Shown here piece by piece: positions 1-64,000 of a stretch of 64,000 nt of DNA. Under the pieces are notes generated by a model that saw nothing but the letters and a program-made list of their open reading frames with translations, was not told where the DNA came from and made no database searches. Source of the DNA: a virus. Within the stretch, counting starts at the first letter, position 1; the number at the start of each line of letters is the position of its first letter. A program made the position numbers and the translations under genes. The stretch spans positions 34,092 through 98,091 of the IMG/VR virus record IMGVR_UViG_3300028299_000132. One strand, 5' to 3'.

Positions 1-1
1 G

Positions 2-259
2 AGATTTAACACCCCAGAAATTCGCTCTGAAATCAAATACAGAGCAGATCAGATTTGTAAAGAATTGAGAGAATCTGACGCGTTGTATGCTTACAGAAAT
101 GTATGTGATAAGACAAACAATACAGATTATATAATTGGCTTACAAATGGGGATACTTGACACGTACTGCGAAGTAATCAAGGGTATGGGTATTATTGTAA
201 ATCAAATTACCATTCTCAAGAAAGGTACTATAGAATCTTCGGGGTTCTTAACACCATAA
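2..259 (+). CDS. Tail sheath-like protein, C-terminal end (partial)
   Basis: The frame is open from the first bases of the window, so this is the 3' end of a longer gene; the TTG at 65 is only an internal codon. The visible 85 residues read RFNTPEIRSEIKYRADQ, then a helical part, then NVCDKTNNTDYI and a final strand GIIVNQITILKKG. Contractile-phage sheath proteins end this way: a helix, a statement about the local element (CDxxTNT) and a closing beta strand that engages the next subunit. The family call is inferred from this C-terminal pattern only; other beta-rich tail proteins remain possible. A strong terminator follows 20 bases downstream, so this is the last gene of its transcript. Confidence 0.45.
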   Translation, partial: RFNTPEIRSEIKYRADQICKELRESDALYAYRNVCDKTNNTDYIIGLQMGILDTYCEVIKGMGIIVNQITILKKGTIESSGFLTP

Positions 260-279
260 CCTATCTAATTAATTTTACT

Positions 280-312
280 AAAAAAGGGAACAGAAATGTT
301 CCCTTTTTTTAT
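280..312 (+). terminator. Rho-independent terminator
   Basis: Perfect stem AAAAAAGGGAACA / TGTTCCCTTTTTT with a GAAA tetraloop, ending in a T run. It closes the sheath-like gene; the flanking A run means it could also work on the other strand. Confidence 0.9.
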
Positions 313-330
313 TTTTAGACCTGTTCATTT

Positions 331-356
331 TTATATATAGGAGTAAAAGATACTCC
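331..356 (+). promoter_or_regulatory. TATATA box and leader hairpin of the homing endonuclease gene
   Basis: TTATATATAG at 331-340 is directly followed by a hairpin, GGAGTA (340-345), loop AAAGA, TACTCC (351-356), and the ATG is at 359. The only GGAG in the leader is in the stem. The layout recalls T4 I-TevI, where a late promoter sits inside a hairpin that hides the ribosome site in early read-through RNA. Function here is inference. Confidence 0.4.
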
Positions 357-358
357 AT

Positions 359-2179
359 ATGAATGCTATAGAATTAATAAAAGAAAAGAATAATCGTGGT
401 GGAATAATGTACAATGAAAGATATCTTATGAAAAATTATCTAGATATCTATGAGTTAATAATAAGTTTTTGTAATAAAAATAATTTAGATGATATTTCAT
501 TTAATAGAAAAGTTTATCATTTTGTTAATGACATAAAAGAGAAAAATATAAAGTGTTCTAATCCTTTTTGTGATAATTATGTAGAATTTAAAAATTCTAA
601 TATTGGTTACAGACGATATTGTTCAAATAAATGCGTTGGTAGTGATCCAAAAATTATAAAAATAAAAGAGAAAAAATCTTTAGAAAAATTTGGAACTCGC
701 ACACCAGCTGAATCAGATATAATTAAGGAAAAAATTATAAAAACTAATTTGGAAAAATATGGAAGGAAAGTTCCGATACCAATAAATGAAATAAATAAAA
801 AGTTACAAGAAAAATATAATGTTGAAAATATCTCACAAATAGATTATATAAAAAATAAAGTAAAAGAAACAAAATTATTAAAATATGGTGATTCTGGATA
901 TAATAATTATGAACAAATAAAAAAGACCAATAAAGAAAGATATGGATATGAGTGTTCTTTTCAGAATGAATTAGTTAAAGAAAAAATAAAGAAAAAATTT
1001 CTTATAAAGTATGGTTATGAACATCCTTCTAAGAATGATATAATAAAACAAAAAACGAAGGAGACAATGTTGAAATTATATAATTGTGAAAATCCTTCAC
1101 AATCAGATTATATTCAAAAAATAAAAAGGATTAATAAAATAAATAAAACTTTAAAAAGATATGATTATTTAAATATCATTGATGTTGATTATGATAATAA
1201 AATATTTAAATTTGAATGTGTTAAAGGACATAAATATGAAATTTCTTTTGAATTGTTTCAAAATAGAAAAAGAATAGATACGGAATTATGTATTAAATGT
1301 AATCCAATAAAGTCAAATAGTGGGCAAGAAATTCAGTTACAAGATTATATAAAGTCTAATTATGATGGAAAAATAAGTTTAAATGATAGAAATATTGTTG
1401 GTAAAGAATTAGATATTTACATTCCTGGACTTAAACTAGCGTTTGAATTTAATGGTATTTATTGGCATAATGAATTATATAAATCCCCTAATTATCATTT
1501 AAAAAAGACAGATCTGTGTGAAGAAAAAGGAATACAACTAATACATATATATCAAGATGATTGGATTTATAAAAACGATATTGTTAAATCAATGATATTA
1601 AATAAGTTAGGAAAAACCGAAAATAAAATTTATGCCCGTAAAACAGAAATTCGTGAAATAACTGATAATAAATTAATCAGAGAGTTTTTAGAAAAAAATC
1701 ATATTCAAGGATTTATTGGAAGTAAAATAAAATTAGGATTATTTTATAATGAAGAATTAGTTAGTTTAATGATTTTTGGTAATTTAAGAAAAAATTTAGG
1801 AACAATTAAAAATGAGAACCATTATGAATTATTGAGATTTTGTTCCAAATTAAATACAAATGTTGTTGGTGGGGCTAATAAATTATTTAAGTATTTTATT
1901 AATGAATATAAACCAGAATCTGTAATAAGTTACGCGAATCGTTCATGGACTAAAACTGATGATAATCTATATCTAAATTTAGGATTTAATTTTGTTCATA
2001 AAACACAATCAAATTATCATTATGTAGTTGATGGAGTCAGAAGAAACAGATTTTTATATAGAAAGGATGTTTTGATTAAAGAAGGATATTCTCCAGATAA
2101 AACAGAAAGAGATATTATGTTTGAGAGAGAAATTTATAGAATTTATGATAGTGGGTGTTTGAAATTTGAATTTATTTAA
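359..2179 (+). CDS. Free-standing homing endonuclease with Vsr/PD-(D/E)XK-like core
   Basis: 606 residues. The N-terminal third has a CxxxC...CSNKC zinc-like site (about residues 62-90), followed by at least five repeats of the form K-x3-LEKYG-x4-SQSDYIKEK (about 100-260), a DNA-contact repeat seen in many phage homing endonucleases. A core at about 325-405 carries KELDIYIPGLKLAFEFNGIYWH and then KTDLCEEKGIQLIHIYQDDW, the arrangement of Vsr-like/PD-(D/E)XK homing nucleases such as I-Bth0305I. The last 190 residues (ARKTEIREI to the end) look like a separate globular domain, perhaps acetyltransferase-like. It stands alone between the sheath gene and the leftward operons, as expected for a mobile endonuclease gene; no intron is evident. 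Confidence 0.75.
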   Translation: MNAIELIKEKNNRGGIMYNERYLMKNYLDIYELIISFCNKNNLDDISFNRKVYHFVNDIKEKNIKCSNPFCDNYVEFKNSNIGYRRYCSNKCVGSDPKIIKIKEKKSLEKFGTRTPAESDIIKEKIIKTNLEKYGRKVPIPINEINKKLQEKYNVENISQIDYIKNKVKETKLLKYGDSGYNNYEQIKKTNKERYGYECSFQNELVKEKIKKKFLIKYGYEHPSKNDIIKQKTKETMLKLYNCENPSQSDYIQKIKRINKINKTLKRYDYLNIIDVDYDNKIFKFECVKGHKYEISFELFQNRKRIDTELCIKCNPIKSNSGQEIQLQDYIKSNYDGKISLNDRNIVGKELDIYIPGLKLAFEFNGIYWHNELYKSPNYHLKKTDLCEEKGIQLIHIYQDDWIYKNDIVKSMILNKLGKTENKIYARKTEIREITDNKLIREFLEKNHIQGFIGSKIKLGLFYNEELVSLMIFGNLRKNLGTIKNENHYELLRFCSKLNTNVVGGANKLFKYFINEYKPESVISYANRSWTKTDDNLYLNLGFNFVHKTQSNYHYVVDGVRRNRFLYRKDVLIKEGYSPDKTERDIMFEREIYRIYDSGCLKFEFI

Positions 2180-3275
2180 TTATTTCATTTTTAAACTCAT
2201 TTTTTAATTTCAAAAATATTTTAAATATTTTTATTTCCGAATCATTTAATTTTGTGTCTGTCCAATATCCAGGGTGTTTTTGAATTGTTGAATCATCTAG
2301 TTTCTTTTTGAAATCTATAAGCGTATGTACATTATTTTCACCAGTATTTCGGTCACTAGTCAAAATTATATCATTATAATCAATCATAAGAAATGTATAC
2401 CCATCTTGTATTTGTTTAAATTCAGCTATATATGAATTATTTTTTATTTTTTTATTTAAAATAACAACCCAGAAATACCCATCTATGATATGTTGGTTGT
2501 ATATTTTCTCAGATATAGTACACCAGTATGGGTATTTTATTATATTCATTGATTCATAAGTGAATGGTTGATAAATCAACCATTCATCATCTTCATAATA
2601 TATTTTTATATCATTTGATTTTTTTAATTTTGATATATTATCTGCACTTATTAATGATTCAGTGCCTCTAACATATTTTATCCATTCTTTAGGAGTCTCA
2701 AACATAGATATTTTACCTCTCAATAGACCAATATCTATATTATCAATAAATCTTTTTTTATCAAATCGTCCAGGATTAAATAGAACATTTCTAAGATTAA
2801 AAAAATTATCTTTCTTCCTATCCTTTAATTCTTTTTTTAAAAATCCAGGAGCCCATTTATCTATAAATTTATTTGTATCTATATCTTTTTTAATGTTGTT
2901 TATATCTATTATAAGAGAAGAATGATAATTATCTATCTGTTTAATATATTTATCTATGTCTATTTTAATATTGTGATTAACAATTAAATCAATACACCTC
3001 ATTATGTTATCTAATATAGATTTCTTATCTCTTCCATTACGATTATATAATTCTAGATATAATAATCTAGTGAACAAATATAAATATCCAAGTTTACCTA
3101 AAGATTTTAAATTATTTTTTATTATTGAGTATATTTCTAAAAAATTCTTCCATTCCTCATCTGTTTGTAAATACCTACCCTCCATCCCACCGTGTTTTGA
3201 TGTCCCTTTAGGTCTATTATTTACAAATTTTTCAGCTTGCTGTAAATTTTCAAATATTTTATAATCTTTTATCAT
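2172..3275 (-). CDS. Unknown 367-residue protein, possible head tag
   Basis: Starts MIKDYKIFENL, where IFE could fit the (L/I)-x-E head-tag rule, though the match is weak. The middle is lysine- and asparagine-rich helical sequence. The C-terminal half has an aromatic segment (DEWLIYQPFTYES, then YPYWCTIS, then GYFWVVILNKK) that resembles the W-x-C-T element of 32487-33236, so the two may share a domain. No catalytic motif is recognised. Its start codon overlaps the stop of the upstream histidine kinase gene (ATGA), so the two are translationally coupled; its 3' end overlaps the end of the convergent endonuclease gene by 8 bases. Confidence 0.7.
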   Translation of the reverse strand: MIKDYKIFENLQQAEKFVNNRPKGTSKHGGMEGRYLQTDEEWKNFLEIYSIIKNNLKSLGKLGYLYLFTRLLYLELYNRNGRDKKSILDNIMRCIDLIVNHNIKIDIDKYIKQIDNYHSSLIIDINNIKKDIDTNKFIDKWAPGFLKKELKDRKKDNFFNLRNVLFNPGRFDKKRFIDNIDIGLLRGKISMFETPKEWIKYVRGTESLISADNISKLKKSNDIKIYYEDDEWLIYQPFTYESMNIIKYPYWCTISEKIYNQHIIDGYFWVVILNKKIKNNSYIAEFKQIQDGYTFLMIDYNDIILTSDRNTGENNVHTLIDFKKKLDDSTIQKHPGYWTDTKLNDSEIKIFKIFLKLKNEFKNEIIK

Positions 3276-4504
3276 AGATATTTAGACATTAATTTTAATA
3301 GTTCTCCTCTATTTATTGGTTTTGATATGTACTCATTACATCCTAATTTCATCATACGGTCTTTATCATCCATGTACGCGAACGCGGATTGAACTATGAT
3401 TGGTATATTATTTTTATTACCCCTTATTATTTCTATGATTTTATCACCATCAATATCTGGTAATCTTATATCTAACAATAATAAATCATATTTTTTATTT
3501 TTTACCATTTCTAAACATTCCTTTCCTGTTTTAGCCCAATCTAAATTACATAATGTTGAATGTAATATTTCTCGTATTAGATTAAAATTATCTTTTATAT
3601 CCTCAGTAATAAGTATTTCTTTATGGATAAAATCATAATCAATTAACTTTTCAGATTTTTCTATTTTTTCCTCACTTACTTCAACTGGTAAAATAAAATA
3701 AAATTCTGTTCCTTTATTTAGTTCTGATTTTACATAAATTTTTCCACCAAGTAATTCTATTATTCCTTTTGATATTGATAATCCAAGTCCAGTTCCTTTT
3801 AAATATTCTTTTCTATTAACTTGGTAAAATCTATTAAAAATTTCTTCTTGATCTTCTTCACTTATACCAATCCCAGTGTCTTTAACATAGAATTTTATAT
3901 TATTATTTTCTACAATTTCACATCCATATTCAATAAATCCTTTATCCGTGAATTTTATTGAATTACTTATTAGATTATCAATCACTTGTTTTAATCTAGT
4001 TCTATCTGAAATAATATTACAATCATCTAAATCTTCTGGTAAATAATATAATAATTTTATTTTTTTATTTAGTAATTTTTGATTTATTGAAAACGATTCA
4101 TATATTTCTTCAATTAAATTATATAAAGAAAATGATATTTTTTCTAATCTTAACTCACCGACTTCTATTTTAGAAAAATCAATTATATCATTTATTAATG
4201 ACATTAATTGACTCCCATTTTTATTTATAACATCTAGATATTTTTTTATTTGTTGTTCATTGAATCCATTTGTTGTTAATAATTCAGAAAATCCTATTAT
4301 ACTATTCATAGGAGTTCTTATTTCATGACTCATATTCGCTAAGAACATTGATTTGAGTCTATCGGATTTTTCAGCTTTTTCTTTTTCTTCTTTTAATCTT
4401 TCGTTTTTCTCTGTTAACTCCTTAATAATTTCTCTTAACTCTAATTCTAATTCTCTAATCTCATTTTCTTTCTTATGTTCAAGAAATTCTTTACCATTAG
4501 CCAT
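3272..4504 (-). CDS. Soluble hybrid histidine kinase (HisKA-HATPase-receiver)
   Basis: 410 residues. Residues 8-50 are a charged coiled coil with no membrane segment. The HisKA phospho-acceptor is MSHEIRTP with His60. The HATPase_c domain shows the N box (NLISNSIKF), G1 (DTGIGI), F box (FNRFYQ) and G2 (GTGLGLSISKGIIELLGG). A receiver domain follows (EILITEDIKDN, LLLLDIRLPDIDG with the phospho-acceptor Asp, QSAFA, YISKPI). All key residues are present, so an active His-Asp phosphorelay is likely. It lacks any sensor domain or output domain. Two-component kinases are common in Bacteroidota but very rare in phages. It could rewire host signalling or be a recent host acquisition; base composition looks like its neighbours. 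Confidence 0.92.
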   Translation of the reverse strand: MANGKEFLEHKKENEIRELELELREIIKELTEKNERLKEEKEKAEKSDRLKSMFLANMSHEIRTPMNSIIGFSELLTTNGFNEQQIKKYLDVINKNGSQLMSLINDIIDFSKIEVGELRLEKISFSLYNLIEEIYESFSINQKLLNKKIKLLYYLPEDLDDCNIISDRTRLKQVIDNLISNSIKFTDKGFIEYGCEIVENNNIKFYVKDTGIGISEEDQEEIFNRFYQVNRKEYLKGTGLGLSISKGIIELLGGKIYVKSELNKGTEFYFILPVEVSEEKIEKSEKLIDYDFIHKEILITEDIKDNFNLIREILHSTLCNLDWAKTGKECLEMVKNKKYDLLLLDIRLPDIDGDKIIEIIRGNKNNIPIIVQSAFAYMDDKDRMMKLGCNEYISKPINRGELLKLMSKYL

Positions 4505-4518
4505 TTTAATAATTTTTT

Positions 4519-4773
4519 TTATCTAATATTCCAATTTTGAGGTAATATTTCTAATTTTCCCATTTCTTTAGCTCTTTTTACAATCCATCTTTTAGTTTTG
4601 TCTGGATCTTTCGCTCTACCCCAAGATTTAATCGCGTTTTTCAAATCTTGGACTGTTACAATAGGAAAACTTCCATCTTTCATCGCTTTTCCTTTATCAG
4701 CTAAGTCTCCACGTTTTTCTGATGAGAATTTTCTTTCCAATAAATATTCTCCAAATAATTTTAAATGATTCAT
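4519..4773 (-). CDS. Head-tagged small protein with KRGDLA...RAKEMGKLEILPQNW motif
   Basis: 84 residues, starting MNHLKLFGEYLLE (head tag). After it comes SSEKRGDLADKGKAMKDGSFPI, VQDLKNAIKSWGRAKDP and RAKEMGKLEILPQNW. This small domain is widespread in phage and bacterial proteins, where it often sits at the end of head-associated proteins; I know no assigned activity for it. It is compact, basic and helical, consistent with DNA or capsid binding. It lies 14 bases downstream of the kinase start, in the same leftward direction, and upstream of it in transcription order are the small genes of 4783-5781. Confidence 0.75.
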   Translation of the reverse strand: MNHLKLFGEYLLERKFSSEKRGDLADKGKAMKDGSFPIVTVQDLKNAIKSWGRAKDPDKTKRWIVKRAKEMGKLEILPQNWNIR

Positions 4774-4782
4774 TTTAATTTA

Positions 4783-4950
4783 TTATTTTTTAATAAATTC
4801 AACAGATATATTACCTGTATCGTAATCAATGTCAGTTATAACCGCGTCTAGGAGAGTATCACCTTCCTTATATTTTATTTCTTGATCAATTTCGTAATCA
4901 TCCACGACATAATCATCTGGATCTAGAATTTTTACATTCATATATTTCAT
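4783..4950 (-). CDS. Small acidic hypothetical protein (55 aa)
   Basis: Short gene: MKYMNVKILDPDDYVVDDYEI, then KEGDTLLDAVITDIDYDTG and a final strand ISVEFIKK. The leader is not a convincing head tag because it runs directly into a beta-type sequence. A small beta-barrel (SH3-like) fold is plausible from the alternating strands. The start codon overlaps the stop of the upstream gene by one base, showing operon coupling. No function recognised. Confidence 0.65.
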   Translation of the reverse strand: MKYMNVKILDPDDYVVDDYEIDQEIKYKEGDTLLDAVITDIDYDTGNISVEFIKK

Positions 4951-5303
4951 TAACCTCTAATGTTTTTTAATAATCCATTCATTGAACTTCCAAAAAACGC
5001 TGCTGGATCAACTTGTTCAATTGGTTCATTTGTAGCTCTAACTGGTTTATGAGAGTTCATAGAATAAGGACTTGTTTTGAAATCTCCATAATAATCATAT
5101 TTACTAGTTTTTTGACCATTTCTCATTATTTCAATATTATGAGAAAAATGTTGTTCCATCAAACTTGTATCATCCTGTATAACAGTTGGTTGTGTTGGTT
5201 CAACATTTTGAAAACTATTTACCTGATTATCAAAATATTGACTTAACGCTTCGTGTTCACTATTTCGTCTAGTTATCTTAAAATTTCCCATTATTCTCTC
5301 CAT
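4950..5303 (-). CDS. Hypothetical protein, Q/N-rich (117 aa)
   Basis: Polar, apparently extended protein (SQYFDNQVNSFQNVEPTQP, YDYYGDFKTSPYSMNSHKP) with no predicted catalytic site, membrane segment or head tag. The start could be the first ATG or MGNFKITRR four codons later; the second gives a better fit to the gap after the upstream stop. It lies between two small genes with single-base spacings, so it belongs to the same leftward transcript. Confidence 0.6.
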   Translation of the reverse strand: MERIMGNFKITRRNSEHEALSQYFDNQVNSFQNVEPTQPTVIQDDTSLMEQHFSHNIEIMRNGQKTSKYDYYGDFKTSPYSMNSHKPVRATNEPIEQVDPAAFFGSSMNGLLKNIRG

Positions 5304-5304
5304 A

Positions 5305-5781
5305 TTATCCTCTTGTATTTTGTATAATAAGTTTTATCATATCTAGTCTAATATCATCTGTACACCAGTATCCTAACTCTTCATTATAGTCCAATTCTAT
5401 AAAGTATGAGGTAATCATATCATATTCCTGAAATGTGATTTTTATTATCTCTCCACTAGGAATAAACAACAAATCTATAAAATCATCATTTTTCATTTTC
5501 TTTTTCATATTTTTACCATTACGATAAATTGACTCAAATATACTATTATTTTCCCTATATTTCAATTCTTTTGTGAATATTTCTATGAGATTTTTCCCAC
5601 GATTCTTACCATATACTTTAATATGTTTTTGAACATACGGAATGAGATTATTTAACTGACTATTTGTTATATTTTTTAATTTTATTCTTCTACCTTCTTT
5701 GGTTGACCAAACAAAATCATTTCTCAATTTAAGGAATTTATCATCAAAATCTATATCTTCAAATAATTTTAAATATTTCAT
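5305..5781 (-). CDS. Head-tagged protein with C-terminal PSGE domain
   Basis: 158 residues. Begins MKYLKLFEDIDFDDKFLKL, a full head tag with the first part of the acidic segment. The C-terminal 55 residues (DLLFIPSGEIIKITFQEYDMI...YFIELDYNEELGYW) match the small domain that makes up the five tandem genes at 7423-8823: xPSGE[IV]hxh, a short helix, then a strand with aromatic residues. So this protein is a fusion of a tagged basic middle part and a PSGE domain. Function of the PSGE domain is unknown. Confidence 0.75.
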   Translation of the reverse strand: MKYLKLFEDIDFDDKFLKLRNDFVWSTKEGRRIKLKNITNSQLNNLIPYVQKHIKVYGKNRGKNLIEIFTKELKYRENNSIFESIYRNGKNMKKKMKNDDFIDLLFIPSGEIIKITFQEYDMITSYFIELDYNEELGYWCTDDIRLDMIKLIIQNTRG

Positions 5782-5785
5782 ATTC

Positions 5786-6751
5786 TTATTTTACAATTTT
5801 TAAAAATAGATCAAATTTTATTTCCTTTCTACCATCTTTAGTATAACTTCCCGAACTTGGTGAATAGTATCCACCAATAGTATAATTATAATTAATATCC
5901 CAATTCCCCCATTTTATTGATTGTAATACCCTCTTATTTTTTTCTGTTACTTTAATACACCAATTTTGTGGTACTTTTGGTTTTGGTTCTTCTTCTTCAT
6001 ATTCCCAATCATTTTCATCAAAATCTATACTTTCCTTTATATTACCAATTACTGTAATTCTATCATCTCCTATTAATGATATATTATCCCCACTATTGAC
6101 AACTTTACAGAATTCTATTCTAGGATAATCGTAGTTATTGTATTCTGGTACTAATGATGGCACCTTAAATTCTTTGACAGAAATCTTTCTCCATGATTTA
6201 TATATCTTCTCCTCTTTTTTATATTCATATACATGTATTTTTTTACCACTTATATTATCATTTAACCAGTTTATAAATTTGTGAATATCTTTACCTACGT
6301 GTTCATATAATTCATATAATATAAATTCCTCTTTATCAAATGGTTCCTCATCTTCATAATCCCAATCATCAAAGTCAATTGATTCAGTTATTACTTTTTG
6401 AAAATAATCATCCATTTTTTCATCATCTTCAACAAAAAATTTCCATCCAGAGTGAGGTAGTTCTATTTTTCCCCTAAAAAAATACACTGTAACCTTCTGA
6501 TGTGGATGATTCTTCCTAGTTCTATTAGAAGTATAGGCATCAGTATAGACACCAGTTTTATCTTTTCTTATTCTTTCAATCTTTAATTCTTCACCAACAT
6601 CAAATTCTGACGCGAATCTAAATACGGGGTGTTCATAAGACTTTATACATCTGACTATATCACCAGCTTTAAACTTATCTCCAATTGTTTCTGGTTCATT
6701 TTCCCAATCAAAATCAAAATCTATTTCTTCGTATAATTTAATATATTTCAT
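5786..6751 (-). CDS. Head-tagged protein with three acidic IDFD/EEP modules
   Basis: 321 residues. Begins MKYIKLYEEIDFDFDWENEPE. The same acidic-aromatic segment returns at about 135 (ITESIDFDDWDYEDEEPFDK) and about 245 (IKESIDFDENDWEYEEEEPKP). Between them are beta-rich modules: residues 25-125 (GDKFKAGDIVRCIKSYEHP) look like an SH3-type fold, and 255-321 end in SGSYTKDGRKEIKFDLFLKI. The recurring E-S-IDFD junctions suggest a polyprotein or three fused cargo units, each starting with a possible protease site. A TATATA box lies just upstream. Confidence 0.75.
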   Translation of the reverse strand: MKYIKLYEEIDFDFDWENEPETIGDKFKAGDIVRCIKSYEHPVFRFASEFDVGEELKIERIRKDKTGVYTDAYTSNRTRKNHPHQKVTVYFFRGKIELPHSGWKFFVEDDEKMDDYFQKVITESIDFDDWDYEDEEPFDKEEFILYELYEHVGKDIHKFINWLNDNISGKKIHVYEYKKEEKIYKSWRKISVKEFKVPSLVPEYNNYDYPRIEFCKVVNSGDNISLIGDDRITVIGNIKESIDFDENDWEYEEEEPKPKVPQNWCIKVTEKNKRVLQSIKWGNWDINYNYTIGGYYSPSSGSYTKDGRKEIKFDLFLKIVK

Positions 6752-6816
6752 AGTACAGTTATATATTTAATTTTAATCTCCGTTTTTTAATATATATCAA
6801 AAAACAATATGTATTT

Positions 6817-7437
6817 ATGAATGACGATGAATTAAAGAAAATTAAACTAACAACAAATATTGAAAATCTAAAACAGACAATTAAAGACTTAAAGGATGAG
6901 AGTTCAATGAATATTAATGATTTGATACCAAATAACATATTACCTGGATTAAATATAGAGATATATGATTATGATAAAGATATTGAGTTAATAAAAGAGG
7001 AGTCAGAGGAGACTTTAGAATGTATATCTAGTTTATATTTAAATGATGAAACAATGATGAATAAGAATATAAATCGACTGATAAAAAATGATGCAGATGA
7101 AATAGGTGATATAAAATTTTCATTGTCTTGTGCGAAACGAGGTTTAATAAATTGTATGACACAACTAGACTCTGGTTCGAATGACCCTGAAATGCATAAC
7201 GCTGTTAATTCATACCAAAAAGAAATCAGAGAGTCAAATAAAACAATTCATGATTTATTAAATAAAATGAAGATATTTTATAAAGATTTAAGGGATGAAT
7301 TAAAAACCGATAATAATATAAATGTTGGTAAAGAACTTTTGGATTATGATGGTGATGATTTAAAAATTGTTGATAAATCAGAGATGAATAGATTAATAGA
7401 ACAATATAAAAAAGATCCAACTCTACTTAAAGAATAA
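6817..7437 (+). CDS. Helical hypothetical protein (206 aa)
   Basis: Acidic, almost wholly helical protein with heptad-like stretches (NIENLKQTIKDLKDESS; NSYQKEIRESNKTIHDLLNKM). Two cysteines (LSCAKRGLINC) but no metal site. Size and helical design would suit a small terminase subunit or a scaffold-like protein, but nothing in the sequence proves this. It has its own upstream TATATA element (AATATATATC, near 6790) and is the only rightward gene between 2.2 and 15 kb. It ends convergently with, and overlaps by 15 bases, the PSGE gene at 7423. Confidence 0.7.
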   Translation: MNDDELKKIKLTTNIENLKQTIKDLKDESSMNINDLIPNNILPGLNIEIYDYDKDIELIKEESEETLECISSLYLNDETMMNKNINRLIKNDADEIGDIKFSLSCAKRGLINCMTQLDSGSNDPEMHNAVNSYQKEIRESNKTIHDLLNKMKIFYKDLRDELKTDNNINVGKELLDYDGDDLKIVDKSEMNRLIEQYKKDPTLLKE

Positions 7438-7653
7438 TTCCGTTAATATATTCATTATTTTTTCTCTGTCTTTATCTTCATAAAAATATGAATATATTGG
7501 AATATATTTAATATTCATATAATCTTCCGAGAACGCTACAAAATAAACTAATTTTTCTTGTTTTAGATTATATAATTCAAAATCAGTGATTTCTAATATT
7601 TCTCCACTAGGATATCCAACTAAATCTAATATTTTTTTATTTGATTTCTTCAT
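7423..7653 (-). CDS. PSGE-family small protein 1
   Basis: 76 residues: DLVGYPSGEILEITDFELYNLKQEKLVYFVAFSED, then YMNIKYIPIYSYFYEDKDREKI. It is the last of five tandem paralogues. The shared pattern is hG-x-PSG-[EQ]-[IV]-x3, a helix with a Leu, then a strand ending in an aromatic pair. It overlaps the upstream gene by 17 bases. It ends in TAG, one of few TAG stops in the window; if TAG were read as an amino acid it would gain ten residues before a TAA. Confidence 0.7.
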   Translation of the reverse strand: MKKSNKKILDLVGYPSGEILEITDFELYNLKQEKLVYFVAFSEDYMNIKYIPIYSYFYEDKDREKIMNILTELFFK

Positions 7654-8059
7654 TTACATCCCTAACCTTTTCTATATCATCTTTTATATATACACCATCA
7701 GTACCTCTGAATTTAACCATATATAATATATCACTAGGACTATATATCTTACTTAAATTTCTTCCATTAATTAACTGTCCATCATATTCAATAATATCAA
7801 CTACCTCTCCAACTTTTCCTATTTTCTTGATTCTTACAACAGTACCTTTTTTAATTTCATATAATATTTCTATTATTTCATCATAATCTTCATCATTAAA
7901 TTCCCAATATTCCCCCTCCATACCTACATCGTAATTGATGTTAATATATGGTAATAATATATAAGCTTCATCATTTGTTATTGTTATTATTTGACCACTT
8001 GGTAGTCCAACCAAGATATCATCTTCAAATCTATCATATCTATTTGGATCATAATGCAT
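7637..8059 (-). CDS. PSGE-family protein 2 with extra C-terminal domain
   Basis: 140 residues. The N-terminal half has DILVGLPSGQIITITNDEAYILLPYININYDV, the family motif with Gln in place of Glu. The second half (KKGTVVRIKKIGKVGEVVDIIEYDGQLING) is an SH3/KOW-like beta domain that also resembles the added domain of paralogue 3. Gene overlaps on both sides (17 and 11 bases) show tight coupling. Function unknown. Confidence 0.7.
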   Translation of the reverse strand: MHYDPNRYDRFEDDILVGLPSGQIITITNDEAYILLPYININYDVGMEGEYWEFNDEDYDEIIEILYEIKKGTVVRIKKIGKVGEVVDIIEYDGQLINGRNLSKIYSPSDILYMVKFRGTDGVYIKDDIEKVRDVNEEIK

Positions 8060-8453
8060 CTTGCACTAAAAATATTTTTTGATTATTTAAGTTCCCTTTC
8101 AATAGATTTTCTAGATTGACATAAATCTGTAATTCGAATTCTATACGATTATCACCAAATGTTACAGCGTAACCATCTTTTCCTAACGAACTCGCTATCA
8201 CTCCAGTTATTCTACCATATCCATGTAATTGATGAAAGATTTTATCTCCTATTTTAATATTGTAAAAAATCATACTCTTTATATCCTCCCTCAAATCATC
8301 TCTAAATACATAAGAATCTATTTTTACACCATTAAAATATTCTAAATATTTAACAAATTTTACAAGTACTAAATCATATAAAGACGATTCTCTACATTTC
8401 AAAACCTCTCCACTAGGAATTCCAACGATATCAGTAATTGGCCCTCTTTTCAT
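8049..8453 (-). CDS. PSGE-family protein 3 with extra SH3-like domain
   Basis: 134 residues. ITDIVGIPSGEVLKCRESSLYDLVLVKFVKYLEYF carries the family motif. The C-terminal half (KIGDKIFHQLHGYGRITGVIASSLGKDGYAVTFGDNRIEFELQIYVN) has the pattern of UvrD/CarD-type Tudor/SH3 domains (GD.V.H..hG.G.V), which bind nucleic acid-bound proteins. It overlaps its upstream neighbour as ATGA. Confidence 0.7.
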   Translation of the reverse strand: MKRGPITDIVGIPSGEVLKCRESSLYDLVLVKFVKYLEYFNGVKIDSYVFRDDLREDIKSMIFYNIKIGDKIFHQLHGYGRITGVIASSLGKDGYAVTFGDNRIEFELQIYVNLENLLKGNLNNQKIFLVQDAL

Positions 8454-8611
8454 AAACTAACTTGTCGTATTATATTTTTATTTGTGTCTTTATAAATAAA
8501 ACATTCAAATTCAAAACTCCAATATACTAATTTTCTTTTTAATAAAAAATCTGCACTAGCTTTTTCTTTTTTCATAACCTCACCACTTGGGTATCCATAT
8601 ATTTCAATCAT
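8450..8611 (-). CDS. PSGE-family small protein 4 (53 aa)
   Basis: A minimal family member: MIEIYGYPSGEVMKKEKASADFLLKRKLVYWSFEFECFIYKD and a short tail. It has start-stop overlaps on both sides (ATGA downstream at 8450-8453, and a 4-base overlap with the upstream gene at 8608-8611), which supports it as a real gene despite its size. The short length shows that the domain itself is only about 45 residues. Confidence 0.7.
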   Translation of the reverse strand: MIEIYGYPSGEVMKKEKASADFLLKRKLVYWSFEFECFIYKDTNKNIIRQVSL

Positions 8612-8823
8612 ATTTCATCAATATAAAAAATCTTATACTTATATTCATCTTTTGATATGTACCCGTGAACATCTTTCATATCACCATCAATATCAACAAA
8701 TCTTTTGTATGTTATAAATTTAGTACTAATTAATTTATTTAAATTTCTTCTATTAACTGTAATAACCTCACCACTAGGTAATAATAAAATTTCAAATGTT
8801 TTTTCATCAAATCTTAAAACCAT
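8608..8823 (-). CDS. PSGE-family small protein 5
   Basis: 71 residues: FDEKTFEILLLPSGEVITVNRRNLNKLISTKFITYKRFVDIDGDMKDVHGYISKDEYKYKIFYI. First gene of the tandem PSGE array. It follows the DHH phosphoesterase start-to-end in the same direction, with a 36-base gap. Confidence 0.7.
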   Translation of the reverse strand: MVLRFDEKTFEILLLPSGEVITVNRRNLNKLISTKFITYKRFVDIDGDMKDVHGYISKDEYKYKIFYIDEI

Positions 8824-8859
8824 AGTACAAAATTAATGATTTTTTTTTATAAAAAAAAA

Positions 8860-10224
8860 TCAAAGAGTTCTTATTTGATGAACCATCAAAACTTTTTCAT
8901 TCATAACTCTTTGAATTTTTTTTGGTTCTACTGGTCTATCCCACATCATTGATATACGCCATCTGACACCAGATAAATCATCTATTATTTTATTTTTGAA
9001 TAAATCTATCCATTTTAAACCATTTAAATTACCTGATCCTTCAAAAACTCCCATTATATTTGAAAGATTTCCGATACCTGGATGACCACCAACTTTCGTA
9101 AATATTTTTCTGTAATGAAATTCTTGTCTAAAGAAATCTAAAACATGATGTGTATAATCACCAAGATCTTCAACAATATAACCATCTTTCAATCTAGGTA
9201 ATTCTTCTCTTTGGATATTAGCTATCCCATTTGTATCCGCTACTTGTAAAGATGGTCCAAATTGTAACATAATAAAATCAACTCTGTGCCCTCTTAAACC
9301 TTCTGTGTTTCTTAAATCTTGATTAATTATCGCTCTCGCTCTTAACGCATTTGCCCAAGTACCAGCTGGTACATATGCCATTCTACCAATTATTTGATAT
9401 CCATCTTTTTTAATAACTCCACCACCCCACCATTTATCGTAAAATTCTTTTTGATCATTATATACAACTTTTTGTTCCTTTCCTCTAGTTCTTTCTGACA
9501 TTATTCTAATTCTTTCTCTACCATCTGTTATAAAATCTTTTTCTACACCTCTTCTGTCAACATTATTCTCAGGATATAACATTTTGAAATTAAGGAATAT
9601 ATTTATTATAGATAATGATGCGTTGTGAGCTACCTCTATTAGAGTTCTATAATCACCTCTTTTTATTAATTGATTAAACGCGCCCGCGAAAAATAGTTTT
9701 GGTTTATCAAATTGTCTTATATCATTTAAATTAAAATTCAAAATAGTTTCTATATCAACATCATACATTTGATATTTCGCACCATCTACCATATCAATAA
9801 CATCCAATATTACAGAATCAGTTGGTAATCCTAATTGTAAACATATTCCTTCGTACGCACTGCTTGTTTTTGTTTTTATTGAATTTAGACTCTGTTTTTC
9901 TATATCTCCACCCTTTTCAACAAAAGACCCATGATGGTCAATATAAACATCAACTTCATCATTATCTTCTGCATAATCAAGAGCTATGTTTATATAACGA
10001 TCATCTAATTGTATGTTACGCCACCCTTCCTGGTAATTTACCACACCATATCCAACAATTTCGAATCCATGATTTCGTAGATAATCTCTCATAACAATTG
10101 CACTCATAATTCCATCTAGGTCATCGTGCATGAATATCATACATTGTTTCCCTACTTTACCTTTTTCTATCCAATATTCTTCTGAATTTGTTATTGTAGG
10201 AGCTCCTTCAAATAGTTTTCTCAT
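8860..10224 (-). CDS. DHH/DHHA1 family phosphoesterase
   Basis: 454 residues. Residues 30-40 hold HDDLDGI, followed by ALDYAEDNDEVDVYIDHHGSF (about 82-102), which are the metal-binding Asp and DHH motifs of the RecJ/NrnA family. A second domain near 385-400 has KVGGHPGIGNLSN, the GGHxxxxG substrate loop of DHHA1. Known members degrade single-stranded DNA 5'-3' or short oligonucleotides and pAp; which applies here cannot be told from the sequence. It starts MRKLFEGAP, so even this enzyme has an LFE element at the N-terminus, but one shorter than the usual head tag. Its 5' end overlaps the stop of the HNH gene by 17 bases. Confidence 0.85.
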   Translation of the reverse strand: MRKLFEGAPTITNSEEYWIEKGKVGKQCMIFMHDDLDGIMSAIVMRDYLRNHGFEIVGYGVVNYQEGWRNIQLDDRYINIALDYAEDNDEVDVYIDHHGSFVEKGGDIEKQSLNSIKTKTSSAYEGICLQLGLPTDSVILDVIDMVDGAKYQMYDVDIETILNFNLNDIRQFDKPKLFFAGAFNQLIKRGDYRTLIEVAHNASLSIINIFLNFKMLYPENNVDRRGVEKDFITDGRERIRIMSERTRGKEQKVVYNDQKEFYDKWWGGGVIKKDGYQIIGRMAYVPAGTWANALRARAIINQDLRNTEGLRGHRVDFIMLQFGPSLQVADTNGIANIQREELPRLKDGYIVEDLGDYTHHVLDFFRQEFHYRKIFTKVGGHPGIGNLSNIMGVFEGSGNLNGLKWIDLFKNKIIDDLSGVRWRISMMWDRPVEPKKIQRVMNEKVLMVHQIRTL

Positions 10225-11038
10225 TTATATTTATTTTATTTTTTAATTCATTTTCAAAATATTTATCATCTTTTATATATTTACTACAATTTAAATGTCT
10301 TCTCGTGATACATAAATTATTAATGTTTCCAATTGTTATAACGTCTATATTATCCATATATCCTTGATATATGGATGTTTTATGATCTATAGTTGGATAA
10401 TTTTTATCAAATTTGGTATTATTTTTAATATATTTGTTGTCATAATAATCAAACCCATCCCATTTTTCAAATAATTCTTTTTTGTTTTTTCTTGTTTCTC
10501 TATTTACAAGTCTTTTATATATTTCAAATTCTTTTAATTCATCATCTGGTATTTGATTTCCATTTTTTATTCTACTTATTCTTGATTTTTCTACTATTCT
10601 CTCAGATTTTCTAGGGTATTCAACCCCATGATTTTTGATCATTGTTTTTTTACACATATCTTTTATTTTTTCGGATTGGAATACATTCTCAACCCCCCAG
10701 TTTTTAATATTAGTTTTTATTTTTTTATCCTTTACATATTCTAACTGAGATATGTTCTCAACACCAAATTCTTTAATAAGTTTTTTCTTCATGTATTTTT
10801 TAGTACATATCGGACACAAGTATCCATCAATAATTCTTTGATTATAGTGGTCATATCTAATAAATCGTGTATAGTCACATTTATCACATTTTACCTTTAT
10901 ATCAATATGTGAACCTTTTGTTAAATGATCAATTGGGATTTTAATGATATCATTATATTTGATGTTATATCCCAATTCTCTATAATGATTAATATTATGA
11001 TTTATTATTTTAGCATATACTTCCTTTGTAATTATCAT
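10208..11038 (-). CDS. HNH homing endonuclease with N-terminal DNA-contact repeats
   Basis: 276 residues. A zinc-like pair (CDKCDY...CPICTKKYM) at about 50-85 is followed by three repeats of the form KEFGVENISQLEYVKDKKIKT, the same repeat type as in 359-2179. The HNH core is near 220-260: NYPTIDHKTSIYQGYMDN, then NINNLCITRRHLNCSK. The D-H pair, the Asn and the final His are in place, so nicking activity is plausible. It is inserted between genes 11093-11695 and 8860-10224 of the same strand. Confidence 0.8.
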   Translation of the reverse strand: MIITKEVYAKIINHNINHYRELGYNIKYNDIIKIPIDHLTKGSHIDIKVKCDKCDYTRFIRYDHYNQRIIDGYLCPICTKKYMKKKLIKEFGVENISQLEYVKDKKIKTNIKNWGVENVFQSEKIKDMCKKTMIKNHGVEYPRKSERIVEKSRISRIKNGNQIPDDELKEFEIYKRLVNRETRKNKKELFEKWDGFDYYDNKYIKNNTKFDKNYPTIDHKTSIYQGYMDNIDVITIGNINNLCITRRHLNCSKYIKDDKYFENELKNKININEKTI

Positions 11039-11092
11039 TCTTTAATTTTCCTATTTATCTTATATATTAAAAAAATTAAATAAGAAAATTAA

Positions 11093-11695
11093 TCATTTAA
11101 GAATATTTTTCAATGCTAATTTTATTAAACTTTTAAATTTAATTGGTGGGTTGGATATAATAACAAAACTACTATTTCCTTTAACTTTCATATTTGATAT
11201 GTTTTCAGATATCATTTTTTTCTTTATGAAATGATTTATAAGATTTTCAACAAATGGTTTCATATCAAATCCATCTTTAATCTTAACTATATGAAGTTCA
11301 TTATTTTTTTCAACAATAAAATATTTAGATTCCTTATAATGTGGTAGTATGGAGTTTATATCCTTTTGTTTCATTTCATCTGGAAAGAAAACAACTGATT
11401 TGTTTTTATTACCATAATTAGGATCTTTTCTAAAATCTGAATAAATAGATGGTGTTATAATTTTATCTTCATCTATTTTTAAGTTATTTTGTAATTTTAC
11501 ATTCACTGGGTAATGTTCTAATATCTGATCAAATAGATACGCTTTTGTTTTTGAAGAACTACCAATAACAGTATTTACAATATAATTTTCATTATAAATA
11601 TTAACAATAGAGCCTTTGATTTCAAAACCATCATTTTCAACAACAACAGTGTCACCTATTTTTATACCATTTAATTCTGTAATATTCTTACCCAT
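11093..11695 (-). CDS. Hypothetical protein with N-terminal SH3-like domain (200 aa)
   Basis: Residues 8-60 (GIKIGDTVVVENDGFEIKGSIVNIYNENYIVNTVIG) form a typical small beta barrel that starts with the GD.V pattern. The rest is alternating helix and strand with no motif I recognise. It has no head tag. A TATATA element lies about 20 bases before the start (11720-11728), so it is probably transcribed on its own or leads into the HNH gene. Confidence 0.65.
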   Translation of the reverse strand: MGKNITELNGIKIGDTVVVENDGFEIKGSIVNIYNENYIVNTVIGSSSKTKAYLFDQILEHYPVNVKLQNNLKIDEDKIITPSIYSDFRKDPNYGNKNKSVVFFPDEMKQKDINSILPHYKESKYFIVEKNNELHIVKIKDGFDMKPFVENLINHFIKKKMISENISNMKVKGNSSFVIISNPPIKFKSLIKLALKNILK

Positions 11696-11782
11696 TATTT
11701 ATGTTAATTTGTATTATATATAAAAAGAAGAAAGTCAATTTTTGTAAATTGCCTCTCTTCTTTTTATAAATATGAATTATAA

Positions 11783-12376
11783 TTATATTTGTTCTCTTGG
11801 TTGAATTTGTTGTGCTGTTCTTTGTGTTTGTGATTGTTGGCTAAATTGTGGTTTTTGTCCTTGACCTTGTAATCTTTGTGGTTTTTGACCCTGTAGTTGT
11901 GGTTGTCCCTGTAGTTGACCCAATTGTCCTTGTAGTTGTGGTTGTCCTTGTAGTTGTGGTTGTCCCTGTAGTTGACCCAATTGTCCTTGACCTAAATCAA
12001 AATCTTCATCACCTAAATCTAAATCTTGGATTTGTTGGCCACCTAATTGAACTTGTCCTTGACCTTGTACTCCACCTTGTATTAACCCTTGTTTTTCTGG
12101 CATCAATACATCACCTGGAATATTTTCAATATTCAAATATGATGTTGATACATATTTTGCGATTTCTTCCGCGATTTCCATATCTGAATATAATCTCTTA
12201 ATATCCTGTCCACTTTCATCTTTAATTTTTTTAACATACGAGCTAACCAATGAAAAAGGTATGTCAATATTTACTCTTACCTTATAATGGTCATCAAATG
12301 CTATAACTGTTTCGTTTAGCTTGCCACCACGCTTTTTGCCTTGAAATTCACCAAATCTAAATACGCTCTTATTCAT
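11783..12376 (-). CDS. Protein with Gln/Gly/Leu-rich repeat tail
   Basis: 197 residues. The first 95 residues are an ordered domain (YKVRVNIDIPFSLVSSYVKKI...YSDMEIAEEIAKYV). From about 100 it becomes a low-complexity tail of GQLQGQPQLQGQ-type repeats ending in TAQQIQPREQI. The underlying DNA repeats (12-base and 24-base units at about 11880-12000) are near-perfect, so copy number is likely to vary. Tails of this kind are seen on virion proteins as flexible linkers or interaction segments; the role here is unknown. A TATATA box precedes the gene. Confidence 0.7.
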   Translation of the reverse strand: MNKSVFRFGEFQGKKRGGKLNETVIAFDDHYKVRVNIDIPFSLVSSYVKKIKDESGQDIKRLYSDMEIAEEIAKYVSTSYLNIENIPGDVLMPEKQGLIQGGVQGQGQVQLGGQQIQDLDLGDEDFDLGQGQLGQLQGQPQLQGQPQLQGQLGQLQGQPQLQGQKPQRLQGQGQKPQFSQQSQTQRTAQQIQPREQI

Positions 12377-12462
12377 AATATTCTTTTATTTTTTAATTAT
12401 ATATAAAAATATAATTATCATTTTTTTCAATAGTATATAGTAATATTTTTATTCAATTTTTT

Positions 12463-13284
12463 TTATTTTTTACCCCATCTCCAACTCCATATGTTATAAT
12501 GAACAGATACACCCATACTCCATCCAAATCTTGGATTGGCTAAATTATAATCTGTGTTTAATCCAAATCCAACATAAGGGCCAAATGAGAAATTCTTAGG
12601 TTTCAATGGTGTTTTCTCTGGAGCTTTATCTAATATAAATACACCATCCAAATTATTTATTTGGATTTTTGGTGATGGTGATATCGCGTAAACCTCATAT
12701 TTATCATTCAAATTTCTAAATCCATATGTTATATTTATTTTTGTTAGATTTGTTTCAAAAATGGTTGTATCTGGTTTTAATACCCATTTTTTATTTATAA
12801 AATCTGGATAAGCATAAAATCTACTAAAACCAGTTAAATATTGCTCAAATCCTTTATCTTTAAATTTACTTTCAAATTTTAAAGCGTAATTATTTGTATT
12901 ACTATCAATTATAACCAATTCATTGCCAGCGGTTAATCCACCTAAATCACCAGATACTTTTGTATCAATCGCCGCTATCACATCACCTTTTAGATTTTTT
13001 AGTTGATTATATAAATCTTGATTGTATTTTTTTAAATCTTTGATTTCATTTATAACATAATTATCTTTTGATGTTATAAAAGCGTTAAGCTTTCTATTAA
13101 ATTCTTCAAAAAGACTATCTTTTGAAGCGTTCCAATTTTGAGTGTTTTGTTTTTGTTGAAATTCCCATTGTGCTCTCTCTGTTTTTAATGTAGAACATGT
13201 CTGAAATAAAAATACAGACACTATTACTAATGCTATAAAAAATATTATAGGATAGTATTTTTTTATGATAGTTAAAAAGTTCAT
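12463..13284 (-). CDS. Membrane-anchored coiled-coil protein with beta-rich C-terminus
   Basis: 273 residues. Residues 8-30 are a single transmembrane segment, followed by a polar coiled coil (about 31-105) and then a beta-rich region that ends FGPYVGFGLNTDYN...RFGWSMGVSVHYNIW, a pattern of paired amphipathic strands seen in outer-membrane beta-barrel proteins. An inner-membrane anchor plus coiled coil plus an outer-membrane-compatible end suits an envelope-spanning role, such as a spanin-like lysis protein; this is inference. It lies downstream of the fibre-like gene in the same orientation, each with its own TATATA element. Confidence 0.65.
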   Translation of the reverse strand: MNFLTIIKKYYPIIFFIALVIVSVFLFQTCSTLKTERAQWEFQQKQNTQNWNASKDSLFEEFNRKLNAFITSKDNYVINEIKDLKKYNQDLYNQLKNLKGDVIAAIDTKVSGDLGGLTAGNELVIIDSNTNNYALKFESKFKDKGFEQYLTGFSRFYAYPDFINKKWVLKPDTTIFETNLTKINITYGFRNLNDKYEVYAISPSPKIQINNLDGVFILDKAPEKTPLKPKNFSFGPYVGFGLNTDYNLANPRFGWSMGVSVHYNIWSWRWGKK

Positions 13285-13327
13285 AATATTTTTTTTTATT
13301 TATATATAATGAATTAATGGTTCATTT

Positions 13328-15340
13328 TTATTTGTTTGTTGGGGGATTATATGGAAACCATTGTTTATTTTTACCACCACTAGGTGGTGTTCCATTCTTA
13401 TACCAATTCGCTGGTGGTGATATAAAATTTCCAGATACCCAATCACCATCAAAGAAATCACCATAAAAATTTCCATTGTAGAAAGTTCCCCCACTCCATC
13501 CACCATACGCTGTATAATTTCCACCAACTGTTGTTCCAGAGTTAAAGAATGATCCATTATAAAACTTACCATCTAACCAATTCATATATAATTTAGCTGT
13601 AGAATTTTTTATTTTTTCCAATGGTGTACCAAATGACCCATTATTCCAAGTACCACCACTCCAATTTACAATAAATGATGTGGTTATTGTTGAATTGTAT
13701 CTTGGCCCCATATGAATTCCATTAAATACACCGTTCATCCATTTAACCTTTCTAATTATAGAATTATTAACAATTCCATTATTAAATGTTCCATTTTCCC
13801 AATAATTATTATTAAGATATCCACCATTAAATGTACCATTCTCCCATTTATATAGTGCATTCGTGGTATAATATGTCAAACCAGATAATCTATTGTCAAA
13901 TATACCATCATTAAATGTTCCATTTTTCCAATATATTTCAGACAAATATCCACCATTAATTGTGCCACACCACCATGTTGATTTATTTATGGAACCATTA
14001 TAAATAGTCATGCCACTAAGATCACATCCAGTAAAATCACCATTGTTAATTGTTCCACTATAAAAAATTGTATCAAATGTTGGTACAAGTGATACAAACA
14101 CAGAACTCGTTATTGATCTACCAACAACTTTTCCATTATTAAATATACCATTGTACCAGGTAGACGATAAAAAATCTCCATTATTAAATATTCCAGTATA
14201 CCATGTGGAATTTTGAAACATTCCACCATTAAATGTTCCACCACTCCATTCACCATTAAATGTTCCGTCATTGAATGTTCCACCACTCCAATATGATCTT
14301 ATGAAATTTCCATTATTAAATATTCCATTTTCCCATGTTGATCCAGAAAAAGTTCCATTATTAAATATTCCAGTATACCAATACTTATTTATAAATGATC
14401 CAGAATTCCATATTCCATTATTCCAAGATGGTAATCCAAAAAACCCATCATCCCATATCCCATAAATCCATATTACTGAATTATTTATAGAAGATCCACT
14501 GAAATATCCATTATTTATTGTTCCACCAGTAAATATACAATCTGTGAATAGTCCACCATTTATTGTACACGCGGATAACACGCAATCTGTAAAATATCCA
14601 TTGTCTATAGTAGATCCAGATATAAGTTGATTTTTTACATATGTATAACCATATTCATTATTGTTAAAACTGTAATAAAGAGAATAGGATGAATCATTTT
14701 TTGTATTTATAGTTCTATAAAAAGAATCATATTTGTCTGATATATTTATCATTTTAGTTGTTCCACTCAATATAATTGCTTGATAAATGGTTATATCATC
14801 CGCGGTAGATCCAGTTTGTTCATTTAATAGAACATGTTTAAAAACAGCACAATCAATATCACCTTTCAAAAATTCTTGATTATTAACATATATTTTTGTA
14901 ACATAGTGATTATAAATTGATTTATTTCTAAATTTTTCATCAAAATTTCTATTAATTACAAATTGATTTTTATTATTGTTTATATCAATTACTTTATATC
15001 CCTTTACATATGGATGATAATACCAATTTGTACACCCACTTACTTCTATGAGGTTATCTAAAACATATGTTAAATCAGTATAATTCACATTTGTATCACC
15101 CGAAACAGCACAAAAATAAACAATATCACCTATTATTAAATTTGAGTTTACTCTTGTTGTTAATCTCATTTTACCATTATCTTCACCTATAAATGGTAAC
15201 AATTCAACCGCGTTAGCACTTAATAGATATTCAGTTTTTCTATTTTTATTTAATTGAGTATCTATTCTTGATGTTTTATTATTGACACTTTCAGTTGAAG
15301 TGGAATAAGACCCAAAACTTTCTGCGGATGATATAGTCAT
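13328..15340 (-). CDS. Fibre/adhesin-like protein with WxNGxFNxG repeats
   Basis: 670 residues. The first 230 residues are a globular beta-rich domain. From about 235 to 650 runs a long series of short repeats such as W-ENG-IF-NNG-NF, YSGTINNGDF and WSGGTFNGGMF, with Trp/Phe/Gly every 5-10 residues and Ser-Gly-Gly turns. This periodicity fits a right-handed beta-solenoid. No lipoprotein or secretion signal, and no lyase motif is seen. A tail fibre, spike or surface-binding protein is the natural reading. The repeats are also visible in the DNA but are too diverged to be recent duplications. Confidence 0.7.
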   Translation of the reverse strand: MTISSAESFGSYSTSTESVNNKTSRIDTQLNKNRKTEYLLSANAVELLPFIGEDNGKMRLTTRVNSNLIIGDIVYFCAVSGDTNVNYTDLTYVLDNLIEVSGCTNWYYHPYVKGYKVIDINNNKNQFVINRNFDEKFRNKSIYNHYVTKIYVNNQEFLKGDIDCAVFKHVLLNEQTGSTADDITIYQAIILSGTTKMINISDKYDSFYRTINTKNDSSYSLYYSFNNNEYGYTYVKNQLISGSTIDNGYFTDCVLSACTINGGLFTDCIFTGGTINNGYFSGSSINNSVIWIYGIWDDGFFGLPSWNNGIWNSGSFINKYWYTGIFNNGTFSGSTWENGIFNNGNFIRSYWSGGTFNDGTFNGEWSGGTFNGGMFQNSTWYTGIFNNGDFLSSTWYNGIFNNGKVVGRSITSSVFVSLVPTFDTIFYSGTINNGDFTGCDLSGMTIYNGSINKSTWWCGTINGGYLSEIYWKNGTFNDGIFDNRLSGLTYYTTNALYKWENGTFNGGYLNNNYWENGTFNNGIVNNSIIRKVKWMNGVFNGIHMGPRYNSTITTSFIVNWSGGTWNNGSFGTPLEKIKNSTAKLYMNWLDGKFYNGSFFNSGTTVGGNYTAYGGWSGGTFYNGNFYGDFFDGDWVSGNFISPPANWYKNGTPPSGGKNKQWFPYNPPTNK

Positions 15341-15415
15341 TAAACTTTTATTTTTTTAGTATATATAAAAACAAAAACATCTATATATGATATATTAAAA
15401 AAATAAAAGATAATA

Positions 15416-15736
15416 ATGAACGATAAGAAGAAACAAGTTATGGAATTATTAAATTTAGCGTTTGTTGACAACTATGAATTTTTTAGAGATACAATTGATA
15501 AGATAAATCTTTTGTTTAAAAAATATAAAATAGATTACAAATATGATTATAATTCTTTTTGTAGAGAATATATTCAAAAATGTATGATTGTTATTGATGA
15601 GAATCCAGATATAGATATATCTGATAATAAATATTTTTTAGTATATGGTGCGATTGCCGCGAGTATGGTCTATGATAAAGAACAGGAAGACAAAGAAAAA
15701 AATAATAAAAAGAATGAATCTACTGATACCGAGTGA
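15416..15736 (+). CDS. Small helical protein, paralogue of 16838-17170
   Basis: 106 residues, helical and acidic. FVDNYEFFRDTIDKINLLFKKY...YDYNSFCREYIQKCMIVIDEN aligns by eye with EEYEDIIKYKFNIEKIL...ISYNDFCIRIRKNIIEKIDKE in the gene on the other side of the DUF4338-like gene. The shared YN-[SD]-FC element is the best anchor. Function unknown; it opens the rightward transcript that leads to gp32. It overlaps the next gene by 23 bases. Confidence 0.65.
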   Translation: MNDKKKQVMELLNLAFVDNYEFFRDTIDKINLLFKKYKIDYKYDYNSFCREYIQKCMIVIDENPDIDISDNKYFLVYGAIAASMVYDKEQEDKEKNNKKNESTDTE

Positions 15737-16841
15737 AAAAGTTAATGAAATTTTAGAAAAACTAATGAATTTCTATTCTAAAGTTCCAACTATACAAGAC
15801 TATTTTCTAGAGAGAAAAAGAGAAAAAGTAAAAGATATTGATTATGAGAAATTTACAGTTGATTTCTTTAATGATAATACGATTCGACCAAAAGATATGG
15901 ATATATCAGTTGATTTAATTAATTCTACTATATTTAATAATTCTGTTCAAATAATAACATCTCTTCCACTAGAATCACAAATAGGTAGACAGATGACGAT
16001 AGGTGTTAAAGAAAACAACACAAATAAATATCTTGGTTTTATAAGATTATCATCACCTGTTCTGACAGTTAAACCTAGAAATGAATTTTTCGGCCAGACT
16101 GTTACACCAAAAATGGTTAATCGTTATATGATAAACGGAGCGGTTATTGTACCTGTACAACCTTTTGGTTATAATTATCTTGGTGGAAAATTGTTAGCGT
16201 TGGTATGTTGTTCTCGTGATATTATTAATATGTTTAATAAAAAATATGATATGGATCTATGTTTTATGGAAACAACATCATTATATGGTGATATCAAGGG
16301 AGTCTCTCAATATGATGGATTAAAACCATATATAAGATATCATGGTATGACAGAATCTAAATTATTTTTATTTCCAAATGAGGATGTTTATTATGAAATA
16401 AGAGATTATATGAGAAAATTATATGGTGAAGAAAAATGGAATGGTAGTCTAGTGGATCCAAAACCATCTGGTCCTAAAATGAGAGAATATACTAAAGTTA
16501 TTCAAATATTAAAATTTCATTTGAAAGAATATAATAAAGATAAATTGGATGAGTTTAATAAGTTTATAGAAAATTCAATGAGATCAAAAACCAAAAAACG
16601 ATATTATTATTCAATGTTTGGATATGATAATGTTAAAGAATACGTTCTATCTGATGGAAAAATAGATTTAATAAAAAGAGAAAATTTTGATAATTATGAG
16701 TTAGATAATTTAATAAAATGGTGGAAAAATAAATCTCAAAATAGATGGGAAAAATTAAATGAAGAAGGAAAAATCAAAAATGAATTAGAAATATATACTA
16801 CTGAAAATATTGATACAAAAAATCATAATATAATAAGATGA
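15714..16841 (+). CDS. DUF4338 (DruA-like) domain protein
   Basis: 375 residues from the ATG at 15714 (NLLIPSEKVNEIL); the longer frame upstream overlaps the previous gene fully and is rejected. Residues 85-245 carry KYLGFIRLSSPVLTVKPRNEF, VPVQPFGYNYLGGKLLAL, CFMETTSLYGDIKGVSQYDGL and YHGMTESK, the order of conserved blocks I associate with DUF4338, the domain also found in the Druantia defence protein DruA. In phages such proteins occur without other Druantia genes, so a replication or recombination role near gp32 is as likely as defence. Assignment is by pattern only. Confidence 0.5.
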   Translation: MNLLIPSEKVNEILEKLMNFYSKVPTIQDYFLERKREKVKDIDYEKFTVDFFNDNTIRPKDMDISVDLINSTIFNNSVQIITSLPLESQIGRQMTIGVKENNTNKYLGFIRLSSPVLTVKPRNEFFGQTVTPKMVNRYMINGAVIVPVQPFGYNYLGGKLLALVCCSRDIINMFNKKYDMDLCFMETTSLYGDIKGVSQYDGLKPYIRYHGMTESKLFLFPNEDVYYEIRDYMRKLYGEEKWNGSLVDPKPSGPKMREYTKVIQILKFHLKEYNKDKLDEFNKFIENSMRSKTKKRYYYSMFGYDNVKEYVLSDGKIDLIKRENFDNYELDNLIKWWKNKSQNRWEKLNEEGKIKNELEIYTTENIDTKNHNIIR

Positions 16842-17170
16842 GATGTCTAATAGACGAGATGGATCAACACTTTGTTGAAGAATATGAAGATATCATAAAA
16901 TATAAATTTAATATAGAGAAAATATTGGATCAAATGGGATTTGATTCGTTCATCTCATACAATGATTTCTGTATAAGAATAAGAAAAAATATTATAGAAA
17001 AAATAGATAAGGAAAATATAAATAAACTAGACAGTACGATTTTTTCTGGAGTTTTAAACAAAGTTTTAAGAGATAAAATGAGGGAAGATAAAGAATATGA
17101 GAAAAAACTTGTATCATATTTTAATGATTTTGACCTAATAAATACTATAAATAACATAGATAAGAGTTAG
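16838..17170 (+). CDS. Small acidic helical protein upstream of gp32
   Basis: 110 residues; starts with an ATGA overlap on the previous gene, or possibly at MDQHFVEEY seven codons in. Similar in design to 15416-15736 (see there). In T4 the small late co-activator gp33 and the helicase loader gp59 lie directly before gene 32; position and size invite comparison with gp33, but I see no sequence evidence for it. The gene ends in TAG; reading that TAG would add eight residues only. Confidence 0.55.
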   Translation: MRCLIDEMDQHFVEEYEDIIKYKFNIEKILDQMGFDSFISYNDFCIRIRKNIIEKIDKENINKLDSTIFSGVLNKVLRDKMREDKEYEKKLVSYFNDFDLINTINNIDKS

Positions 17171-17266
17171 AAAAATTACTATATATTTTTGTGATTATTT
17201 TAAAACTTTTTTATTTTTTAATAATACAATAACAAGTCAATTCTAAGCTTAAATAGATTTGAATTA

Positions 17267-17285
17267 ATGAAAGCTTACCTTTCAT
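17267..17285 (+). promoter_or_regulatory. Leader hairpin before the gp32 gene
   Basis: Perfect 7-bp stem ATGAAAG / CTTTCAT with loop CTTAC, 21 bases upstream of the gp32 start, in a 136-base untranslated stretch. T4 gp32 represses its own translation by binding a structured leader; this hairpin is a candidate equivalent. The AAGCTT palindrome occurs once before and once within it, which could allow alternative pairing. Confidence 0.4.
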
Positions 17286-17306
17286 CAAAAAACAATTAAA
17301 GTCCTT

Positions 17307-18272
17307 ATGGAAAAAAATTATTTAGACGACAGCTTTTTGTTTGAAACAACAGAAGAGTCACAACAACAAGAACTTTCTTTTTTAGATAAAGAAAGAAGAA
17401 ATCAAGATGGTATTTATCGTCCAACGTTAGATCAAGCGAAAGACGCTAAAGAGGGTTACAAATCCACAATCAGATTTATCAGAAACATCTCAAGAGATGG
17501 TAGAATCGGCCCAGCGGCTATTGAAAAACATATTCATTATGTTGATCTTCCAAATCACGCTGATGTTAGAGGTTACTATGAATGTGGTAAAAATTTATCA
17601 CCAAAATGTGATCTTTGCACATTTTACTGGAAGCTCGCGAAATCTAACAACCAAGCGGATGTTGAAAAAGCAGATCTTATTGGCAGAACAACCAAATATT
17701 ACAGTTATGTAATGATTTTAGAAGACGAACAACAACTAGAATTAGTTGGAAAAATTATGATTTTTTCTTATGGATATCAAATCAAAGAAAAAATTGAAGC
17801 GGAAAGAAAAGGTGAAGTAGAAGAAAAATGTAACATTTTTGATTTTGTCACTGGTAAAGATTTCAGACTTATTATTAAAGAAAAGACAAGAAGAAATAAT
17901 AAGGCTGTACCAACTTACGAATTTAGTCAATTTAGATCAGAATCACCTATTAAAATCTACAACGAAAAAACACAGAAATTTGTTGAAGCGAAAGTAGATG
18001 ACGAAGGTAAAATTTCTGATGTTAAATGGCAACAAAAAATCAAGGAAACTATTCTTGGTAGAGACGAAAACGTTAATATTGAAGATCATGAACCACAACC
18101 TTGGGATGATGAAACTCAAAATAAAGTAGAAAAAGTTATTTCTATTTTATCGGGTGAAGATATTGACTTCGCGGAAGAATCTATCCGTGTAGCTGAAAAA
18201 TCACCATCCACATTTGATGAAGATAGTGGTGACGATACAGTTGATGATTTCTTTGATTTTGATGATAATTAA
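17307..18272 (+). CDS. 32: Single-stranded DNA-binding protein, T4 gp32-like
   Basis: 321 residues. The N-terminal segment is followed by the core: KEGYKSTIRFIRN, then a zinc site made of NHADV and YYECGKNLSPKCDLC (His plus three Cys, as in T4 gp32), then OB-fold sequence with TKYYSYVMILED and GKIMIFSYGYQIKEKIE. The last 25 residues are strongly acidic and end DDTVDDFFDFDDN, the interaction tail that contacts polymerase, helicase loader and other replication proteins. Length matches T4 gp32 (301). It uses more C-ending codons than its neighbours, as expected for a highly expressed gene, and it has its own leader and terminator. Confidence 0.93.
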   Translation: MEKNYLDDSFLFETTEESQQQELSFLDKERRNQDGIYRPTLDQAKDAKEGYKSTIRFIRNISRDGRIGPAAIEKHIHYVDLPNHADVRGYYECGKNLSPKCDLCTFYWKLAKSNNQADVEKADLIGRTTKYYSYVMILEDEQQLELVGKIMIFSYGYQIKEKIEAERKGEVEEKCNIFDFVTGKDFRLIIKEKTRRNNKAVPTYEFSQFRSESPIKIYNEKTQKFVEAKVDDEGKISDVKWQQKIKETILGRDENVNIEDHEPQPWDDETQNKVEKVISILSGEDIDFAEESIRVAEKSPSTFDEDSGDDTVDDFFDFDDN

Positions 18273-18328
18273 TTGATATTCAATAGATTATCAAATGTTT
18301 CATAATCTTTGTTAATGATAAACAAAAA

Positions 18329-18361
18329 GAAAAATCCACTAGAAATGGTGGATTTTTCTTT
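18329..18361. terminator. Bidirectional terminator between gp32 and rhomboid genes
   Basis: Stem GAAAAATCCAC / GTGGATTTTTC with an 8-base loop; A run on the left and T run on the right allow function for both converging genes. Confidence 0.85.
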
Positions 18362-18377
18362 TATTAGATTTAAAATA

Positions 18378-19205
18378 TTAACTCTTATTTCTTTTCAGAT
18401 AATCTATTTCTCGTTTTGTTAAGGATTTCATTCCAGAATCATTTATTTTGTCTAGAATATCATCCATTGATAATGGTTTTTCAATTTTAACACCATTTCT
18501 ATGGTGTGTTTGTTTTACAACTTTTTTCTTCCTTTTAATAAACCCAGCAAAGAAATCAACTATTTTATCCATAAATGAATTGATATAAACTCCTTTTCTG
18601 TAGTATAATCCAAAGATTAATCCATATAAAATACCACACAAATGACATATCGCTGATCCATCAAGTGTTAAAATTTGAATTAAAATAAAAAATAGTACAA
18701 TCCATTTTAATTTTATTGGTATAAAGAAATATAAACGAATTTCCATATTTGGTTTAATAATACCGATAGCGGTTAAAAGAGCGAATATAACCGCTGACGC
18801 ACCGACACCATACAATCCCATTGGGAAAATGTTCATAAATATGACAATTAAAATACCAGCGAATATAGAACTAGTTAGATAAAATGATAGTAATTTTCTA
18901 TCATCCTCAATTATGTTACAAAACATCATACTAGTAAAAAAGAAGAATATCATATTCATTATGAAGTGCATAAATCCAGCGTGTAGAAAACTATAGGTTA
19001 TTAAACTCCATGGTGTTATTAACATCATCATTATATCTCTTTTTAGATAGAATAAATCTTTGAATATATTTGTTGATTCAATGACATTACAACTAGATGA
19101 CGCGGTTCCAATAATCGCCATTACAATAGCGGTTATAACAAATCCAATAAGATTAGTTATTAGAATACCATTTAAGTACTTATTATTAAGCATATTGTTA
19201 AACAT
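18378..19205 (-). CDS. Rhomboid-family intramembrane serine protease
   Basis: 275 residues with at least six hydrophobic segments. The rhomboid signature is complete: HAGFMHFIMN (His75, His80, Asn84) in the second helix region, the catalytic serine in YGVGASAV (Ser137), and the catalytic histidine in SAICHLCGILYG (His188). A positively charged C-terminal tail of about 60 residues follows. Rhomboids cleave single transmembrane proteins inside the membrane; phage-encoded ones are unusual. A TATATTTG element lies upstream (near 19271). Likely roles are modification of a host envelope protein or maturation of a phage membrane protein; the sequence does not decide. Confidence 0.9.
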   Translation of the reverse strand: MFNNMLNNKYLNGILITNLIGFVITAIVMAIIGTASSSCNVIESTNIFKDLFYLKRDIMMMLITPWSLITYSFLHAGFMHFIMNMIFFFFTSMMFCNIIEDDRKLLSFYLTSSIFAGILIVIFMNIFPMGLYGVGASAVIFALLTAIGIIKPNMEIRLYFFIPIKLKWIVLFFILIQILTLDGSAICHLCGILYGLIFGLYYRKGVYINSFMDKIVDFFAGFIKRKKKVVKQTHHRNGVKIEKPLSMDDILDKINDSGMKSLTKREIDYLKRNKS

Positions 19206-19330
19206 TTCTTGTTGTTTTTTATGATGATATTAAATAAATCTTTTTATTTATTAATTTCGTTTTCTCAAATATAAGAATAAAAACAAAAACTAAAAAATAA
19301 AAATGGAATTTTTCATTACATTTATTATAT

Positions 19331-19367
19331 GAACTACTACAACACTAAAGATGTTGTAGTTTCTAGA
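19331..19367 (-). repeat. Right-end hairpin / probable omega-RNA 3' end, element 1
   Basis: Minus-strand sequence AAACTACAACATCTTTAGTGTTGTAGTAGTTCAT starts ten bases after the tnpB stop. Equivalent hairpins occur at 35186, 51097, 53003 and 63817. In TnpB systems the RNA from this end is the guide RNA scaffold; the bases after GTTCAT (here ATAATAAATG) would be the guide. Confidence 0.7.
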
Positions 19368-19369
19368 AC

Positions 19370-20572
19370 TTAAACAAGTTCCTTCTCTTTCAACGCTTCA
19401 ACGCCTGTGCCATCAAATGATGGTCTTATTTTGGCTCTGCGTTTGTAATCGGATGTTCCACCCGATATATTTTTTCTACATCCTTCATTGAGAATGTTGA
19501 TTGCTGCATTTATATCTCTATCAAGAATTTCGCCACACTCTTTACAAGTCCAAGTTCTATCTTTTAATGTTAAAGAACTATTGATATAACCACATTTAGA
19601 ACAGGTTTTACTTGAAGGAAAAAACCTATCTATATGTACGATTTCTTTATCATTCCATTCTGCTTTGTATGTTAAAATATCAATGAATTTACCCCAACTA
19701 ACATCACCAATGGATTTTGCTAATTTATGGTTTTTCATCATTCCTTTTACATTCAAATCTTCAAGATAGATTTTATCAAATTGATTTACAAGGTTTAATG
19801 TAGTTTTATGAATTAAATCCATTCTTGAATTGGTTATTTTTTCGTGGATTTTTGATACTTTAACTCTTTTCTTTTCATAATGGTTACTACCTTTTATTTT
19901 TCTTGATAGATGTTTTTGATTTTTGGATAAAAGTCTTTCATAGTGTTTAAGAAATCTATGGTTCTTGATTTTCGTTCCATTAGATAACACTAAAAAATCT
20001 TTTATTCCTAAATCTATTCCTACTGAATTTCCAGTTTTAACTGATGGAGTATATTCCTTTTCAGTTAGAATTGAAACAAAATACTTTCCAGTAGGGGTTT
20101 TACTTAATGTTGCTTTTTTTATTTTTCCTTTAATCTCTCGTTCCATTATCATTTTTATTCCATCATTAAATTTAGGAAAGTATATTTTATTTTCCTCATT
20201 TTTAACATGTTGTGGTACGGTAAATGAATTTCTTGATTTTTTTGACTTAAAACGAGGAAATTGAGTTCTTTTATTAAAGAAATTTTGATATGACATTTCC
20301 AAACATTTTAATGAATACTGGAGTGTTTGTGAATTAATTTCTTTCAACCATTCAGTTTTTTCATTCTTTTTTAATTTAGTTAAATAACCTGATTGTTTAT
20401 TATAAGTAATTGATTTTTTGTTATTTAAGTATTCTTCTTTTCTTTGGTTAAGGAAGTAATTATACACATATCTAACTGAACCAAAATGTTTATTTAAAAG
20501 AACTTCTTGTTCTTTTGTTGGGTTCAATCTAAATTTGTATGTATATTTAATTTCTTTCATATAATTATTCAA
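19370..20572 (-). CDS. tnpB: TnpB RNA-guided nuclease, complete
   Basis: 400 residues, normal for TnpB. N-terminal helix-turn-helix (NKHFGSVRYVYNYFL), the RuvC Asp in SVGIDLGIKDF, the Glu in KIYLEDLNVKGM, a C4 zinc finger (CSKCGY...CKECG) and the last Asp in LDRDINAAINIL are all present, so it should be an active omega-RNA-guided DNA endonuclease. It ends GTGVEALKEKELV. Codon use differs from the phage genes: it lacks their C-before-GCN habit (ATTAATGCAGCA here), which fits recent arrival. Confidence 0.92.
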   Translation of the reverse strand: MNNYMKEIKYTYKFRLNPTKEQEVLLNKHFGSVRYVYNYFLNQRKEEYLNNKKSITYNKQSGYLTKLKKNEKTEWLKEINSQTLQYSLKCLEMSYQNFFNKRTQFPRFKSKKSRNSFTVPQHVKNEENKIYFPKFNDGIKMIMEREIKGKIKKATLSKTPTGKYFVSILTEKEYTPSVKTGNSVGIDLGIKDFLVLSNGTKIKNHRFLKHYERLLSKNQKHLSRKIKGSNHYEKKRVKVSKIHEKITNSRMDLIHKTTLNLVNQFDKIYLEDLNVKGMMKNHKLAKSIGDVSWGKFIDILTYKAEWNDKEIVHIDRFFPSSKTCSKCGYINSSLTLKDRTWTCKECGEILDRDINAAINILNEGCRKNISGGTSDYKRRAKIRPSFDGTGVEALKEKELV

Positions 20573-20671
20573 AACTAATTTCTTTTGTATAACTATATAT
20601 AATTAAAAAATAATGAATTTTTTCCATCGTGGTTTTATTGGTGTGGTCTTTATAAAAAAAATTAAATAAAA

Positions 20672-20881
20672 ATGATAACACTTTCATCGGGATATAGACC
20701 ATTATTTAGAGACTAGATAAATACTTTTTGTTCTAATAATGATATCATAATTACATATAAAAGTAATCTTGGTAATGGTAGATATGATGATTTTTATAAT
20801 TTTTATGGTGATGTACATAATATTGACAAATTGGAAAAATATGTTAATCAACTTGAAGAGAAAAGAAAAAAACAAAAATGA
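20672..20881 (+). CDS. Small protein with in-frame TAG (amber) at codon 15
   Basis: Reads MITLSSGYRPLFRD, then TAG (20714-20716), then INTFCSNNDIIITYKSNLGN and on to NQLEEKRKKQK with TGA. The TGA of the extended frame overlaps the ATG of the next gene (ATGA at 20878-20881), the coupling typical of this genome, and an A-rich start region precedes the ATG. This argues that the 69-residue read-through product is the real gene and TAG is decoded; Gln would fit the local sequence. It could instead be a gene broken after insertion of the nearby element 1. Confidence 0.6.
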
Positions 20882-21168
20882 ATTTAACACCCTTTGACAC
20901 CGAAAACGAAACAGTATCTTTTAGTGATTATAATGTAAAAAAACTGAAAGATAAACTAACAAAAGAATTATCAAGTTATCCATTTGAAACAGAAAAATCT
21001 ATAAAATCAATAATATCAGATATATGTTATGATTTTGTTGAAAGTAGGAGAATATACGATTACAGAATTTGTACAAATAGTGGTGATGGAATATTAACGA
21101 CTGATGTTTATGTAAGAGAGAAAAAAACTTCTGAGGTATTAGATATAAAAATAAATATAAAAGAATGA
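20878..21168 (+). CDS. Hypothetical protein (96 aa)
   Basis: Helical N-terminal half (LKDKLTKELSSYPFETEKSIKSIIS) and a beta-type C-terminal half (YRICTNSGDGILTTDVYVREKKTSEVLDIKINI) that resembles closing strands of tail proteins, though too short to assign. Coupled by ATGA overlaps to the amber-containing gene before it and to the gene after it. Confidence 0.65.
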   Translation: MNLTPFDTENETVSFSDYNVKKLKDKLTKELSSYPFETEKSIKSIISDICYDFVESRRIYDYRICTNSGDGILTTDVYVREKKTSEVLDIKINIKE

Positions 21169-21440
21169 AACACATAACAAGAGAAGAAGCTAAAAATAAT
21201 GTAAAAACAGTTTTGGGTATAAAAGATAAAAGTAGAACCGAAACATATGATAGAATAATGGATGAAATATATGAGTTGATAGAAAAATCATCACTGAGAG
21301 GTTTAGATTTTTGTAGATATTATTTTGATAATGATGAGGAGAAGGAGATTATTGATGATATTATTTTGACTCTAAAAGATGATGGGTTTGGTTATGGAAT
21401 TGATTATAATCTGAAAAAATTAGATGTACGCTGGAAATAA
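21165..21440 (+). CDS. Hypothetical protein (91 aa)
   Basis: Charged helical protein (TREEAKNNVKTVLGIKDKS, DEIYELIEKSSLRGLDFCRYYFD). Not recognised. It shares start-stop overlaps with both neighbours (4 bases before, 1 base after). Confidence 0.65.
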   Translation: MKHITREEAKNNVKTVLGIKDKSRTETYDRIMDEIYELIEKSSLRGLDFCRYYFDNDEEKEIIDDIILTLKDDGFGYGIDYNLKKLDVRWK

Positions 21441-21823
21441 TGGATTTTAAAGATATAGTAAATAGTATTTTTATAAATAGGAGTAGATATTCTAAGATTT
21501 CTGATGAAGATAAAGAAAAGAATTTTTTTATTATAAACAGAAAATTTTCAAGAAATTATCCAAAAGTAGCACAATTTTTTAACAATAAATCAATCAATAA
21601 GTGTGACGCGGTGGATCGTTGGTTTATGTTATTTGAAAATGAAAGAAGAATACCTCAATGGTATTGGGGAAATAGAAATAAAAAACAAAAGTCTAATAAT
21701 TTATCAAACAATCAGATATTATTAATGATGGAAAAATTGGAATTACCAGAAAATGATGTTCTATTCTTGAATAAGTACTATAAAGAAGATTTAGATAAAG
21801 AGATAAAAAGATACAAAAATTAA
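21440..21823 (+). CDS. Hypothetical protein (127 aa), phage-type
   Basis: Starts MDFKDIVNSIFINRSRYSKISDEDKEKNFFIINRKFSRNYPKVAQFFN and has RIPQWYWGNRNK near residue 75. The combination of SDEDKE-FFIINR and the W-YWG element is one I associate with small conserved proteins of T4-like and jumbo phages of unassigned function. Last gene of the rightward set; overlaps the converging gene by 4 bases. Confidence 0.7.
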   Translation: MDFKDIVNSIFINRSRYSKISDEDKEKNFFIINRKFSRNYPKVAQFFNNKSINKCDAVDRWFMLFENERRIPQWYWGNRNKKQKSNNLSNNQILLMMEKLELPENDVLFLNKYYKEDLDKEIKRYKN

Positions 21824-22161
21824 TTTATATTTCTTCTAAGTTTTTTAATTTTTTCTGTTGCCCCTAGATTGATTAAATCAATCATTTTTTCTTCTTTTTC
21901 TTTTTTGATATTCATCTCTTCTTCCCATTCTTCATCATCCAATCTAGGTCTTAATAATTTATAATATTTTTCTTTTGGAATTGGTTTAACTTTATTTGAA
22001 CCACAATATTTACAATGGTGTGTTTCTTCATTAAACAGATTATATAACGCGTTACAATCTGGACAATGATAATAGGTTGTTAACACATCTGATGTTGTCA
22101 TTGGTAGATATTCAGTTCCTTTTGGTTGTTCCGCGTATTCGTTAAATCTTTTTAATTTCAT
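21820..22161 (-). CDS. Head-tagged zinc-ribbon protein
   Basis: 113 residues: MKLKRFNEYAEQPKG (head tag of the KRFNE type), then a zinc ribbon YYHCPDCNALYNLFNEETHHCKYCG with two CxxC knuckles, then a charged helical tail rich in Glu and Lys. A small nucleic-acid or protein-binding factor that may be delivered with the DNA. Confidence 0.75.
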   Translation of the reverse strand: MKLKRFNEYAEQPKGTEYLPMTTSDVLTTYYHCPDCNALYNLFNEETHHCKYCGSNKVKPIPKEKYYKLLRPRLDDEEWEEEMNIKKEKEEKMIDLINLGATEKIKKLRRNIN

Positions 22162-22175
22162 ATTTCTTTATTTTT

Positions 22176-23174
22176 TTAATACACATCATCCAACGCCGCC
22201 CAAACTTTGGTTAATTTCTTTTTCAATACTTTTCCAGCGTGTCTTATGTAGTTTTGATATTTTATCATTTCAAATTCTAATTCTTTATCCGATAATAATT
22301 CAAATTCCTTTTGTTTATTTTTATTAACCATTTTTTTAATAAATCCGAATTTTCTTAGTAGTGGTTCATTTTCTGTTATTTCTTTATTGGTTCTTTGTTT
22401 TGTTATAAATTTTAGATATTTAAATAAATAACTAAGAAATTCTTTATCTTCCTGTGTCATATCTAGAAATAATTTATGCATATCAAAATCTTCCATCATG
22501 ATTGCAATATTATAAATATTCCTAGTTCTAAGAGTTTTAACAAAATAATCTCTTTTCCATTTATCTATTAATCTTTTTTGTTCGTCTGTAAATTCACCTT
22601 TTATATTATTCTTTTTTCTGAAGTCATTTATATATTTTTCCATTAATCCTTTTATCTGACCATAAAACTGAACAACATTTGAATTTACCTCAGTATCAGA
22701 CGCTCTATAAAGAAGATATTGAAACATTTGTATATTTCCTTTTTTGAATTCGGTATCGCTATTTAATAGTCTTTCTGATGATCCAGTTATAACATTTCCT
22801 TTCATATCCATTCTTTTACCCAATTTTGTAAACTGTAACGCGTGATTAAGTTCGTGATATATTACACTTTTTTTAAGAGTTCCTAACAATAAATATATTT
22901 CAGAGTTTCCAGATTTGAATTTTTTACTTTTACCCGTATGAAGAGCCGCAAGATTTACTCTACCTTCATCCGCTAATTTTTCATCAACATCTACTGGATC
23001 ATAAACAATAGTTATTTTATTTATATTTAAGTTTCCTGGTATTACATCTCTATGAAATTCATATGTACCTTTACCTTTACCTTGTTTATGTATCATATCT
23101 GATATAAAATCTGATATATCAACAACATCCTGATTTACACCAACTCTTTCATTTAGATAATATAAATATTTCAT
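22176..23174 (-). CDS. Head-tagged HELNH metalloprotease-like protein
   Basis: 332 residues from MKYLYYLNERVGV. The frame stays open 63 bases further upstream, but the start at 23174 gives a head tag (YLNE) and sits right behind a TATATA box spaced as in other tagged genes. His107-Glu-Leu-Asn-His111 in VIYHELNHALQ is the HExxH zinc-protease motif; a third ligand cannot be fixed, though Glu residues follow in TEVNSN. The motif and tag also occur together in 31636-32484. Likely a zinc peptidase carried in the virion. Confidence 0.65.
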   Translation of the reverse strand: MKYLYYLNERVGVNQDVVDISDFISDMIHKQGKGKGTYEFHRDVIPGNLNINKITIVYDPVDVDEKLADEGRVNLAALHTGKSKKFKSGNSEIYLLLGTLKKSVIYHELNHALQFTKLGKRMDMKGNVITGSSERLLNSDTEFKKGNIQMFQYLLYRASDTEVNSNVVQFYGQIKGLMEKYINDFRKKNNIKGEFTDEQKRLIDKWKRDYFVKTLRTRNIYNIAIMMEDFDMHKLFLDMTQEDKEFLSYLFKYLKFITKQRTNKEITENEPLLRKFGFIKKMVNKNKQKEFELLSDKELEFEMIKYQNYIRHAGKVLKKKLTKVWAALDDVY

Positions 23175-23292
23175 AACTCTATATATAAAAAAATCATATA
23201 TGATTTTTTTTATTCTAGTTGGAATAAAATCCCCCATTTTTTTAAAACATTATGAATAAATATTCATATAAAAAATAAAAAAATTATACAAA

Positions 23293-23529
23293 ATGGAAAT
23301 ATTAAGACCTCTAGATGTAGAAAAAGTAATACCCGAGAATATTGAAAAGAAAAAGAAATCGGATGAAAAATCAAAAATTGAAACTATTAAACTTATAGAA
23401 ATTAGATTATCCGAATCTATAAAAAAGAAAATTAAGATACCACTATCTAATATAAATAGGAATGTTGTTAGAAATATTGTTAAAGTGTATAGAAAAAATG
23501 GATGGTCTGTAAAATATAGTGATGAATGA
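23293..23529 (+). CDS. Hypothetical small basic protein (78 aa)
   Basis: Begins MEILRPLDVEKVIPENIEKKKKS and ends with NRNVVRNIVKVYRKNGWSVKYSDE. The C-terminal part (SNINRNVVRNIVKVYRKNGW) resembles the small domain in which phage proteins predict a position-sensing fold, but no function can be given. First of a run of small rightward genes that leads into the methyltransferase gene. Confidence 0.6.
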   Translation: MEILRPLDVEKVIPENIEKKKKSDEKSKIETIKLIEIRLSESIKKKIKIPLSNINRNVVRNIVKVYRKNGWSVKYSDE

Positions 23530-23593
23530 TCATTTAGATGGATGCTTACATTTAGAACAAAAAGAGGAATATTTAATATTTTTTAAAAAATAA
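23522..23593 (+). CDS. Possible micro-protein (23 aa)
   Basis: ATG overlaps the previous stop. Reads MNDHLDGCLHLEQKEEYLIFFKK. Only spacing and overlap support it; it may be chance. Confidence 0.25.
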   Translation: MNDHLDGCLHLEQKEEYLIFFKK

Positions 23594-23602
23594 AAAAATA
23601 AA

Positions 23603-23725
23603 ATGGGACAATCAATAAAAAAAAGACAATCAAAAAGATATAGTAAAAATCGTTCTAATAAAGTAAAAAATAGAAAATTAATTGAAAATAATATAGAAGT
23701 ATTAAAAAAATTAGAAATAAAATGA
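23603..23725 (+). CDS. Small very basic protein (40 aa)
   Basis: MGQSIKKRQSKRYSKNRSN, then KVKNRKLIENNIEVLKKLEIK. About 40 percent Lys/Arg, with a C-terminal helix; an A-rich stretch precedes the start and its TGA overlaps the ATG of the next gene. Could bind DNA or RNA. Confidence 0.55.
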   Translation: MGQSIKKRQSKRYSKNRSNKVKNRKLIENNIEVLKKLEIK

Positions 23726-24696
23726 TTAAATGTGAATTGAGTTTTGATATTACGGATGAAATTGAAATAAATATAAAATGTTTTGATGAATCTGATGTGG
23801 AAAAATTATTTATATTGGAAATATTTGATCTAGATACTAATCTTCGCGTCTTTAATAAGGAGTATTCTATTAAAAAATTTATACATATATGGTGTACATT
23901 AGGCCATGGGATTAAACATTATTATCCATCCTTTCGTGAATTTATTAATGGATACAGAATAAAATTAACCAATTTAGCAACAAATGAAATAGAATTTGAT
24001 GATGTATTATTAACAAAACAATATAGTAGGACGAAGTTTATAGATAAGAACAATTTATTATCCAATAAAGAAGTACAAATGATATATCAAAATTTTATAA
24101 ATTTTTTTAAATTATTAAAAAATAACTGTTTAAATATTAAAGATGATGATATTATTGTTGATCTTGGTAGTTCTATTGGATTATTTACAGCGTACGCATT
24201 GGAACAGAGTCCAAATATAAAATCAATAAATGTTGAAATGAATTCAATATTTCATAATATTTGTTCTGATACATTCAAGGATAATAAAAATATAATTCCA
24301 ATTAATAAAGCGATTTATAAGAATTCAAATGAAACTATTGATATGTATTCGGATGTAGAGAATTTTTCTAGTTTCTCATCTAATATAGTTAATAATAGCA
24401 CATTTGTAAAAAAGATACCAACTATATCTCTAGAAGATATAATAAATAAATACAATTTGGATAGAATATCTTTATTAAAAGTTGATATAGAGGGATATGA
24501 ATATGAATTATTTGAAAATTTAGATGATAACATTTTATCAAAAATAGATAAGATACATCTAGAGTTTCATAAAACAAAAGATAATAATGATAGATTAATT
24601 TTAATAAATAGATTATTAAAATATGGATTTAAGATAAATAATTCTATTGAATCGGATACACTAGATGATAATAATATGTGGAATTTTAATAGGTAA
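23722..24696 (+). CDS. FkbM-family methyltransferase
   Basis: 324 residues. The first 130 residues are a separate beta-rich domain. The Rossmann methyltransferase core starts with IIVDLGSSIGLFTAYAL (SAM-binding motif I, about 147), followed by INVEMNS, and NKAIYKNSNETIDMY, and ends with the diagnostic FkbM block SLLKVDIEGYEYELFENL. Family members O-methylate sugars and other hydroxyl groups. It lies 42 bases before a GDP-fucose synthase gene, which suggests joint work on a fucose-containing glycan. Confidence 0.85.
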   Translation: MIKCELSFDITDEIEINIKCFDESDVEKLFILEIFDLDTNLRVFNKEYSIKKFIHIWCTLGHGIKHYYPSFREFINGYRIKLTNLATNEIEFDDVLLTKQYSRTKFIDKNNLLSNKEVQMIYQNFINFFKLLKNNCLNIKDDDIIVDLGSSIGLFTAYALEQSPNIKSINVEMNSIFHNICSDTFKDNKNIIPINKAIYKNSNETIDMYSDVENFSSFSSNIVNNSTFVKKIPTISLEDIINKYNLDRISLLKVDIEGYEYELFENLDDNILSKIDKIHLEFHKTKDNNDRLILINRLLKYGFKINNSIESDTLDDNNMWNFNR

Positions 24697-24738
24697 TATG
24701 TTCACATTATTTTTTGTAAATAAAAAAAATTAAAAAAA

Positions 24739-25683
24739 ATGAATAAAAATAGCATAATATATGTCGCTGGACATAAGGGAATGGTTGGTAATGAAATATA
24801 TCAAACACTTGTTAATCAAGGATATACAAATATTGTAACAAAATCATTTGAAGAATTGGATTTACGAAAACAAGATTATGTTGAACATTTTTTTATAAAG
24901 GAAAGACTAGAATATGTATTTATCGCGGCGGCGAAAGTTGGTGGTATAATCGCTAATTCAACATATCCCGCAGAATTTTTGTATGATAATATAATGATTC
25001 AGACAAATATAATACATTGTGCGTATAAATATGGGGTTAAAAAGTTGGTTTTCCTTGGATCTAGTTGCATTTACCCAAAGATGTGTCCACAACCAATTAA
25101 AGAAGAATATCTGTTATCAGGATATTTAGAACCAACCAACGACGCGTACGCGATAGCGAAAATTTCTGGTATAATGATGTGTAATAAATATAATAAACAA
25201 TATGGAACAAAATTTATCTCATTAATGCCTACTAATCTATATGGTAGTATTAATGATAATTATGATTTGGAAAAATCTCATGTTCTTCCAGCGATGATTC
25301 GTAAATTTCACGAAGCTAAAAAACAAGATAAACCATTTATGGAATTGTGGGGAACAGGAAGTCCAATGAGAGAGTTTCTTCATGTTCGTGATATGGCGGA
25401 ATCCGCGGTATATTGTATGTTGAATTATGAAGATTACTCTGAACATGTTAATATCGGAACAGGTGTTGATGTAACAATAAAACAAGTCGCTGGAATAGTT
25501 AAAGATATAGTTGGATATGAAGGTGAAATAAGATGGGACACAACAAAACCAGATGGTACACCTAGAAAACTATTAGATGTTTCAAAAATAAATAATATGG
25601 GATGGAAACATACAATAGATATAGAAGATGGTATTAAAATGACTTATAAGGAATTGTTGGAAAAACATAAATTATTTAATTAA
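24739..25683 (+). CDS. fcl: GDP-L-fucose synthase
   Basis: 314 residues, the normal length. NADP-binding YVAGHKGMVGNEI near the N-terminus, the VGGI-NST block, the active-site SSCIYPK (Ser and Cys), YAIAKISG (Tyr-x3-Lys) and the His in LEKSHVLPAMIRK are all there, so the epimerase-reductase that makes GDP-L-fucose from GDP-4-keto-6-deoxymannose appears intact. The partner GDP-mannose dehydratase is not in the window and would come from host or elsewhere in the phage. Alanine is mostly GCG, with C-ending codons before it, like the surrounding phage genes. Confidence 0.95.
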   Translation: MNKNSIIYVAGHKGMVGNEIYQTLVNQGYTNIVTKSFEELDLRKQDYVEHFFIKERLEYVFIAAAKVGGIIANSTYPAEFLYDNIMIQTNIIHCAYKYGVKKLVFLGSSCIYPKMCPQPIKEEYLLSGYLEPTNDAYAIAKISGIMMCNKYNKQYGTKFISLMPTNLYGSINDNYDLEKSHVLPAMIRKFHEAKKQDKPFMELWGTGSPMREFLHVRDMAESAVYCMLNYEDYSEHVNIGTGVDVTIKQVAGIVKDIVGYEGEIRWDTTKPDGTPRKLLDVSKINNMGWKHTIDIEDGIKMTYKELLEKHKLFN

Positions 25684-25740
25684 TAATATTCTATTTTTTC
25701 TTTTTTATCAAGAAGATAAAATTTGTTATTTACTTTGAGT

Positions 25741-26796
25741 TCAAAGTTTTATATTTTTTAGTTGTGGATCATATTCATAACTAAAATTATTATCTGCTTC
25801 ATATTTTCTAATCATTCTAATCAATTTTTCTATTTTTGGATAGTTTTTGTATATTATTAAAACTTTATTAAGGTCTTTAGTCTTATTGGGATCAAATCTA
25901 CCTCCTGTGGTTATTTCAGAACTATCCATAGTACTTTTTCTATGGAAGTCTATTATGTAATAGAAATCTGGATCTTTTAATATTTTTCTTATAACTTTTC
26001 TTCCATCATATGTAGATTCCTCATCTACTATTAAATATCCACAATGTTTTATAAACGATTTAAATACTTTATATCCAAATCCAATATTTTTTATCATACT
26101 TGAAAGATGTATAAATCCTTGCATATGTGCAGTAAATCTAATATGACCAAAATGTGACTTTTCATCTCTTTTACTCAAAAAGAAAAACCATTTATTTTTC
26201 TCATTTTCAACTCCAACAGACGAGATTAATCCCAATCTTTCTATTTTATTCTCTAGATTTTTATTTTTCAATTTGAGAAAATATCTTTTATCTCCTGGAT
26301 ACCGCGTCCCTTTTCTTTCTATAAAATAAATATCCTCATCTGATATATTTTTCAGTTTATTAATAACATTATTTATTTCAAATCTTTTTATAAAATTAGG
26401 TTTATGGGTTGATCTTTTAAATATAGCACGATCTTTTATGTTACTTAAGAAAAAATTTGGATTGTCTTTGTACCACTCTTCTGTTATATTTTCTTTAATA
26501 TATTGTATTTTTTCTCTTTCATCTAATAGATAGAATCTATTATCAACTTTTAATTCAAATTCTCCAATTTTATTCTTTTTAACATCTTGTAATATACCCT
26601 CAACATATTTTGACCACCAATCTACTTTAAACCTAACTTGTTTACCTATTAGTTGTTTAAGATTCAGATAGTTTTCTTCATGTTTTAATGACGAATTTGT
26701 AAAAGGATTATCATATTCTAATGTTGTGTATGGTTCATATTCTTCCCAGTCCATATCATCAAAATCAATATCTTCAAATAATTTTATATATCTCAT
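25741..26796 (-). CDS. Head-tagged protein, full-length paralogue of 38400-39072
   Basis: 351 residues. Begins MRYIKLFEDIDFDDMDWEEYEP. After an SH3-like stretch (IGKQVRFKVDWWSKYVEG) comes a long middle region, and the C-terminal 120 residues contain NIGFGYKVFKSFIKHCGYL, RKILKDPDFYYIIDF and VLIIYKNYPKIEKLI. The broken gene at 38400-39072 matches these three blocks. No catalytic motif recognised. A TATATA box lies 5-13 bases upstream of the start. Confidence 0.8.
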   Translation of the reverse strand: MRYIKLFEDIDFDDMDWEEYEPYTTLEYDNPFTNSSLKHEENYLNLKQLIGKQVRFKVDWWSKYVEGILQDVKKNKIGEFELKVDNRFYLLDEREKIQYIKENITEEWYKDNPNFFLSNIKDRAIFKRSTHKPNFIKRFEINNVINKLKNISDEDIYFIERKGTRYPGDKRYFLKLKNKNLENKIERLGLISSVGVENEKNKWFFFLSKRDEKSHFGHIRFTAHMQGFIHLSSMIKNIGFGYKVFKSFIKHCGYLIVDEESTYDGRKVIRKILKDPDFYYIIDFHRKSTMDSSEITTGGRFDPNKTKDLNKVLIIYKNYPKIEKLIRMIRKYEADNNFSYEYDPQLKNIKL

Positions 26797-26807
26797 AGAG
26801 ATATATA

Positions 26808-27320
26808 TTAAAAATACATTATGTATTTTTCATCAAAATGTGTTTTATTCTCGTCTAGAACTTTATAGAAATTAGTTGGATTATTTTCTTGTGAATTTTT
26901 AATCATCATTTCTAATGATTCTTTACTAACATCAATATCACATTTAATTGATTCAAATATATCTTTTATAACATCTATTTTTTCAACAATATTCTCAATT
27001 GAATGATTATTACCTATATTTATTATGTATTCTGTACTAAAATAATCTTCATATTCATAATAATCATATTTTTCAAGTAAATAATTATATTCATATGGAA
27101 CTAGATTTTCATCTTTGGAAAATATTTCTATTATATCACCATTTCTTTTTCCTCTATAGACATAAATACTGTTTAATTCAACTATGTTATCAATATTTTT
27201 GTGTTCCCATTTATTCCCCCACACTTCTGTTAATCTTTTTTTTAATAATTCAGGAAATTCTCTACTGCTTATAGTATCCGTTTCTGGATAAACACTAATT
27301 ATTAAATAATAACTCTCCAT
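26808..27320 (-). CDS. Hypothetical protein (170 aa)
   Basis: MESYYLIISVYPETDTISSREFPELLKKRL, followed by aromatic acidic sequence (YEYNYLLEKYDYYEYEDYF). Mixed alpha/beta, no motif, no head tag. Five bases separate it from the HD-domain gene upstream, so they share a transcript. Confidence 0.6.
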   Translation of the reverse strand: MESYYLIISVYPETDTISSREFPELLKKRLTEVWGNKWEHKNIDNIVELNSIYVYRGKRNGDIIEIFSKDENLVPYEYNYLLEKYDYYEYEDYFSTEYIINIGNNHSIENIVEKIDVIKDIFESIKCDIDVSKESLEMMIKNSQENNPTNFYKVLDENKTHFDEKYIMYF

Positions 27321-27325
27321 TTTAT

Positions 27326-28072
27326 TTAATTAATTTTTGATTTGATATATTCAAATATTTTATTTTTTATATTATCTCGTTTTTCTCCTTCTAGTAACAA
27401 GTCAAATAATTGATTAAAATATTTATTATCAATTATTTGTTTAAACATAAATTGTGAATTAAAATCAAATGCCCATGATAACATTAATAATGTTAAGTCA
27501 GTATCAGATTTTATTTCACTATAATTTTTTGTTTGTTCATTCATTATTAATTTATAAAAACCATCATCTATTTCTGTTATTTTGTTGTTGTCAATGTAAT
27601 ATTTTATATGTACTCTATAAATATCCAATTTATCAAAATCTCTGATTAATTTACAATAATGTAATGTTTCATCATCACAATCGTTAGTTAAAGAGAATTT
27701 GTTATGATTAAATATAGACGATGATATAATATTTCTTTCTTTTTCAGAAAAATCTTCTAATAAATTTTCATTATTTATAACTTTACACCCTAGATATCCA
27801 TGATCAACAGATTTAAAATCATCAAATGTCTGATATATATCTAATTGTGAGAATCTTCCAATATCATGAAATAATGAAATGAATTTTAAAACTTTTTCAT
27901 TTTCTTTTAATTTACTTTCTTTTAAGTATTTTATTGAATTTCCATAAACATAAAATGAGTGTTCCTTTTTTACATCTATATGTTTTTGTCTGTCTTTATC
28001 ATCATATATGAACTTATCTGTGTAGTTCTTAAAAAATTTAATATATTCCTTCATTTTTATATATCTTTTCAA
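27326..28072 (-). CDS. HD-domain phosphohydrolase
   Basis: 248 residues, possibly starting at MKEYIKFFKN six codons in. EKVLKFISLFHDIGRFSQ holds the paired His-Asp metal ligands; FKSVDHGYLGCKV gives a second His, IFNHNKF a third and IRDFDKLDIYRVH the last Asp. This is the H...HD...H...H...D order of HD hydrolases that act on nucleotides or cyclic dinucleotides. The substrate is unknown. Given the signalling nucleotides used in bacterial anti-phage defence, degradation of such a molecule is one possible role. Confidence 0.8.
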   Translation of the reverse strand: MKRYIKMKEYIKFFKNYTDKFIYDDKDRQKHIDVKKEHSFYVYGNSIKYLKESKLKENEKVLKFISLFHDIGRFSQLDIYQTFDDFKSVDHGYLGCKVINNENLLEDFSEKERNIISSSIFNHNKFSLTNDCDDETLHYCKLIRDFDKLDIYRVHIKYYIDNNKITEIDDGFYKLIMNEQTKNYSEIKSDTDLTLLMLSWAFDFNSQFMFKQIIDNKYFNQLFDLLLEGEKRDNIKNKIFEYIKSKIN

Positions 28073-28135
28073 AAATTATATTCCAAAAACATTAAAATGT
28101 TTCCTTATATTTTAATATATAAAATAAAAACAAAT

Positions 28136-29131
28136 ATGAGAAACTTTTTTTATCAAATCAGATTTTATTTTTATTTGATTTTCACAAATAGATTTAAAAA
28201 AGAAACAATAAATTCAATCAGTAAAGATGGGTGGATATTAATATTCAATGATGAGTTTGAAGGAACCGAGTTAGATAAAACTAAATGGGCAACCGAAGAA
28301 CCTTGGATAGTTAAAAATGGAACAGCGTGGATTGATAGTCAAGTATTAGTTAAAGATGGTGAGTGTTTGTTAACATCAGATAATTATTGTGGGACTCTTC
28401 CAATTATTGATTGTAATGGTGAACATTATGATGTTAAAACATGTAGTGGTCAAATATTTACATACCCATCGTTATATAAAAAATATGGGTATTATGAAAC
28501 TAGAACCAAGGTTCTTCCAGGTGGTATAAGATATTGGCCCGCGTTTTGGTTCGCATCTCGTGAATCTTGGCCACCAGAAATTGACCAATACGAATATATG
28601 GCGGCTGGTGACACTCGTAGAATGACAATGACATATCATTGGTTATCTGATAAAGAGAATTGGGATGAGATTTGGAGTTTGATAAATGAATGTCACAAAA
28701 AAGGTTTTCTTCCGACTGTTTTATCAACTATAAACGAAAATATCAAATATATGCAGAATCCTAACGAACCACCACCTTGGAGTTCAGAAAAACAAACATA
28801 TATAGATAAATTAAATTCTTTAAGAATTCATAAAATGCATGTCACTGGGTTGAATAATATGGATTTTGATAAACATTATCATACATATGGAATGAAATGG
28901 GAAGAAGGTAAGAATGGTGAAAAAGATAGAATAACTTGGTATTTTGATAATTTAGCTGTTAAAACATTAAGAGATGGTCAATGGGTGAATTTTGGTAAAT
29001 ATGTACAATTACCTGAACATCCAATGTATACTATTATTGGTAATGGATCGACTCCAGGTTATGAATTTTTACCAGGACAACATCCCGCGAGTGTTCGTGT
29101 AAGTTATTTTAGGTGTTATATAGAAAAATGA
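28136..29131 (+). CDS. Glycoside hydrolase family 16 (laminarinase-type) enzyme
   Basis: 331 residues from ATG 28136; the frame is open upstream but that part overlaps the divergent gene and is rejected. Residues 33-50 (WILIFNDEFEGTELDKTKW) open the GH16 fold. The catalytic motif is EIDQYE: Glu148 nucleophile, Asp150, Glu153 acid/base. WPAFWFASRESWPP precedes it and HTYGMKWEE with WYFDN follows, all typical. The N-terminus (FFYQIRFYFYLIF) is hydrophobic and might be a membrane anchor. GH16 enzymes cleave beta-1,3/1,4 glucans or galactans. A role on host capsule or marine polysaccharide is likely. Confidence 0.9.
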   Translation: MRNFFYQIRFYFYLIFTNRFKKETINSISKDGWILIFNDEFEGTELDKTKWATEEPWIVKNGTAWIDSQVLVKDGECLLTSDNYCGTLPIIDCNGEHYDVKTCSGQIFTYPSLYKKYGYYETRTKVLPGGIRYWPAFWFASRESWPPEIDQYEYMAAGDTRRMTMTYHWLSDKENWDEIWSLINECHKKGFLPTVLSTINENIKYMQNPNEPPPWSSEKQTYIDKLNSLRIHKMHVTGLNNMDFDKHYHTYGMKWEEGKNGEKDRITWYFDNLAVKTLRDGQWVNFGKYVQLPEHPMYTIIGNGSTPGYEFLPGQHPASVRVSYFRCYIEK

Positions 29132-29144
29132 TTATATTTAAATT

Positions 29145-29486
29145 ATGGATATAAATATTAATTGGTTCAAAGATGAATCTTTTACGGAAATGATGCTGAT
29201 ATTAAGTAGAATTCTTAATAAGTTTATGATAAGAAGAGATAGATTTAAAATAGATAAATATCCTGATTTATTTATGAATTTATTGGAATTTGAATTAAAA
29301 CAATTAGATGATATTTATGATTGTTCTTATGATAGTCGTACAGGAATTATATCATTTTTCTGTAGAACTTACGAAATAACATATTGTGCTGATATAGAGC
29401 TATATACATCTAGTTTTGATGTTATGAAGGAATATATTGTTGATTCAACAACTGGTGAAATTATAGAAGAGTTTAATTCTTATTAA
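29145..29486 (+). CDS. Hypothetical protein (113 aa)
   Basis: Alpha/beta protein with CSYDSRTGIISFFCRTYEITYCADIELY in the middle. No recognised motif. Follows the GH16 gene by 13 bases and overlaps the end of the opposite gene by 4 bases. Confidence 0.6.
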   Translation: MDININWFKDESFTEMMLILSRILNKFMIRRDRFKIDKYPDLFMNLLEFELKQLDDIYDCSYDSRTGIISFFCRTYEITYCADIELYTSSFDVMKEYIVDSTTGEIIEEFNSY

Positions 29487-29821
29487 AGAATTGTTCTTTT
29501 CATCATTCTATTTTTGATTATTTCTTCAGAATGACTGTCCCATTCAATAAAAAATTCATTCTTTTCAAATTCTTTTACATTTTTAATGAAATTTTCATCT
29601 TCATAAAACATTACAAATGAATTAGTTACAGAATTATCTTTTATTTTTTCATATTCATTTAAAATTTTTTTGTACTTTCTAATGGATTCGTTGTATCTAT
29701 CCAATATGGTATCATAATCATCATATGATGATGGTGAGTTAAAATCAACCATTTTAACTACTGATGGCTTTGGTGGTGGAACCACTGTTAATCTTTTGTA
29801 ATATAATACACACTGAAACAT
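29483..29821 (-). CDS. Hypothetical protein (112 aa)
   Basis: Begins with FQCVLYYKRLTVVPPPKPSVV, then a long helical, strongly charged stretch (YNESIRKYKKILNEYEKIK). No family recognised. It has a clear Bacteroidota-type promoter 36 bases upstream, so it is probably expressed early by host RNA polymerase. Confidence 0.6.
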   Translation of the reverse strand: MFQCVLYYKRLTVVPPPKPSVVKMVDFNSPSSYDDYDTILDRYNESIRKYKKILNEYEKIKDNSVTNSFVMFYEDENFIKNVKEFEKNEFFIEWDSHSEEIIKNRMMKRTIL

Positions 29822-29856
29822 ATATATATATATTAATTATTTAATTTCTTCTATTA

Positions 29857-29888
29857 CAAAGATACAAAAAATTTAATTATTATACAAA
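29857..29888 (-). promoter_or_regulatory. Bacteroidota-type promoter
   Basis: Minus strand: TTTG, 20 bases, TATCTTTG. Matches the -33/-7 consensus of the Bacteroidota primary sigma factor and lies just upstream of gene 29483-29821. Confidence 0.75.
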
Positions 29889-29892
29889 AATG

Positions 29893-30174
29893 TTATGGGT
29901 TTCTAGAATAACATCTATTTTTCGATTCTTCCATTGATTCTATTCCAAAATTATAATAACATTCTCTATTTGATATTGCTTTTATACGACCACCTATCAT
30001 CCAACCACAACTCTTATTACTAACTATAGCGTTTTTACTTTCATTAATCCAAAATATTTGTGGTGATTCATCAAGAAATTTATCAATATTATCATATTGA
30101 TGTTTTTCAACATATTCTTTACTGAATATTGATTGAAACATCCATTTTGGTTTATCAAATAATAACTCTTCCAT
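29893..30174 (-). CDS. Hypothetical protein (93 aa)
   Basis: MEELLFDKPKWMFQSIFSKEYV, FWINESKNAIVSNKSCGWMIGG. Not recognised; mixed fold with three cysteines that do not form a metal knuckle. Confidence 0.55.
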   Translation of the reverse strand: MEELLFDKPKWMFQSIFSKEYVEKHQYDNIDKFLDESPQIFWINESKNAIVSNKSCGWMIGGRIKAISNRECYYNFGIESMEESKNRCYSRNP

Positions 30175-30191
30175 ATTTTAATTTAAATTTT

Positions 30192-30503
30192 TTAATCATA
30201 TTTGTCAATTAGTGGTTTTATTAATAAATATACAACATAACAAACAAAACTACCTATGAATCCATATAATATGTAATATATATCAGACAAATAAAATATA
30301 AATCCATTTCTTTCATTTAATAATATAATAAATTGAAAAATTATAGCAACATAGAATCCCACACACTGACTGCAACTAATTAATTTTCCTAGGTGATTAT
30401 TAATATTACAAGCTTTTTCTCTTATTGGTTTAAAGATATATGATTGTGTTATTATTAATGTTGCTCCTATTGTGGATAATATTAATATTAAAAATGTTAA
30501 CAT
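30192..30503 (-). CDS. Integral membrane protein, DUF1360-like
   Basis: 103 residues with three hydrophobic segments and KLISCSQCVGFYVAI between the first and second. A CxxC motif followed by G-[FW] at a membrane edge is typical of small DUF1360-type proteins found in phages and Bacteroidota. Function unknown. The start is 18 bases downstream of a G/C-rich hairpin. Confidence 0.6.
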   Translation of the reverse strand: MLTFLILILSTIGATLIITQSYIFKPIREKACNINNHLGKLISCSQCVGFYVAIIFQFIILLNERNGFIFYLSDIYYILYGFIGSFVCYVVYLLIKPLIDKYD

Positions 30504-30520
30504 TTAGAGTTTTTCAATTT

Positions 30521-30540
30521 TTGGGGGACTTTTAATCCCC
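30521..30540 (-). other. G/C-rich hairpin in leader of 30192-30503
   Basis: Stem GGGGGA / TCCCCC with loop CTTTTAA, in an otherwise very AT-rich 123-base gap. No T run on either strand, so a simple terminator is doubtful. The stretch next to it (AGTAGCTCATTG on the minus strand) recalls a tRNA D-arm, but no complete cloverleaf can be folded. Confidence 0.35.
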
Positions 30541-30626
30541 CTCCCTAACAGCCATTTGAACAATGAGCTACTGGTCTTAACATAAATCTTTTTATCATAT
30601 GTTTTTTATTTTATATATTAAAAAAG

Positions 30627-31325
30627 TTAAAGTTGAATTATTTTCCATTTCCCATCCATCGTTTCACATAACGCGGTATAATGTTCTTTACAATCACCAC
30701 TATTCATATATTTTAGGTCTTCACGAATCTCTGGATAATGAATATGACCACAAATAATATAATCAACAGAATGTTTTTTTAATATATTTTTGATTCGTAA
30801 TTTATAAAAACTTATAATTTTTAATCCATTTTTGAAAAACAATTTTGAGTTTTCTGTAAGTGATTCAAATTCATCATCTTTGATAATTTTTATCTTTTTC
30901 TTAAATACTATACCACTATGGTGTTTTTTTATTTTTGATAGAATTCTAATAGTATAATTAAATAATCCAAGTAGTAATTTACTATCAGTTATTGGATTTT
31001 TGAATACTCCATTATGACCGTGATGTATGAAATATTTTTTGCCAAAACTTTCATATATGAAATAATCATAATTTTTAAATTTTGGATTTTTATCGTGATT
31101 ACCATTTATATAAATAACATCATAATTATCTATAAGGTTTTTTAGATATCTTATTATTTTTTCATCTAGCTGTAACCATTGTCTTTCTAAGTATAGATAA
31201 TCAATTATATCTCCGCATAGGAATAATTTTTCAAAAGAGTTTTTATTTATAAATTTTATAACTCTCTTATAATCAGATGATGGTGAACATAGATGTAAAT
31301 CTGATAATATTATGGTTTTAAACAT
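30627..31325 (-). CDS. Metallophosphoesterase (LpxH-like)
   Basis: 232 residues with all calcineurin-type motifs: LSDLHL, FLCGDIIDYL, INGNHDKN, IHHGH and CGHIHYPE. The order and the short insert resemble UDP-2,3-diacylglucosamine pyrophosphatase LpxH, a lipid A enzyme, but related enzymes hydrolyse other phosphodiesters, so the substrate is open. The start overlaps the end of the upstream membrane-anchored gene by 16 bases. Confidence 0.85.
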   Translation of the reverse strand: MFKTIILSDLHLCSPSSDYKRVIKFINKNSFEKLFLCGDIIDYLYLERQWLQLDEKIIRYLKNLIDNYDVIYINGNHDKNPKFKNYDYFIYESFGKKYFIHHGHNGVFKNPITDSKLLLGLFNYTIRILSKIKKHHSGIVFKKKIKIIKDDEFESLTENSKLFFKNGLKIISFYKLRIKNILKKHSVDYIICGHIHYPEIREDLKYMNSGDCKEHYTALCETMDGKWKIIQL

Positions 31326-31585
31326 TTTATATTCCCCTTCTCATCATTTATTTTAATAGTATCTGAATCTTTATATCCGTAAAAACTTGAATCTGTTCTT
31401 ACCCATATATCATATCCATCTGGAGTTTCTAACATCAGCCAACAACTGTTGTCAGTACATTCGTGGTCTATGATAACATAATTATTATAAATTTCATTAA
31501 AATTTTTACCTCTATCAAAATCAATAATGAATAATAGACTAACGAATATAACGATAAATGTTAATATAACTATAATCTTTCTCAT
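31310..31585 (-). CDS. Membrane-anchored or secreted small protein (91 aa)
   Basis: Residues 4-23 (IIVILTFIVIFVSLLFIIDF) are a signal anchor. The outside part (HECTDNSCWLMLETPDGYDIWVRTD) is beta-type with one Cys pair. A TATATA element precedes it. It is coupled to the phosphoesterase gene. Confidence 0.65.
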   Translation of the reverse strand: MRKIIVILTFIVIFVSLLFIIDFDRGKNFNEIYNNYVIIDHECTDNSCWLMLETPDGYDIWVRTDSSFYGYKDSDTIKINDEKGNIKCLKP

Positions 31586-31635
31586 AATGTAAAAATATTT
31601 TTTAATATATATAAATACAAATGTAATATATTTTT

Positions 31636-32484
31636 ATGAAGAAACAAATTGAAGTTTTAAGATTTGATGAATTTGTTAACGAAGAATTTAAATTTAGTGG
31701 TCTAAGAAATTGGACTATAATATTTCTAGCACTTTTTTATAATTTCAAAGGAGATGTTCCAAGAAAATTTAATGAACCAAAATTTGTTGAAAATTATGTT
31801 AAAAATTTACCAAAATTAAATAATAATCAAAGAGTTAGAGATATTATAAGTGAAGTAAAAAATAGAGTATTAAAAGATACAAAAATATCAAATAAACAAG
31901 AAATTTTAAAAAAGATAGATGAGACTTTAATTGTTATTAGACGAGAAGATGAGTTTATGAAAATAATTACAGATATTGGTAATAAAGAAGCTAGTGGTAG
32001 ATTAATTACTTTTAAAATTAATGATAATACACAAACACATTCTATTATTATCTTAGAAAAAGACTTTAATGATGAAACATTAACTCACGAATTAAACCAT
32101 GTTGTAGAGAATAATATAAAACAAGATATGAGTGGAGTGGAAAAGATGTTTAACTTTAATATGAACTTTAAAGAATATAATAATAACTTAAAAATGATGA
32201 CGAATGGTGATTATTATTTACCAAGTTCAGCGACTATTGATAAAGAATATAGAGATTATTTAAAAACTGAATTATATGTCAGATTAAATGGATTTAAGAG
32301 ATTTTTATATAATCATAAATTAATAAACAATTCAAATGATAGTATAAAAGAATATATGATAAACAATATATTATCTGGTAGATTTTACAAGAATTTAAGT
32401 GATGAAGATAAGGAAATATTCTCACACTCAGACTTTTTAGAAATATTTATGTTTTTAGATAGAGAAAAATGGAAAGGATTTTAA
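31636..32484 (+). CDS. Second HELNH metalloprotease-like protein, head-tag-like leader
   Basis: 282 residues. The leader MKKQIEVLRFDEFVNEEF ends in the FVNE form of the head tag. LTHELNHVVENN (His151, Glu152, His155) is the zinc-protease motif; DKEYRDYLKTELYVR about 60 residues later may supply the third ligand. Similar in design to 22176-23174, and both have a helical C-terminal region of 100 or more residues. Predicted zinc peptidase, possibly carried in the head. TATATA box upstream. Confidence 0.65.
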   Translation: MKKQIEVLRFDEFVNEEFKFSGLRNWTIIFLALFYNFKGDVPRKFNEPKFVENYVKNLPKLNNNQRVRDIISEVKNRVLKDTKISNKQEILKKIDETLIVIRREDEFMKIITDIGNKEASGRLITFKINDNTQTHSIIILEKDFNDETLTHELNHVVENNIKQDMSGVEKMFNFNMNFKEYNNNLKMMTNGDYYLPSSATIDKEYRDYLKTELYVRLNGFKRFLYNHKLINNSNDSIKEYMINNILSGRFYKNLSDEDKEIFSHSDFLEIFMFLDREKWKGF

Positions 32485-32486
32485 TT

Positions 32487-33236
32487 ATGAAATACTTAAA
32501 ATTATTTGAAGTGATTAAAATTTCTGATTATAGGAAATATCATAGAATGAGGGGTAATGATGATTTTCAAGAGAAAATGAAAGAATATTTTATGAAATTT
32601 CCAGACCATAGTAGAAATTATGATAGAATTTATTTTGATTTTGAAGTAGACCCAGATGACTGGAAAATTAAAATACCAAAAGAAATTTCTGATTTTATGG
32701 GATGGTATCATTATCCAATATTAGACTATAATAAAGGTATATGTAGAGATCACGATGGTAGAGAAATTAGGATTGGTAGATTATTTCAAAAACTAGGAGA
32801 AGATAGATTATTAAAAGTATATAATGATAGTAAACAAAATATGTTAAGGGATATTGGTGATTTACAGATAGTTATATCTAGGCATAAATATGATATAGTA
32901 GGTCAATCAACAGACAGAGGATGGACAACTTGTATAGATTTACACGACAAAAGATATCAAGGTAAACATGTACATAATTTAGATTATCAAATAAGCCGAG
33001 GTACATCATTGGTCGCGTATGTAATACGAAAAGCGGATAGAAATATCAATAATCCTATATCAAGAACGAATATAAATGGATATTGTTCTCGGGAAGCCAT
33101 TCCCTGGGGTCTTAGAACATTTAGATCTAAACCATTATGGACTTTAAATACTACGAATTGTGTATATGGAACTAATGTTCCTGGTTTTATAGAGTTTCTA
33201 ATAAAATGGTGTGATGATTTTAATAAAACAAAATAA
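32487..33236 (+). CDS. Head-tagged protein with GWTTC/SLVAYVI block
   Basis: 249 residues from ATG 32487 (MKYLKLFEVIKIS), directly after the previous stop; a start six codons earlier would lie inside that gene. A basic N-terminal half is followed by DIVGQSTDRGWTTCIDLHD, RGTSLVAYVIRKADRNINNPISRTNI and TFRSKPLWTLNTTNCVYGT. This order recurs in phage proteins of unknown function. The W-T-x-C segment is also seen in 2172-3275. Confidence 0.75.
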   Translation: MKYLKLFEVIKISDYRKYHRMRGNDDFQEKMKEYFMKFPDHSRNYDRIYFDFEVDPDDWKIKIPKEISDFMGWYHYPILDYNKGICRDHDGREIRIGRLFQKLGEDRLLKVYNDSKQNMLRDIGDLQIVISRHKYDIVGQSTDRGWTTCIDLHDKRYQGKHVHNLDYQISRGTSLVAYVIRKADRNINNPISRTNINGYCSREAIPWGLRTFRSKPLWTLNTTNCVYGTNVPGFIEFLIKWCDDFNKTK

Positions 33237-33274
33237 GATTGAGAATTTAATATATACAAAAAAAATATAAAAAA

Positions 33275-33577
33275 ATGAAATACTTAAAATTATTTGAGGA
33301 ATGTGATTCTAAAAAAATTCAGGAAATTCAAGAATATGAAATCACAGAGGGAGTTAAAAATCCTAACGATAATATTAAAATGAAAATAACTTATAATCCT
33401 GGTCTTTTTAATAGAATAGGTGATAGGGATCAAGCGTTAAAAGCGTTAGCACAGCTCGCGAAAACATGTAAATTGGAAGATTGGAAATTTCAGGTTTCTG
33501 GTAGAGAATTTATATTAAATATTACAGGAAAAAGAGCATACTGTGATATATTTTACAAAGCAATTGAAAGATTATAA
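33275..33577 (+). CDS. Head-tagged small protein (100 aa)
   Basis: MKYLKLFEECDSKKIQEIQEY leader, then a compact alpha/beta domain (MKITYNPGLFNRI, ALKALAQLAKTCKLEDWKFQVSGREFIL). No function assigned. Same operon as its tagged neighbours on both sides. Confidence 0.7.
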   Translation: MKYLKLFEECDSKKIQEIQEYEITEGVKNPNDNIKMKITYNPGLFNRIGDRDQALKALAQLAKTCKLEDWKFQVSGREFILNITGKRAYCDIFYKAIERL

Positions 33578-33594
33578 AAAAATAAAATAAAAGA

Positions 33595-33972
33595 ATGAAA
33601 CACATTATAGGAATAAATGAGTTTTTAAATGAAGGATTTAGTAATAATTTTATTCAGAAATCAATAAAATTTATTGAAAGACTAAAAGATTTATTTGATG
33701 GTATAGAAATACCAGAAGAAGATTTAGATAAATTGTTAAATTCTCCATCAATTTATTCTAGTGTTTGTAATACAGGATTTTTTAAACAGATTAAAAATGT
33801 TTACAATAATAATAAAGATAGAATTAAACAAGAATATGATTTAGTATTCGGAACAAATGAAGAGTTTATATGTAGTTTATTGATATCAGTCGCTGTTATG
33901 TTCGCGTTTTATTACGCAGCAAAAAAAGGATATTTGGATAAATTAATAGGAAAAATTGATGAAAAAATTTGA
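33595..33972 (+). CDS. Head-tagged protein with C-terminal membrane segment
   Basis: 125 residues: MKHIIGINEFLNEGFSN (tag variant ending FLNE), amphipathic helices, and one transmembrane segment at about 95-113 (FICSLLISVAVMFAFYYAA). A packaged membrane-active protein would fit a role in genome entry; that is inference. Followed by a terminator. Confidence 0.65.
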   Translation: MKHIIGINEFLNEGFSNNFIQKSIKFIERLKDLFDGIEIPEEDLDKLLNSPSIYSSVCNTGFFKQIKNVYNNNKDRIKQEYDLVFGTNEEFICSLLISVAVMFAFYYAAKKGYLDKLIGKIDEKI

Positions 33973-33986
33973 AGACTTTAAAAATT

Positions 33987-34014
33987 AAAAACCCAGAAAA
34001 TCTGGGTTTTTTTG
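33987..34014. terminator. Bidirectional terminator
   Basis: AAAAACCCAGA-aaa-TCTGGGTTTTTTT, between two converging gene sets (33972 and 34015). Confidence 0.9.
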
Positions 34015-34389
34015 TTATTTATCATCAAACATAAAATCAAGATTATCGGGGTCATCCTTAGAAAATCTATTTGGTGAATAACCATACCCTTCTTGATATC
34101 CAATATCTAATTTACTAGTTTTTGTAATACCTCTAATTATGAATTTATCAGCACTATTTAAATATTTGAACGCGTTTTCTGATAATCCACCTCTATTTTT
34201 ATTTATGACGTAGACCTCATCACCAACTTTAAAATCTGTCTCAATTGGTTTATTAACAGCACGACCACCTGGTATATTTCTCTTTTTCTTTTTCCTTCTA
34301 ATTAACCAGTCATTTTCTGGATCTCTGTCTCTTTTTTTCTTTCTTTTTATCCAAGCGTCAAATTCTTCAAATAATTGTAAATGTTTCAT
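34015..34389 (-). CDS. Head-tagged basic protein with SH3-like domain
   Basis: 124 residues: MKHLQLFEEFDAWIKRKKKRD, a very basic stretch, then KVGDEVYVINKNRGGLSENAFKYL, a small beta domain. High positive charge suits DNA packing in the head. Confidence 0.7.
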   Translation of the reverse strand: MKHLQLFEEFDAWIKRKKKRDRDPENDWLIRRKKKKRNIPGGRAVNKPIETDFKVGDEVYVINKNRGGLSENAFKYLNSADKFIIRGITKTSKLDIGYQEGYGYSPNRFSKDDPDNLDFMFDDK

Positions 34390-34399
34390 ATTATTTTTT

Positions 34400-34627
34400 T
34401 TATTTTTTCCAAGTTATATCTTTACCATTTTCATCATACTTTCTAAAAATTAATTCCTCAATTCTTAAATCATTATAATTTTTTACTAATTCTTTTATAT
34501 CTCTTAATAATCTCGTTCTGTTAGCTTTTCCTCTTATGACAACATTCAAATCAATATCATCAACCGAGTCTTTTTGTCTATTGATAAAAGCTGGATGAAG
34601 TTCTTCGTTAAACCTTTTAAGTTTCAT
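34400..34627 (-). CDS. Head-tagged small protein (75 aa)
   Basis: MKLKRFNEELHPAFINRQKDS, then VDDIDLNVVIRGKANRTRLLRDIKELVKNY. Head tag of the KRFNE type. Function not recognised. The first gene of a two-gene leftward unit with a TATATA element upstream (34649). Confidence 0.7.
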   Translation of the reverse strand: MKLKRFNEELHPAFINRQKDSVDDIDLNVVIRGKANRTRLLRDIKELVKNYNDLRIEELIFRKYDENGKDITWKK

Positions 34628-34704
34628 AATACCGATTTATTTTCTTTATATATTAAATTTTTTTATTGTTTTTTATCTATTATATTTGTGTAAATACATT
34701 GGAT

Positions 34705-35097
34705 ATGAAAATCATAAAGTATATAAAGAAGAGAAAAGCTATATTGAAAAGATATAGAAGTATAATGAATGCGAGATATAATAGATTAAGGATTGAAAAA
34801 GAAGAAGAAATTAAGACAATATTTGATAATATTAAAAAAGATTTTGACCCATATAGGATTGAAAAACATCAGATAATAAATGGTGAAGGATATACATATG
34901 ATGGTGTAAGTGTTATTTTTTATGGATTATCTGTAGATTCAAATTCTAGTAATCTTTGGCAGGACGATACATATTACTATAAATTCAATTTATTTCTAGA
35001 TGGTAATGAAATAGTTGATGATATTTGGTTTGATAAACATCAAATTTTAGTTCGTGATATCTTTAATTTTCTAGAGAATGAATATAAGAATAAATAA
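34705..35097 (+). CDS. Hypothetical basic protein (130 aa)
   Basis: The start at 34705 (MKIIKYIKKRKAILKRY) is chosen over an upstream one because a TATATTTG element ends 16 bases before it. Very basic helical N-terminus followed by a beta-rich half (YTYDGVSVIFYGLSVDSN). Not a clear head tag. Function unknown. Confidence 0.6.
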   Translation: MKIIKYIKKRKAILKRYRSIMNARYNRLRIEKEEEIKTIFDNIKKDFDPYRIEKHQIINGEGYTYDGVSVIFYGLSVDSNSSNLWQDDTYYYKFNLFLDGNEIVDDIWFDKHQILVRDIFNFLENEYKNK

Positions 35098-35212
35098 TAT
35101 ATCAGAAGATTTTGAGTTTTTTGGAATGACAGTTTCACAATTATTAAAGATTAAAAATTTTACATTTAAATTAATAGTTGTCAGAATGAACTACAACGAC
35201 ACTAAAGTGTAG
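35078..35212 (+). pseudogene. Small gene cut by a right-end hairpin
   Basis: MNIRINNISEDFEFFGMTVSQ, then LLKIKNFTFKLIVVR, and finally MNYNDTKV encoded by the inserted element. The start overlaps the previous gene. The true C-terminus was probably lost when the TnpB-type right end landed at 35186. Confidence 0.45.
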
Positions 35213-35420
35213 TTGTTTCTACGCAGCACGCTTAAACCAATGTTTTACGTTACGCTACGCCTGGGTTGTCCCTAACCCAGTTTAAGTTATATATCAGTGG
35301 TCGTGGCAAAAGCCTAACGACTTGATTGATTAATTCATTGATTAATCCTTATATACTTTTATGATTTTACCTGAACCAAGCTTTTGGTCAGAACCATTTA
35401 CCATTACGTCAAAGAACATA
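35186..35420 (-). mobile_element. Solitary TnpB-type right end with structured flank
   Basis: Minus strand ends ...GTAGAAACAACTACACTTTAGTGTCGTTGTAGTTCAT, the same end hairpin as elements 1 and 2, but there is no tnpB. The adjacent 200 bases are less AT-rich than the surroundings and contain further hairpins, such as CTGGGTT-gtccct-AACCCAG (35260-35281). It is either a decayed element or a guide-RNA-only locus. No left end with CCACGATG was found. Confidence 0.55.
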
Positions 35421-35440
35421 TTGGTAAATCATTATCTAAC

Positions 35441-36253
35441 TTAATGTGTTTTGTAATTCTCATCATATAATTCCTTATTTATCATTAAAACTTTTGAATC
35501 AGTCCATCCAACATATTTATAATCAATATTTTTAAGACCTTTCAAATCATAAAGTTTAATATCATTCTTTTTTGGGTTAAATAAATCTATAATAGCTTCT
35601 CCAAATGTGCTTTTATCTATATCCATTTTTATTCTTATATAAGATAAATAATTATAGGTCTTATTTTCTCTTACATATTTATCCATTATTTTAAAACATT
35701 CATATATATTATTAATATTAAATTTTTTACCTGTTATATGTTCATATCTACCAATTATCTCACCTAATACCATTGATGGTGAAACGTAATCATATTCAGA
35801 ATATTTATTATCACGAAGTAGTTCTTTAGTGAGATAATTCCAACTAAAACTAAATAATCCTTTCATTATCGCGAATCTAGCTCCGTTAAATGGAATTATA
35901 TAATAACTAGTGCCATATTGATTCATTTCGTAGTTTGAGAAATCTAAACTATCACCTTTTGGTGGATATCCTTCCCATAGATCTGTTTTTGTTAATTCAT
36001 AATGAAATCTTTTAGCCAAAATATGTGATTTATCACCTGGTGTAGCATTTTTTATTTGTCTGAATGTATTATGATACTTTATATTTATATATAGATAATC
36101 ACTATCTTTTTTAATACCTCTTAATAAAAACGGATTATCTAAATCAAATTCATTACAATATTTTTTATATATATCAAAGAATTCATCTTTTGATAATTCT
36201 TTAGTATAATCATCGTAATTAAATGATTCATTATATAATTTTAAATATTTCAT
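35441..36253 (-). CDS. Head-tagged protein, possible ADP-ribosyltransferase-like fold
   Basis: 270 residues from MKYLKLYNESFNYDDY (36253), coupled as ATGA to the upstream gene; the longer frame starts inside that gene. NPFLLRGIKKDSDYLYINI puts an R-G pair on an early strand, and TKTDLWEGYPPKGDSLDFSN with YGTSYYIIPFNGARFAIM follows. This R-G, then W-x-YP-x-(R/K)-x-SL, then Y-x-IP order occurs in phage proteins that I suspect are ADP-ribosyltransferases. T4 Alt, a packaged ADP-ribosyltransferase, is a functional precedent. Assignment is tentative. Confidence 0.6.
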   Translation of the reverse strand: MKYLKLYNESFNYDDYTKELSKDEFFDIYKKYCNEFDLDNPFLLRGIKKDSDYLYINIKYHNTFRQIKNATPGDKSHILAKRFHYELTKTDLWEGYPPKGDSLDFSNYEMNQYGTSYYIIPFNGARFAIMKGLFSFSWNYLTKELLRDNKYSEYDYVSPSMVLGEIIGRYEHITGKKFNINNIYECFKIMDKYVRENKTYNYLSYIRIKMDIDKSTFGEAIIDLFNPKKNDIKLYDLKGLKNIDYKYVGWTDSKVLMINKELYDENYKTH

Positions 36254-37095
36254 ACCATTGTTATTAACATTTTTACAACAACTGGTATCATACAACCGAC
36301 AATAACACCAAAGAATTGTTGTGATACTTTTCCTTCACTTCTTACTTTTAATAATTTGTATAATCCCGTCGCGACCGCTCCACCTAGAACAACACCTAAC
36401 GCGTCACTAAATGTATTTCCTATACCCGCAGCTACCTGAGAATCAAATCCTAATCCGAGTATCCAACTCTCTACCGCGTCCATACCAACGAACATTCCTA
36501 GGTTATCTATTAATCCAAATGTCATCATAAAAGTACTACCAATAGCGAATGTTTTTATATTTGTTAATGATCTTCTAACGAAATTCGCGTTAACTTCTCG
36601 TTCTATATTATCCAATTCATTCATAATGGATTTTTTAGTTTCTTCTAGTTTTTTTGACACTTCTATTTTTATCAGCTCCATTATTTTATCTTTGTTTCTA
36701 TCAAAACTACCTTTTATATCATCTTTTGATACTAACTTATTCTCTCTAGCTATGTTTAATGCCGCTTTTACAGATAATCCAAGGTCTTCTTTTTTTAGAT
36801 TTGTCTTTAGTGTATCTACCATTTCAGCTTCAAATCTTTTGAAATATCTATCAAATTTATCTCTTTTTTCTGGTGTTAATCTCTTTAATAATTTACTGAT
36901 AAAAACTGTTATTGTTTGAATAGTTCTTTGTGATATTGTTTTAGCTGTTCTAAAGAAATTATAAATCTTATTTAATATCCTATTCGCCCAATTCATATTC
37001 GCTTCAGTTAACAGGTTAACATTAAAGATGAATCTATTAATCTCCCTTACTAAGTCTTCTTCTCTAAATGAATTATATTCGTTTATATAAATCAT
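36250..37095 (-). CDS. Helical protein with C-terminal membrane hairpin (281 aa)
   Basis: MIYINEYNSFREEDLV may be a variant head tag. Residues 30-175 are amphipathic and charged helices; 180-280 hold three hydrophobic segments with small residues (AIGSTFMMTFGLID, AAGIGNTFSDALGVVLGGAVATG, FFGVIVGCMIPVVVKM). A membrane-inserting virion protein is conceivable. It overlaps its upstream and downstream genes by four bases each. Confidence 0.6.
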   Translation of the reverse strand: MIYINEYNSFREEDLVREINRFIFNVNLLTEANMNWANRILNKIYNFFRTAKTISQRTIQTITVFISKLLKRLTPEKRDKFDRYFKRFEAEMVDTLKTNLKKEDLGLSVKAALNIARENKLVSKDDIKGSFDRNKDKIMELIKIEVSKKLEETKKSIMNELDNIEREVNANFVRRSLTNIKTFAIGSTFMMTFGLIDNLGMFVGMDAVESWILGLGFDSQVAAGIGNTFSDALGVVLGGAVATGLYKLLKVRSEGKVSQQFFGVIVGCMIPVVVKMLITMV

Positions 37096-37430
37096 TGTTT
37101 TTCTATTATTTTATATACATCATATGGATGAACAAACCACCCGTGTCCATATTTACAACCATGATCACTAGTAGCGTGATTTTTTTCTCTATCTCCCATT
37201 ATATCATCTGGTAATTTTTTATCAAAACATATATAACACCAATCAAATCCTTTTCCACCTTTTAAAACAGTCCCGTTTCCATATTCTTCACTATATATTC
37301 TATCACCTTTTTTTAAACCTTCACCTAATCCAATTCTTTGTTTTTTGAGTTTTTTAATAGGATCTTCCTCTTCCCAATCAAAATCATCAAAGTCAATGTC
37401 TATTTCTTCAAATAATTTTATGTATTTCAT
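37092..37430 (-). CDS. Head-tagged protein with acidic segment and SH3-like domain
   Basis: 112 residues: MKYIKLFEEIDIDFDDFDW then EEEDPIKK, the fullest form of tag plus acidic segment. It is followed by GLKKGDRIYSEEYGNGTVLKGGKGFDWCYICFDKKLP, a small beta barrel. TATATA at 37436-37442, six bases before the start. Confidence 0.75.
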   Translation of the reverse strand: MKYIKLFEEIDIDFDDFDWEEEDPIKKLKKQRIGLGEGLKKGDRIYSEEYGNGTVLKGGKGFDWCYICFDKKLPDDIMGDREKNHATSDHGCKYGHGWFVHPYDVYKIIEKQ

Positions 37431-37481
37431 ATTTTTATATATTAATTTTTACTATTTAATTTTTTATCTTATATTTGAAGT

Positions 37482-37926
37482 ATGAAAAAATTATTATTAC
37501 TATTACTTTTAGTATTACCATCATTTTTGATGAGTCAGAGTTATATTGGTCAAAAATATGATGATTTCTTTGAAAAAATGGTAAATAAACATCGTAGTGA
37601 AATATTTAATGGACCCGGCAAAAGAATATTATGACCAAGACTTAGGTAATTATCTAATACTAATAGTCTGGAAATCAAATTCATACACAACTTACTCATT
37701 TTCACCAAATAATGTATGTGTATATATTTATCAGTTTACACCAATAGAGGATAATATAATAAGAAAGAAACTATTGGATGAATTAATAGAAATATATGAT
37801 AAAGATTATAAAAAAATTGATAATTATTGGATAGAAGAGTATAATGGTATAAATATTAAACACATAGTACAAGAGAAAATATTAGAAGATAAAATAGGAA
37901 TAACAATAATAATGGAAAAACAATGA
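37482..37926 (+). pseudogene. Secreted small protein gene with frameshift
   Basis: The first frame (37482-37616) reads MKKLLLLLLLVLPSFLMSQS, a clear signal peptide, then YIGQKYDDFFEKMVNKHRSEIFNGPGKRIL and stops. A second, overlapping frame continues to 37926 (DQDLGNYLILIVWKSNSYTTYSFSPNN...). Together they look like one secreted protein of about 145 residues, with the shift near 37600-37625. If the reading is correct as given, it is a broken gene or needs a -1 shift. TATATTTG lies 5 bases before the ATG. Confidence 0.55.
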
Positions 37927-37994
37927 AAGAAAAACAAAATTTAATAATCGGATTAGTATTGATAACTATAGGTATAGTATTTTTATTTTTGTAA
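37923..37994 (+). CDS. Single-span membrane micro-protein (23 aa)
   Basis: MKEKQNLIIGLVLITIGIVF then LFL. Starts as ATGA on the previous stop and ends one base before the next ATG, which supports translation. It is one membrane helix with a charged N-terminus. Confidence 0.45.
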   Translation: MKEKQNLIIGLVLITIGIVFLFL

Positions 37995-37995
37995 A

Positions 37996-38397
37996 ATGGT
38001 ATTCATATTAATATATTCAATTTCACTACTTTTGACATCACTTTATTTACTCAGTTTTGTAATTGATGAATTGGATGACCCTAGTGAGTATTGTATTATG
38101 CTGATATTCAATATATTTTCTCCCATATTTTTTATACTTATTATCATTCTATTATGTAAAGATAGAACAGAAAGAAACAAATTCTTTTATGGCATTAAAA
38201 AATTAAATCCAATTAGATGGATTAAAAATCTATCATTATTCATTTTACACACAATAAAGATATTACTTTTTAAAAGTGAATGGGAAGAAAATGAAGAAGA
38301 GGAGGATGATAATATTAGAGAAATAGTTAGAAATATTCAATTACTTAGTCTGATTAATAATTCATACTTCGCGAAAAGATTTAGAAAGGTTATTTAA
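37996..38397 (+). CDS. Membrane protein with acidic C-terminal tail (133 aa)
   Basis: Two N-terminal transmembrane segments (FILIYSISLLLTSLYLL; MLIFNIFSPIFFILIIIL), a third weaker one near 75-88, then an acidic stretch WEENEEEEDDN and a helical tail. Function unknown. Part of a short rightward set of secreted/membrane genes. Confidence 0.65.
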   Translation: MVFILIYSISLLLTSLYLLSFVIDELDDPSEYCIMLIFNIFSPIFFILIIILLCKDRTERNKFFYGIKKLNPIRWIKNLSLFILHTIKILLFKSEWEENEEEEDDNIREIVRNIQLLSLINNSYFAKRFRKVI

Positions 38398-38399
38398 AC

Positions 38400-39072
38400 T
38401 CAAAATATATATTTATTTAGTTCTTTGTCATAAATGTACTCTGTGTTCTCTTTTTTCTCCCTCTCTTTTACTAATTTAAGTAATTGTTTTATATTTTCAT
38501 ATCCCTTGTATATAATTATTATTTTTGAACCTTTATCATATGTGGATGAATCATCCATAGAACCTTTATTTATAATATGATAATAATCAGGATCTTGTAT
38601 TAATTTATGATAAACTTTTTTCGCACTATTACTTACTTGTGTGTTACTAGTTATAAAACCAATCTGTTTTTATAAATGATTTATATACTTTATATCCAAG
38701 CCCAATATTTACCAATGGATATTCTAACCCATTTATCATATGGAAACGATTTCCAATTTTTCCTCCAAATAAACTACTTTCCATTTGACCCTCATTCGTA
38801 AGAGCAAATACTATTCTATGTCCTTTTTGGGATATAGAATATAACTCATCTAATTTCTCATCTTTGAAATATAATTCATAATCTTTTGACTTTTCAGAAT
38901 CTTTTTTAAAATACATATCATCTATTGTAACTCTTAAAAATTTATTCGCGATATCTTTTTGTTTTATATCATCTATATCAAAAAATTCACGATTATTTAC
39001 GTTATTGTTATAGTAAAATATTTTAGCTTTTTTATTCTTTTTTATTTTTATTAATTTTAAAATATTTGACAT
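38400..39072 (-). pseudogene. Frameshifted paralogue of 25741-26796
   Basis: Starts at MSNILKLIKIKKN (39072). Frame 1 stops in TAG at 38647 right after NIGLGYKVYKSFIKTDWF, which matches NIGFGYKVFKSFIKHCGYL of the paralogue. Moving one base in the TTTT run gives ITSNTQVSNSAKKVYHKLIQ, DPDYYHII and KIIIIYKGYENIKQLL down to TGA at 38400, matching the paralogue's remaining blocks. So the gene was once longer and is broken by a single shift. It lacks the N-terminal half (about 150 residues) of the paralogue. Confidence 0.7.
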
Positions 39073-39077
39073 ATCTT

Positions 39078-40040
39078 TTAAAGTTGTGGAGTTATAACAA
39101 CCCAATCCCGACCATCAGTACTAACCGAGAATATAATAGCGTCACCCCTAACCTGACCAGCTTCGTCTGTATCGGTCATCGTAACATTAAATTTCTCAAC
39201 ACCTTTTCTTACTTGTCTATTAATGAACATTTCAATAATAGATTCCACCGCCCCTCCATTAAATTCACCACGATTATGCATCATTGTATATTTTACTCCT
39301 GGATTTTTAGAATGATACCTATCTATTATTTTAGACATAATATCTTTCACTTTATCACCACTTAATGTACGAGTTGATGATTTTGATATTTGTTTAGTTT
39401 TAGAATCATTCACCTTTATTCGGTATTCTATAGTAACCGTTACTGTACCATCACTATTCTTCTTTTGACTAATTATTTTTGACTCAACAACCGATAAACT
39501 AGCTGTTGACACAGAATTATCACCACCAATTTTACGAATAACATCACGTTTAGCGTTTGACATAGCTAGTTTTTCCGCCATACTGATATCAACTGATGTA
39601 CCATCCGATGTTCCTTTATAAACATTTGATTCTGATGGAACTTGAACCCTATTACCACCCCAACTTCCTCCACCATCTGTAGTATTTGCATTCGCTGAAA
39701 ATGATGGTGTTGAGGTCAATAGTGATAAACTCGCTAACGCACCCGTGACCCAAGTTCTCCATCCCTCATCTATTTTTTCTAATTCCTTGTCTTCAATGGT
39801 CTTATATTCAAATTCAATCTTATATCTTCTTAATATTCTTTTTAATTCTACAAAATCATCAAAATATTTCATTTCTAATGAAAGTGGGTCTTTTGTTGAT
39901 ATGAAATATGTTTTTGTTTTTTTGAATTCACCAGAATAGGTATTGACCGCGTTCGTATTACCATCATCCCACATCATACCGAATAATCCACTATTTTCTA
40001 ATTCTTCTTTAAGAATTATACTAAATTTCTTTATTTTCAT
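39078..40040 (-). CDS. Protein with internal hydrophobic segment and LPP20-like region
   Basis: 320 residues. MKIKKFSIILKEELENSGLFG may be a head tag of the KIKKF type. At about 93-118, RTWVTGALASLSLLTSTPSFSANANT looks like a signal peptide placed in mid-protein. After it comes SMAEKLAMSNAKRDVIRKI and a beta region with VTVTIEYRIKV, as in small bacterial lipoproteins of the LPP20 type. A processed protein released from the leader would explain the layout. Confidence 0.6.
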   Translation of the reverse strand: MKIKKFSIILKEELENSGLFGMMWDDGNTNAVNTYSGEFKKTKTYFISTKDPLSLEMKYFDDFVELKRILRRYKIEFEYKTIEDKELEKIDEGWRTWVTGALASLSLLTSTPSFSANANTTDGGGSWGGNRVQVPSESNVYKGTSDGTSVDISMAEKLAMSNAKRDVIRKIGGDNSVSTASLSVVESKIISQKKNSDGTVTVTIEYRIKVNDSKTKQISKSSTRTLSGDKVKDIMSKIIDRYHSKNPGVKYTMMHNRGEFNGGAVESIIEMFINRQVRKGVEKFNVTMTDTDEAGQVRGDAIIFSVSTDGRDWVVITPQL

Positions 40041-40061
40041 TTTTATTTTTTATTTTTTTAC

Positions 40062-40572
40062 AATTTGGGTATCCTCGTTAAAATAACGAGGTTAACGCTT
40101 CACAGACAAGGTGCTTCTCTGTTTTAACAACAAAGTCCACAGAGCTCGCCTCCACGTTCAATGCCCGACATCCCATCGGCCAGTTTTTTTTTTGGAAATC
40201 CACCAATTCCTTTAAAGAATCGTTTATATGCGTGATCTAGGTTCAATAATGATCCCTGTAAGGATTGACTGTTTATTTCCTTTAACCAATTTAATTCTTC
40301 TTTCAAATCAACTACCTGTTTCTGTAAATCAAATCTTGATATATTAACTTTGTTTCTGTACGCGTTAATTTTTGTTTCAAGCGCGAGATTATAAATAAAT
40401 CTTGTTGACCCAAAATGCTTATTTAATAATTCTTTCTGATCATCTGTGGGATATAAACGATATTTAAAGGCTTTTAACATATATTTATATATAAAATATT
40501 CAATATGCTTTTTTATCTATAAAAAGGCTGTACCTAACCCCACCTCAAGGGGATGGGGAATTCTTTTTAGAT
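40062..40572 (-). mobile_element. Internally deleted TnpB element (different subfamily)
   Basis: Right end: hairpin CCTCGTTA-aaa-TAACGAGG (40073-40091). Left end: hairpin with CCCCACCTC / GGGGATGGGG (40537-40557). Between them lies only a tnpB N-terminal piece joined to its last residues. The hairpins differ from those of elements 1 and 2, so this is another lineage. GC-rich codons at the join are unlike the surrounding DNA. Confidence 0.65.
40124..40480 (-). pseudogene. tnpB with internal deletion
   Basis: Residues 1-96 match the TnpB N-terminus (NKHFGSTRFIYNLALE, LKEINSQSLQGSLLNLDHAYKRFFKG). At GGFPKKK the frame jumps to LADGMSGIERGGE, a TnpB C-terminal tail, followed by a stop. All RuvC residues and the zinc finger are gone, about 270 residues in total. 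The piece can still carry the right-end RNA but not a nuclease. Confidence 0.75.
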
Positions 40573-40580
40573 TAAATTTT

Positions 40581-40940
40581 TTAAATTACTTTAACGTTTA
40601 TAATTTTAGTTTTAATTGGCTTTTTTTCCCATCCTCTTTTAAGTGAAAATGTTATTAAACAAGTACCTTCTGATTCACCTTTAATTCTAAATATTTTATA
40701 GGTAGTTTTTTCTTTTCTTCCTGAAGAGATTAACCATTTTGACTCAACACTAACATTATCATTCTCCAATTTTTTATTCCACACATATCCAGTGGATGGT
40801 AATACATCAATTCTATATTCAAATGTTTCACCAACTTTTATAGTGTAGTCTATATTCTCGTCTTCCCATTCAAAATCATCAAAATCAATCTTTTCAAATA
40901 CCTTCGGATTCACATCCGTGAATAATTTAATGTGTTTCAT
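40581..40940 (-). CDS. Head-tagged chagasin-like (I42) cysteine-protease inhibitor
   Basis: 119 residues. MKHIKLFTD (head tag) and a short acidic segment EKIDFDDFEWEDENID precede the domain. The domain reads KVGETFEYRIDVLPSTGYVW (PSTGYVW at 48-54, the first inhibitory loop NPTTG-Y-x-W), then SSGRK (72-76, second loop) and KRGWEKKP (101-108, the RPWE loop). These are the three loops of the chagasin/I42 fold, which blocks papain-type cysteine proteases. Length and order match the family. Target unknown; see findings. TATATA box six bases upstream. Confidence 0.8.
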   Translation of the reverse strand: MKHIKLFTDVNPKVFEKIDFDDFEWEDENIDYTIKVGETFEYRIDVLPSTGYVWNKKLENDNVSVESKWLISSGRKEKTTYKIFRIKGESEGTCLITFSLKRGWEKKPIKTKIINVKVI

Positions 40941-40945
40941 AAGGG

Positions 40946-40983
40946 TATATATTAAAAATTTAATTCTTACTTTTAATATATAA
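40946..40983. promoter_or_regulatory. Divergent pair of TATATA boxes
   Basis: TATATA at 40946-40951 (for the minus-strand inhibitor gene, start 40940) and TATATAA at 40977-40983 (for the plus-strand gene, start 40988). Each lies only 5-6 bases from the start codon and is preceded by TTTTAA or TTTTTAA. The same box precedes most tagged genes. Confidence 0.5.
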
Positions 40984-40987
40984 CTCT

Positions 40988-41287
40988 ATGAAATATTTAA
41001 AACTTTTTGAAAATTTTAATGATGACTGGGAAGAACCACAGGATGAGGAAATTGAACACGATGAAAATTTTGTAGATCCAAGAGAAAATACAGAAGGAGA
41101 ACTGATTGATGGAGAGTTAATAGACACATATGGTGGAGATTACACCTGGAGAGATGTTAGATGGGCGTTCTATGATGGGAGATATCATTTCTATGAAACT
41201 CGTTACGGAGCGAAAGATCTTACAGAATTTGAAATTGATAGTCCAGATGAAATATCGGAATATGAACGAATGTTAAAAAAAGAATAA
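40988..41287 (+). CDS. Head-tagged acidic protein (99 aa)
   Basis: MKYLKLFENFNDDWEEPQDEE, then a highly acidic stretch and GGDYTWRDVRWAFYDGRYHFYETRYGAKDL, an aromatic-rich small domain. No function assigned. Confidence 0.7.
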   Translation: MKYLKLFENFNDDWEEPQDEEIEHDENFVDPRENTEGELIDGELIDTYGGDYTWRDVRWAFYDGRYHFYETRYGAKDLTEFEIDSPDEISEYERMLKKE

Positions 41288-41384
41288 AATTTTATCCTAT
41301 TTTATTTATCTTTGTGATAATACCATTGTCAATGTTGACATTTATTCTTTTATTATTAAGTTCCAGGACCGTTCAATCCTTTTT

Positions 41385-41837
41385 TCAAGCAAGGAGATGG
41401 GCCATTGTTCCATAATAACATTGATTATCTCTTTTATTTACTCGTATAATCCAATCCTTTGGTATTTCTTTTTTAGCTTCTTGTTCTGTCATACCAAGTA
41501 ATTGACTTGGACGAAACGCACCGTGACGATCATTTCTGACATCACCCGTATCTTCCCATTCCATATCATCAAAATCTAAATCTTCATTTTGTTTTTTATA
41601 TGGATAAGCTTTTGATGCTGCTTCTCTAATATCCTTTTCAATTGATTTTCTGTTTATTTTCCACGCTTGATGTCCAAATATACCAGCGGTTAAAGAATTT
41701 TTATTTGGATTTTTATCTAACCAGTTTTTAATCGCGTCAATAGTCTCTAGTATATCCTTTTCAGGAATATCAACTTTTTTTCTTATAGAAAAGTCAACTT
41801 CTTCGTTATATTCTCCAAATGTTTTTAGAGTTTTCAT
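41385..41837 (-). CDS. Head-tagged protein with internal acidic segment (150 aa)
   Basis: MKTLKTFGEYNEEVDFSIRKK leader; a helical basic domain up to about 95 (AIKNWLDKNPNKNSLTAGIFGHQAWKI); then QNEDLDFDDMEWEDTGDVRND, an acidic segment of the type that usually follows the tag; then EIPKDWIIRVNKRDNQCYYG. The second part may be a separate cargo unit. Confidence 0.7.
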   Translation of the reverse strand: MKTLKTFGEYNEEVDFSIRKKVDIPEKDILETIDAIKNWLDKNPNKNSLTAGIFGHQAWKINRKSIEKDIREAASKAYPYKKQNEDLDFDDMEWEDTGDVRNDRHGAFRPSQLLGMTEQEAKKEIPKDWIIRVNKRDNQCYYGTMAHLLA

Positions 41838-41938
41838 CTTATTATTTTATTTTTAGTAGTAAAATTTATTTTTTATTTTAAACTTTTTAGATTATTATTA
41901 TTATTATTAATATTAACAATTTAAAAAAAAAAAATAAA

Positions 41939-42430
41939 ATGAAAACAATTAAAAATTATTCAGTAGAGAGGGATGTTTATGAATCTTTTGATAAATTAAC
42001 AAATTCCTTAAGAATAAACAAAAGTCGTTTCTTTCAAGAAAAGATAGTTGAGTTTATAACAGAAAACGGTGGTGAAATAAAAGATAGTGTCTCTTGGAGA
42101 GAATGTTTCCGTAATCTAGGAAGACCTTGGAGAACGGGTCTTAATGAACTTATGGATTCTTATAATAAAATAGATGAACAATTAAAACCAACTCCAAAAG
42201 TAGATTATGATAAATATAGAATTTTAGAAAAGAGATTTGAGGATAAAGTTGAATTTCATCCACAAAAACTCGCATACGCGAATCTAGCGGGTGAAACCAT
42301 ATGGCGTTCAATTTTAATGGGAACAGATAGATTTGAACACGGACTAAAATCAATGGAAGAAGCGTTAGATTTTATTGAAAGATATAAAAGAGGTAATATA
42401 GTTGAAGAGGTTATTCATGATATTGAATAA
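41939..42430 (+). CDS. Ribbon-helix-helix DNA-binding protein 1
   Basis: 163 residues. NYSVERDVYESFDKLTNSLRINKSRFFQEKIVEFI (7-41) is a ribbon-helix-helix unit: one strand, two helices and the N-[KR]-S-x-F start of helix two. The rest is helical (KYRILEKRFEDKVEFH, SMEEALDFIERYK). Such dimers bind operators. The second copy of the domain is at 62621-63148; the two could regulate phage gene timing. Long poly-A leader before the start. Confidence 0.75.
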   Translation: MKTIKNYSVERDVYESFDKLTNSLRINKSRFFQEKIVEFITENGGEIKDSVSWRECFRNLGRPWRTGLNELMDSYNKIDEQLKPTPKVDYDKYRILEKRFEDKVEFHPQKLAYANLAGETIWRSILMGTDRFEHGLKSMEEALDFIERYKRGNIVEEVIHDIE

Positions 42431-42462
42431 AATTTTTCAGAAAAATTATAAAGTTCAAAATT

Positions 42463-43173
42463 TTATCTATTTCCTTTACTAAGATTTTCCTCCTTCCATA
42501 AAGGTTGGAGATTTTCCAAAGAACAGACCTCTTTGATTGGTGTATCTGGTGAAAACTTTGTGACAGGGCGCATATGATCTATATCCCATTCACCGTGGTT
42601 ATCCCAAGACATACCAGGACGGAATAGAGATTGAAGGTGATCGTGGAGTTCTAGAGCGGAATATCCCAATATATCTATTGTATGTCCCTCTTTTGTTGTT
42701 CCTAATCTTCTTAAGGTTGAGTGTAAGACACTTCTCCAGGCTATTATATGGGGGTTATTTTCCCTGTAGTTTTTTTGTAATTCAGCTAATTTTTCTTTAT
42801 TATTATTCCTCCATTCTTTATTTATTTCTGGATGTTCTTTTCTATATTTTTCTAAATATTCTTTTATGACTTCTTTGTTTTCTGGGTCGTTTCTATACAC
42901 CTCTTTTTGTTTGAGGATTTTTTCACGGTTTTCTTTGTGATATTCTTTTTTTCTTGCTAAAATTTTTTCTTTATTTTTTTCATACATTTTCTTATCGTAT
43001 GCTTTTTGTTTTTCTTTGAACCCTGGATCTTCTTTATATTTTTCTTTATATTTCTTTTGAATGTCTTTTACACATTCCTTACATTCATTTCTGTGACCAT
43101 CTGGAGTGCCTTTCTTTTTATGAAAGTCTTCAACAAATTTCAATTTACCACAAATTCTACACTTCTTTTCCAT
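42463..43173 (-). CDS. HNH endonuclease with N-terminal zinc finger
   Basis: 236 residues from MEKKCRICGK (43173); the longer frame adds 19 residues of poor fit and would read through the TATATA box. CRICGKLKFVEDFHKKKGTPDGHRNECKECVKD forms a zinc finger; a long basic helix region follows, then NHGEWDIDHMRPVTKF, SLENLQPLWKEENLSKGNR, the HNH core with DH, N and the final N/K. Typical free-standing phage HNH nuclease. It lies directly downstream of the tail tube gene's terminator. Confidence 0.88.
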   Translation of the reverse strand: MEKKCRICGKLKFVEDFHKKKGTPDGHRNECKECVKDIQKKYKEKYKEDPGFKEKQKAYDKKMYEKNKEKILARKKEYHKENREKILKQKEVYRNDPENKEVIKEYLEKYRKEHPEINKEWRNNNKEKLAELQKNYRENNPHIIAWRSVLHSTLRRLGTTKEGHTIDILGYSALELHDHLQSLFRPGMSWDNHGEWDIDHMRPVTKFSPDTPIKEVCSLENLQPLWKEENLSKGNR

Positions 43174-43230
43174 ATTCTCTTTATATTTTATATAGTAAAA
43201 AGGTCGTGTCCCAATAGTCAAAAAAAACAA

Positions 43231-43262
43231 AAAAAAGACACAAAATAATTTGTGTCTTTTTT
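43231..43262. terminator. Terminator of the tail tube gene
   Basis: AAAAAAGACACAAA-ataa-TTTGTGTCTTTTTT. On the minus strand it follows the tail tube stop by 25 bases. Confidence 0.9.
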
Positions 43263-43286
43263 AAGTCGTTGAATATCAAATAGTTA

Positions 43287-43853
43287 TTAATAGTAATAAT
43301 CTTCCCAGTAATCGACAGCGAAGTTCGCTTGGAATGGGCCCATCAAAGTACCTGTGTCATCCCAACTGATTTCTTCAAATCCTGTAAAGGCTCTGCAGAC
43401 CGCGTTGTGATAAATTACCCTTCTTATGATAATACCATCTTTGTCATGAAGGTTTACAATAATGTTACCTATTGTTGCGACTTTATAGTTTAATTCTCCA
43501 GTTTCATTGTTCCATGATAAATCATACCAATCTTTCAACATTCTAAAGATAAAGATCTGATTCTGATTATCTTTCAATAAGTTAAAACTGATTTGGAGAT
43601 CGTCAATAGATGTTGTATCTGGCATCATAACGAACAAACGGGTTGAATATTTAAATCTCTGAGATTGTGTTGGTAGGTTTGGATACACTGGTAACGTGGT
43701 AGAAATCGCGTTCTCCAACAGTAAATTTTTTCTTCCACCATAAATTGTTTCCAACGCTGGAGGAAGTATGAAGTTTACTTCAAATAAATTCTTGTGTACT
43801 GGTTCCCAAATTTTATTGTGGGAATCTATGTTCGTAAAATGTGCTAGTGGCAT
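43287..43853 (-). CDS. Tail tube protein, T4 gp19-like
   Basis: 188 residues. KNLFEVNFILPPALETIYG opens with the tube fold's first strand; LLLENAISTTLPVY, QRFKYSTRLFVMMPDTTSIDD, FRMLKDWYDLSWNNETGEL, then GNIIVNLHDKDGIIIRRVIYHNAVCRAFTGFEEISWDD and AVDYWEDYYY. The order of beta strands, the W-x-D segment after a helix and the closing F-A-V-D-Y-W strand match gp19-type tube proteins. It has less biased codons than its neighbours, fitting high expression. The sheath-like gene is 43 kb away, so the tail genes are scattered. Confidence 0.75.
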   Translation of the reverse strand: MPLAHFTNIDSHNKIWEPVHKNLFEVNFILPPALETIYGGRKNLLLENAISTTLPVYPNLPTQSQRFKYSTRLFVMMPDTTSIDDLQISFNLLKDNQNQIFIFRMLKDWYDLSWNNETGELNYKVATIGNIIVNLHDKDGIIIRRVIYHNAVCRAFTGFEEISWDDTGTLMGPFQANFAVDYWEDYYY

Positions 43854-43965
43854 ATCGTTCTGATTATTTTTTTCTTTTATATATTAATGTAAGTATGTTC
43901 TCTTTTTCCATTTTTTTAGTATATATTAAAATTTTTATCTCTTTTTTTTATTTTTTATTTTATAT

Positions 43966-44070
43966 TCATCCAATAATTCCTGAAAAATCCAATTCCTTTG
44001 GGTCTTCTTCATCATAGTACTTCATCATCAATCTCTTCCCATACATCTAGGTTATCACCTGGTGTCTCAT
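43966..44070 (-). other. Coding remnants after 44070-44768
   Basis: One frame gives MRHQVIT, TAG, MYGKRLMMKYYDEEDPKELD then FSGIIG, starting as TAATG on the upstream stop. Another frame gives DINETPGDNLDVWEEIDDEVL. The two acidic pieces lie end to end, as if the upstream gene once continued through two frameshifts. Alternatively it is a 34-residue gene with an amber codon. I cannot choose between them. Confidence 0.3.
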
Positions 44071-44768
44071 TAATATCCTGAATATCTTTCTTCAAAATCT
44101 ATATAATTATTCTTATCATTTTCTCTTCTTAATCTTTCCATTTCCATATCAAATCTAGTTGGTGGTAGTTTTCTTCTTCTTTCCATCTCTTTTTCAATAT
44201 CATCTAACGCTTTTCTAATTCTTTTTCTTTCTGATTCACGCTCTTTTTTTGATTTCCAGAGCCAATTTTCAAATGTTTTGAAAGACTCATCCATTTCCCA
44301 TTCAAAACCACCATCCTCATTATCTTCCTTTTCTTCTTCTTGGGGTTTTATTTTTTTATTAGCGACGTGTCCTTTTAATTTATTTGTAATTTTCCATTTT
44401 GATCCACCCCTTTTAACTTCTAAACTACCTAAATTATATTCATATAATAATTCATTTATCCCATCAATAACTTCTAACCAATCATCAAAATCTGTATGTC
44501 CTACCATACTTATCGCTTCAGCGAGTTCTGAAATTTTAATCCCCAATTCATCATAATCTCTTTTATTTAATCTATTTATAATTTTAAGACATTTTTTAAT
44601 ACTATCTCTGAAAGAATAATAATTTTTATTAGTCATATTATTCACTACTACAAAGTATTTTTTATTCACATCCTCTAAACACTCATCAAGATATCTAACC
44701 AATCTTTCTGTTGATGCGAATGAAATTCCTTCGTTTAAATTAATATCTTCAAATTTTAGCGCTTTCAT
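44070..44768 (-). CDS. Head-tagged helical protein (232 aa)
   Basis: MKALKFEDINLNEGISFAST is a tag variant ending LNE. Residues 20-120 are helical; about 140-165 is acidic (KEDNEDGGFEWEMDESFKTFE); the last 65 residues are strongly charged (RESERKRIRKALDDIEKEMERRRK). No enzyme motif. The C-terminus may be truncated (see 43966-44070). TATATA box upstream. Confidence 0.65.
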   Translation of the reverse strand: MKALKFEDINLNEGISFASTERLVRYLDECLEDVNKKYFVVVNNMTNKNYYSFRDSIKKCLKIINRLNKRDYDELGIKISELAEAISMVGHTDFDDWLEVIDGINELLYEYNLGSLEVKRGGSKWKITNKLKGHVANKKIKPQEEEKEDNEDGGFEWEMDESFKTFENWLWKSKKERESERKRIRKALDDIEKEMERRRKLPPTRFDMEMERLRRENDKNNYIDFEERYSGY

Positions 44769-44803
44769 ATTAAATTATATATAAATTCTATAAAATCATT
44801 TTT

Positions 44804-46066
44804 TTAAGATGGTAAATTTGGTTTATCAAAACTTATTTTATTTCTAATCTCTTCTGGTAATTCATTTAAATACTTATTTGGTGTGTTTAGTAAATCAATT
44901 TTTGTATTATTATCTAAAATTTGTTTCTTTTCGTCATTATTTAATTGGCGAAATATATCACCATCAGTATACTTATAATCATTATAAAGAATATATCTAT
45001 ATTTTTTCTTTTCTAATTTCTCAACACTCATTATTAAATATATATCACTACCATACCGACCAAGAAAATGTTCATTTGGTTCCTCTTCTTCCCATTCCCA
45101 ATCATCTTCATTGAAATCTATATTTTCAGTTAATTCACTCATTTTTTTCCCACATTTCTTACATTGTTTATAATGTTCTGTCTTACAGTACTTCATCTTT
45201 GGATATGGATAAGACATTTTTGTTTTTTCTACCCAATCATGATCACAAGTTTCTTCCTCATCTTCCCAATCAATATTATCAAAATCTATACTCTCATTGA
45301 ATTCTAACCATTTTTTATTTTTTACTCCTGTATTTTTTGCTCTATTTTTTACAATTTGAATCTTTCTTTTTTCTTTTATAATTTCACTAAACCACATTTC
45401 TTTTGGAAATTTTTTGAAAAATTCTTCCATATTCATACTAGATTTGGTTCTAGAATAATAAAAATCAATATAATTTTTAAAAGATTTAATCCAATCTTCA
45501 TAATAATTATTTGTGGTTAGAAATCTATGAAAATCTTTAGGCATACCTTTTGGTTTCTTACGACTAATTGGTTCCTCTTCTTCAAAATCCCAATCATCAA
45601 AATCTATATCCATTGATTCAACCATCCTATTTTTTGGTATATTCAATTCACCTATATCATATATTTTTATAAAATTATTTACATCAGATTTAAACACCAT
45701 TAAACTTTCTTTACCTCTAGCTCTGAATGAACTTTCAGTTTTTTCTGATACAACAAATAATCTTTTGTCATAAATAAAATAATCACCAACTTCAAGACCA
45801 TTACCATCAACTTTATATCCCTTTACAAATCTATCAGCTTTTACGGTATAACTTTGACTATCATGACTTCCATGTAAAGTAACTACTCCATTTCTTATTC
45901 TAGTAACTACTCCAGTCCATAAATTAGTTGTATGGAGATACTCATTATTACATTTCGCGATCAAGTAATCACCAATATGAATTTCTTTATCAAACGGTTC
46001 ATTCTCTTCCCATTCCCAATCATCATCATTGAAATCTATTTCTTCAAATAATTTTAAATATTTCAT
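44804..46066 (-). CDS. Head-tagged repeat protein with four acidic IDFD/EEP modules
   Basis: 420 residues. The acidic-aromatic segment occurs four times: at the N-terminus (LFEEIDFNDDDWEWEENEP), about 152 (ESMDIDFDDWDFEEEEP), about 260 (NESIDFDNIDWEDEEE) and about 315 (TENIDFNEDDWEWEEEEP). Each is followed by a different small domain: an SH3-like barrel and a second beta unit, a helical unit, a zinc-ribbon-like unit (CDHDWVEK...KYCKTEHYKQCKKCGK), and an alpha/beta unit. This looks like a fusion of four tagged cargo proteins. TATATA box upstream. Confidence 0.8.
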   Translation of the reverse strand: MKYLKLFEEIDFNDDDWEWEENEPFDKEIHIGDYLIAKCNNEYLHTTNLWTGVVTRIRNGVVTLHGSHDSQSYTVKADRFVKGYKVDGNGLEVGDYFIYDKRLFVVSEKTESSFRARGKESLMVFKSDVNNFIKIYDIGELNIPKNRMVESMDIDFDDWDFEEEEPISRKKPKGMPKDFHRFLTTNNYYEDWIKSFKNYIDFYYSRTKSSMNMEEFFKKFPKEMWFSEIIKEKRKIQIVKNRAKNTGVKNKKWLEFNESIDFDNIDWEDEEETCDHDWVEKTKMSYPYPKMKYCKTEHYKQCKKCGKKMSELTENIDFNEDDWEWEEEEPNEHFLGRYGSDIYLIMSVEKLEKKKYRYILYNDYKYTDGDIFRQLNNDEKKQILDNNTKIDLLNTPNKYLNELPEEIRNKISFDKPNLPS

Positions 46067-46089
46067 ATCTTTATTATATATAAAATATT

Positions 46090-46119
46090 TAAAATAAAAA
46101 AGGGGGTCATTAGACCCCC
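46090..46119 (-). terminator. Rho-independent terminator
   Basis: Minus strand GGGGGTC-taat-GACCCCC followed by TTTTTTATTTT; ends the 46145-46640 transcript. Confidence 0.9.
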
Positions 46120-46144
46120 AATTAAAAGGAAATGAAAATTTATT

Positions 46145-46351
46145 TTAAATTCTTTTTGTAATTTGACAACTCTTATTGATTAAGAGAATTTTACCACTCT
46201 CCAACATAACCTCAATACTTTCTTTGTCCTTATCTAGCCAGTCAACACGTGCAGCGTCACCCTTGGTGTAATAAGTTTTAATTCTTTGTCCTGATGTATT
46301 GTAAAGTTCTACTTTACCATCTTTAATTGTTAAAAAAGTTTCTTTTGCCAT
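46145..46351 (-). CDS. Small beta-rich protein (68 aa)
   Basis: MAKETFLTIKDGKVELYNTS, GQRIKTYYTKGDAARVDWLD, ESIEVMLESGKILLINKS. Repeating two-strand units of the type found in small propeller or domain-swap proteins. No function assigned. Four bases downstream of the upstream stop. Confidence 0.65.
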   Translation of the reverse strand: MAKETFLTIKDGKVELYNTSGQRIKTYYTKGDAARVDWLDKDKESIEVMLESGKILLINKSCQITKRI

Positions 46352-46355
46352 TTTT

Positions 46356-46640
46356 CTATTTGTTTAAGTCAATTTTAAATTTATCTATATCAAATCTTAA
46401 TTCCCAGTCATTAGTTAACATTAGATTTTCATATTTCAAAAACACTAACATAAGTAATCCAATTGGTCCCATATATCCATATATTGTAGCGATTACAATG
46501 GACGCGATGAATCTTATTGTTTTACCTAATTTAACACTTCCACCATTTTGTTCCATAAAATCAACAATTGATGTACCGTTGTAATAATTTATAAGTGTTA
46601 AATAAAAAGTAATGAGTGCGAAAATAAACCAAATAATCAT
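46356..46640 (-). CDS. Small membrane protein (94 aa)
   Basis: Two hydrophobic segments (IIWFIFALITFYLTLI; FIASIVIATIYGYMGPIGLLMLV). Ends in TAG. The gene is led by a Bacteroidota-type promoter, so it is probably early. Function unknown. Confidence 0.65.
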   Translation of the reverse strand: MIIWFIFALITFYLTLINYYNGTSIVDFMEQNGGSVKLGKTIRFIASIVIATIYGYMGPIGLLMLVFLKYENLMLTNDWELRFDIDKFKIDLNK

Positions 46641-46663
46641 AATTTTCTGTTTTTATGTTATAA

Positions 46664-46695
46664 CAAAGATACGAATAATTTAATTGTTGTACAAA
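46664..46695 (-). promoter_or_regulatory. Bacteroidota-type promoter
   Basis: Minus strand TTTG, 20 bases, TATCTTTG, 24 bases before the start of 46356-46640. Confidence 0.8.
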
Positions 46696-46696
46696 T

Positions 46697-47080
46697 TCAT
46701 AGTGTAAAATTTAATGAACCATGAAATGGTTCATTATAGATATAATCCTGGTCTTTTTCCAAAGTACTAGATAAAAGATACTTCTTTCTTTTCCATAGAT
46801 ACTCATAGTTGATCATTCTACAATCTAAATCTATGAAATTCAAATCATTAGAAAATCTATTAATTATAACTTCAAATCTAATATTATTTACAGTCTGGAA
46901 AAACATTAATCTCCCATCTATAAAAACTTTATGGTTTAGTTTCAGTTCTTTAGTTATCTTCCTAATAAATTTACTCATATTCATATTCTTTCTATATCTA
47001 CCATATATGGTTGATCTTATGAATAAATTATAACTATCAAATATGTGTTTTGTTGTCACCATACCATTTTTTGTAATCAT
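46697..47080 (-). CDS. Hypothetical protein (127 aa)
   Basis: Possibly starts at MVTTKHIFDSYN. Basic, mixed fold (KFIRKITKELKLNHKVFIDGR, FFQTVNNIRFEVIINRF). No motif recognised. It overlaps the upstream gene by 44 bases. Confidence 0.55.
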   Translation of the reverse strand: MITKNGMVTTKHIFDSYNLFIRSTIYGRYRKNMNMSKFIRKITKELKLNHKVFIDGRLMFFQTVNNIRFEVIINRFSNDLNFIDLDCRMINYEYLWKRKKYLLSSTLEKDQDYIYNEPFHGSLNFTL

Positions 47081-47222
47081 CGCCTTTTATAAAACTTTCT
47101 ATTATTGTTCTATTCTCAAGTTCGTAGTTAAGTGGAAGTTTATGTAATCTGATATACCAATTCACAAAATCAATTACTGTATCTTCATTCCATTCAAAAC
47201 TATTAACTTTCTTTTCTTCCAT
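47037..47222 (-). CDS. Small hypothetical protein (61 aa)
   Basis: MEEKKVNSFEWNEDTVIDFV then NWYIRLHKLPLNYELEN. Short helical acidic protein. Such N-terminal SFEWNEDTVIDFVNW segments are frequent in small Bacteroidota phage proteins, with no assigned role. Confidence 0.55.
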   Translation of the reverse strand: MEEKKVNSFEWNEDTVIDFVNWYIRLHKLPLNYELENRTIIESFIKGDDYKKWYGDNKTHI

Positions 47223-47279
47223 ATTATTAAATTTTATTTATGATAATTCCAAGACATATCATAATATGGTGATAGTTTA

Positions 47280-47441
47280 TCATTTGTATTCAACAAAATC
47301 TTTTCTTTTAAATATTTTTTTATACCAGGGTAGTGCATTCCATCGGTGTACTTTTGCCTAGTGTTCAGTTAAGTCATTTAATGTTTCTCTAGCTAGTTCA
47401 GCTACTTCTTTTCGCCTTTCAATTTCGTTTATATTTTCCAT
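47280..47441 (-). CDS. Small protein with in-frame TAG at codon 28
   Basis: MENINEIERRKEVAELARET then LNDLTEH, TAG (47358-47360), AKVHRWNALPWYKKIFKRKD then FVEYK and TGA. Both halves have normal phage composition and stay in one frame, giving a 53-residue product if TAG is read (Gln would fit). It lies 5 bases downstream of the M42 gene on the same strand. Confidence 0.55.
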
Positions 47442-47446
47442 ATTTT

Positions 47447-48514
47447 TTAAATTTTAATGTATTTAAATTCGTGTTGGTATTCAATTTTCTTTAAAACTTC
47501 AAAGATTAAATCTTCAGTTTTTTTAATATCTTCAATATCAACAGTTTCCACTGTTGTGTGCATATATTTCAAAGGAAGTGATATCAAACAAGATGGAACT
47601 CCACCTACGGAGTACGCGAAAGAATCAGTGTCGGTTCCTGTTGAACGACTACAAACTTTTCTTTGAAAATCAATCTTTTGTTTTGTTGCGACTCCCTCAA
47701 CCAATTCAAGGAGTTTTTGTTGAATCGGTGCACCATATGTTAAAACTGGTCCTTTACCGCAACGAATATCACCATTTTTCATTTTTTCCATCATTGGTGT
47801 TGTTGTATCGTGTGTTACATCAAGAATTAACGCTGCGTTTGGACGAATTGTTTCCACAATCATTCTAGAACCTCTAAGTCCAACTTCTTCTTGTACCGCG
47901 TTAACAACATATAAACCAAATGGTAATTTCACTCCTTCTTCTCTTAGTCGTTTAACAACCTGTGTTAGAATATAACCACCCATTTTGTTGTCTAATGCAC
48001 GACCAGTATAGAATTTATTATTCATTTTTGTTAATTCATCTGGATATGTGACTAAACACCCAACATAAATTCCTGATGATTCAACATCCTTTTTTGATGT
48101 AAATCCACAGTCAATAAAGATATTATCCGCGGATGCGTGAGTTTCTTTGGTACCAGTACCTCTTGTATGAATCGCTGGCCAGCCAAAGAATCCAGGTATT
48201 AGTCCATTTTTAGTATGGATATTAACTCTTTTAGATGGTGCTATTTGATGATCTGCTCCACCATTTTTTTTCACATAGATATATCCTTTATCTGTTATAT
48301 AACTAACAATAAATGATATTTCATCAACATGTGCTTCAATTACTACTTTAAAATCAGAATCTGGATTAATTATACCAACTGCGGTTCCATAATGGTCGGT
48401 TATAAATTTATCAACATAATCCTTCATATAATTTACCCAAATTTGTTGGGATTCATTTTCATATCCACTTGGGGATAGACTGTTTAGATAAAGTTCTAAA
48501 AATTTTTTACTCAT
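47447..48514 (-). CDS. M42-family metallo-aminopeptidase
   Basis: 355 residues, the full family length. Metal ligands and catalytic residues are in place: IEAHVDEISF (His62, Asp64), GRALDNKMGG (Asp175), NAVQEEVGLRG (Glu209/Glu210), LDVTHDT (Asp232) and the final His in LKYMHTTVE. GADHQ in the dimerisation domain and SRSTGTDTDSF also match. M42 enzymes form dodecameric tetrahedral aminopeptidases that finish peptide breakdown. They are very unusual in phages. The gene follows two small membrane proteins and the tRNA in one leftward unit. Confidence 0.93.
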   Translation of the reverse strand: MSKKFLELYLNSLSPSGYENESQQIWVNYMKDYVDKFITDHYGTAVGIINPDSDFKVVIEAHVDEISFIVSYITDKGYIYVKKNGGADHQIAPSKRVNIHTKNGLIPGFFGWPAIHTRGTGTKETHASADNIFIDCGFTSKKDVESSGIYVGCLVTYPDELTKMNNKFYTGRALDNKMGGYILTQVVKRLREEGVKLPFGLYVVNAVQEEVGLRGSRMIVETIRPNAALILDVTHDTTTPMMEKMKNGDIRCGKGPVLTYGAPIQQKLLELVEGVATKQKIDFQRKVCSRSTGTDTDSFAYSVGGVPSCLISLPLKYMHTTVETVDIEDIKKTEDLIFEVLKKIEYQHEFKYIKI

Positions 48515-48707
48515 AATTACTGTTTATATTAAATAATGTGTTAAAAAAATGCATCATCATAATCATTCCAGATATAATAACCAAGAATAATTGCCATCCA
48601 ACTGGTTCAATACCATATAATGAATAAACCATTGATAGATAAAGACAATATCCAGACCCTAAAAACACCAAGAGATTAAGAAAGAATTGTGAAAATTTCG
48701 CTCTCAT
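48507..48707 (-). CDS. Small two-span membrane protein (66 aa)
   Basis: Hydrophobic segments at about 8-28 and 37-58 (GWQLFLVIISGMIMMMHFF). Overlaps its neighbours by 4 and 8 bases. Function unknown. Confidence 0.6.
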   Translation of the reverse strand: MRAKFSQFFLNLLVFLGSGYCLYLSMVYSLYGIEPVGWQLFLVIISGMIMMMHFFNTLFNINSNYE

Positions 48708-48925
48708 TGGTCTCTAGATTTTAAAATTTTTAATATTATTCCCATTCCTGTACCACAAGATAACATCATTATTACAGCGAAAGTTTTGATATTGAATTTG
48801 TAGATAGTTAATTCTGGTTGATATGGGATTATATCCAAAAAAGATAAACATGCAAGAAAATAAAATAGGAACAAAAAACCATATCCAATTAAAAATTCAG
48901 AATTAATATCTTTTATGTATCTCAT
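48704..48925 (-). CDS. Small two-span membrane protein (73 aa)
   Basis: Start placed at MRYIKDINSEFLIGYG because the longer frame would run into the tRNA gene. Two hydrophobic segments (YGFLFLFYFLACLSFLDII; TFAVIMMLSCGTGMGIIL). Function unknown; similar in design to the next gene. Confidence 0.6.
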   Translation of the reverse strand: MRYIKDINSEFLIGYGFLFLFYFLACLSFLDIIPYQPELTIYKFNIKTFAVIMMLSCGTGMGIILKILKSRDQ

Positions 48926-48942
48926 TATTATTTGATTATCAG

Positions 48943-49017
48943 TGAGTTGAGTGGGATTTGAACCCACGACAAAGTGTTTTAGGGGCACTTGTTCTAACCA
49001 GACTGAACTATCAACTC
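48943..49017 (-). tRNA. tRNA with CTA anticodon (amber-suppressor type)
   Basis: Folded by hand from the minus strand: acceptor GAGTTGA/TCAACTC (7 of 7), T8 A9, D-stem GTTC/GAAC with loop AGTCTGGTTA, T-stem GTGGG/CCCAC with loop TTCAAAT, short variable region TTGTC, discriminator A, no encoded CCA. The anticodon arm is AAGTG-CCCCTAAAA-CACTT, with CTA in the centre, so it should read UAG. Oddities: position 33 is C where U is nearly universal, and the 31-39 pair is C-A. Identity of the amino acid cannot be read; Gln is the precedent in other phages with this anticodon. Confidence 0.85.
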
Positions 49018-49028
49018 ATTATTTTATT

Positions 49029-49036
49029 CAAAGATA
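49029..49036 (-). promoter_or_regulatory. -7 box upstream of the tRNA operon
   Basis: Minus strand TATCTTTG, 11 bases before the first tRNA base. No matching TTTG at -33 (a T/A-only stretch instead), so assignment rests on the -7 element. Confidence 0.5.
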
Positions 49037-49073
49037 TAAAAAATTTTTAATATAAAAAAATTTTTTATAAAAA

Positions 49074-49101
49074 TAACAGGGGTATTTTTATACCCCTGTT
49101 A
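49074..49101 (-). terminator. Terminator upstream of the tRNA
   Basis: Stem TAACAGGGGTA / TACCCCTGTTA. On the minus strand it is followed by TTTTTAT. Closes the decayed leftward genes at 49111-49570. Confidence 0.85.
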
Positions 49102-49110
49102 TAGATATTA

Positions 49111-49372
49111 TTATATACTCTTAGATAAGAAATATTTCAAGTCCTTTTCTTTATAAAAATTACCTTTTAATCTTTTGTAAATGTCCAAAGAACTTTCCAT
49201 TTTATCTCTAGATTCCAAAAAGTTTTTCTTCGCTTTCTGAATCAATTCCTCTTGTTGAGATATCTTAATATGAACCCTTTATCGGATTTTAAGATATACT
49301 TATAAAGAATGTGAAAAAACTTATTAAATGATTTCAAAGAACGATTGTGCTCAACATTTAGAATACAGTTTC
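49111..49372 (-). pseudogene. Frameshifted continuation of 49373-49570
   Basis: Directly after the A8 run at the end of the upstream frame, the next frame reads KLRNCILNVEHNRSLKSFNK and FFHILYKYILKSDKGFILRY to a TGA; a third frame then reads QQEELIQKAKKNFLESRDKM, YKRLKGNFYKEKDLKYF to TAA at 49111. No start codon fits the pieces. Together with the upstream part they look like one gene of about 150 residues with two shifts. Confidence 0.45.
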
Positions 49373-49570
49373 TTAGTTTTTTTTCTGATTTAGTGATAAA
49401 TTTACTAATTTTTCATAACAATTATCAATTTCTGATAAATCACTTGTTATCCTGTAATCCATTAATTCTGAAACTCTTTTTATTTTTTCAGTGGTTTCTT
49501 TTACTGATTTTTCTAGATTTCTTGTATCTAGACTAAAATTTACTTTATTTAATTTTTCCATTGTTTCCAT
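49373..49570 (-). CDS. Small coiled-coil protein, probably truncated (65 aa)
   Basis: METMEKLNKVNFSLDTRNLE, KSVKETTEKIKRVSELMDYR, ending NQKKN in an A8 run. The frame on the other side of the run continues for another 49 residues (see 49111-49372), so slippage, an indel or a sequencing error in the run is likely. Confidence 0.5.
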   Translation of the reverse strand: METMEKLNKVNFSLDTRNLEKSVKETTEKIKRVSELMDYRITSDLSEIDNCYEKLVNLSLNQKKN

Positions 49571-49629
49571 TTTATTTTTTTTTAATTGTTTATAATTTAA
49601 TTTTTAATTTTTTGGTAAAACAATGGTTC

Positions 49630-49754
49630 TCATGGGGGTCTAACCTATGGCATATCTTCCTCCTTTCTGATTTTTAATTTAATTATTCCTATTATATCTT
49701 GGGTAAATGGATCATTAAACATTCCTGATACCATAAACTCACCATATTTTTTAT
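49630..49754 (-). pseudogene. 3' part of a gene split by element 2
   Basis: Minus strand reads NKKYGEFMVSGMFNDPFTQD, IIGIIKLKIRKEEDMP, TAG, VRPP, TGA. Joined to 51131-51365 across the element it gives one continuous frame: ...ESSYYFVS-NKKYGEFMVSG. The protein ends at TAG (115 residues) or, if TAG is read, 4 residues later. Confidence 0.75.
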
Positions 49755-49895
49755 AAAAATGTCAAAAGAAAACCACGATGTCTTTAGCATCGTGGATGAA
49801 TTTTGACGAACATCATTCAAATTATTTTTGGAAAAATATGACTTTTTCATTTTAATATATATTTATAATAAAGAAAACGAAAAAAGTTGTATAAA

Positions 49896-51122
49896 ATGAA
49901 AAAGAGTTATTCTATAAGACTATTTCCGATTAAAGAACAGATAAGTCAATTAAATGAATTATCTGAAATAAGGAAAGATATATGGAATAAACTCATTGAT
50001 GTTCAACAAAAAGAATATGAAACAAACAAAACTATATTAAACAAATTCGATTTGAATAATTTACTTCCAGAATTAAAAGAACAATATATAAATTGGAAAA
50101 AATTAAATTCAAAAGCCGTTCAAACTATTGCCACAGAAATATACGGTTCATATCGTTCATTTTTCAATTTAATTAAAAAAGATAAAACGGCAAGACCACC
50201 AAGAAAGATAGATTCTGACTATTATCATACTATCGTTTGGAATCAGTCTGGTTGGATTATTCAGAGTAATATAATAACAATTAATAAGATTCCATTTGAA
50301 TATAAATCAAAAATAGATATATCAACATTAGATATAAAAGAAATCAAAATTAAATTTGTAAGAAATAAATGGTTATGTGATTTGATTGTTGAAGAACCAA
50401 TACAATATGAAGATAATCTAAAAATTAAGACTAAAGTTTTAGCAATCGATTTGGGTTTAGAAAAATTAGCAGTAGGTGTTGATAACAAAGGTAAAATGAT
50501 TGTATTGAAGAATAAATCAAAGAAAATAAATGATTATTATCAAAAAGAAATAGCAAAAATACAAAACAAAAGAAGTAAAACCAATAAAGGTTCAAAAAGA
50601 AATTTAAAATTAAAGAAAGTATTAAATAAATGTTACCATAAAAAGAACGAACAGATAAAACAAACTCTACATATTCAGAGTAAATATTTAGTGAATATGA
50701 ACTACAACACAATTGTAGTCGGTGATTTAAGTGTTAAAAATTTAATGAATAGTGAAGGTGTTAATAAAAACAAAAAAGGTATTAGAAAATCTTTTCACAA
50801 ATCTAATATTAATATGTTTTTACAATTTCTTGGTTATAAATGTCAGTTAAAAAACACAAACCTAACCAAGATAAATGAAAATTGGACTACTCAATTAAAT
50901 TGTTTAACTGGAAAGGTATTCAAAGAAAAAATTGAACTTAAAGATAGACAAGTTCAATTATCAGATACAATCACTATTGATCGTGACTTAAATTCAGCCA
51001 TAAACATTCTTAAACGATGGTTTGATAGTCATATTGCTTCTATGAACGAGCCACTTAATATTTTAAGTGTTCTTGATAGATACAACATCTATAAGGAAAC
51101 TACGACATCTTTAGTGTCGTAG
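49896..51122 (+). CDS. tnpB: TnpB-like protein without zinc finger and with altered RuvC motif
   Basis: 408 residues. RuvC Asp in VLAIDLGLEKLA and last Asp in ITIDRDLNSAINIL are present. The middle motif reads TIVVGDLSVKNLM, with Gly where active TnpB usually has Glu (xEDL). The region of the C4 zinc finger reads INENWTTQLNCLTGKVFKEK, with the cysteines lost. It may be a natural subgroup with a shifted acidic residue, or nuclease-impaired, as in TnpB-derived repressors. Its TAG stop lies within the right-end hairpin; an ATG at 49896 is preferred to the TTG three codons earlier. Confidence 0.8.
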   Translation: MKKSYSIRLFPIKEQISQLNELSEIRKDIWNKLIDVQQKEYETNKTILNKFDLNNLLPELKEQYINWKKLNSKAVQTIATEIYGSYRSFFNLIKKDKTARPPRKIDSDYYHTIVWNQSGWIIQSNIITINKIPFEYKSKIDISTLDIKEIKIKFVRNKWLCDLIVEEPIQYEDNLKIKTKVLAIDLGLEKLAVGVDNKGKMIVLKNKSKKINDYYQKEIAKIQNKRSKTNKGSKRNLKLKKVLNKCYHKKNEQIKQTLHIQSKYLVNMNYNTIVVGDLSVKNLMNSEGVNKNKKGIRKSFHKSNINMFLQFLGYKCQLKNTNLTKINENWTTQLNCLTGKVFKEKIELKDRQVQLSDTITIDRDLNSAINILKRWFDSHIASMNEPLNILSVLDRYNIYKETTTSLVS

Positions 51123-51130
51123 TAGTTCAT
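51097..51130 (+). repeat. Right-end hairpin / probable omega-RNA 3' end, element 2
   Basis: AAACTACGACATCTTTAGTG then TCGTAGTAGTTCAT; the bases after it (TAGATACGAA) would be the guide, which here is the sequence of the split gene. Confidence 0.7.
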
Positions 51131-51365
51131 TAGATACGAAATAATAACTTGACTCATTCAAATTATTTTCTAGTGAGAATCCAAATCTATAATCTGGAAA
51201 AATCCATTCTATTAGTAAACTACCATCTTCTAAAGCGTTTATACATAACGGTTTATCACTATTAGCATCAAAATTCTTTTCAAAAAATTGAGTGAAATGA
51301 TTTATAGATTCTCTATACATTTCATTTTCAATGAAATCGTTTATATTTTTAAATGTCCTATTCAT
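51111..51365 (-). pseudogene. 5' part of a gene split by element 2
   Basis: MNRTFKNINDFIENEMYRES, then INHFTQFFEKNFD, PLCINALEDGSLLIEWIFPD, FGFSLENNLNESSYYFVS; the last six codons (NELLRH) come from the element's right end. The intact protein would have had about 115-119 residues, with its C-terminus at 49630-49754. Domain not recognised; a small alpha/beta protein in a run of probably early genes. Confidence 0.75.
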
Positions 51366-51556
51366 AATTTTTCTATTTCTTTAGTTTTTATTTCTCTTAT
51401 CTTTTCTATGATGAATTCCATTTCATCACATACCAAGTCTATTTCTCTAGTTTGTTTGAATCTTTGACCTGATTTGACTTGACATTCAACCAAAAATTTA
51501 AGATTCCATCTATTATCCTCTAACATTTTCTCTAATTGAATTATTCTCTTATTCAT
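51362..51556 (-). CDS. Small coiled-coil protein (64 aa)
   Basis: Start at MNKRIIQLEKMLED (51556), overlapping the previous stop; the longer frame lies inside the upstream gene. LEKMLEDNRWNLKFLVECQV, DEMEFIIEKIREIKTKEIEK: helical, heptad-like. ATGA overlap with the next gene. Confidence 0.6.
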   Translation of the reverse strand: MNKRIIQLEKMLEDNRWNLKFLVECQVKSGQRFKQTREIDLVCDEMEFIIEKIREIKTKEIEKL

Positions 51557-51740
51557 AATAATCTTTTTTAAATTCTTCATATAATTCAAATATTTTATCT
51601 GGATCATACGTATTATTTTCTTTGTCTAGTAATCTAACCATCCATTGGGCTGTTGGTATTACTTCATTTTGATGCCCACTATCATAAAATGGGTACATTG
51701 CGATAAAAAATCCGAAATCTATCAATTCTTGTTTATTCAT
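51549..51740 (-). CDS. Small acidic protein (63 aa)
   Basis: MNKQELIDFGFFIAMYPFYD, IPTAQWMVRLLDKENNTYDP and a helical tail. Members with similar sequence (ELIDF...Y..D...W..RLL) are frequent in Bacteroidota phages; role unknown. Confidence 0.6.
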   Translation of the reverse strand: MNKQELIDFGFFIAMYPFYDSGHQNEVIPTAQWMVRLLDKENNTYDPDKIFELYEEFKKDYYE

Positions 51741-51990
51741 AATTGTTCTCCTTTCTTAATTTATTATTTTCTTGTTTAATTGACCAATATTTACCTTTCC
51801 AAAATTCCATTTCATCACGATATCTATTCAATTTCTTTTTTAATCTTGATTCTCTTTCAGACCATTTGTTTTCTCTTTCTAACCATAATTCATAATACTG
51901 ATGTAATTGTTTTATAGCTTCTTCTTTGTCTATTTTAGAACATCTTGGGCTATGCCCGTGATATGATTCACATTCTTTACATTTTTCCAT
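51733..51990 (-). CDS. Zinc-knuckle plus coiled-coil protein (85 aa)
   Basis: MEKCKECESYHGHSPRCSKI has a C-x2-C...H-x-H...C metal site, followed by a long charged coiled coil (WLERENKWSERESRLKKKLN). Small regulator or adaptor. Overlaps downstream gene by 8 bases. Confidence 0.65.
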   Translation of the reverse strand: MEKCKECESYHGHSPRCSKIDKEEAIKQLHQYYELWLERENKWSERESRLKKKLNRYRDEMEFWKGKYWSIKQENNKLRKENNYE

Positions 51991-51992
51991 AA

Positions 51993-52331
51993 TTATTTCT
52001 CCTTTTCTGTATAATTAAAATATTTTTCATTTCCTTTATATTCTTCTTTAACCGCTCTTCCATAGATAGTTCTAGTCCATCCATTTTGGTATCCGTGATT
52101 GTTAGCGATTAAATATCCTCGTTTGTCACTTTTTTGTGTGATTAAATGGCAATCAATATATCTCCCTCTCACCTTACAGAAGACCATATCTCCTATATCA
52201 TAAGAATCTTGTTTAACGAATGTCATTAATCCACCATTGTTTAGGGTTGGTTTCATTGAGTTACCAAAACATTTCATTTTTCCTTTTTTATTTTCGTCTA
52301 ATTCATTAATTAGTCTTTCGTACTTATTCAT
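51993..52331 (-). CDS. S24/S26-type peptidase-like protein (112 aa)
   Basis: KMKCFGNSMKPTLNNGGLMTFVKQ holds the G-x-S-M-x-P serine motif of LexA/UmuD and signal peptidases; DIGDMVFCKVRGRYIDCHLI follows, and GYLIANNHGYQNGWTRTIYG fits the end of the fold. The usual catalytic Lys is not clear; a His in CHLI sits where S26B enzymes have His. No DNA-binding domain or membrane anchor. Could be a repressor-type peptidase relic or a peptidase-fold binding protein. Confidence 0.7.
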   Translation of the reverse strand: MNKYERLINELDENKKGKMKCFGNSMKPTLNNGGLMTFVKQDSYDIGDMVFCKVRGRYIDCHLITQKSDKRGYLIANNHGYQNGWTRTIYGRAVKEEYKGNEKYFNYTEKEK

Positions 52332-52660
52332 TTTGTTAAGTTTAAATTTTTAGTTAATTCTTTACTTTTTTCTCCTGGTTCTATTGTAACAGAAGTATAT
52401 TGGTTTATATCTGGTTCATAAAAAATAGACATACGAATATCATTTTCAATTAGTTTTTTTACAAACATAATGAATTCGTCATAATCCTTTACAGATAAAT
52501 AAATTAAATATTTTGATTTTTCATTCCAATGGTTGGCTATTTCAGGGTGTTCATATTGGAATTGGATAGCGGAATGTGCAGATTGCACCGCTTGATAAGT
52601 TGTTGATTTTAAATCACTTCTAGTGATTACTCTTAATTTGTTGTCTCTAATCTAGGTCAT
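52328..52660 (-). CDS. PTH2-like protein with in-frame TAG at codon 3
   Basis: From ATG 52660: MT, TAG (52652-52654), IRDNKLRVITRSDLKSTTYQ, AVQSAHSAIQFQYEHPEI, HW, LIYLSVKDYDEFIMFVKKLI, SIFYEPDINQYTSVTIEP. The pattern R-x-DL...YQA.Q.AHA...F...P...W ... EPD.....T matches peptidyl-tRNA hydrolase 2 folds, and the conserved YQA-Q-AH block lies before the first standard start (GTG 52588). So the domain needs the upstream part, and TAG at codon 3 must be read or a non-standard start used. Confidence 0.7.
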
Positions 52661-52664
52661 TTTT

Positions 52665-52895
52665 TTATTTCTTTTTTGTTATTGGTTTTAAGTGTGTAAA
52701 ATTCAATTCTTTATTTAAATCAATTCCATACCCTTTCATTTTTCTGAACATCATTTCCGATAATGTTTCATTTCCAAGTTCTAATGAATTAGTATCATAT
52801 AGTTTTAGTGAATCTAAAATTGATAATAAACAATCAAGTAAATCTTGTTCTTTACCTTTATTTTGTTTCTCACCTGTTTCCATTTTATTTTCCAT
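52665..52895 (-). CDS. Small hypothetical protein (76 aa)
   Basis: MENKMETGEKQNKGKEQDLL then DCLLSILDSLKLYDTNSLEL, ELNFTHLKPITKKK. Helical acidic protein led by a Bacteroidota-type promoter; first gene of the 51.1-52.9 kb leftward operon, whose last gene is split by element 2. Confidence 0.6.
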   Translation of the reverse strand: MENKMETGEKQNKGKEQDLLDCLLSILDSLKLYDTNSLELGNETLSEMMFRKMKGYGIDLNKELNFTHLKPITKKK

Positions 52896-52908
52896 TTTTT
52901 TATTAATA

Positions 52909-52940
52909 CAAATATACGAACATTTTTTTAATTGTACAAA
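52909..52940 (-). promoter_or_regulatory. Bacteroidota-type promoter
   Basis: Minus strand TTTG, 20 bases, TATATTTG, 14 bases before the start of 52665-52895. Confidence 0.75.
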
Positions 52941-52973
52941 TTATTTATGATTTTTAGGCGTTTTTCATTTTAT

Positions 52974-53036
52974 TATATATGATTCTTCTTCCCGTGGCGT
53001 AGAAACTACTACATCTTCAGTGTAGTAGTAGTTCAT
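52974..53036 (+). mobile_element. Minimal right-end element (about 63 bp)
   Basis: Follows TTTAT (52969-52973) and contains GGCGTAGAAACTACTACATC then TTCAGTGTAGTAGTAGTTCAT, the same right end as elements 1 and 2. No coding sequence. If TTTAT is the target, this is a very short derivative that keeps only the guide-RNA end. Confidence 0.55.
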
Positions 53037-53266
53037 TTTCTAAACCCTTTTACAATAACTCTGTTTTTTGGTTCATTATTATATTCAGATTCTAAGATAA
53101 TGTTTTTGAATTTTTTATCATCAATTTTTAAATCATTCAATTTGAAATGCTTAATTCTACGACCAAAAAGATAAATACTTTCTTCAAATATAATTCTACC
53201 TGTTGGTTTAAATCCAATTCCACGAACTGGAGTGAATTCTGTTACTTTTTCATAAATATTTTTCAT
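53033..53266 (-). CDS. Small basic protein (77 aa)
   Basis: MKNIYEKVTEFTPVRGIGFK, GRIIFEESIYLFGRRIKHFK, ends KGFRK with its TGA inside the right-end hairpin (53033-53035), so the original C-terminus may be changed. Led by a well-matched Bacteroidota promoter. Function unknown. Confidence 0.6.
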   Translation of the reverse strand: MKNIYEKVTEFTPVRGIGFKPTGRIIFEESIYLFGRRIKHFKLNDLKIDDKKFKNIILESEYNNEPKNRVIVKGFRK

Positions 53267-53297
53267 AATGGAATAGATTTTAAAGTTATCACTAATA

Positions 53298-53328
53298 CAA
53301 AGATACGAAAAATTTTTATCTTTTCAAA
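53298..53328 (-). promoter_or_regulatory. Bacteroidota-type promoter
   Basis: Minus strand TTTG, 19 bases, TATCTTTG, 32 bases before the start of 53033-53266. The best match to the consensus in the window. Confidence 0.85.
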
Positions 53329-53423
53329 ATATTTTGGAAATTTTATATGATTGATAATCAAATGATTATAAGTAATTTTATGTGGTTAAATTTAATAGAT
53401 TTAGACTGAATTAAAATATCACA

Positions 53424-53711
53424 TCATAGTATTTCCCCACCATTTTCCTTATTCTTTCTAATGAAATCTATACCATTACTATTGGTTATTTCGTAGTCAT
53501 CTAGATTAACTTTTTGTCCATCAATAACCCCAGTATTATCTTCAATATCTGTAACCACTTTATAACCAATCATTCTCATTCTTCTAATAGTGTTAGCTTT
53601 TAAATTATCTGGTTCTGTTTTCTCAGAATTTATTATTCTATCAGACCAATTTTTGAATATTTGTTTTTGGTCACTTTCATTTATAAACTTATTAAAATCT
53701 TTCAATTTCAT
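53424..53711 (-). CDS. Head-tagged small protein (95 aa)
   Basis: MKLKDFNKFINESDQKQIFK (tag ending FINE), then NTIRRMRMIGYKVVTDIEDN and GVIDGQKVNLDDYEITNSNG. The middle resembles a small winged or swivelling domain; no function. ATGA overlap with the amber-containing gene upstream. Confidence 0.7.
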   Translation of the reverse strand: MKLKDFNKFINESDQKQIFKNWSDRIINSEKTEPDNLKANTIRRMRMIGYKVVTDIEDNTGVIDGQKVNLDDYEITNSNGIDFIRKNKENGGEIL

Positions 53712-54025
53712 ATTTCTCTTGGTTTTTTAGAAATCCAATTCCCATTTTTATCTATCCTTTTCATAAAGTTATCTCGCATCTCCTTTTCTCTTTTTGATAT
53801 CTCATCTTTATATACTTTAGATAATTTCATATATTTTTCATATTCTTCTGGTGTTTTAGCTTTATTAGCCTAGTATTCGTAATCAGCTACTATTTCTCCC
53901 AAATGTCGTGTTGATACATTTTTTATATCAATTCCTTTAATATCTTCCGCTTTTATCATTTTGTGTTTTAATTTTGGAGATCTAATCTCATTTATAAAGT
54001 TTTTATAATCTTTTAAAGTTTTCAT
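53708..54025 (-). CDS. Head-tagged protein with in-frame TAG at codon 52
   Basis: MKTLKDYKNFINEIRSPKLK (tag ending FINE), ...HLGEIVADYEY, TAG (53870-53872), ANKAKTPEEYEKYMKLSKVY, ...KNGNWISKKPREI, TGA. Start and stop overlap both neighbouring genes as ATGA (54022-54025 and 53708-53711). The downstream overlap exists only if the whole 105-residue frame is the gene, which makes decoding of TAG likely. Helical, charged, with the C-terminal KKNGNWISKKPRE type common in phage proteins. Confidence 0.7.
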
Positions 54026-54351
54026 CTTTGTAAACTCCTATAATATTTCCAAAATCTTTTTCTATTTTTCGCTAATAAATTCATCACATCTTCCCATATA
54101 TAGTGAACATCATCCTCATCCCCAATATTACCATCTTTAATCTCATCTAACATAGCTTTCGCTCTGTCATAAAAATTGTCAAAGATTTGAATTTTTTCAT
54201 TGTCTGTATATTCACTTAACTGTTTTATAATTTCATTATCATTAGTTTGGTCATTTTCTTCCCAATCAAAAATCTCATCATGAAGATTTTTCTCTGGTTC
54301 ATTATTAAAATTATCATCTATTGTGTATGCTTCAAATTTTCTTAACTTCAT
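54022..54351 (-). CDS. Head-tagged acidic protein (109 aa)
   Basis: MKLRKFEAYTIDDNFNNEPE leader, EIFDWEENDQTND acidic segment, then helical sequence (FYDRAKAMLDEIKDG, VHYIWEDVMNLLAKNRKRFW). TATATA directly upstream (CTATATAGAGTTATG). First gene of the leftward tagged set 53424-54351. Confidence 0.7.
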   Translation of the reverse strand: MKLRKFEAYTIDDNFNNEPEKNLHDEIFDWEENDQTNDNEIIKQLSEYTDNEKIQIFDNFYDRAKAMLDEIKDGNIGDEDDVHYIWEDVMNLLAKNRKRFWKYYRSLQR

Positions 54352-54380
54352 AACTCTATATAGTAATTTTTATTTATTTT

Positions 54381-54944
54381 TTATAACTTATACTCATATT
54401 TTAATCTAAGTATCATATAATCTGTAATTAAATCAAATGTTTTGAGTTCATCAACATCCCCTAGACTTATTTTAACTATTTGATTTACATCATCTTGTGG
54501 TTTTGGTGATGGCCCTTGACGAAAATCATTATAATTAAGTTCCAATAAACATATATAATATTGACCGAGATTCTTCTCATCCTTAAACAAGTTTTTATCA
54601 ACCGTTATTGGATAATTCGCGTTTAAAACTATACCAGTTTCCTCATGGAGTATTCTTCTTACAGCTTGTAAAGTATTTTCTTCATTAATATCACCCTTTA
54701 TAACAGTAATAAAGTTATTTACATTACGATACCCTTCAACTTCTTTATATTTATATTGAAATGTTGGTATATTTTCATATCTCAATAAGACATATCCCTC
54801 ATCTTTCAAATAAGGAAGAATAACCATCTTATCTTTTCCGTTTATTATATCCCACTCTTTATAATTGATTATCTCAATATCACTACCAACGAATTTTTCA
54901 CTTTCTTCTGGTTGTTGTTTCTCTAGTTTTGTAAATCTCATCAT
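54381..54944 (-). CDS. Nudix hydrolase-like protein
   Basis: 187 residues. The Nudix box is GDINEENTLQAVRRILHEET then GIVL, at about 82-105: the G, first E, R and EE-x-G are present, but the RE pair reads RI and spacing is one shorter than the standard G-x5-E-x7-REUXEEXGU. QYYICLLELNYND after it fits the fold. It may hydrolyse a nucleotide-diphosphate compound or have reduced activity. Not head-tagged. Confidence 0.75.
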   Translation of the reverse strand: MMRFTKLEKQQPEESEKFVGSDIEIINYKEWDIINGKDKMVILPYLKDEGYVLLRYENIPTFQYKYKEVEGYRNVNNFITVIKGDINEENTLQAVRRILHEETGIVLNANYPITVDKNLFKDEKNLGQYYICLLELNYNDFRQGPSPKPQDDVNQIVKISLGDVDELKTFDLITDYMILRLKYEYKL

Positions 54945-55036
54945 TTTTTATATTTATTTTTTGTATATATTAATAATTATCATCCAATTTAATTTCCACT
55001 ATCTTATCTGTTAAATACTAATGCTCTTCGATTTTA

Positions 55037-55267
55037 TTAACTTTCCCATCCCTTTGATAATAATTCTCTATTTACTTTAATTTTCTGTGTATACATTTTA
55101 TTGTTTTTATAATGAGATACAATTTCTAATTCATCCTGACCTTCATCAATATCCATAACAACACCTCTCATAGTAACTTTACCAGATGTGGTACTAATAG
55201 TCCATTGAACAGGGTCACCTATTTCAAATTCTCCTTGTATATCTTCAAATAATTTCAGATATTTCAT
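55037..55267 (-). CDS. Head-tagged small SH3-like protein (76 aa)
   Basis: Starts at MKYLKLFEDIQGEFEIGDPV (55267), eight codons after a longer frame start that lies next to the upstream gene. IGDPVQWTISTTSGKVTMRG then VVMDIDEGQDELEIVSHY is a compact beta barrel. One of the shortest tagged proteins, which shows that the tag can stand in front of a single small domain. Confidence 0.7.
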   Translation of the reverse strand: MKYLKLFEDIQGEFEIGDPVQWTISTTSGKVTMRGVVMDIDEGQDELEIVSHYKNNKMYTQKIKVNRELLSKGWES

Positions 55268-55293
55268 TTGTATTCTAGTTTTTTTAATCACAA

Positions 55294-55635
55294 TTACACT
55301 ATATCATCCGCCTTTAAATTCCATTTTGTATGCATAAATATTTTGTAATCAATAATATTTTTTGGGATGTCCGAATTGGATGATCTAACCCATTTTTTTG
55401 AAAAATCATCAAATGAAAATTTCTCCCATCCATCCATACCAGTTTTCAATATTTCATCATAATGATATATTCTAAATCCAAGTTCTTTTAATTTTTTTAC
55501 AATTTCTATAGCTTCACTATCATTATTTGGAACTATATAACAATCAGTTAATTCATCTTTATCAAATTTTTCTTCATCAAAATCGTCTTCAATCTCTTCC
55601 CAATCAAAATCTTCAAATAATTTAAGATATTTCAT
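55294..55635 (-). CDS. Head-tagged protein (113 aa)
   Basis: MKYLKLFEDFDWEEIEDDFD, then DCYIVPNNDSEAIEIVKKLK then ELGFRIYHYDEILKTG. The alpha/beta part resembles small proteins with a beta-alpha-beta start; no motif. ATGA overlap with the upstream tagged gene. Confidence 0.7.
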   Translation of the reverse strand: MKYLKLFEDFDWEEIEDDFDEEKFDKDELTDCYIVPNNDSEAIEIVKKLKELGFRIYHYDEILKTGMDGWEKFSFDDFSKKWVRSSNSDIPKNIIDYKIFMHTKWNLKADDIV

Positions 55636-56396
55636 TTGTATCCTAGTTTTTTTAATACTTCGATATCTTTAATTGATTCTATATAATCTCTTCTATATTT
55701 ATCAAGATTATTACAAAAATATTTTATAAATTTTAAATCATTTTCTTTCCATTTTCCATTCTTATCAACAGTAAAACTGAGACTTTTATTTATTACTAAT
55801 TGTAATAATCCCATTTTATTTCCTTTTGTGAATGTCTTAATATCAGTTATAACAGCTAGCCTCGGAGTATAATTATTAGTAATATCACTCTGGGTGACTA
55901 ATAATATTTTACCTTTATATTTGAATAATGTTTCCAATTCATCTGTTTTATCAAATTCTTCAAATTCCCATGGTTCCTCATCTAATTCCCATTCTTCAAT
56001 TTTTGGTTCCTCTTTTTTTGGTTTTCCCCAATTTAATTCTTCATTTGTCCGTTGTTCAGCTTTTCTTACTGTATTATCTATTTTAAACCATGGATATTTT
56101 CCACTGATAATCATCATATATCCTTCGTAAATATATTTTGGTATGGTTGTATTATATGACGCATCTTTAGTTATTTCTGTACTATATTTTATATCTTTTA
56201 TTTTATGAGATTCAATTGTATCATTTCCAATATATTTTTTAAATACATTAGTATCTCTTCTTGTTTCCCAAAGTTCAGTATCGTTTGATATATATACCCA
56301 ATCACCAACTTTGAGATTCATATCTGGGTCTTCTTCTTCAAATTCCCAATCATCTTCGTTAAAATCAATTTCCTCAAATAGTTTTATTCTCTTCAC
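55632..56396 (-). CDS. Head-tagged protein with two acidic segments
   Basis: 254 residues if it starts at GTG 56396, giving MKRIKLFEEIDFNEDDWEFE, an exact head tag; the first ATG is 13 codons upstream in the TATATA leader. The segment EEWELDEEPWEFEEFDKTDE at about 150 is a second acidic unit. The first domain (LKVGDWVYISNDTELWETRR) is SH3-like; the second is beta-rich. Another candidate two-unit cargo protein. Confidence 0.7.
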   Translation of the reverse strand: MKRIKLFEEIDFNEDDWEFEEEDPDMNLKVGDWVYISNDTELWETRRDTNVFKKYIGNDTIESHKIKDIKYSTEITKDASYNTTIPKYIYEGYMMIISGKYPWFKIDNTVRKAEQRTNEELNWGKPKKEEPKIEEWELDEEPWEFEEFDKTDELETLFKYKGKILLVTQSDITNNYTPRLAVITDIKTFTKGNKMGLLQLVINKSLSFTVDKNGKWKENDLKFIKYFCNNLDKYRRDYIESIKDIEVLKKLGYK

Positions 56397-56484
56397 TTTT
56401 GTTAAGAAACATTTTTCTTTATATATAAAAATCAAAAAACAAAAACAATTTTTTTAAATATAATAAAAAATAAAATAAGTTAAA

Positions 56485-56748
56485 ATGGACTTAAAAGAAT
56501 ATATATTTAAAAATGTGGATAAAATAGGATTGAGTGAGAATATCTCATATAGTAGTTTATTAAAACTAGAAGAGTTAATATTAGAATGGGATAAACAAAA
56601 AACAGGTGTTGATGAAAAAGATATTAAAAAACTATTAGATATCTCATTGAAAATGAAAGAGTTATTAGAAAAATGTAGACAACAAAAACTACCTGTTCCA
56701 CTAGCTCAGAAAATTGATGATTTATTAAAAGAAATCAATTATTTGTAA
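56485..56748 (+). CDS. Small helical protein (87 aa)
   Basis: MDLKEYIFKNVDKIGLSENI, then LLDISLKMKELLEKCRQQKL. Helical; no recognised family. One base before the thymidine kinase gene, so co-expressed with it. Confidence 0.6.
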   Translation: MDLKEYIFKNVDKIGLSENISYSSLLKLEELILEWDKQKTGVDEKDIKKLLDISLKMKELLEKCRQQKLPVPLAQKIDDLLKEINYL

Positions 56749-56749
56749 A

Positions 56750-57328
56750 ATGGCGAAATTATATTTTAGATATTCAACAATGAACGCGGGTAAGACATTA
56801 AATTTACTATCGGTTGTTTATAATTATGAAGAAAATGGTGAGAACCCAATTCTTTTTACTTCTGATAGAGACGATAGATATGAAAAAGGTATGGTCGTTT
56901 CAAGAACTGGATTAAAACGAAAAGCGTTAATAGTTGATAATGAAACAAATATGTACGATGTTGTATCCAATCTTAATGATGTAACTGTAGTACTAGTTGA
57001 CGAATCACAGTTCTTAACAAGAAATCATATTTTTCAACTTGCTGACATCGTTGATAAATTAAACATACCAGTTATATGTTATGGGTTGAGAAGTAGTTTT
57101 GATTTAGAATATTTTGAAGGTTCCGCGTACCTATTAACAATTTCTGATACTATAGAAGAAATAAAAACTATTTGTTCTATATGTAAAAAGAAGAAAGCTA
57201 CTGTTAACGCTAGGTTGATAGATGGTAAAATTACACTAGAAGGCGAACAAATACAGATAGGGGGTAATGAAACATATCAACCAATGTGTAGAAAATGTTT
57301 CAAAGAAAATATAAATAAAATATCATGA
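56750..57328 (+). CDS. tdk: Thymidine kinase
   Basis: 192 residues, normal for type II enzymes. P-loop YSTMNAGKT near residue 8, VVLVDESQFL (Walker B with catalytic Glu), LNIPVICYGLRSSFDLEYF, and a zinc site CSICKKKKAT...PMCRKC. Makes dTMP from thymidine; salvages nucleotides for phage DNA synthesis together with the MazG-like enzyme and exonuclease further right. Confidence 0.95.
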   Translation: MAKLYFRYSTMNAGKTLNLLSVVYNYEENGENPILFTSDRDDRYEKGMVVSRTGLKRKALIVDNETNMYDVVSNLNDVTVVLVDESQFLTRNHIFQLADIVDKLNIPVICYGLRSSFDLEYFEGSAYLLTISDTIEEIKTICSICKKKKATVNARLIDGKITLEGEQIQIGGNETYQPMCRKCFKENINKIS

Positions 57329-57332
57329 TAAA

Positions 57333-57725
57333 ATGTATCCAGTGAATAAATATAATGAAGATATTGATAAAAAGAAACTTTCAGAATCAAATAAAGAACC
57401 TCAATGTTTATCAATTATTCAATATAATTTAGATGGTAAGTTTATAAAAAAATACAAATCAATATTGGATGCATCAGAACAAATGGGAATTAACAAATCT
57501 TCTATAGGTAAGTGTTGTAAAGGTTATTATAAAAAATCTGGTGGTTATAGGTGGGAATATACTAAAGAATCTCAAGAAAAAAGAAAACAGAAAAAAGAAA
57601 CAAATACAAAGTTAAAGGATAATATAATCAAATTATTATCTGAAGGCAAGAAGGTGTGTGAAGTATCCAAAATACTTGGGTGTAATAGAATTATCGTGTC
57701 ATATCATAAAAATAAATGTAAATAA
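57333..57725 (+). CDS. NUMOD1-domain protein with C-terminal helix-turn-helix
   Basis: 130 residues. SIIQYNLDGKFIKKYKSILD then ASEQMGINKSSIGKCCKGYY then KKSGGYRWEY is a complete NUMOD1 DNA-binding module. IIKLLSEGKKVCEVSKILGC then NRIIVSYHK looks like a helix-turn-helix. NUMOD1 normally accompanies a homing nuclease domain, which is missing here. It may be a remnant or a free-standing DNA-binding factor. Confidence 0.8.
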   Translation: MYPVNKYNEDIDKKKLSESNKEPQCLSIIQYNLDGKFIKKYKSILDASEQMGINKSSIGKCCKGYYKKSGGYRWEYTKESQEKRKQKKETNTKLKDNIIKLLSEGKKVCEVSKILGCNRIIVSYHKNKCK

Positions 57726-57726
57726 T

Positions 57727-58170
57727 ATGTTTTATTTCTCTTATGGAAGCAATATGTCGGCCAGAAGACTGATTAAACGGAATATAAAGGTCTTAGGCAG
57801 CCGTTCCGCTACACTGCGGGGTTACCGTATGATTTTAAATAAAAAGTCCTATAAAAACCCTAATATTGGATACTCAAATATCGTTGAAGATAAGGATTCT
57901 GTAGTAGAAGGAGTACTTTATGATATAGATTATAATGACATGAAGAAGTTGGATACTCACGAGGGCTATCCAAAGCACTACAGAAGAGAATTCTTAAAAT
58001 TTGAATCCATTGATGAACCTGTTCTTGTTTATATCGCTAATCCAGAATGGACATCAGAAAAAGAATTAAAAACAACAAAAGAATACAAAAACTTTCTTTT
58101 GGAAGGTAAAGAATTTTTCTCTAAAGAATATTTTGATTATATTTGTGATAGTATTAAAGTAATAGATTAA
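57727..58170 (+). CDS. Gamma-glutamylcyclotransferase-like protein
   Basis: 147 residues from MFYFSYGSNMSARRL. YFSYGSNM is the substrate-loop motif; VEGVLYDIDYNDMKKLDTHE then GYPKHYRREFL gives the Glu/Asp and the YxR end. GGCT-fold enzymes act on gamma-glutamyl amines. The first 100 bases (for example GGCAGCCGTTCCGCTACACTGCGGGG) are much richer in G+C than anything near them and use CGG and CTG codons rare elsewhere in the window, which points to recent acquisition or recombination. Confidence 0.85.
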   Translation: MFYFSYGSNMSARRLIKRNIKVLGSRSATLRGYRMILNKKSYKNPNIGYSNIVEDKDSVVEGVLYDIDYNDMKKLDTHEGYPKHYRREFLKFESIDEPVLVYIANPEWTSEKELKTTKEYKNFLLEGKEFFSKEYFDYICDSIKVID

Positions 58171-58880
58171 TGACAAATATAGAAACCTTACAAGAAGTCG
58201 CTAAGAAACTTGAGGATAATGATATTAAATTTGGTGTGTGTCTCACCCATAAAACAAATACTAATTTTAGAATTGTTATTGAAGATACCACTGATTTTAT
58301 TATTATAAGAAATTTCTTTGAACCAAGTACATATGAAGAAAGAGGAAAGTTTCTAAGATTTAAATATAAAGATATTTTAATAACATTTATTAAAGTTAAT
58401 ATAGAAGATTTTAATATCGCTATTTATTATTATTCATGGGAGACTCTGATGTTAATAATGAAACATATGTTAATGAAAATGGGAATGAGATTAACCGATA
58501 CTGGTCTATACTATAATTACTTTGGTACTAAAATCTATTTGACTAATAATATTAAAAATATATTAAATTTTTTAGACCTCAATGATAGAATATTTAGAGA
58601 TGGGTTTCAAACACCTAAACAACAATTGGATTATATAATGTTGTCTTATTATTTTAATCCAAGTATTTTGAATGAAATTACAGTTGATATTAAAGACTTT
58701 TTTTATAAAGAAAAAACAAGTATTTTAAAACAAATAAAAGAAGACTATGATGATTCATCATTATCATTTGAATTTCATGAATATAGTAATGACTTAGAAT
58801 CATATTGGGAAGTAATTGATTTCTATTTCAAAAATTTATTTTTACCAAATATTCTTAAACTAAAATATAAATATGAGTAA
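58170..58880 (+). CDS. Hypothetical protein (236 aa)
   Basis: N-terminal half has VCLTHKTNTNFRIVIEDTTD and a NIAIYYYSWETLMLIMKHML stretch; the second half is helical with DYIMLSYYFNPSILNEI. The layout resembles phage nucleotidyltransferase-fold proteins (substrate-recognition helix after a D-x-A-I strand) but I do not see the two Asp of an active site. Function not assigned. Confidence 0.6.
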   Translation: MTNIETLQEVAKKLEDNDIKFGVCLTHKTNTNFRIVIEDTTDFIIIRNFFEPSTYEERGKFLRFKYKDILITFIKVNIEDFNIAIYYYSWETLMLIMKHMLMKMGMRLTDTGLYYNYFGTKIYLTNNIKNILNFLDLNDRIFRDGFQTPKQQLDYIMLSYYFNPSILNEITVDIKDFFYKEKTSILKQIKEDYDDSSLSFEFHEYSNDLESYWEVIDFYFKNLFLPNILKLKYKYE

Positions 58881-59130
58881 TTCAAAATTAAAATTTATTG
58901 TTTGGACTAGTTTTGTATTATTGTGGTTAACATTCACAATAATATGTACACTTGTACTTGATATAAAAATAAATTTTTGGATTACTGCGATTGTATACTT
59001 TGTTATCTATACATTTACACAAATGATATCATTTAATTGGATTAAAAAAGTTTTTAATAAAATCAGAGTGTATAGGCATAACAAAGAGATAGATGATTGG
59101 ATTAAAAAAGAATCAATGAATATAGACTGA
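58873..59130 (+). CDS. Small membrane protein (85 aa)
   Basis: Two transmembrane segments (FIVWTSFVLLWLTFTIICTL; FWITAIVYFVIYTFTQMISF) and a basic cytoplasmic tail. Overlaps the previous gene by 8 bases. Function unknown. Confidence 0.65.
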   Translation: MSNSKLKFIVWTSFVLLWLTFTIICTLVLDIKINFWITAIVYFVIYTFTQMISFNWIKKVFNKIRVYRHNKEIDDWIKKESMNID

Positions 59131-59394
59131 TTATTTCTTCTTATTTTCTCCTTTAAGTAGTTCAGCTGCTTTCAATAATTTGGCTTTTACCGCTGGTTTA
59201 ATACTTTTTAAGATATAATCAAGATTATCAATGAATTGTTTATCGTTTAGTACCGCGATAATCGCAGCGACGGATTCAACATTTTCATTTAGAATATCTT
59301 TTCCAAGTTCTGTTCTTTTTGTCTTTTTTTGTTCAGTTGGTTTCCAAGTTTTATCAAAATCATTGAAACTCAATAGGTTATTTAATTTATCCAT
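59131..59394 (-). CDS. Head-tag-like small protein (87 aa)
   Basis: MDKLNNLLSFNDFDKTWKPT, a variant leader with SFNDFDK, then a helical Ala/Lys-rich domain (VAAIIAVLNDKQFID, KPAVKAKLLKAAELLKG). The leader is weaker than in other cases. One base after the converging gene's stop; last gene of the 59-61 kb leftward set. Confidence 0.6.
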   Translation of the reverse strand: MDKLNNLLSFNDFDKTWKPTEQKKTKRTELGKDILNENVESVAAIIAVLNDKQFIDNLDYILKSIKPAVKAKLLKAAELLKGENKKK

Positions 59395-59622
59395 TTATTT
59401 ATTTAATTTTTTTAGTTCATCCATTCTATATATTAATTTTATTTGTAGAGAATGTGCTACTTTTCCATCTATTTCATTTTTATCACTCAATTCGTATATA
59501 GTATTTTCCAAATCCTTTAAAAATTTTATTTCTTGTTCAATAACAGATAGTTCAGTATTTTCTCCTTGTTTTATCATATTTGGAATAACTGACTGTATTT
59601 CATTAAATTTTTTAATTTTCAT
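59395..59622 (-). CDS. Head-tagged coiled-coil protein (75 aa)
   Basis: MKIKKFNEIQSVIPNMIKQG, then IEQEIKFLKDLENTIYELSD and YRMDELKKLNK. The second half aligns with the C-terminal end of the upstream gene 59612-60178 (EQEIYFLTDLNNNI ... TNELKKLLN), so the two are paralogues in tandem. Confidence 0.7.
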   Translation of the reverse strand: MKIKKFNEIQSVIPNMIKQGENTELSVIEQEIKFLKDLENTIYELSDKNEIDGKVAHSLQIKLIYRMDELKKLNK

Positions 59623-60178
59623 TGTTTAATAATTTTTTTAATTCATTAGTTCTATTTACAATATCACTACAATATTCATAAATCTCTTTTGCTAGATTTC
59701 GCCTATCTTGTGGGTTTCTCCAACTATCTAATGATTGATTAATATTATTATTTAAATCAGTTAAAAAATATATTTCTTGTTCAAACTCTTTTTTTAGTTT
59801 ATCCAATTCAATTTCTGTTAATCTTTTTTGAATTATACCTAATCTTTGTTTTTTCTCAGGTTGTGTTAAATCAAGTTCCTCGTTAATACCATCATTGAAA
59901 TATTTTTTATATTTTAAATCTTTTTTAAGTTCGTTTATAACAAAACTATCATTTATATCTAATAATATATGAATAACCGAATTTTTTAATTCTGATAGAT
60001 AATTGTTATTTTTACCATAAATTACATCATCCATATGATCAACATTTTCTAAATCATTCAATGTATTAGCATCTAGTATTTTTTTAGTTAATTCTAATAA
60101 TTCCTTACCTTTTTTACCATAAAATACATCATCTAAATTATAGTATACAAATTCTTCGTTAAATCTTTTAATTTTCAT
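59612..60178 (-). CDS. Head-tagged helical protein (188 aa)
   Basis: MKIKRFNEEFVYYNLDDVFY leader; helical middle; C-terminal 65 residues EFEQEIYFLTDLNNNINQSL, RTNELKKLLNNEN shared with the next gene. Internal GKKGKELLELTKKI and NNYLSELKNSV repeat-like units follow copies of the DDVxYGK element at 16-24 and 49-56. Confidence 0.7.
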   Translation of the reverse strand: MKIKRFNEEFVYYNLDDVFYGKKGKELLELTKKILDANTLNDLENVDHMDDVIYGKNNNYLSELKNSVIHILLDINDSFVINELKKDLKYKKYFNDGINEELDLTQPEKKQRLGIIQKRLTEIELDKLKKEFEQEIYFLTDLNNNINQSLDSWRNPQDRRNLAKEIYEYCSDIVNRTNELKKLLNNEN

Positions 60179-60193
60179 TTTTCTTTTTATTTT

Positions 60194-60697
60194 TTATATA
60201 TATGATGTATGTTTATCACCATTTTCATCATATCCAATTAACCAAATATCACCTAGATAACATTTAAATTGATAATCAGCTTGTGGGTCATTTGGAACAC
60301 CTTCAATTAATTCTTCTATATCATCATCAATTTTTACATCATCTTTTCTATATGACCTAATGACATATCTATTAATCTTTCTATCGTAGTGAAGATCACC
60401 CGTATAATTTAAAACTTTTTGTAATCTTTTATATTTATCAACTATTTCTGTTATCTCATCAATATGTTCATCAATTTCTGAATATTTTATTCCCAAATTA
60501 ATTGTCTCTGGGTGTGTCGTGTCCGCGTCACCACCCTCGTACAGAAGATACAGATATACTTCATCTCGTTGAGCTTTATTTGAAAGTCTGAAATTTAATT
60601 TAATTCTTGGTTTTGTTTTTGGTTCCTCTTCTTCAAATTCCCAATCATCTTCAAAATCAATCTCTTCAAATAATTTTATGTATTTTTTAATTTTCAC
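60194..60697 (-). CDS. Head-tagged protein with acidic segment (167 aa)
   Basis: MKIKKYIKLFEEIDFEDDWE then FEEEEPKTKPR, tag plus acidic segment. Then a beta-alpha domain (IKLNFRLSNKAQRDEVYLYL, DTTHPETINLGIKYSE, KYRLQ then NYTGDLHYDR). No motif recognised. It overlaps the P-loop gene by 11 bases. Confidence 0.7.
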   Translation of the reverse strand: MKIKKYIKLFEEIDFEDDWEFEEEEPKTKPRIKLNFRLSNKAQRDEVYLYLLYEGGDADTTHPETINLGIKYSEIDEHIDEITEIVDKYKRLQKVLNYTGDLHYDRKINRYVIRSYRKDDVKIDDDIEELIEGVPNDPQADYQFKCYLGDIWLIGYDENGDKHTSYI

Positions 60698-61214
60698 TTA
60701 TTAAATCTTTTATTTTATCACTCAAATATTCACCACTTTTGATAACAACATGTTTACAACCTTTTTGTTTTTCACAATCTCCTATAAATTTATCCCAATT
60801 ATCAGTTAATAATTTCACAAACGCTTCATTACTACCTCTTTGTATATATCTACCAATATATTCTTCTTTTATGTCCCTAGATGGATATACTAAAACAAAT
60901 GGAATATTGTTTTTAACTAACGCGTCTCTAACAATATCGTGTGATGATACCGGATAAACTCGGTGGATTAATATAATATCAACCTTACCAATGTTTTCTT
61001 TAATGTGTTTGATGTAATTATTTGGAAAATCTGGATGTCTAACTCCCTTTTCTATCCATGAAAATAGACTAGAATCAGAATCCAATACTTTTTTACCACT
61101 ATCTTCCATCATTCTAAAAAAATGACTTTTTCCTATACCTGGAAAACCAGATACAATAACGGTTTTCTTTTCTTTTTCATTTTTAAATTGTTCAAATGTT
61201 TTTATAGTATCCAA
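60687..61214 (-). CDS. Head-tagged P-loop NTPase or kinase
   Basis: 175 residues, starting at a TTG that gives MDTIKTFEQFKNEKEKK, a tag variant. KTVIVSGFPGIGKSHFFRMM is the Walker A motif (about 18-31); KVLDSDSSLFSW has the Asp that follows in small-molecule kinases; IPFVLVYPSRDIKEEYIGRY with RGSNEAF is the lid region. This layout is seen in phage nucleotide-kinase-like proteins. The substrate is unknown. It heads the leftward set with a TATATA box at 61236. Confidence 0.75.
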   Translation of the reverse strand: MDTIKTFEQFKNEKEKKTVIVSGFPGIGKSHFFRMMEDSGKKVLDSDSSLFSWIEKGVRHPDFPNNYIKHIKENIGKVDIILIHRVYPVSSHDIVRDALVKNNIPFVLVYPSRDIKEEYIGRYIQRGSNEAFVKLLTDNWDKFIGDCEKQKGCKHVVIKSGEYLSDKIKDLISEN

Positions 61215-61308
61215 CTAGATATTTTTCTTTTATATATTAAAAATCAAAATTAAAAATAAATAAACATTATCAGTATATTAGATTATATATTAAAAAATAA
61301 CTAAAATT

Positions 61309-62283
61309 ATGAAATTAAACCTTTGTATAGATGCAAATTACATAATGCAAAAATCCGTCTTTATGCTATATAAACTTAGATATTTATATACAGACTTACC
61401 AGTTATATTGGAAAAGGATTATAATACATTGACAAAATTATTTCCTTTTAGTAAAGTATATTTTATATCTGATAGTAGAGGTAATTGGAGAAAGAAATTT
61501 TTAGAGGACTATAAAGGAACTAGAAAAAAGAATGAGAATATTGACTGGAATAGTGTTTACGATATTTTTAATAAATTCAAATATGAAGTAAATAAAAAAG
61601 GTAATTGTGAATCTTATCAAATAGATGAATTAGAAGGTGATGATATAATCTCTTATATTGTAAAGAAAACCAATGAAATGGGGCATTCAAACATGATTAT
61701 CTCAAATGATAGTGATTTGTATCAATTATTGGAGTCTGATACAGTAAATGGATATATGAATTTTATGTATAATTTTAAATTTAGTGACGAAACATTATTT
61801 TTACCAAAAGTTTATCAATTGTTTTTAGATAGTCTAGAAGTGAATAGAAATTTTGATGATTTATTTAATGATAGTAATGATGATAATAATGTTGAATTTC
61901 TAGAATTTATTGGTGGTATGATAAAAAATAAGAAAGTTACTGAAATAGATAGTGAAAAAGAATTATTTGTAAAAATAATAGGCCATAACAAAGATAGTAT
62001 AAGGTCTATATATATGAAAGGTAATAGGGGCATTGGAAAAGAGGGATGTGCTAAAATTTATGATTTTTATAAAGAAACTTATCCAGAGATTATAAATTTC
62101 AATTCTGATGAATTTAAGGATAGATTAATTGAAATTGTAAAATATTATAAAAGAGTGAAAACCAATGAAATGGATGAAAATATTAGAGAAAGATTGGAAT
62201 TAAACTTAAAAATAGTAAAACTAGATAAAAAATCTCTTCCAAATAATTTATATGAAAAATTAGAAGATATTATTGAGATATGA
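61309..62283 (+). CDS. rnh: 5'-3' exonuclease / RNase H, T4 Rnh-like (FEN family)
   Basis: 324 residues; T4 RNase H has 305. Metal ligands: CIDANYIMQ, DSRGNWRKKFLEDYKGTRKK, DELEGDDIISYIV, ISNDSDLYQLL; then GNRGIGKEGCAKIYDFY, the helix-hairpin-helix that holds duplex DNA. It removes RNA primers and flaps from lagging-strand fragments together with gp32. Long AT leader with TATATA upstream. ATGA overlap with the next gene. Confidence 0.92.
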   Translation: MKLNLCIDANYIMQKSVFMLYKLRYLYTDLPVILEKDYNTLTKLFPFSKVYFISDSRGNWRKKFLEDYKGTRKKNENIDWNSVYDIFNKFKYEVNKKGNCESYQIDELEGDDIISYIVKKTNEMGHSNMIISNDSDLYQLLESDTVNGYMNFMYNFKFSDETLFLPKVYQLFLDSLEVNRNFDDLFNDSNDDNNVEFLEFIGGMIKNKKVTEIDSEKELFVKIIGHNKDSIRSIYMKGNRGIGKEGCAKIYDFYKETYPEIINFNSDEFKDRLIEIVKYYKRVKTNEMDENIRERLELNLKIVKLDKKSLPNNLYEKLEDIIEI

Positions 62284-62564
62284 AAGATTTATTTAATGAA
62301 ATGGGACAATTTTCAATTGAAGTATTCTCAGAAGCTAAATCAATTCATCATATTATGAAATTAAAACATGAAGCGGACGAAGTTCTAGAAAACCCAAATG
62401 ATATAAACGAATATGTTGATTGTCTTCTCGCTCTTTACGCAGCGATGTATAAGTCTGGGTTTATTTACGAAGATATTTTAAGTTCTGCGAGGGATAAATT
62501 TGAGGTATTAAAATCTAGAGATTGGGTAGTAACTGATGGAATTTATCAACATATTAGGAAATGA
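62280..62564 (+). CDS. MazG-like dATP/dGTP pyrophosphohydrolase
   Basis: 94 residues. KLKHEADEVLENPNDINEYV then DCLLALYAAMYKSGF, DILSSARDKFEVLKSRDWVV then DGIYQHIR. The E-x3-E...E-x2-D metal pattern and the K-x-R-x-W end match the small dATP/dGTP pyrophosphohydrolase (DUF550) family of the MazG superfamily. It controls dNTP pools or hydrolyses alarmone-like nucleotides. Coupled to the exonuclease gene. Confidence 0.85.
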   Translation: MKDLFNEMGQFSIEVFSEAKSIHHIMKLKHEADEVLENPNDINEYVDCLLALYAAMYKSGFIYEDILSSARDKFEVLKSRDWVVTDGIYQHIRK

Positions 62565-62620
62565 TAAAAAATGACATTTTTTGATATTTTTTAAATACTA
62601 TATAGAAATAAAAAAATATT

Positions 62621-63148
62621 ATGAATATAACAAAAACAACAAAAACTTATTCAATTGACAAAAATACCTACGAATCTTTTGATAGATTATGTAGAAGAAC
62701 TGGAATGAATAAAAGCCAATTCATTGAAAAATCCATAAGAGATTATCTAAATGATACAATCGGATTATCAAGAATTACACCTGGAAAGACTGTACTTACA
62801 TGGGGTTATGATGATGATTCTTTATATAGATTGAAATCAGATCATAATGTAGTCGTATCCATCATAGATGGTGATGACATTTTTTTTAATTTAAGTAATG
62901 GTGAAAGAATTTCACGAATTCTTCTTTATCATAATTATGAAAAGATGCCAAAAATTAATCCAAATGAATTCTTTGGTAGTGGATTAAAAACAATTGTAAA
63001 TATTGTTAAAGAAACAAAAGAAGAGAAGGATTCAATTGTTGATAAAATAAGAAATATTGTCAATGAGAAAAATATAGATAGTAGTGAAACATTAGAAAAT
63101 ATTTGTAATATGTTAAAAGGACCAAAGAATACTGAAGAATTAGTTTAA
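62621..63148 (+). CDS. Ribbon-helix-helix DNA-binding protein 2
   Basis: 175 residues. KTYSIDKNTYESFDRLCRRT then GMNKSQFIEKSIRDYL (9-45) is a ribbon-helix-helix like that of 41939-42430 (both read [KN]-x-YS-[IV]-x3-x-YESFD). After it come a beta-rich domain (VLTWGYDDDSLYRLKSDHNV, SNGERISRILLYHNY) and a helical tail. Probable transcription factor with a separate sensing domain. Confidence 0.75.
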   Translation: MNITKTTKTYSIDKNTYESFDRLCRRTGMNKSQFIEKSIRDYLNDTIGLSRITPGKTVLTWGYDDDSLYRLKSDHNVVVSIIDGDDIFFNLSNGERISRILLYHNYEKMPKINPNEFFGSGLKTIVNIVKETKEEKDSIVDKIRNIVNEKNIDSSETLENICNMLKGPKNTEELV

Positions 63149-63622
63149 TTGTTTCGGACTTTCCTCATCTTCACCAGCTGTTCTATCTATTGTTATTATT
63201 AAAACATCTTTTAAACTGAGTTCTTTATCCATTTTAACACCATATTTGGTTTTGAAATAATTTTGAGCTTTATTGGTTAATTCATAAACGAACTCATTAT
63301 AATCATCCAATCGTTTTATAAAGATGTAATCTTTTAATTGGAGTTTTAATAATTCATTTTTTAGAATAACGGTTCCGAAAATTTGATTTATTTCATTTTC
63401 ATCTAATTTTTCGCAACCTAACGATTTTTCTTTCATTTGAGAAAGTGTCATCAATTCCTCTAAAAATTGATATATACCTATATTATTATACAAAAAGAAT
63501 TCTGATAGAGTTTCAGTATTTTCAACTCTTTTAACCATATTTTTACCATACTTTATAACATTCTTAGAATATTTATAACCCTTGTTTTTAATATATCGTT
63601 TGAGTTCTCCTTTATAGTCCAT
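63140..63622 (-). CDS. Hypothetical basic protein (160 aa)
   Basis: MDYKGELKRYIKNKGYKYSK, helical middle (LSEFFLYNNIGIYQFLEELM), alpha/beta end (KDVLIITIDRTAGEDEESPK). No motif. The leader is not a good head tag. TATATA box upstream (63639). Confidence 0.6.
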   Translation of the reverse strand: MDYKGELKRYIKNKGYKYSKNVIKYGKNMVKRVENTETLSEFFLYNNIGIYQFLEELMTLSQMKEKSLGCEKLDENEINQIFGTVILKNELLKLQLKDYIFIKRLDDYNEFVYELTNKAQNYFKTKYGVKMDKELSLKDVLIITIDRTAGEDEESPKQLN

Positions 63623-63699
63623 TTAGGATATCGTTTAATTTTATATATAATTTTTTCAAAGTCTTAAATTAATATATACAAAAAATAAAATATCAATAA

Positions 63700-63831
63700 G
63701 TGCGTATAATAAGATTGAATGAATGGTTAGAAAATTATTGGGAATTTGATGATGATGATTTTGAATTTGATGAAGATGAAGAAGATGATATGGATGAACA
63801 CGAAAAAGTGTTTCGTATGAACTACCACTAA
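63700..63831 (+). CDS. Head-tagged very acidic protein, 3' end replaced by element
   Basis: From GTG 63700: MRIIRLNEWLENYWEFDDDD then FEFDEDEEDDMDEHEKVFR. Tag (IIRLNE) and acidic segment are complete. The last residues MNYH come from the inserted right end at 63817, so the cargo domain has been cut off. TATATA element at 63673. Confidence 0.55.
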   Translation: MRIIRLNEWLENYWEFDDDDFEFDEDEEDDMDEHEKVFRMNYH

Positions 63832-64000
63832 ACTAAAGATTTAGTAGTTTCACGTTTCATAGACTTCTCTATTGAGAACGCCTCACCGTGTTTTTGTTTT
63901 AAGTCCGACCACGTTCCTGCATCCCAGACTCAGTACATATTTTTATAATTTATACTTAACACTTTATTGATTTTACCTACAACTCAAGATTTTATTGTAG
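63817..64000 (-). mobile_element. tnpB: TnpB element, right end and C-terminal remnant (reaches window edge)
   Basis: Minus strand ends AAACTACTAAATCTTTAGTT then TAGTGGTAGTTCAT. Upstream on that strand a frame reads WDAGTWSDLKQKHGEAFSIE then KSMKRETTKSLV, a typical TnpB tail, but a TGA comes just before it (about 63937). Either a decayed copy, or the tail of an element that continues beyond the window. Confidence 0.55.

Follow-up and report, generated by a model that had tools for sequence, protein, structure and literature searches.

The 64,000-nt stretch of DNA analyzed here (the window), which spans positions 34092-98091 of a 98,091-base IMG/VR record (the contig, a genome fragment), carries a tRNA gene with a CUA anticodon. 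We assign a probability of about 0.6 to the reading that this is a genuine phage tRNA of the amber-suppressor type residing in a huge standard-code phage, probably infecting a member of the Bacteroidota, and not the decoder of a recoded gene set. The contig uses the standard genetic code, and the gene is a further case of a known, still unexplained habit of big standard-code phages to carry CTA tRNAs. The features discussed are collected in Table 1.

Table 1. The CTA tRNA gene, its neighbours and the frame interrupted by TAG (window coordinates)
Feature	Position	Strand	Basis or remark
tRNA gene, 75 nt, anticodon CUA, A73	48943..49017	-	ARAGORN; Rfam tRNA, 61.1 bits
Anticodon C34 U35 A36, reads UAG	48980..48982	-	ARAGORN; covariance-model alignment
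C33 replacing U33	48983	-	sequence
C31 (48985) / A39 (48977) mismatch closing the anticodon loop, 4-bp anticodon stem left	48977..48985	-	sequence; model alignment
TATCTTTG, match to Bacteroidota -7 promoter element TAnnTTTG	49029..49036	-	12-19 nt upstream of tRNA
Intrinsic terminator hairpin upstream of tRNA, 13 pairs then T run	49073..49102	-	
M42 aminopeptidase-like gene	47447..48514	-	Pfam PF05343, E 4.5e-72
Orphan frame, 105 codons, TAG at codon 52 (53870-53872)	53708..54025	-	coding-like on both sides

A minus-strand tRNA with perfect acceptor, D and T stems had been described from the letters alone (the sequence-only reading), and two methods agree on it. ARAGORN calls a gene at 48942-49017, with the anticodon cta at position 36 of the gene, and Rfam RF00005 matches 48943-49017 at 61.1 bits (cut-off 29, E 8.8e-11). 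No mismatch occurs in the acceptor (7 bp), D (4 bp) or T (5 bp) stem, and the CCA end is absent from the gene sequence. The anticodon stands as well, CUA being placed at 34-36 by both the ARAGORN call and the covariance-model alignment. The spacing, with a single base at 26 and a variable loop of five, is standard and supports this placement; decoding of UAG is thus expected. The anticodon arm reads AGUGC-CCCUAAA-ACACU, with four pairs. In the thermodynamic fold C31·A39 is open, and the stem AAGUG/CACUU carries a 9-nt loop with CUA still central (z -2.4). Another anticodon register was considered and rejected, the 9-nt loop of the minimum-energy fold keeping the same centre and the CCU (Arg) register being unpaired.

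U33 is near-universal in tRNAs, where it serves the U-turn of the anticodon; in Sup-CTA tRNAs it is usual, not strictly defining. The window tRNA has the canonical cloverleaf and the CUA at 34-36 of this class, and C33 in place of its U33. Both C33 and the C31-A39 mismatch, noticed in the sequence-only reading, are seen in the sequence and in the model alignment. Exact relatives of the gene were not found in the viral contigs scanned, nor was a closely related phage sharing it, a search via the 420-aa neighbour protein included. In sequence the gene comes closest to further CTA tRNAs of viruses, in a sample enriched for CTA.

The sequence-only reading had joined the tRNA to four or more genes, each with one in-frame TAG, to form a coherent recoding system, and this part does not survive. 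Among ORFs of at least 60 aa (n=135 in the 98-kb contig), coding density is 0.913 with code 11 and reaches 0.921 once TAG is opened and 0.919 once TGA is, the gain of 0.8 points obtained with TAG being close to the 0.6 of the TGA control. Code 15 is recognized by a density rising 5-10% or more once TAG is opened and by TAG no longer acting as a stop; neither is seen here. ORFs end with TAA in 95 cases, TGA in 34 and TAG in 6, the last including the TnpB gene at 49887-51122. The next in-frame stop lies 9, 7, 0, 10, 0 and 2 codons beyond the TAG of these six ORFs, the median read-on being 4.5 codons for TAG-ended and TGA-ended frames alike. All six are therefore ordinary stops, with no more than 10 codons beyond, and code 11 fits the contig throughout, its late tail-sheath gene among the rest. 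TAG junctions flanked on both sides by coding-like sequence number 2 per 98 kb, vs 14 per 636 kb in LR756504, an uncultured huge phage; the rate equals that of a genome in which ARAGORN found no CTA tRNA, and such junctions are not in excess. TAG recoding in the contig was rejected on density, stop use and junction rate.

On the same stop count TAG is rare, yet it is used as an ordinary stop. Its share (6/135) falls short of the 18.1% expected from composition (p 2e-6), and it makes up 4/120 stops in this phage vs 79/771 in LR756504 (Fisher p 0.011). Lower TAG use relative to LR756504 fits a leaky UAG, the effect being modest; TAG depletion is not consistent across the GC classes of the CTA loci, and both points count against our reading. 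TAG depletion as a common trait of contigs with CTA tRNAs was accordingly discarded.

The orphan frame in Table 1, reading MKTLKDYKNFINEI...DYEY*ANKAKTPEEYEKY... around the TAG, is the only one in 98 kb where the codon is convincingly flanked by coding sequence on either side. Homologues, sought to infer the inserted residue, were not found. The frame may represent a gene expressed by read-through, one hit by a nonsense mutation, or a genuine but short gene. Its start (MKTLKDYKNFINE) resembles that of the next gene (53711, MKLKDFNKFINE), the two sharing a repeated N-terminal motif.

DNA similarity of the region is confined to uncultured phages of 635-735 kb, and 27/135 ORFs of the contig have homologues in LR756504. 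These relatives carry 43-62 tRNA genes per genome, and no plain CTA anticodon occurs in the tRNA clusters read of the three. A CTA-like tRNA of LR756504 (ARAGORN 'tcta', 8-nt loop) was set aside, being best read by eye as Arg-UCU and hence no CTA relative. The Bacteroidota-type promoter TTG-N17-23-TAnnTTTG is found upstream of 7/81 genes (0.7 expected), and the best cellular matches of the M42 gene are almost all from Bacteroidota; because of both, the host of this huge phage is probably a member of the Bacteroidota.

A -33 TTG partner for TATCTTTG is absent upstream of the tRNA. The terminator hairpin sets the tRNA apart from the transcription unit before it. The tRNA is followed downstream by two small ORFs and then by the M42 peptidase gene, all on its own strand; the M42 product is ~60% identical to cellular Bacteroidota enzymes. 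The M42 homologue of LR756504 resides about 3-7 kb away from a tRNA cluster, and M42 homologues lie close to tRNA clusters in the huge phages LR756504 and LR745206.

Several other genes of the contig were identified along the way. Pieces of a DNA polymerase B lie left of the window (contig 14194-15309 and 16429-17409, both plus strand), the N-half of an intein ending the first ORF, the C-half starting the second (Pfam Intein_splicing). The two are separated by an HNH/homing endonuclease gene, and contig 14194-17409 likely encodes a split-intein polymerase. GDP-mannose 4,6-dehydratase is split in two by a LAGLIDADG domain (residues 418-489; contig 5048-7225, plus strand), which makes for a probable intein in a gene of sugar-nucleotide metabolism. 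Two TnpB/IS605 OrfB-like genes (window 19370-20572, minus strand, and 49887-51122, plus strand, the second ending in a double TAG), two hybrid histidine kinase/response regulator genes (window 3272-4504, minus strand, and contig 7233-9146, plus strand) and a gene whose product matches both Pfam DruA (Druantia defence family) and a phage family of unknown function (window 15645-16841, plus strand) were also noticed.

Viral CTA tRNAs at large were collected from IMG/VR. A pattern scan leaving positions 31, 33 and 39 free yielded 79 contigs, and ARAGORN confirmed a CTA tRNA in nearly all of them; a second scan, relying on a different D-arm, served as replication with the prediction fixed beforehand, and a C33-only scan was also run. 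Among the 126 loci with a length of 5 kb or more that the three scans recovered, 117 look standard-code and 9 TAG-recoded, as judged from the stretch flanking each tRNA only, so that recoding of late genes elsewhere could escape. A CTA tRNA alone is thus not proof of recoding, most viral contigs with one looking standard-code in this sample.

The C31·A39 mismatch was found in 7/59 non-redundant CTA tRNAs of the first set vs 1/593 other viral tRNAs (p 2.6e-7), and in 11/72 vs 1/183 in the replication set (p 4.7e-6). Pooled, the figures are 18/130 vs 2/773 (p 4e-14), or about 14% of viral CTA tRNAs and 0.3% of the others. A39 itself is present in 73/130 CTA tRNAs vs 149/773 others; given A39, the ratio of C31 to U31 is 18 to 54 in the former and 2 to 146 in the latter. 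None of the 112 other tRNAs with A36-A37-A38 features C31·A39. On a tRNA tree built without the positions tested the trait needs 22 changes (shuffled labels 24.2 on average, 22 or fewer in 19/200). Being scattered over this weakly resolved tree, C31·A39 probably arose many times among viral CTA tRNAs. Its starting point may have been C31-G39, a frequent pair in viral tRNAs of other kinds, with the A39 favoured by CTA tRNAs as the next step.

Of the two features suggested to tune suppression, C31·A39 is a recurrent trait of viral CTA tRNAs, whereas C33, counted in 2/130 of them vs 57/773 other viral tRNAs, is not enriched and was dropped as a mark of suppressor tuning. No other CTA tRNA in the pooled 130 combines C33 with C31·A39. 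The C33-only scan recovered 29 viral CTA tRNAs with C33 and the loop CCCTAAA, most of which keep the U31-A39 pair.

C31·A39 may adjust decoding strength, by analogy with 4-bp anticodon stems (PMC13092985), or act as an anti-synthetase signal, by analogy with the effect of U30·G40 on LysRS (PMC9976931). A broader proposal, which we hold as doubtful, is that the CUA tRNAs of standard-code phages make up a functional class in which C31·A39 is recurrently selected (for decoding strength or to block host synthetases) for deliberate read-through of host UAG stops, the window tRNA with its C33 being an extreme low-efficiency form. Whatever its purpose, C31·A39 offers a testable handle on why phages retain CTA tRNAs.

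The unusual positions of the window tRNA may alternatively denote decay, C33 and C31·A39 together marking loss of function in a relic of a cluster such as the huge relatives carry. The gene is the sole tRNA in the 98-kb contig, vs 43-62 per relative genome, C33 is rare among CTA tRNAs, and no CTA tRNA was found in the three relatives. This is unlikely nonetheless, as the gene scores high against the model and has no flaw in its acceptor, D and T stems. Its closest matches also belong to viral CTA tRNAs (CTA-enriched as that sample is), and C31·A39, recurrent in them, is not decay by itself; the gene thus looks like a family member and not a product of random decay. C33 would be expected to lower decoding, and this, as its rarity (2/130), counts against our reading.

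As a genuine phage tRNA of amber-suppressor type, the molecule would be transcribed and charged by a host synthetase. Its identity elements are A73, G1-C72, U35 and a short variable loop. Bacterial identity tables (PMC9976931) list the Lys and Gln elements, and since GlnRS wants G73 and U1-A72, LysRS ranks first and GlnRS is the weaker candidate; the tRNA would most likely be charged with lysine. It would then insert an amino acid at UAG with low efficiency, mainly at UAG stops of the host, whose protein ends would be disturbed in infected cells, and at few phage UAGs at most. The phage would be buffered, because its genes rarely end in TAG.

A role without any phage codon being read is quite improbable: the RNA would act as a decoy absorbing an anticodon nuclease, or would attack the host by disturbing termination. 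CTA tRNAs do persist without targets in diverse standard-code phages, and authors working on zeta crAss-like phages propose that the host or its defences are weakened by the CTA tRNA (PMC12386605). Most improbable is TAG recoding confined to late genes beyond the contig, in crAss or Lak style. Such recoding is known in some phages (PMC10746230), the contig covers only 98 kb where relatives reach about 635-735 kb, and the orphan frame of Table 1 does contain a TAG. Against this, the one late gene on the contig (tail sheath, 1268 aa, ending at window position 259) has no in-frame TAG, 6/135 ORFs stop at TAG, no RF-1-domain match (release factor, RF2 or other code-switch gene) occurs in the incomplete 98-kb contig, and LR756504 as a whole, as well as sampled stretches of other relatives, are standard-code.

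The crAss-like phages reassigning TAG to Gln, offered as precedent in the sequence-only reading, are the wrong comparison. Code-15 crAss-like and Lak phages (PMC9523058, PMC10746230) share the CTA suppressor tRNA, but their genes are full of in-frame TAG, whereas here TAG is a stop and density stays flat. The loss of one anticodon-stem pair recalls the tRNAs with 4-bp anticodon stems which raise stop-codon readthrough (PMC13092985), those lacking the top pair 27-43, the window tRNA the loop-closing 31-39. Apt precedents are two. Clade 8 of the zeta crAss-like phages has a CTA tRNA and no suppression, and TAG stops are rare in the related Lera group (PMC12386605); the likeness lies in a CTA tRNA without recoding and in rare TAG stops soon backed by another (Lera, ct1yV3, ctE7s22), the difference in that these phages are unrelated and smaller, TGA being recoded in some relatives (PMC12386605). 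The Xanthomonas jumbo phage XacN1 has CUA tRNAs and 18 amber stops, and no read-through targets were found in it (PMC5852040). It is likewise a standard-code jumbo phage with few amber stops, and both its CUA tRNAs feature C31·A39; they differ from the window tRNA in having U33 and an encoded CCA, and in occurring as two copies amid a tRNA set in the terminal repeats of a phage with a Xanthomonas host.
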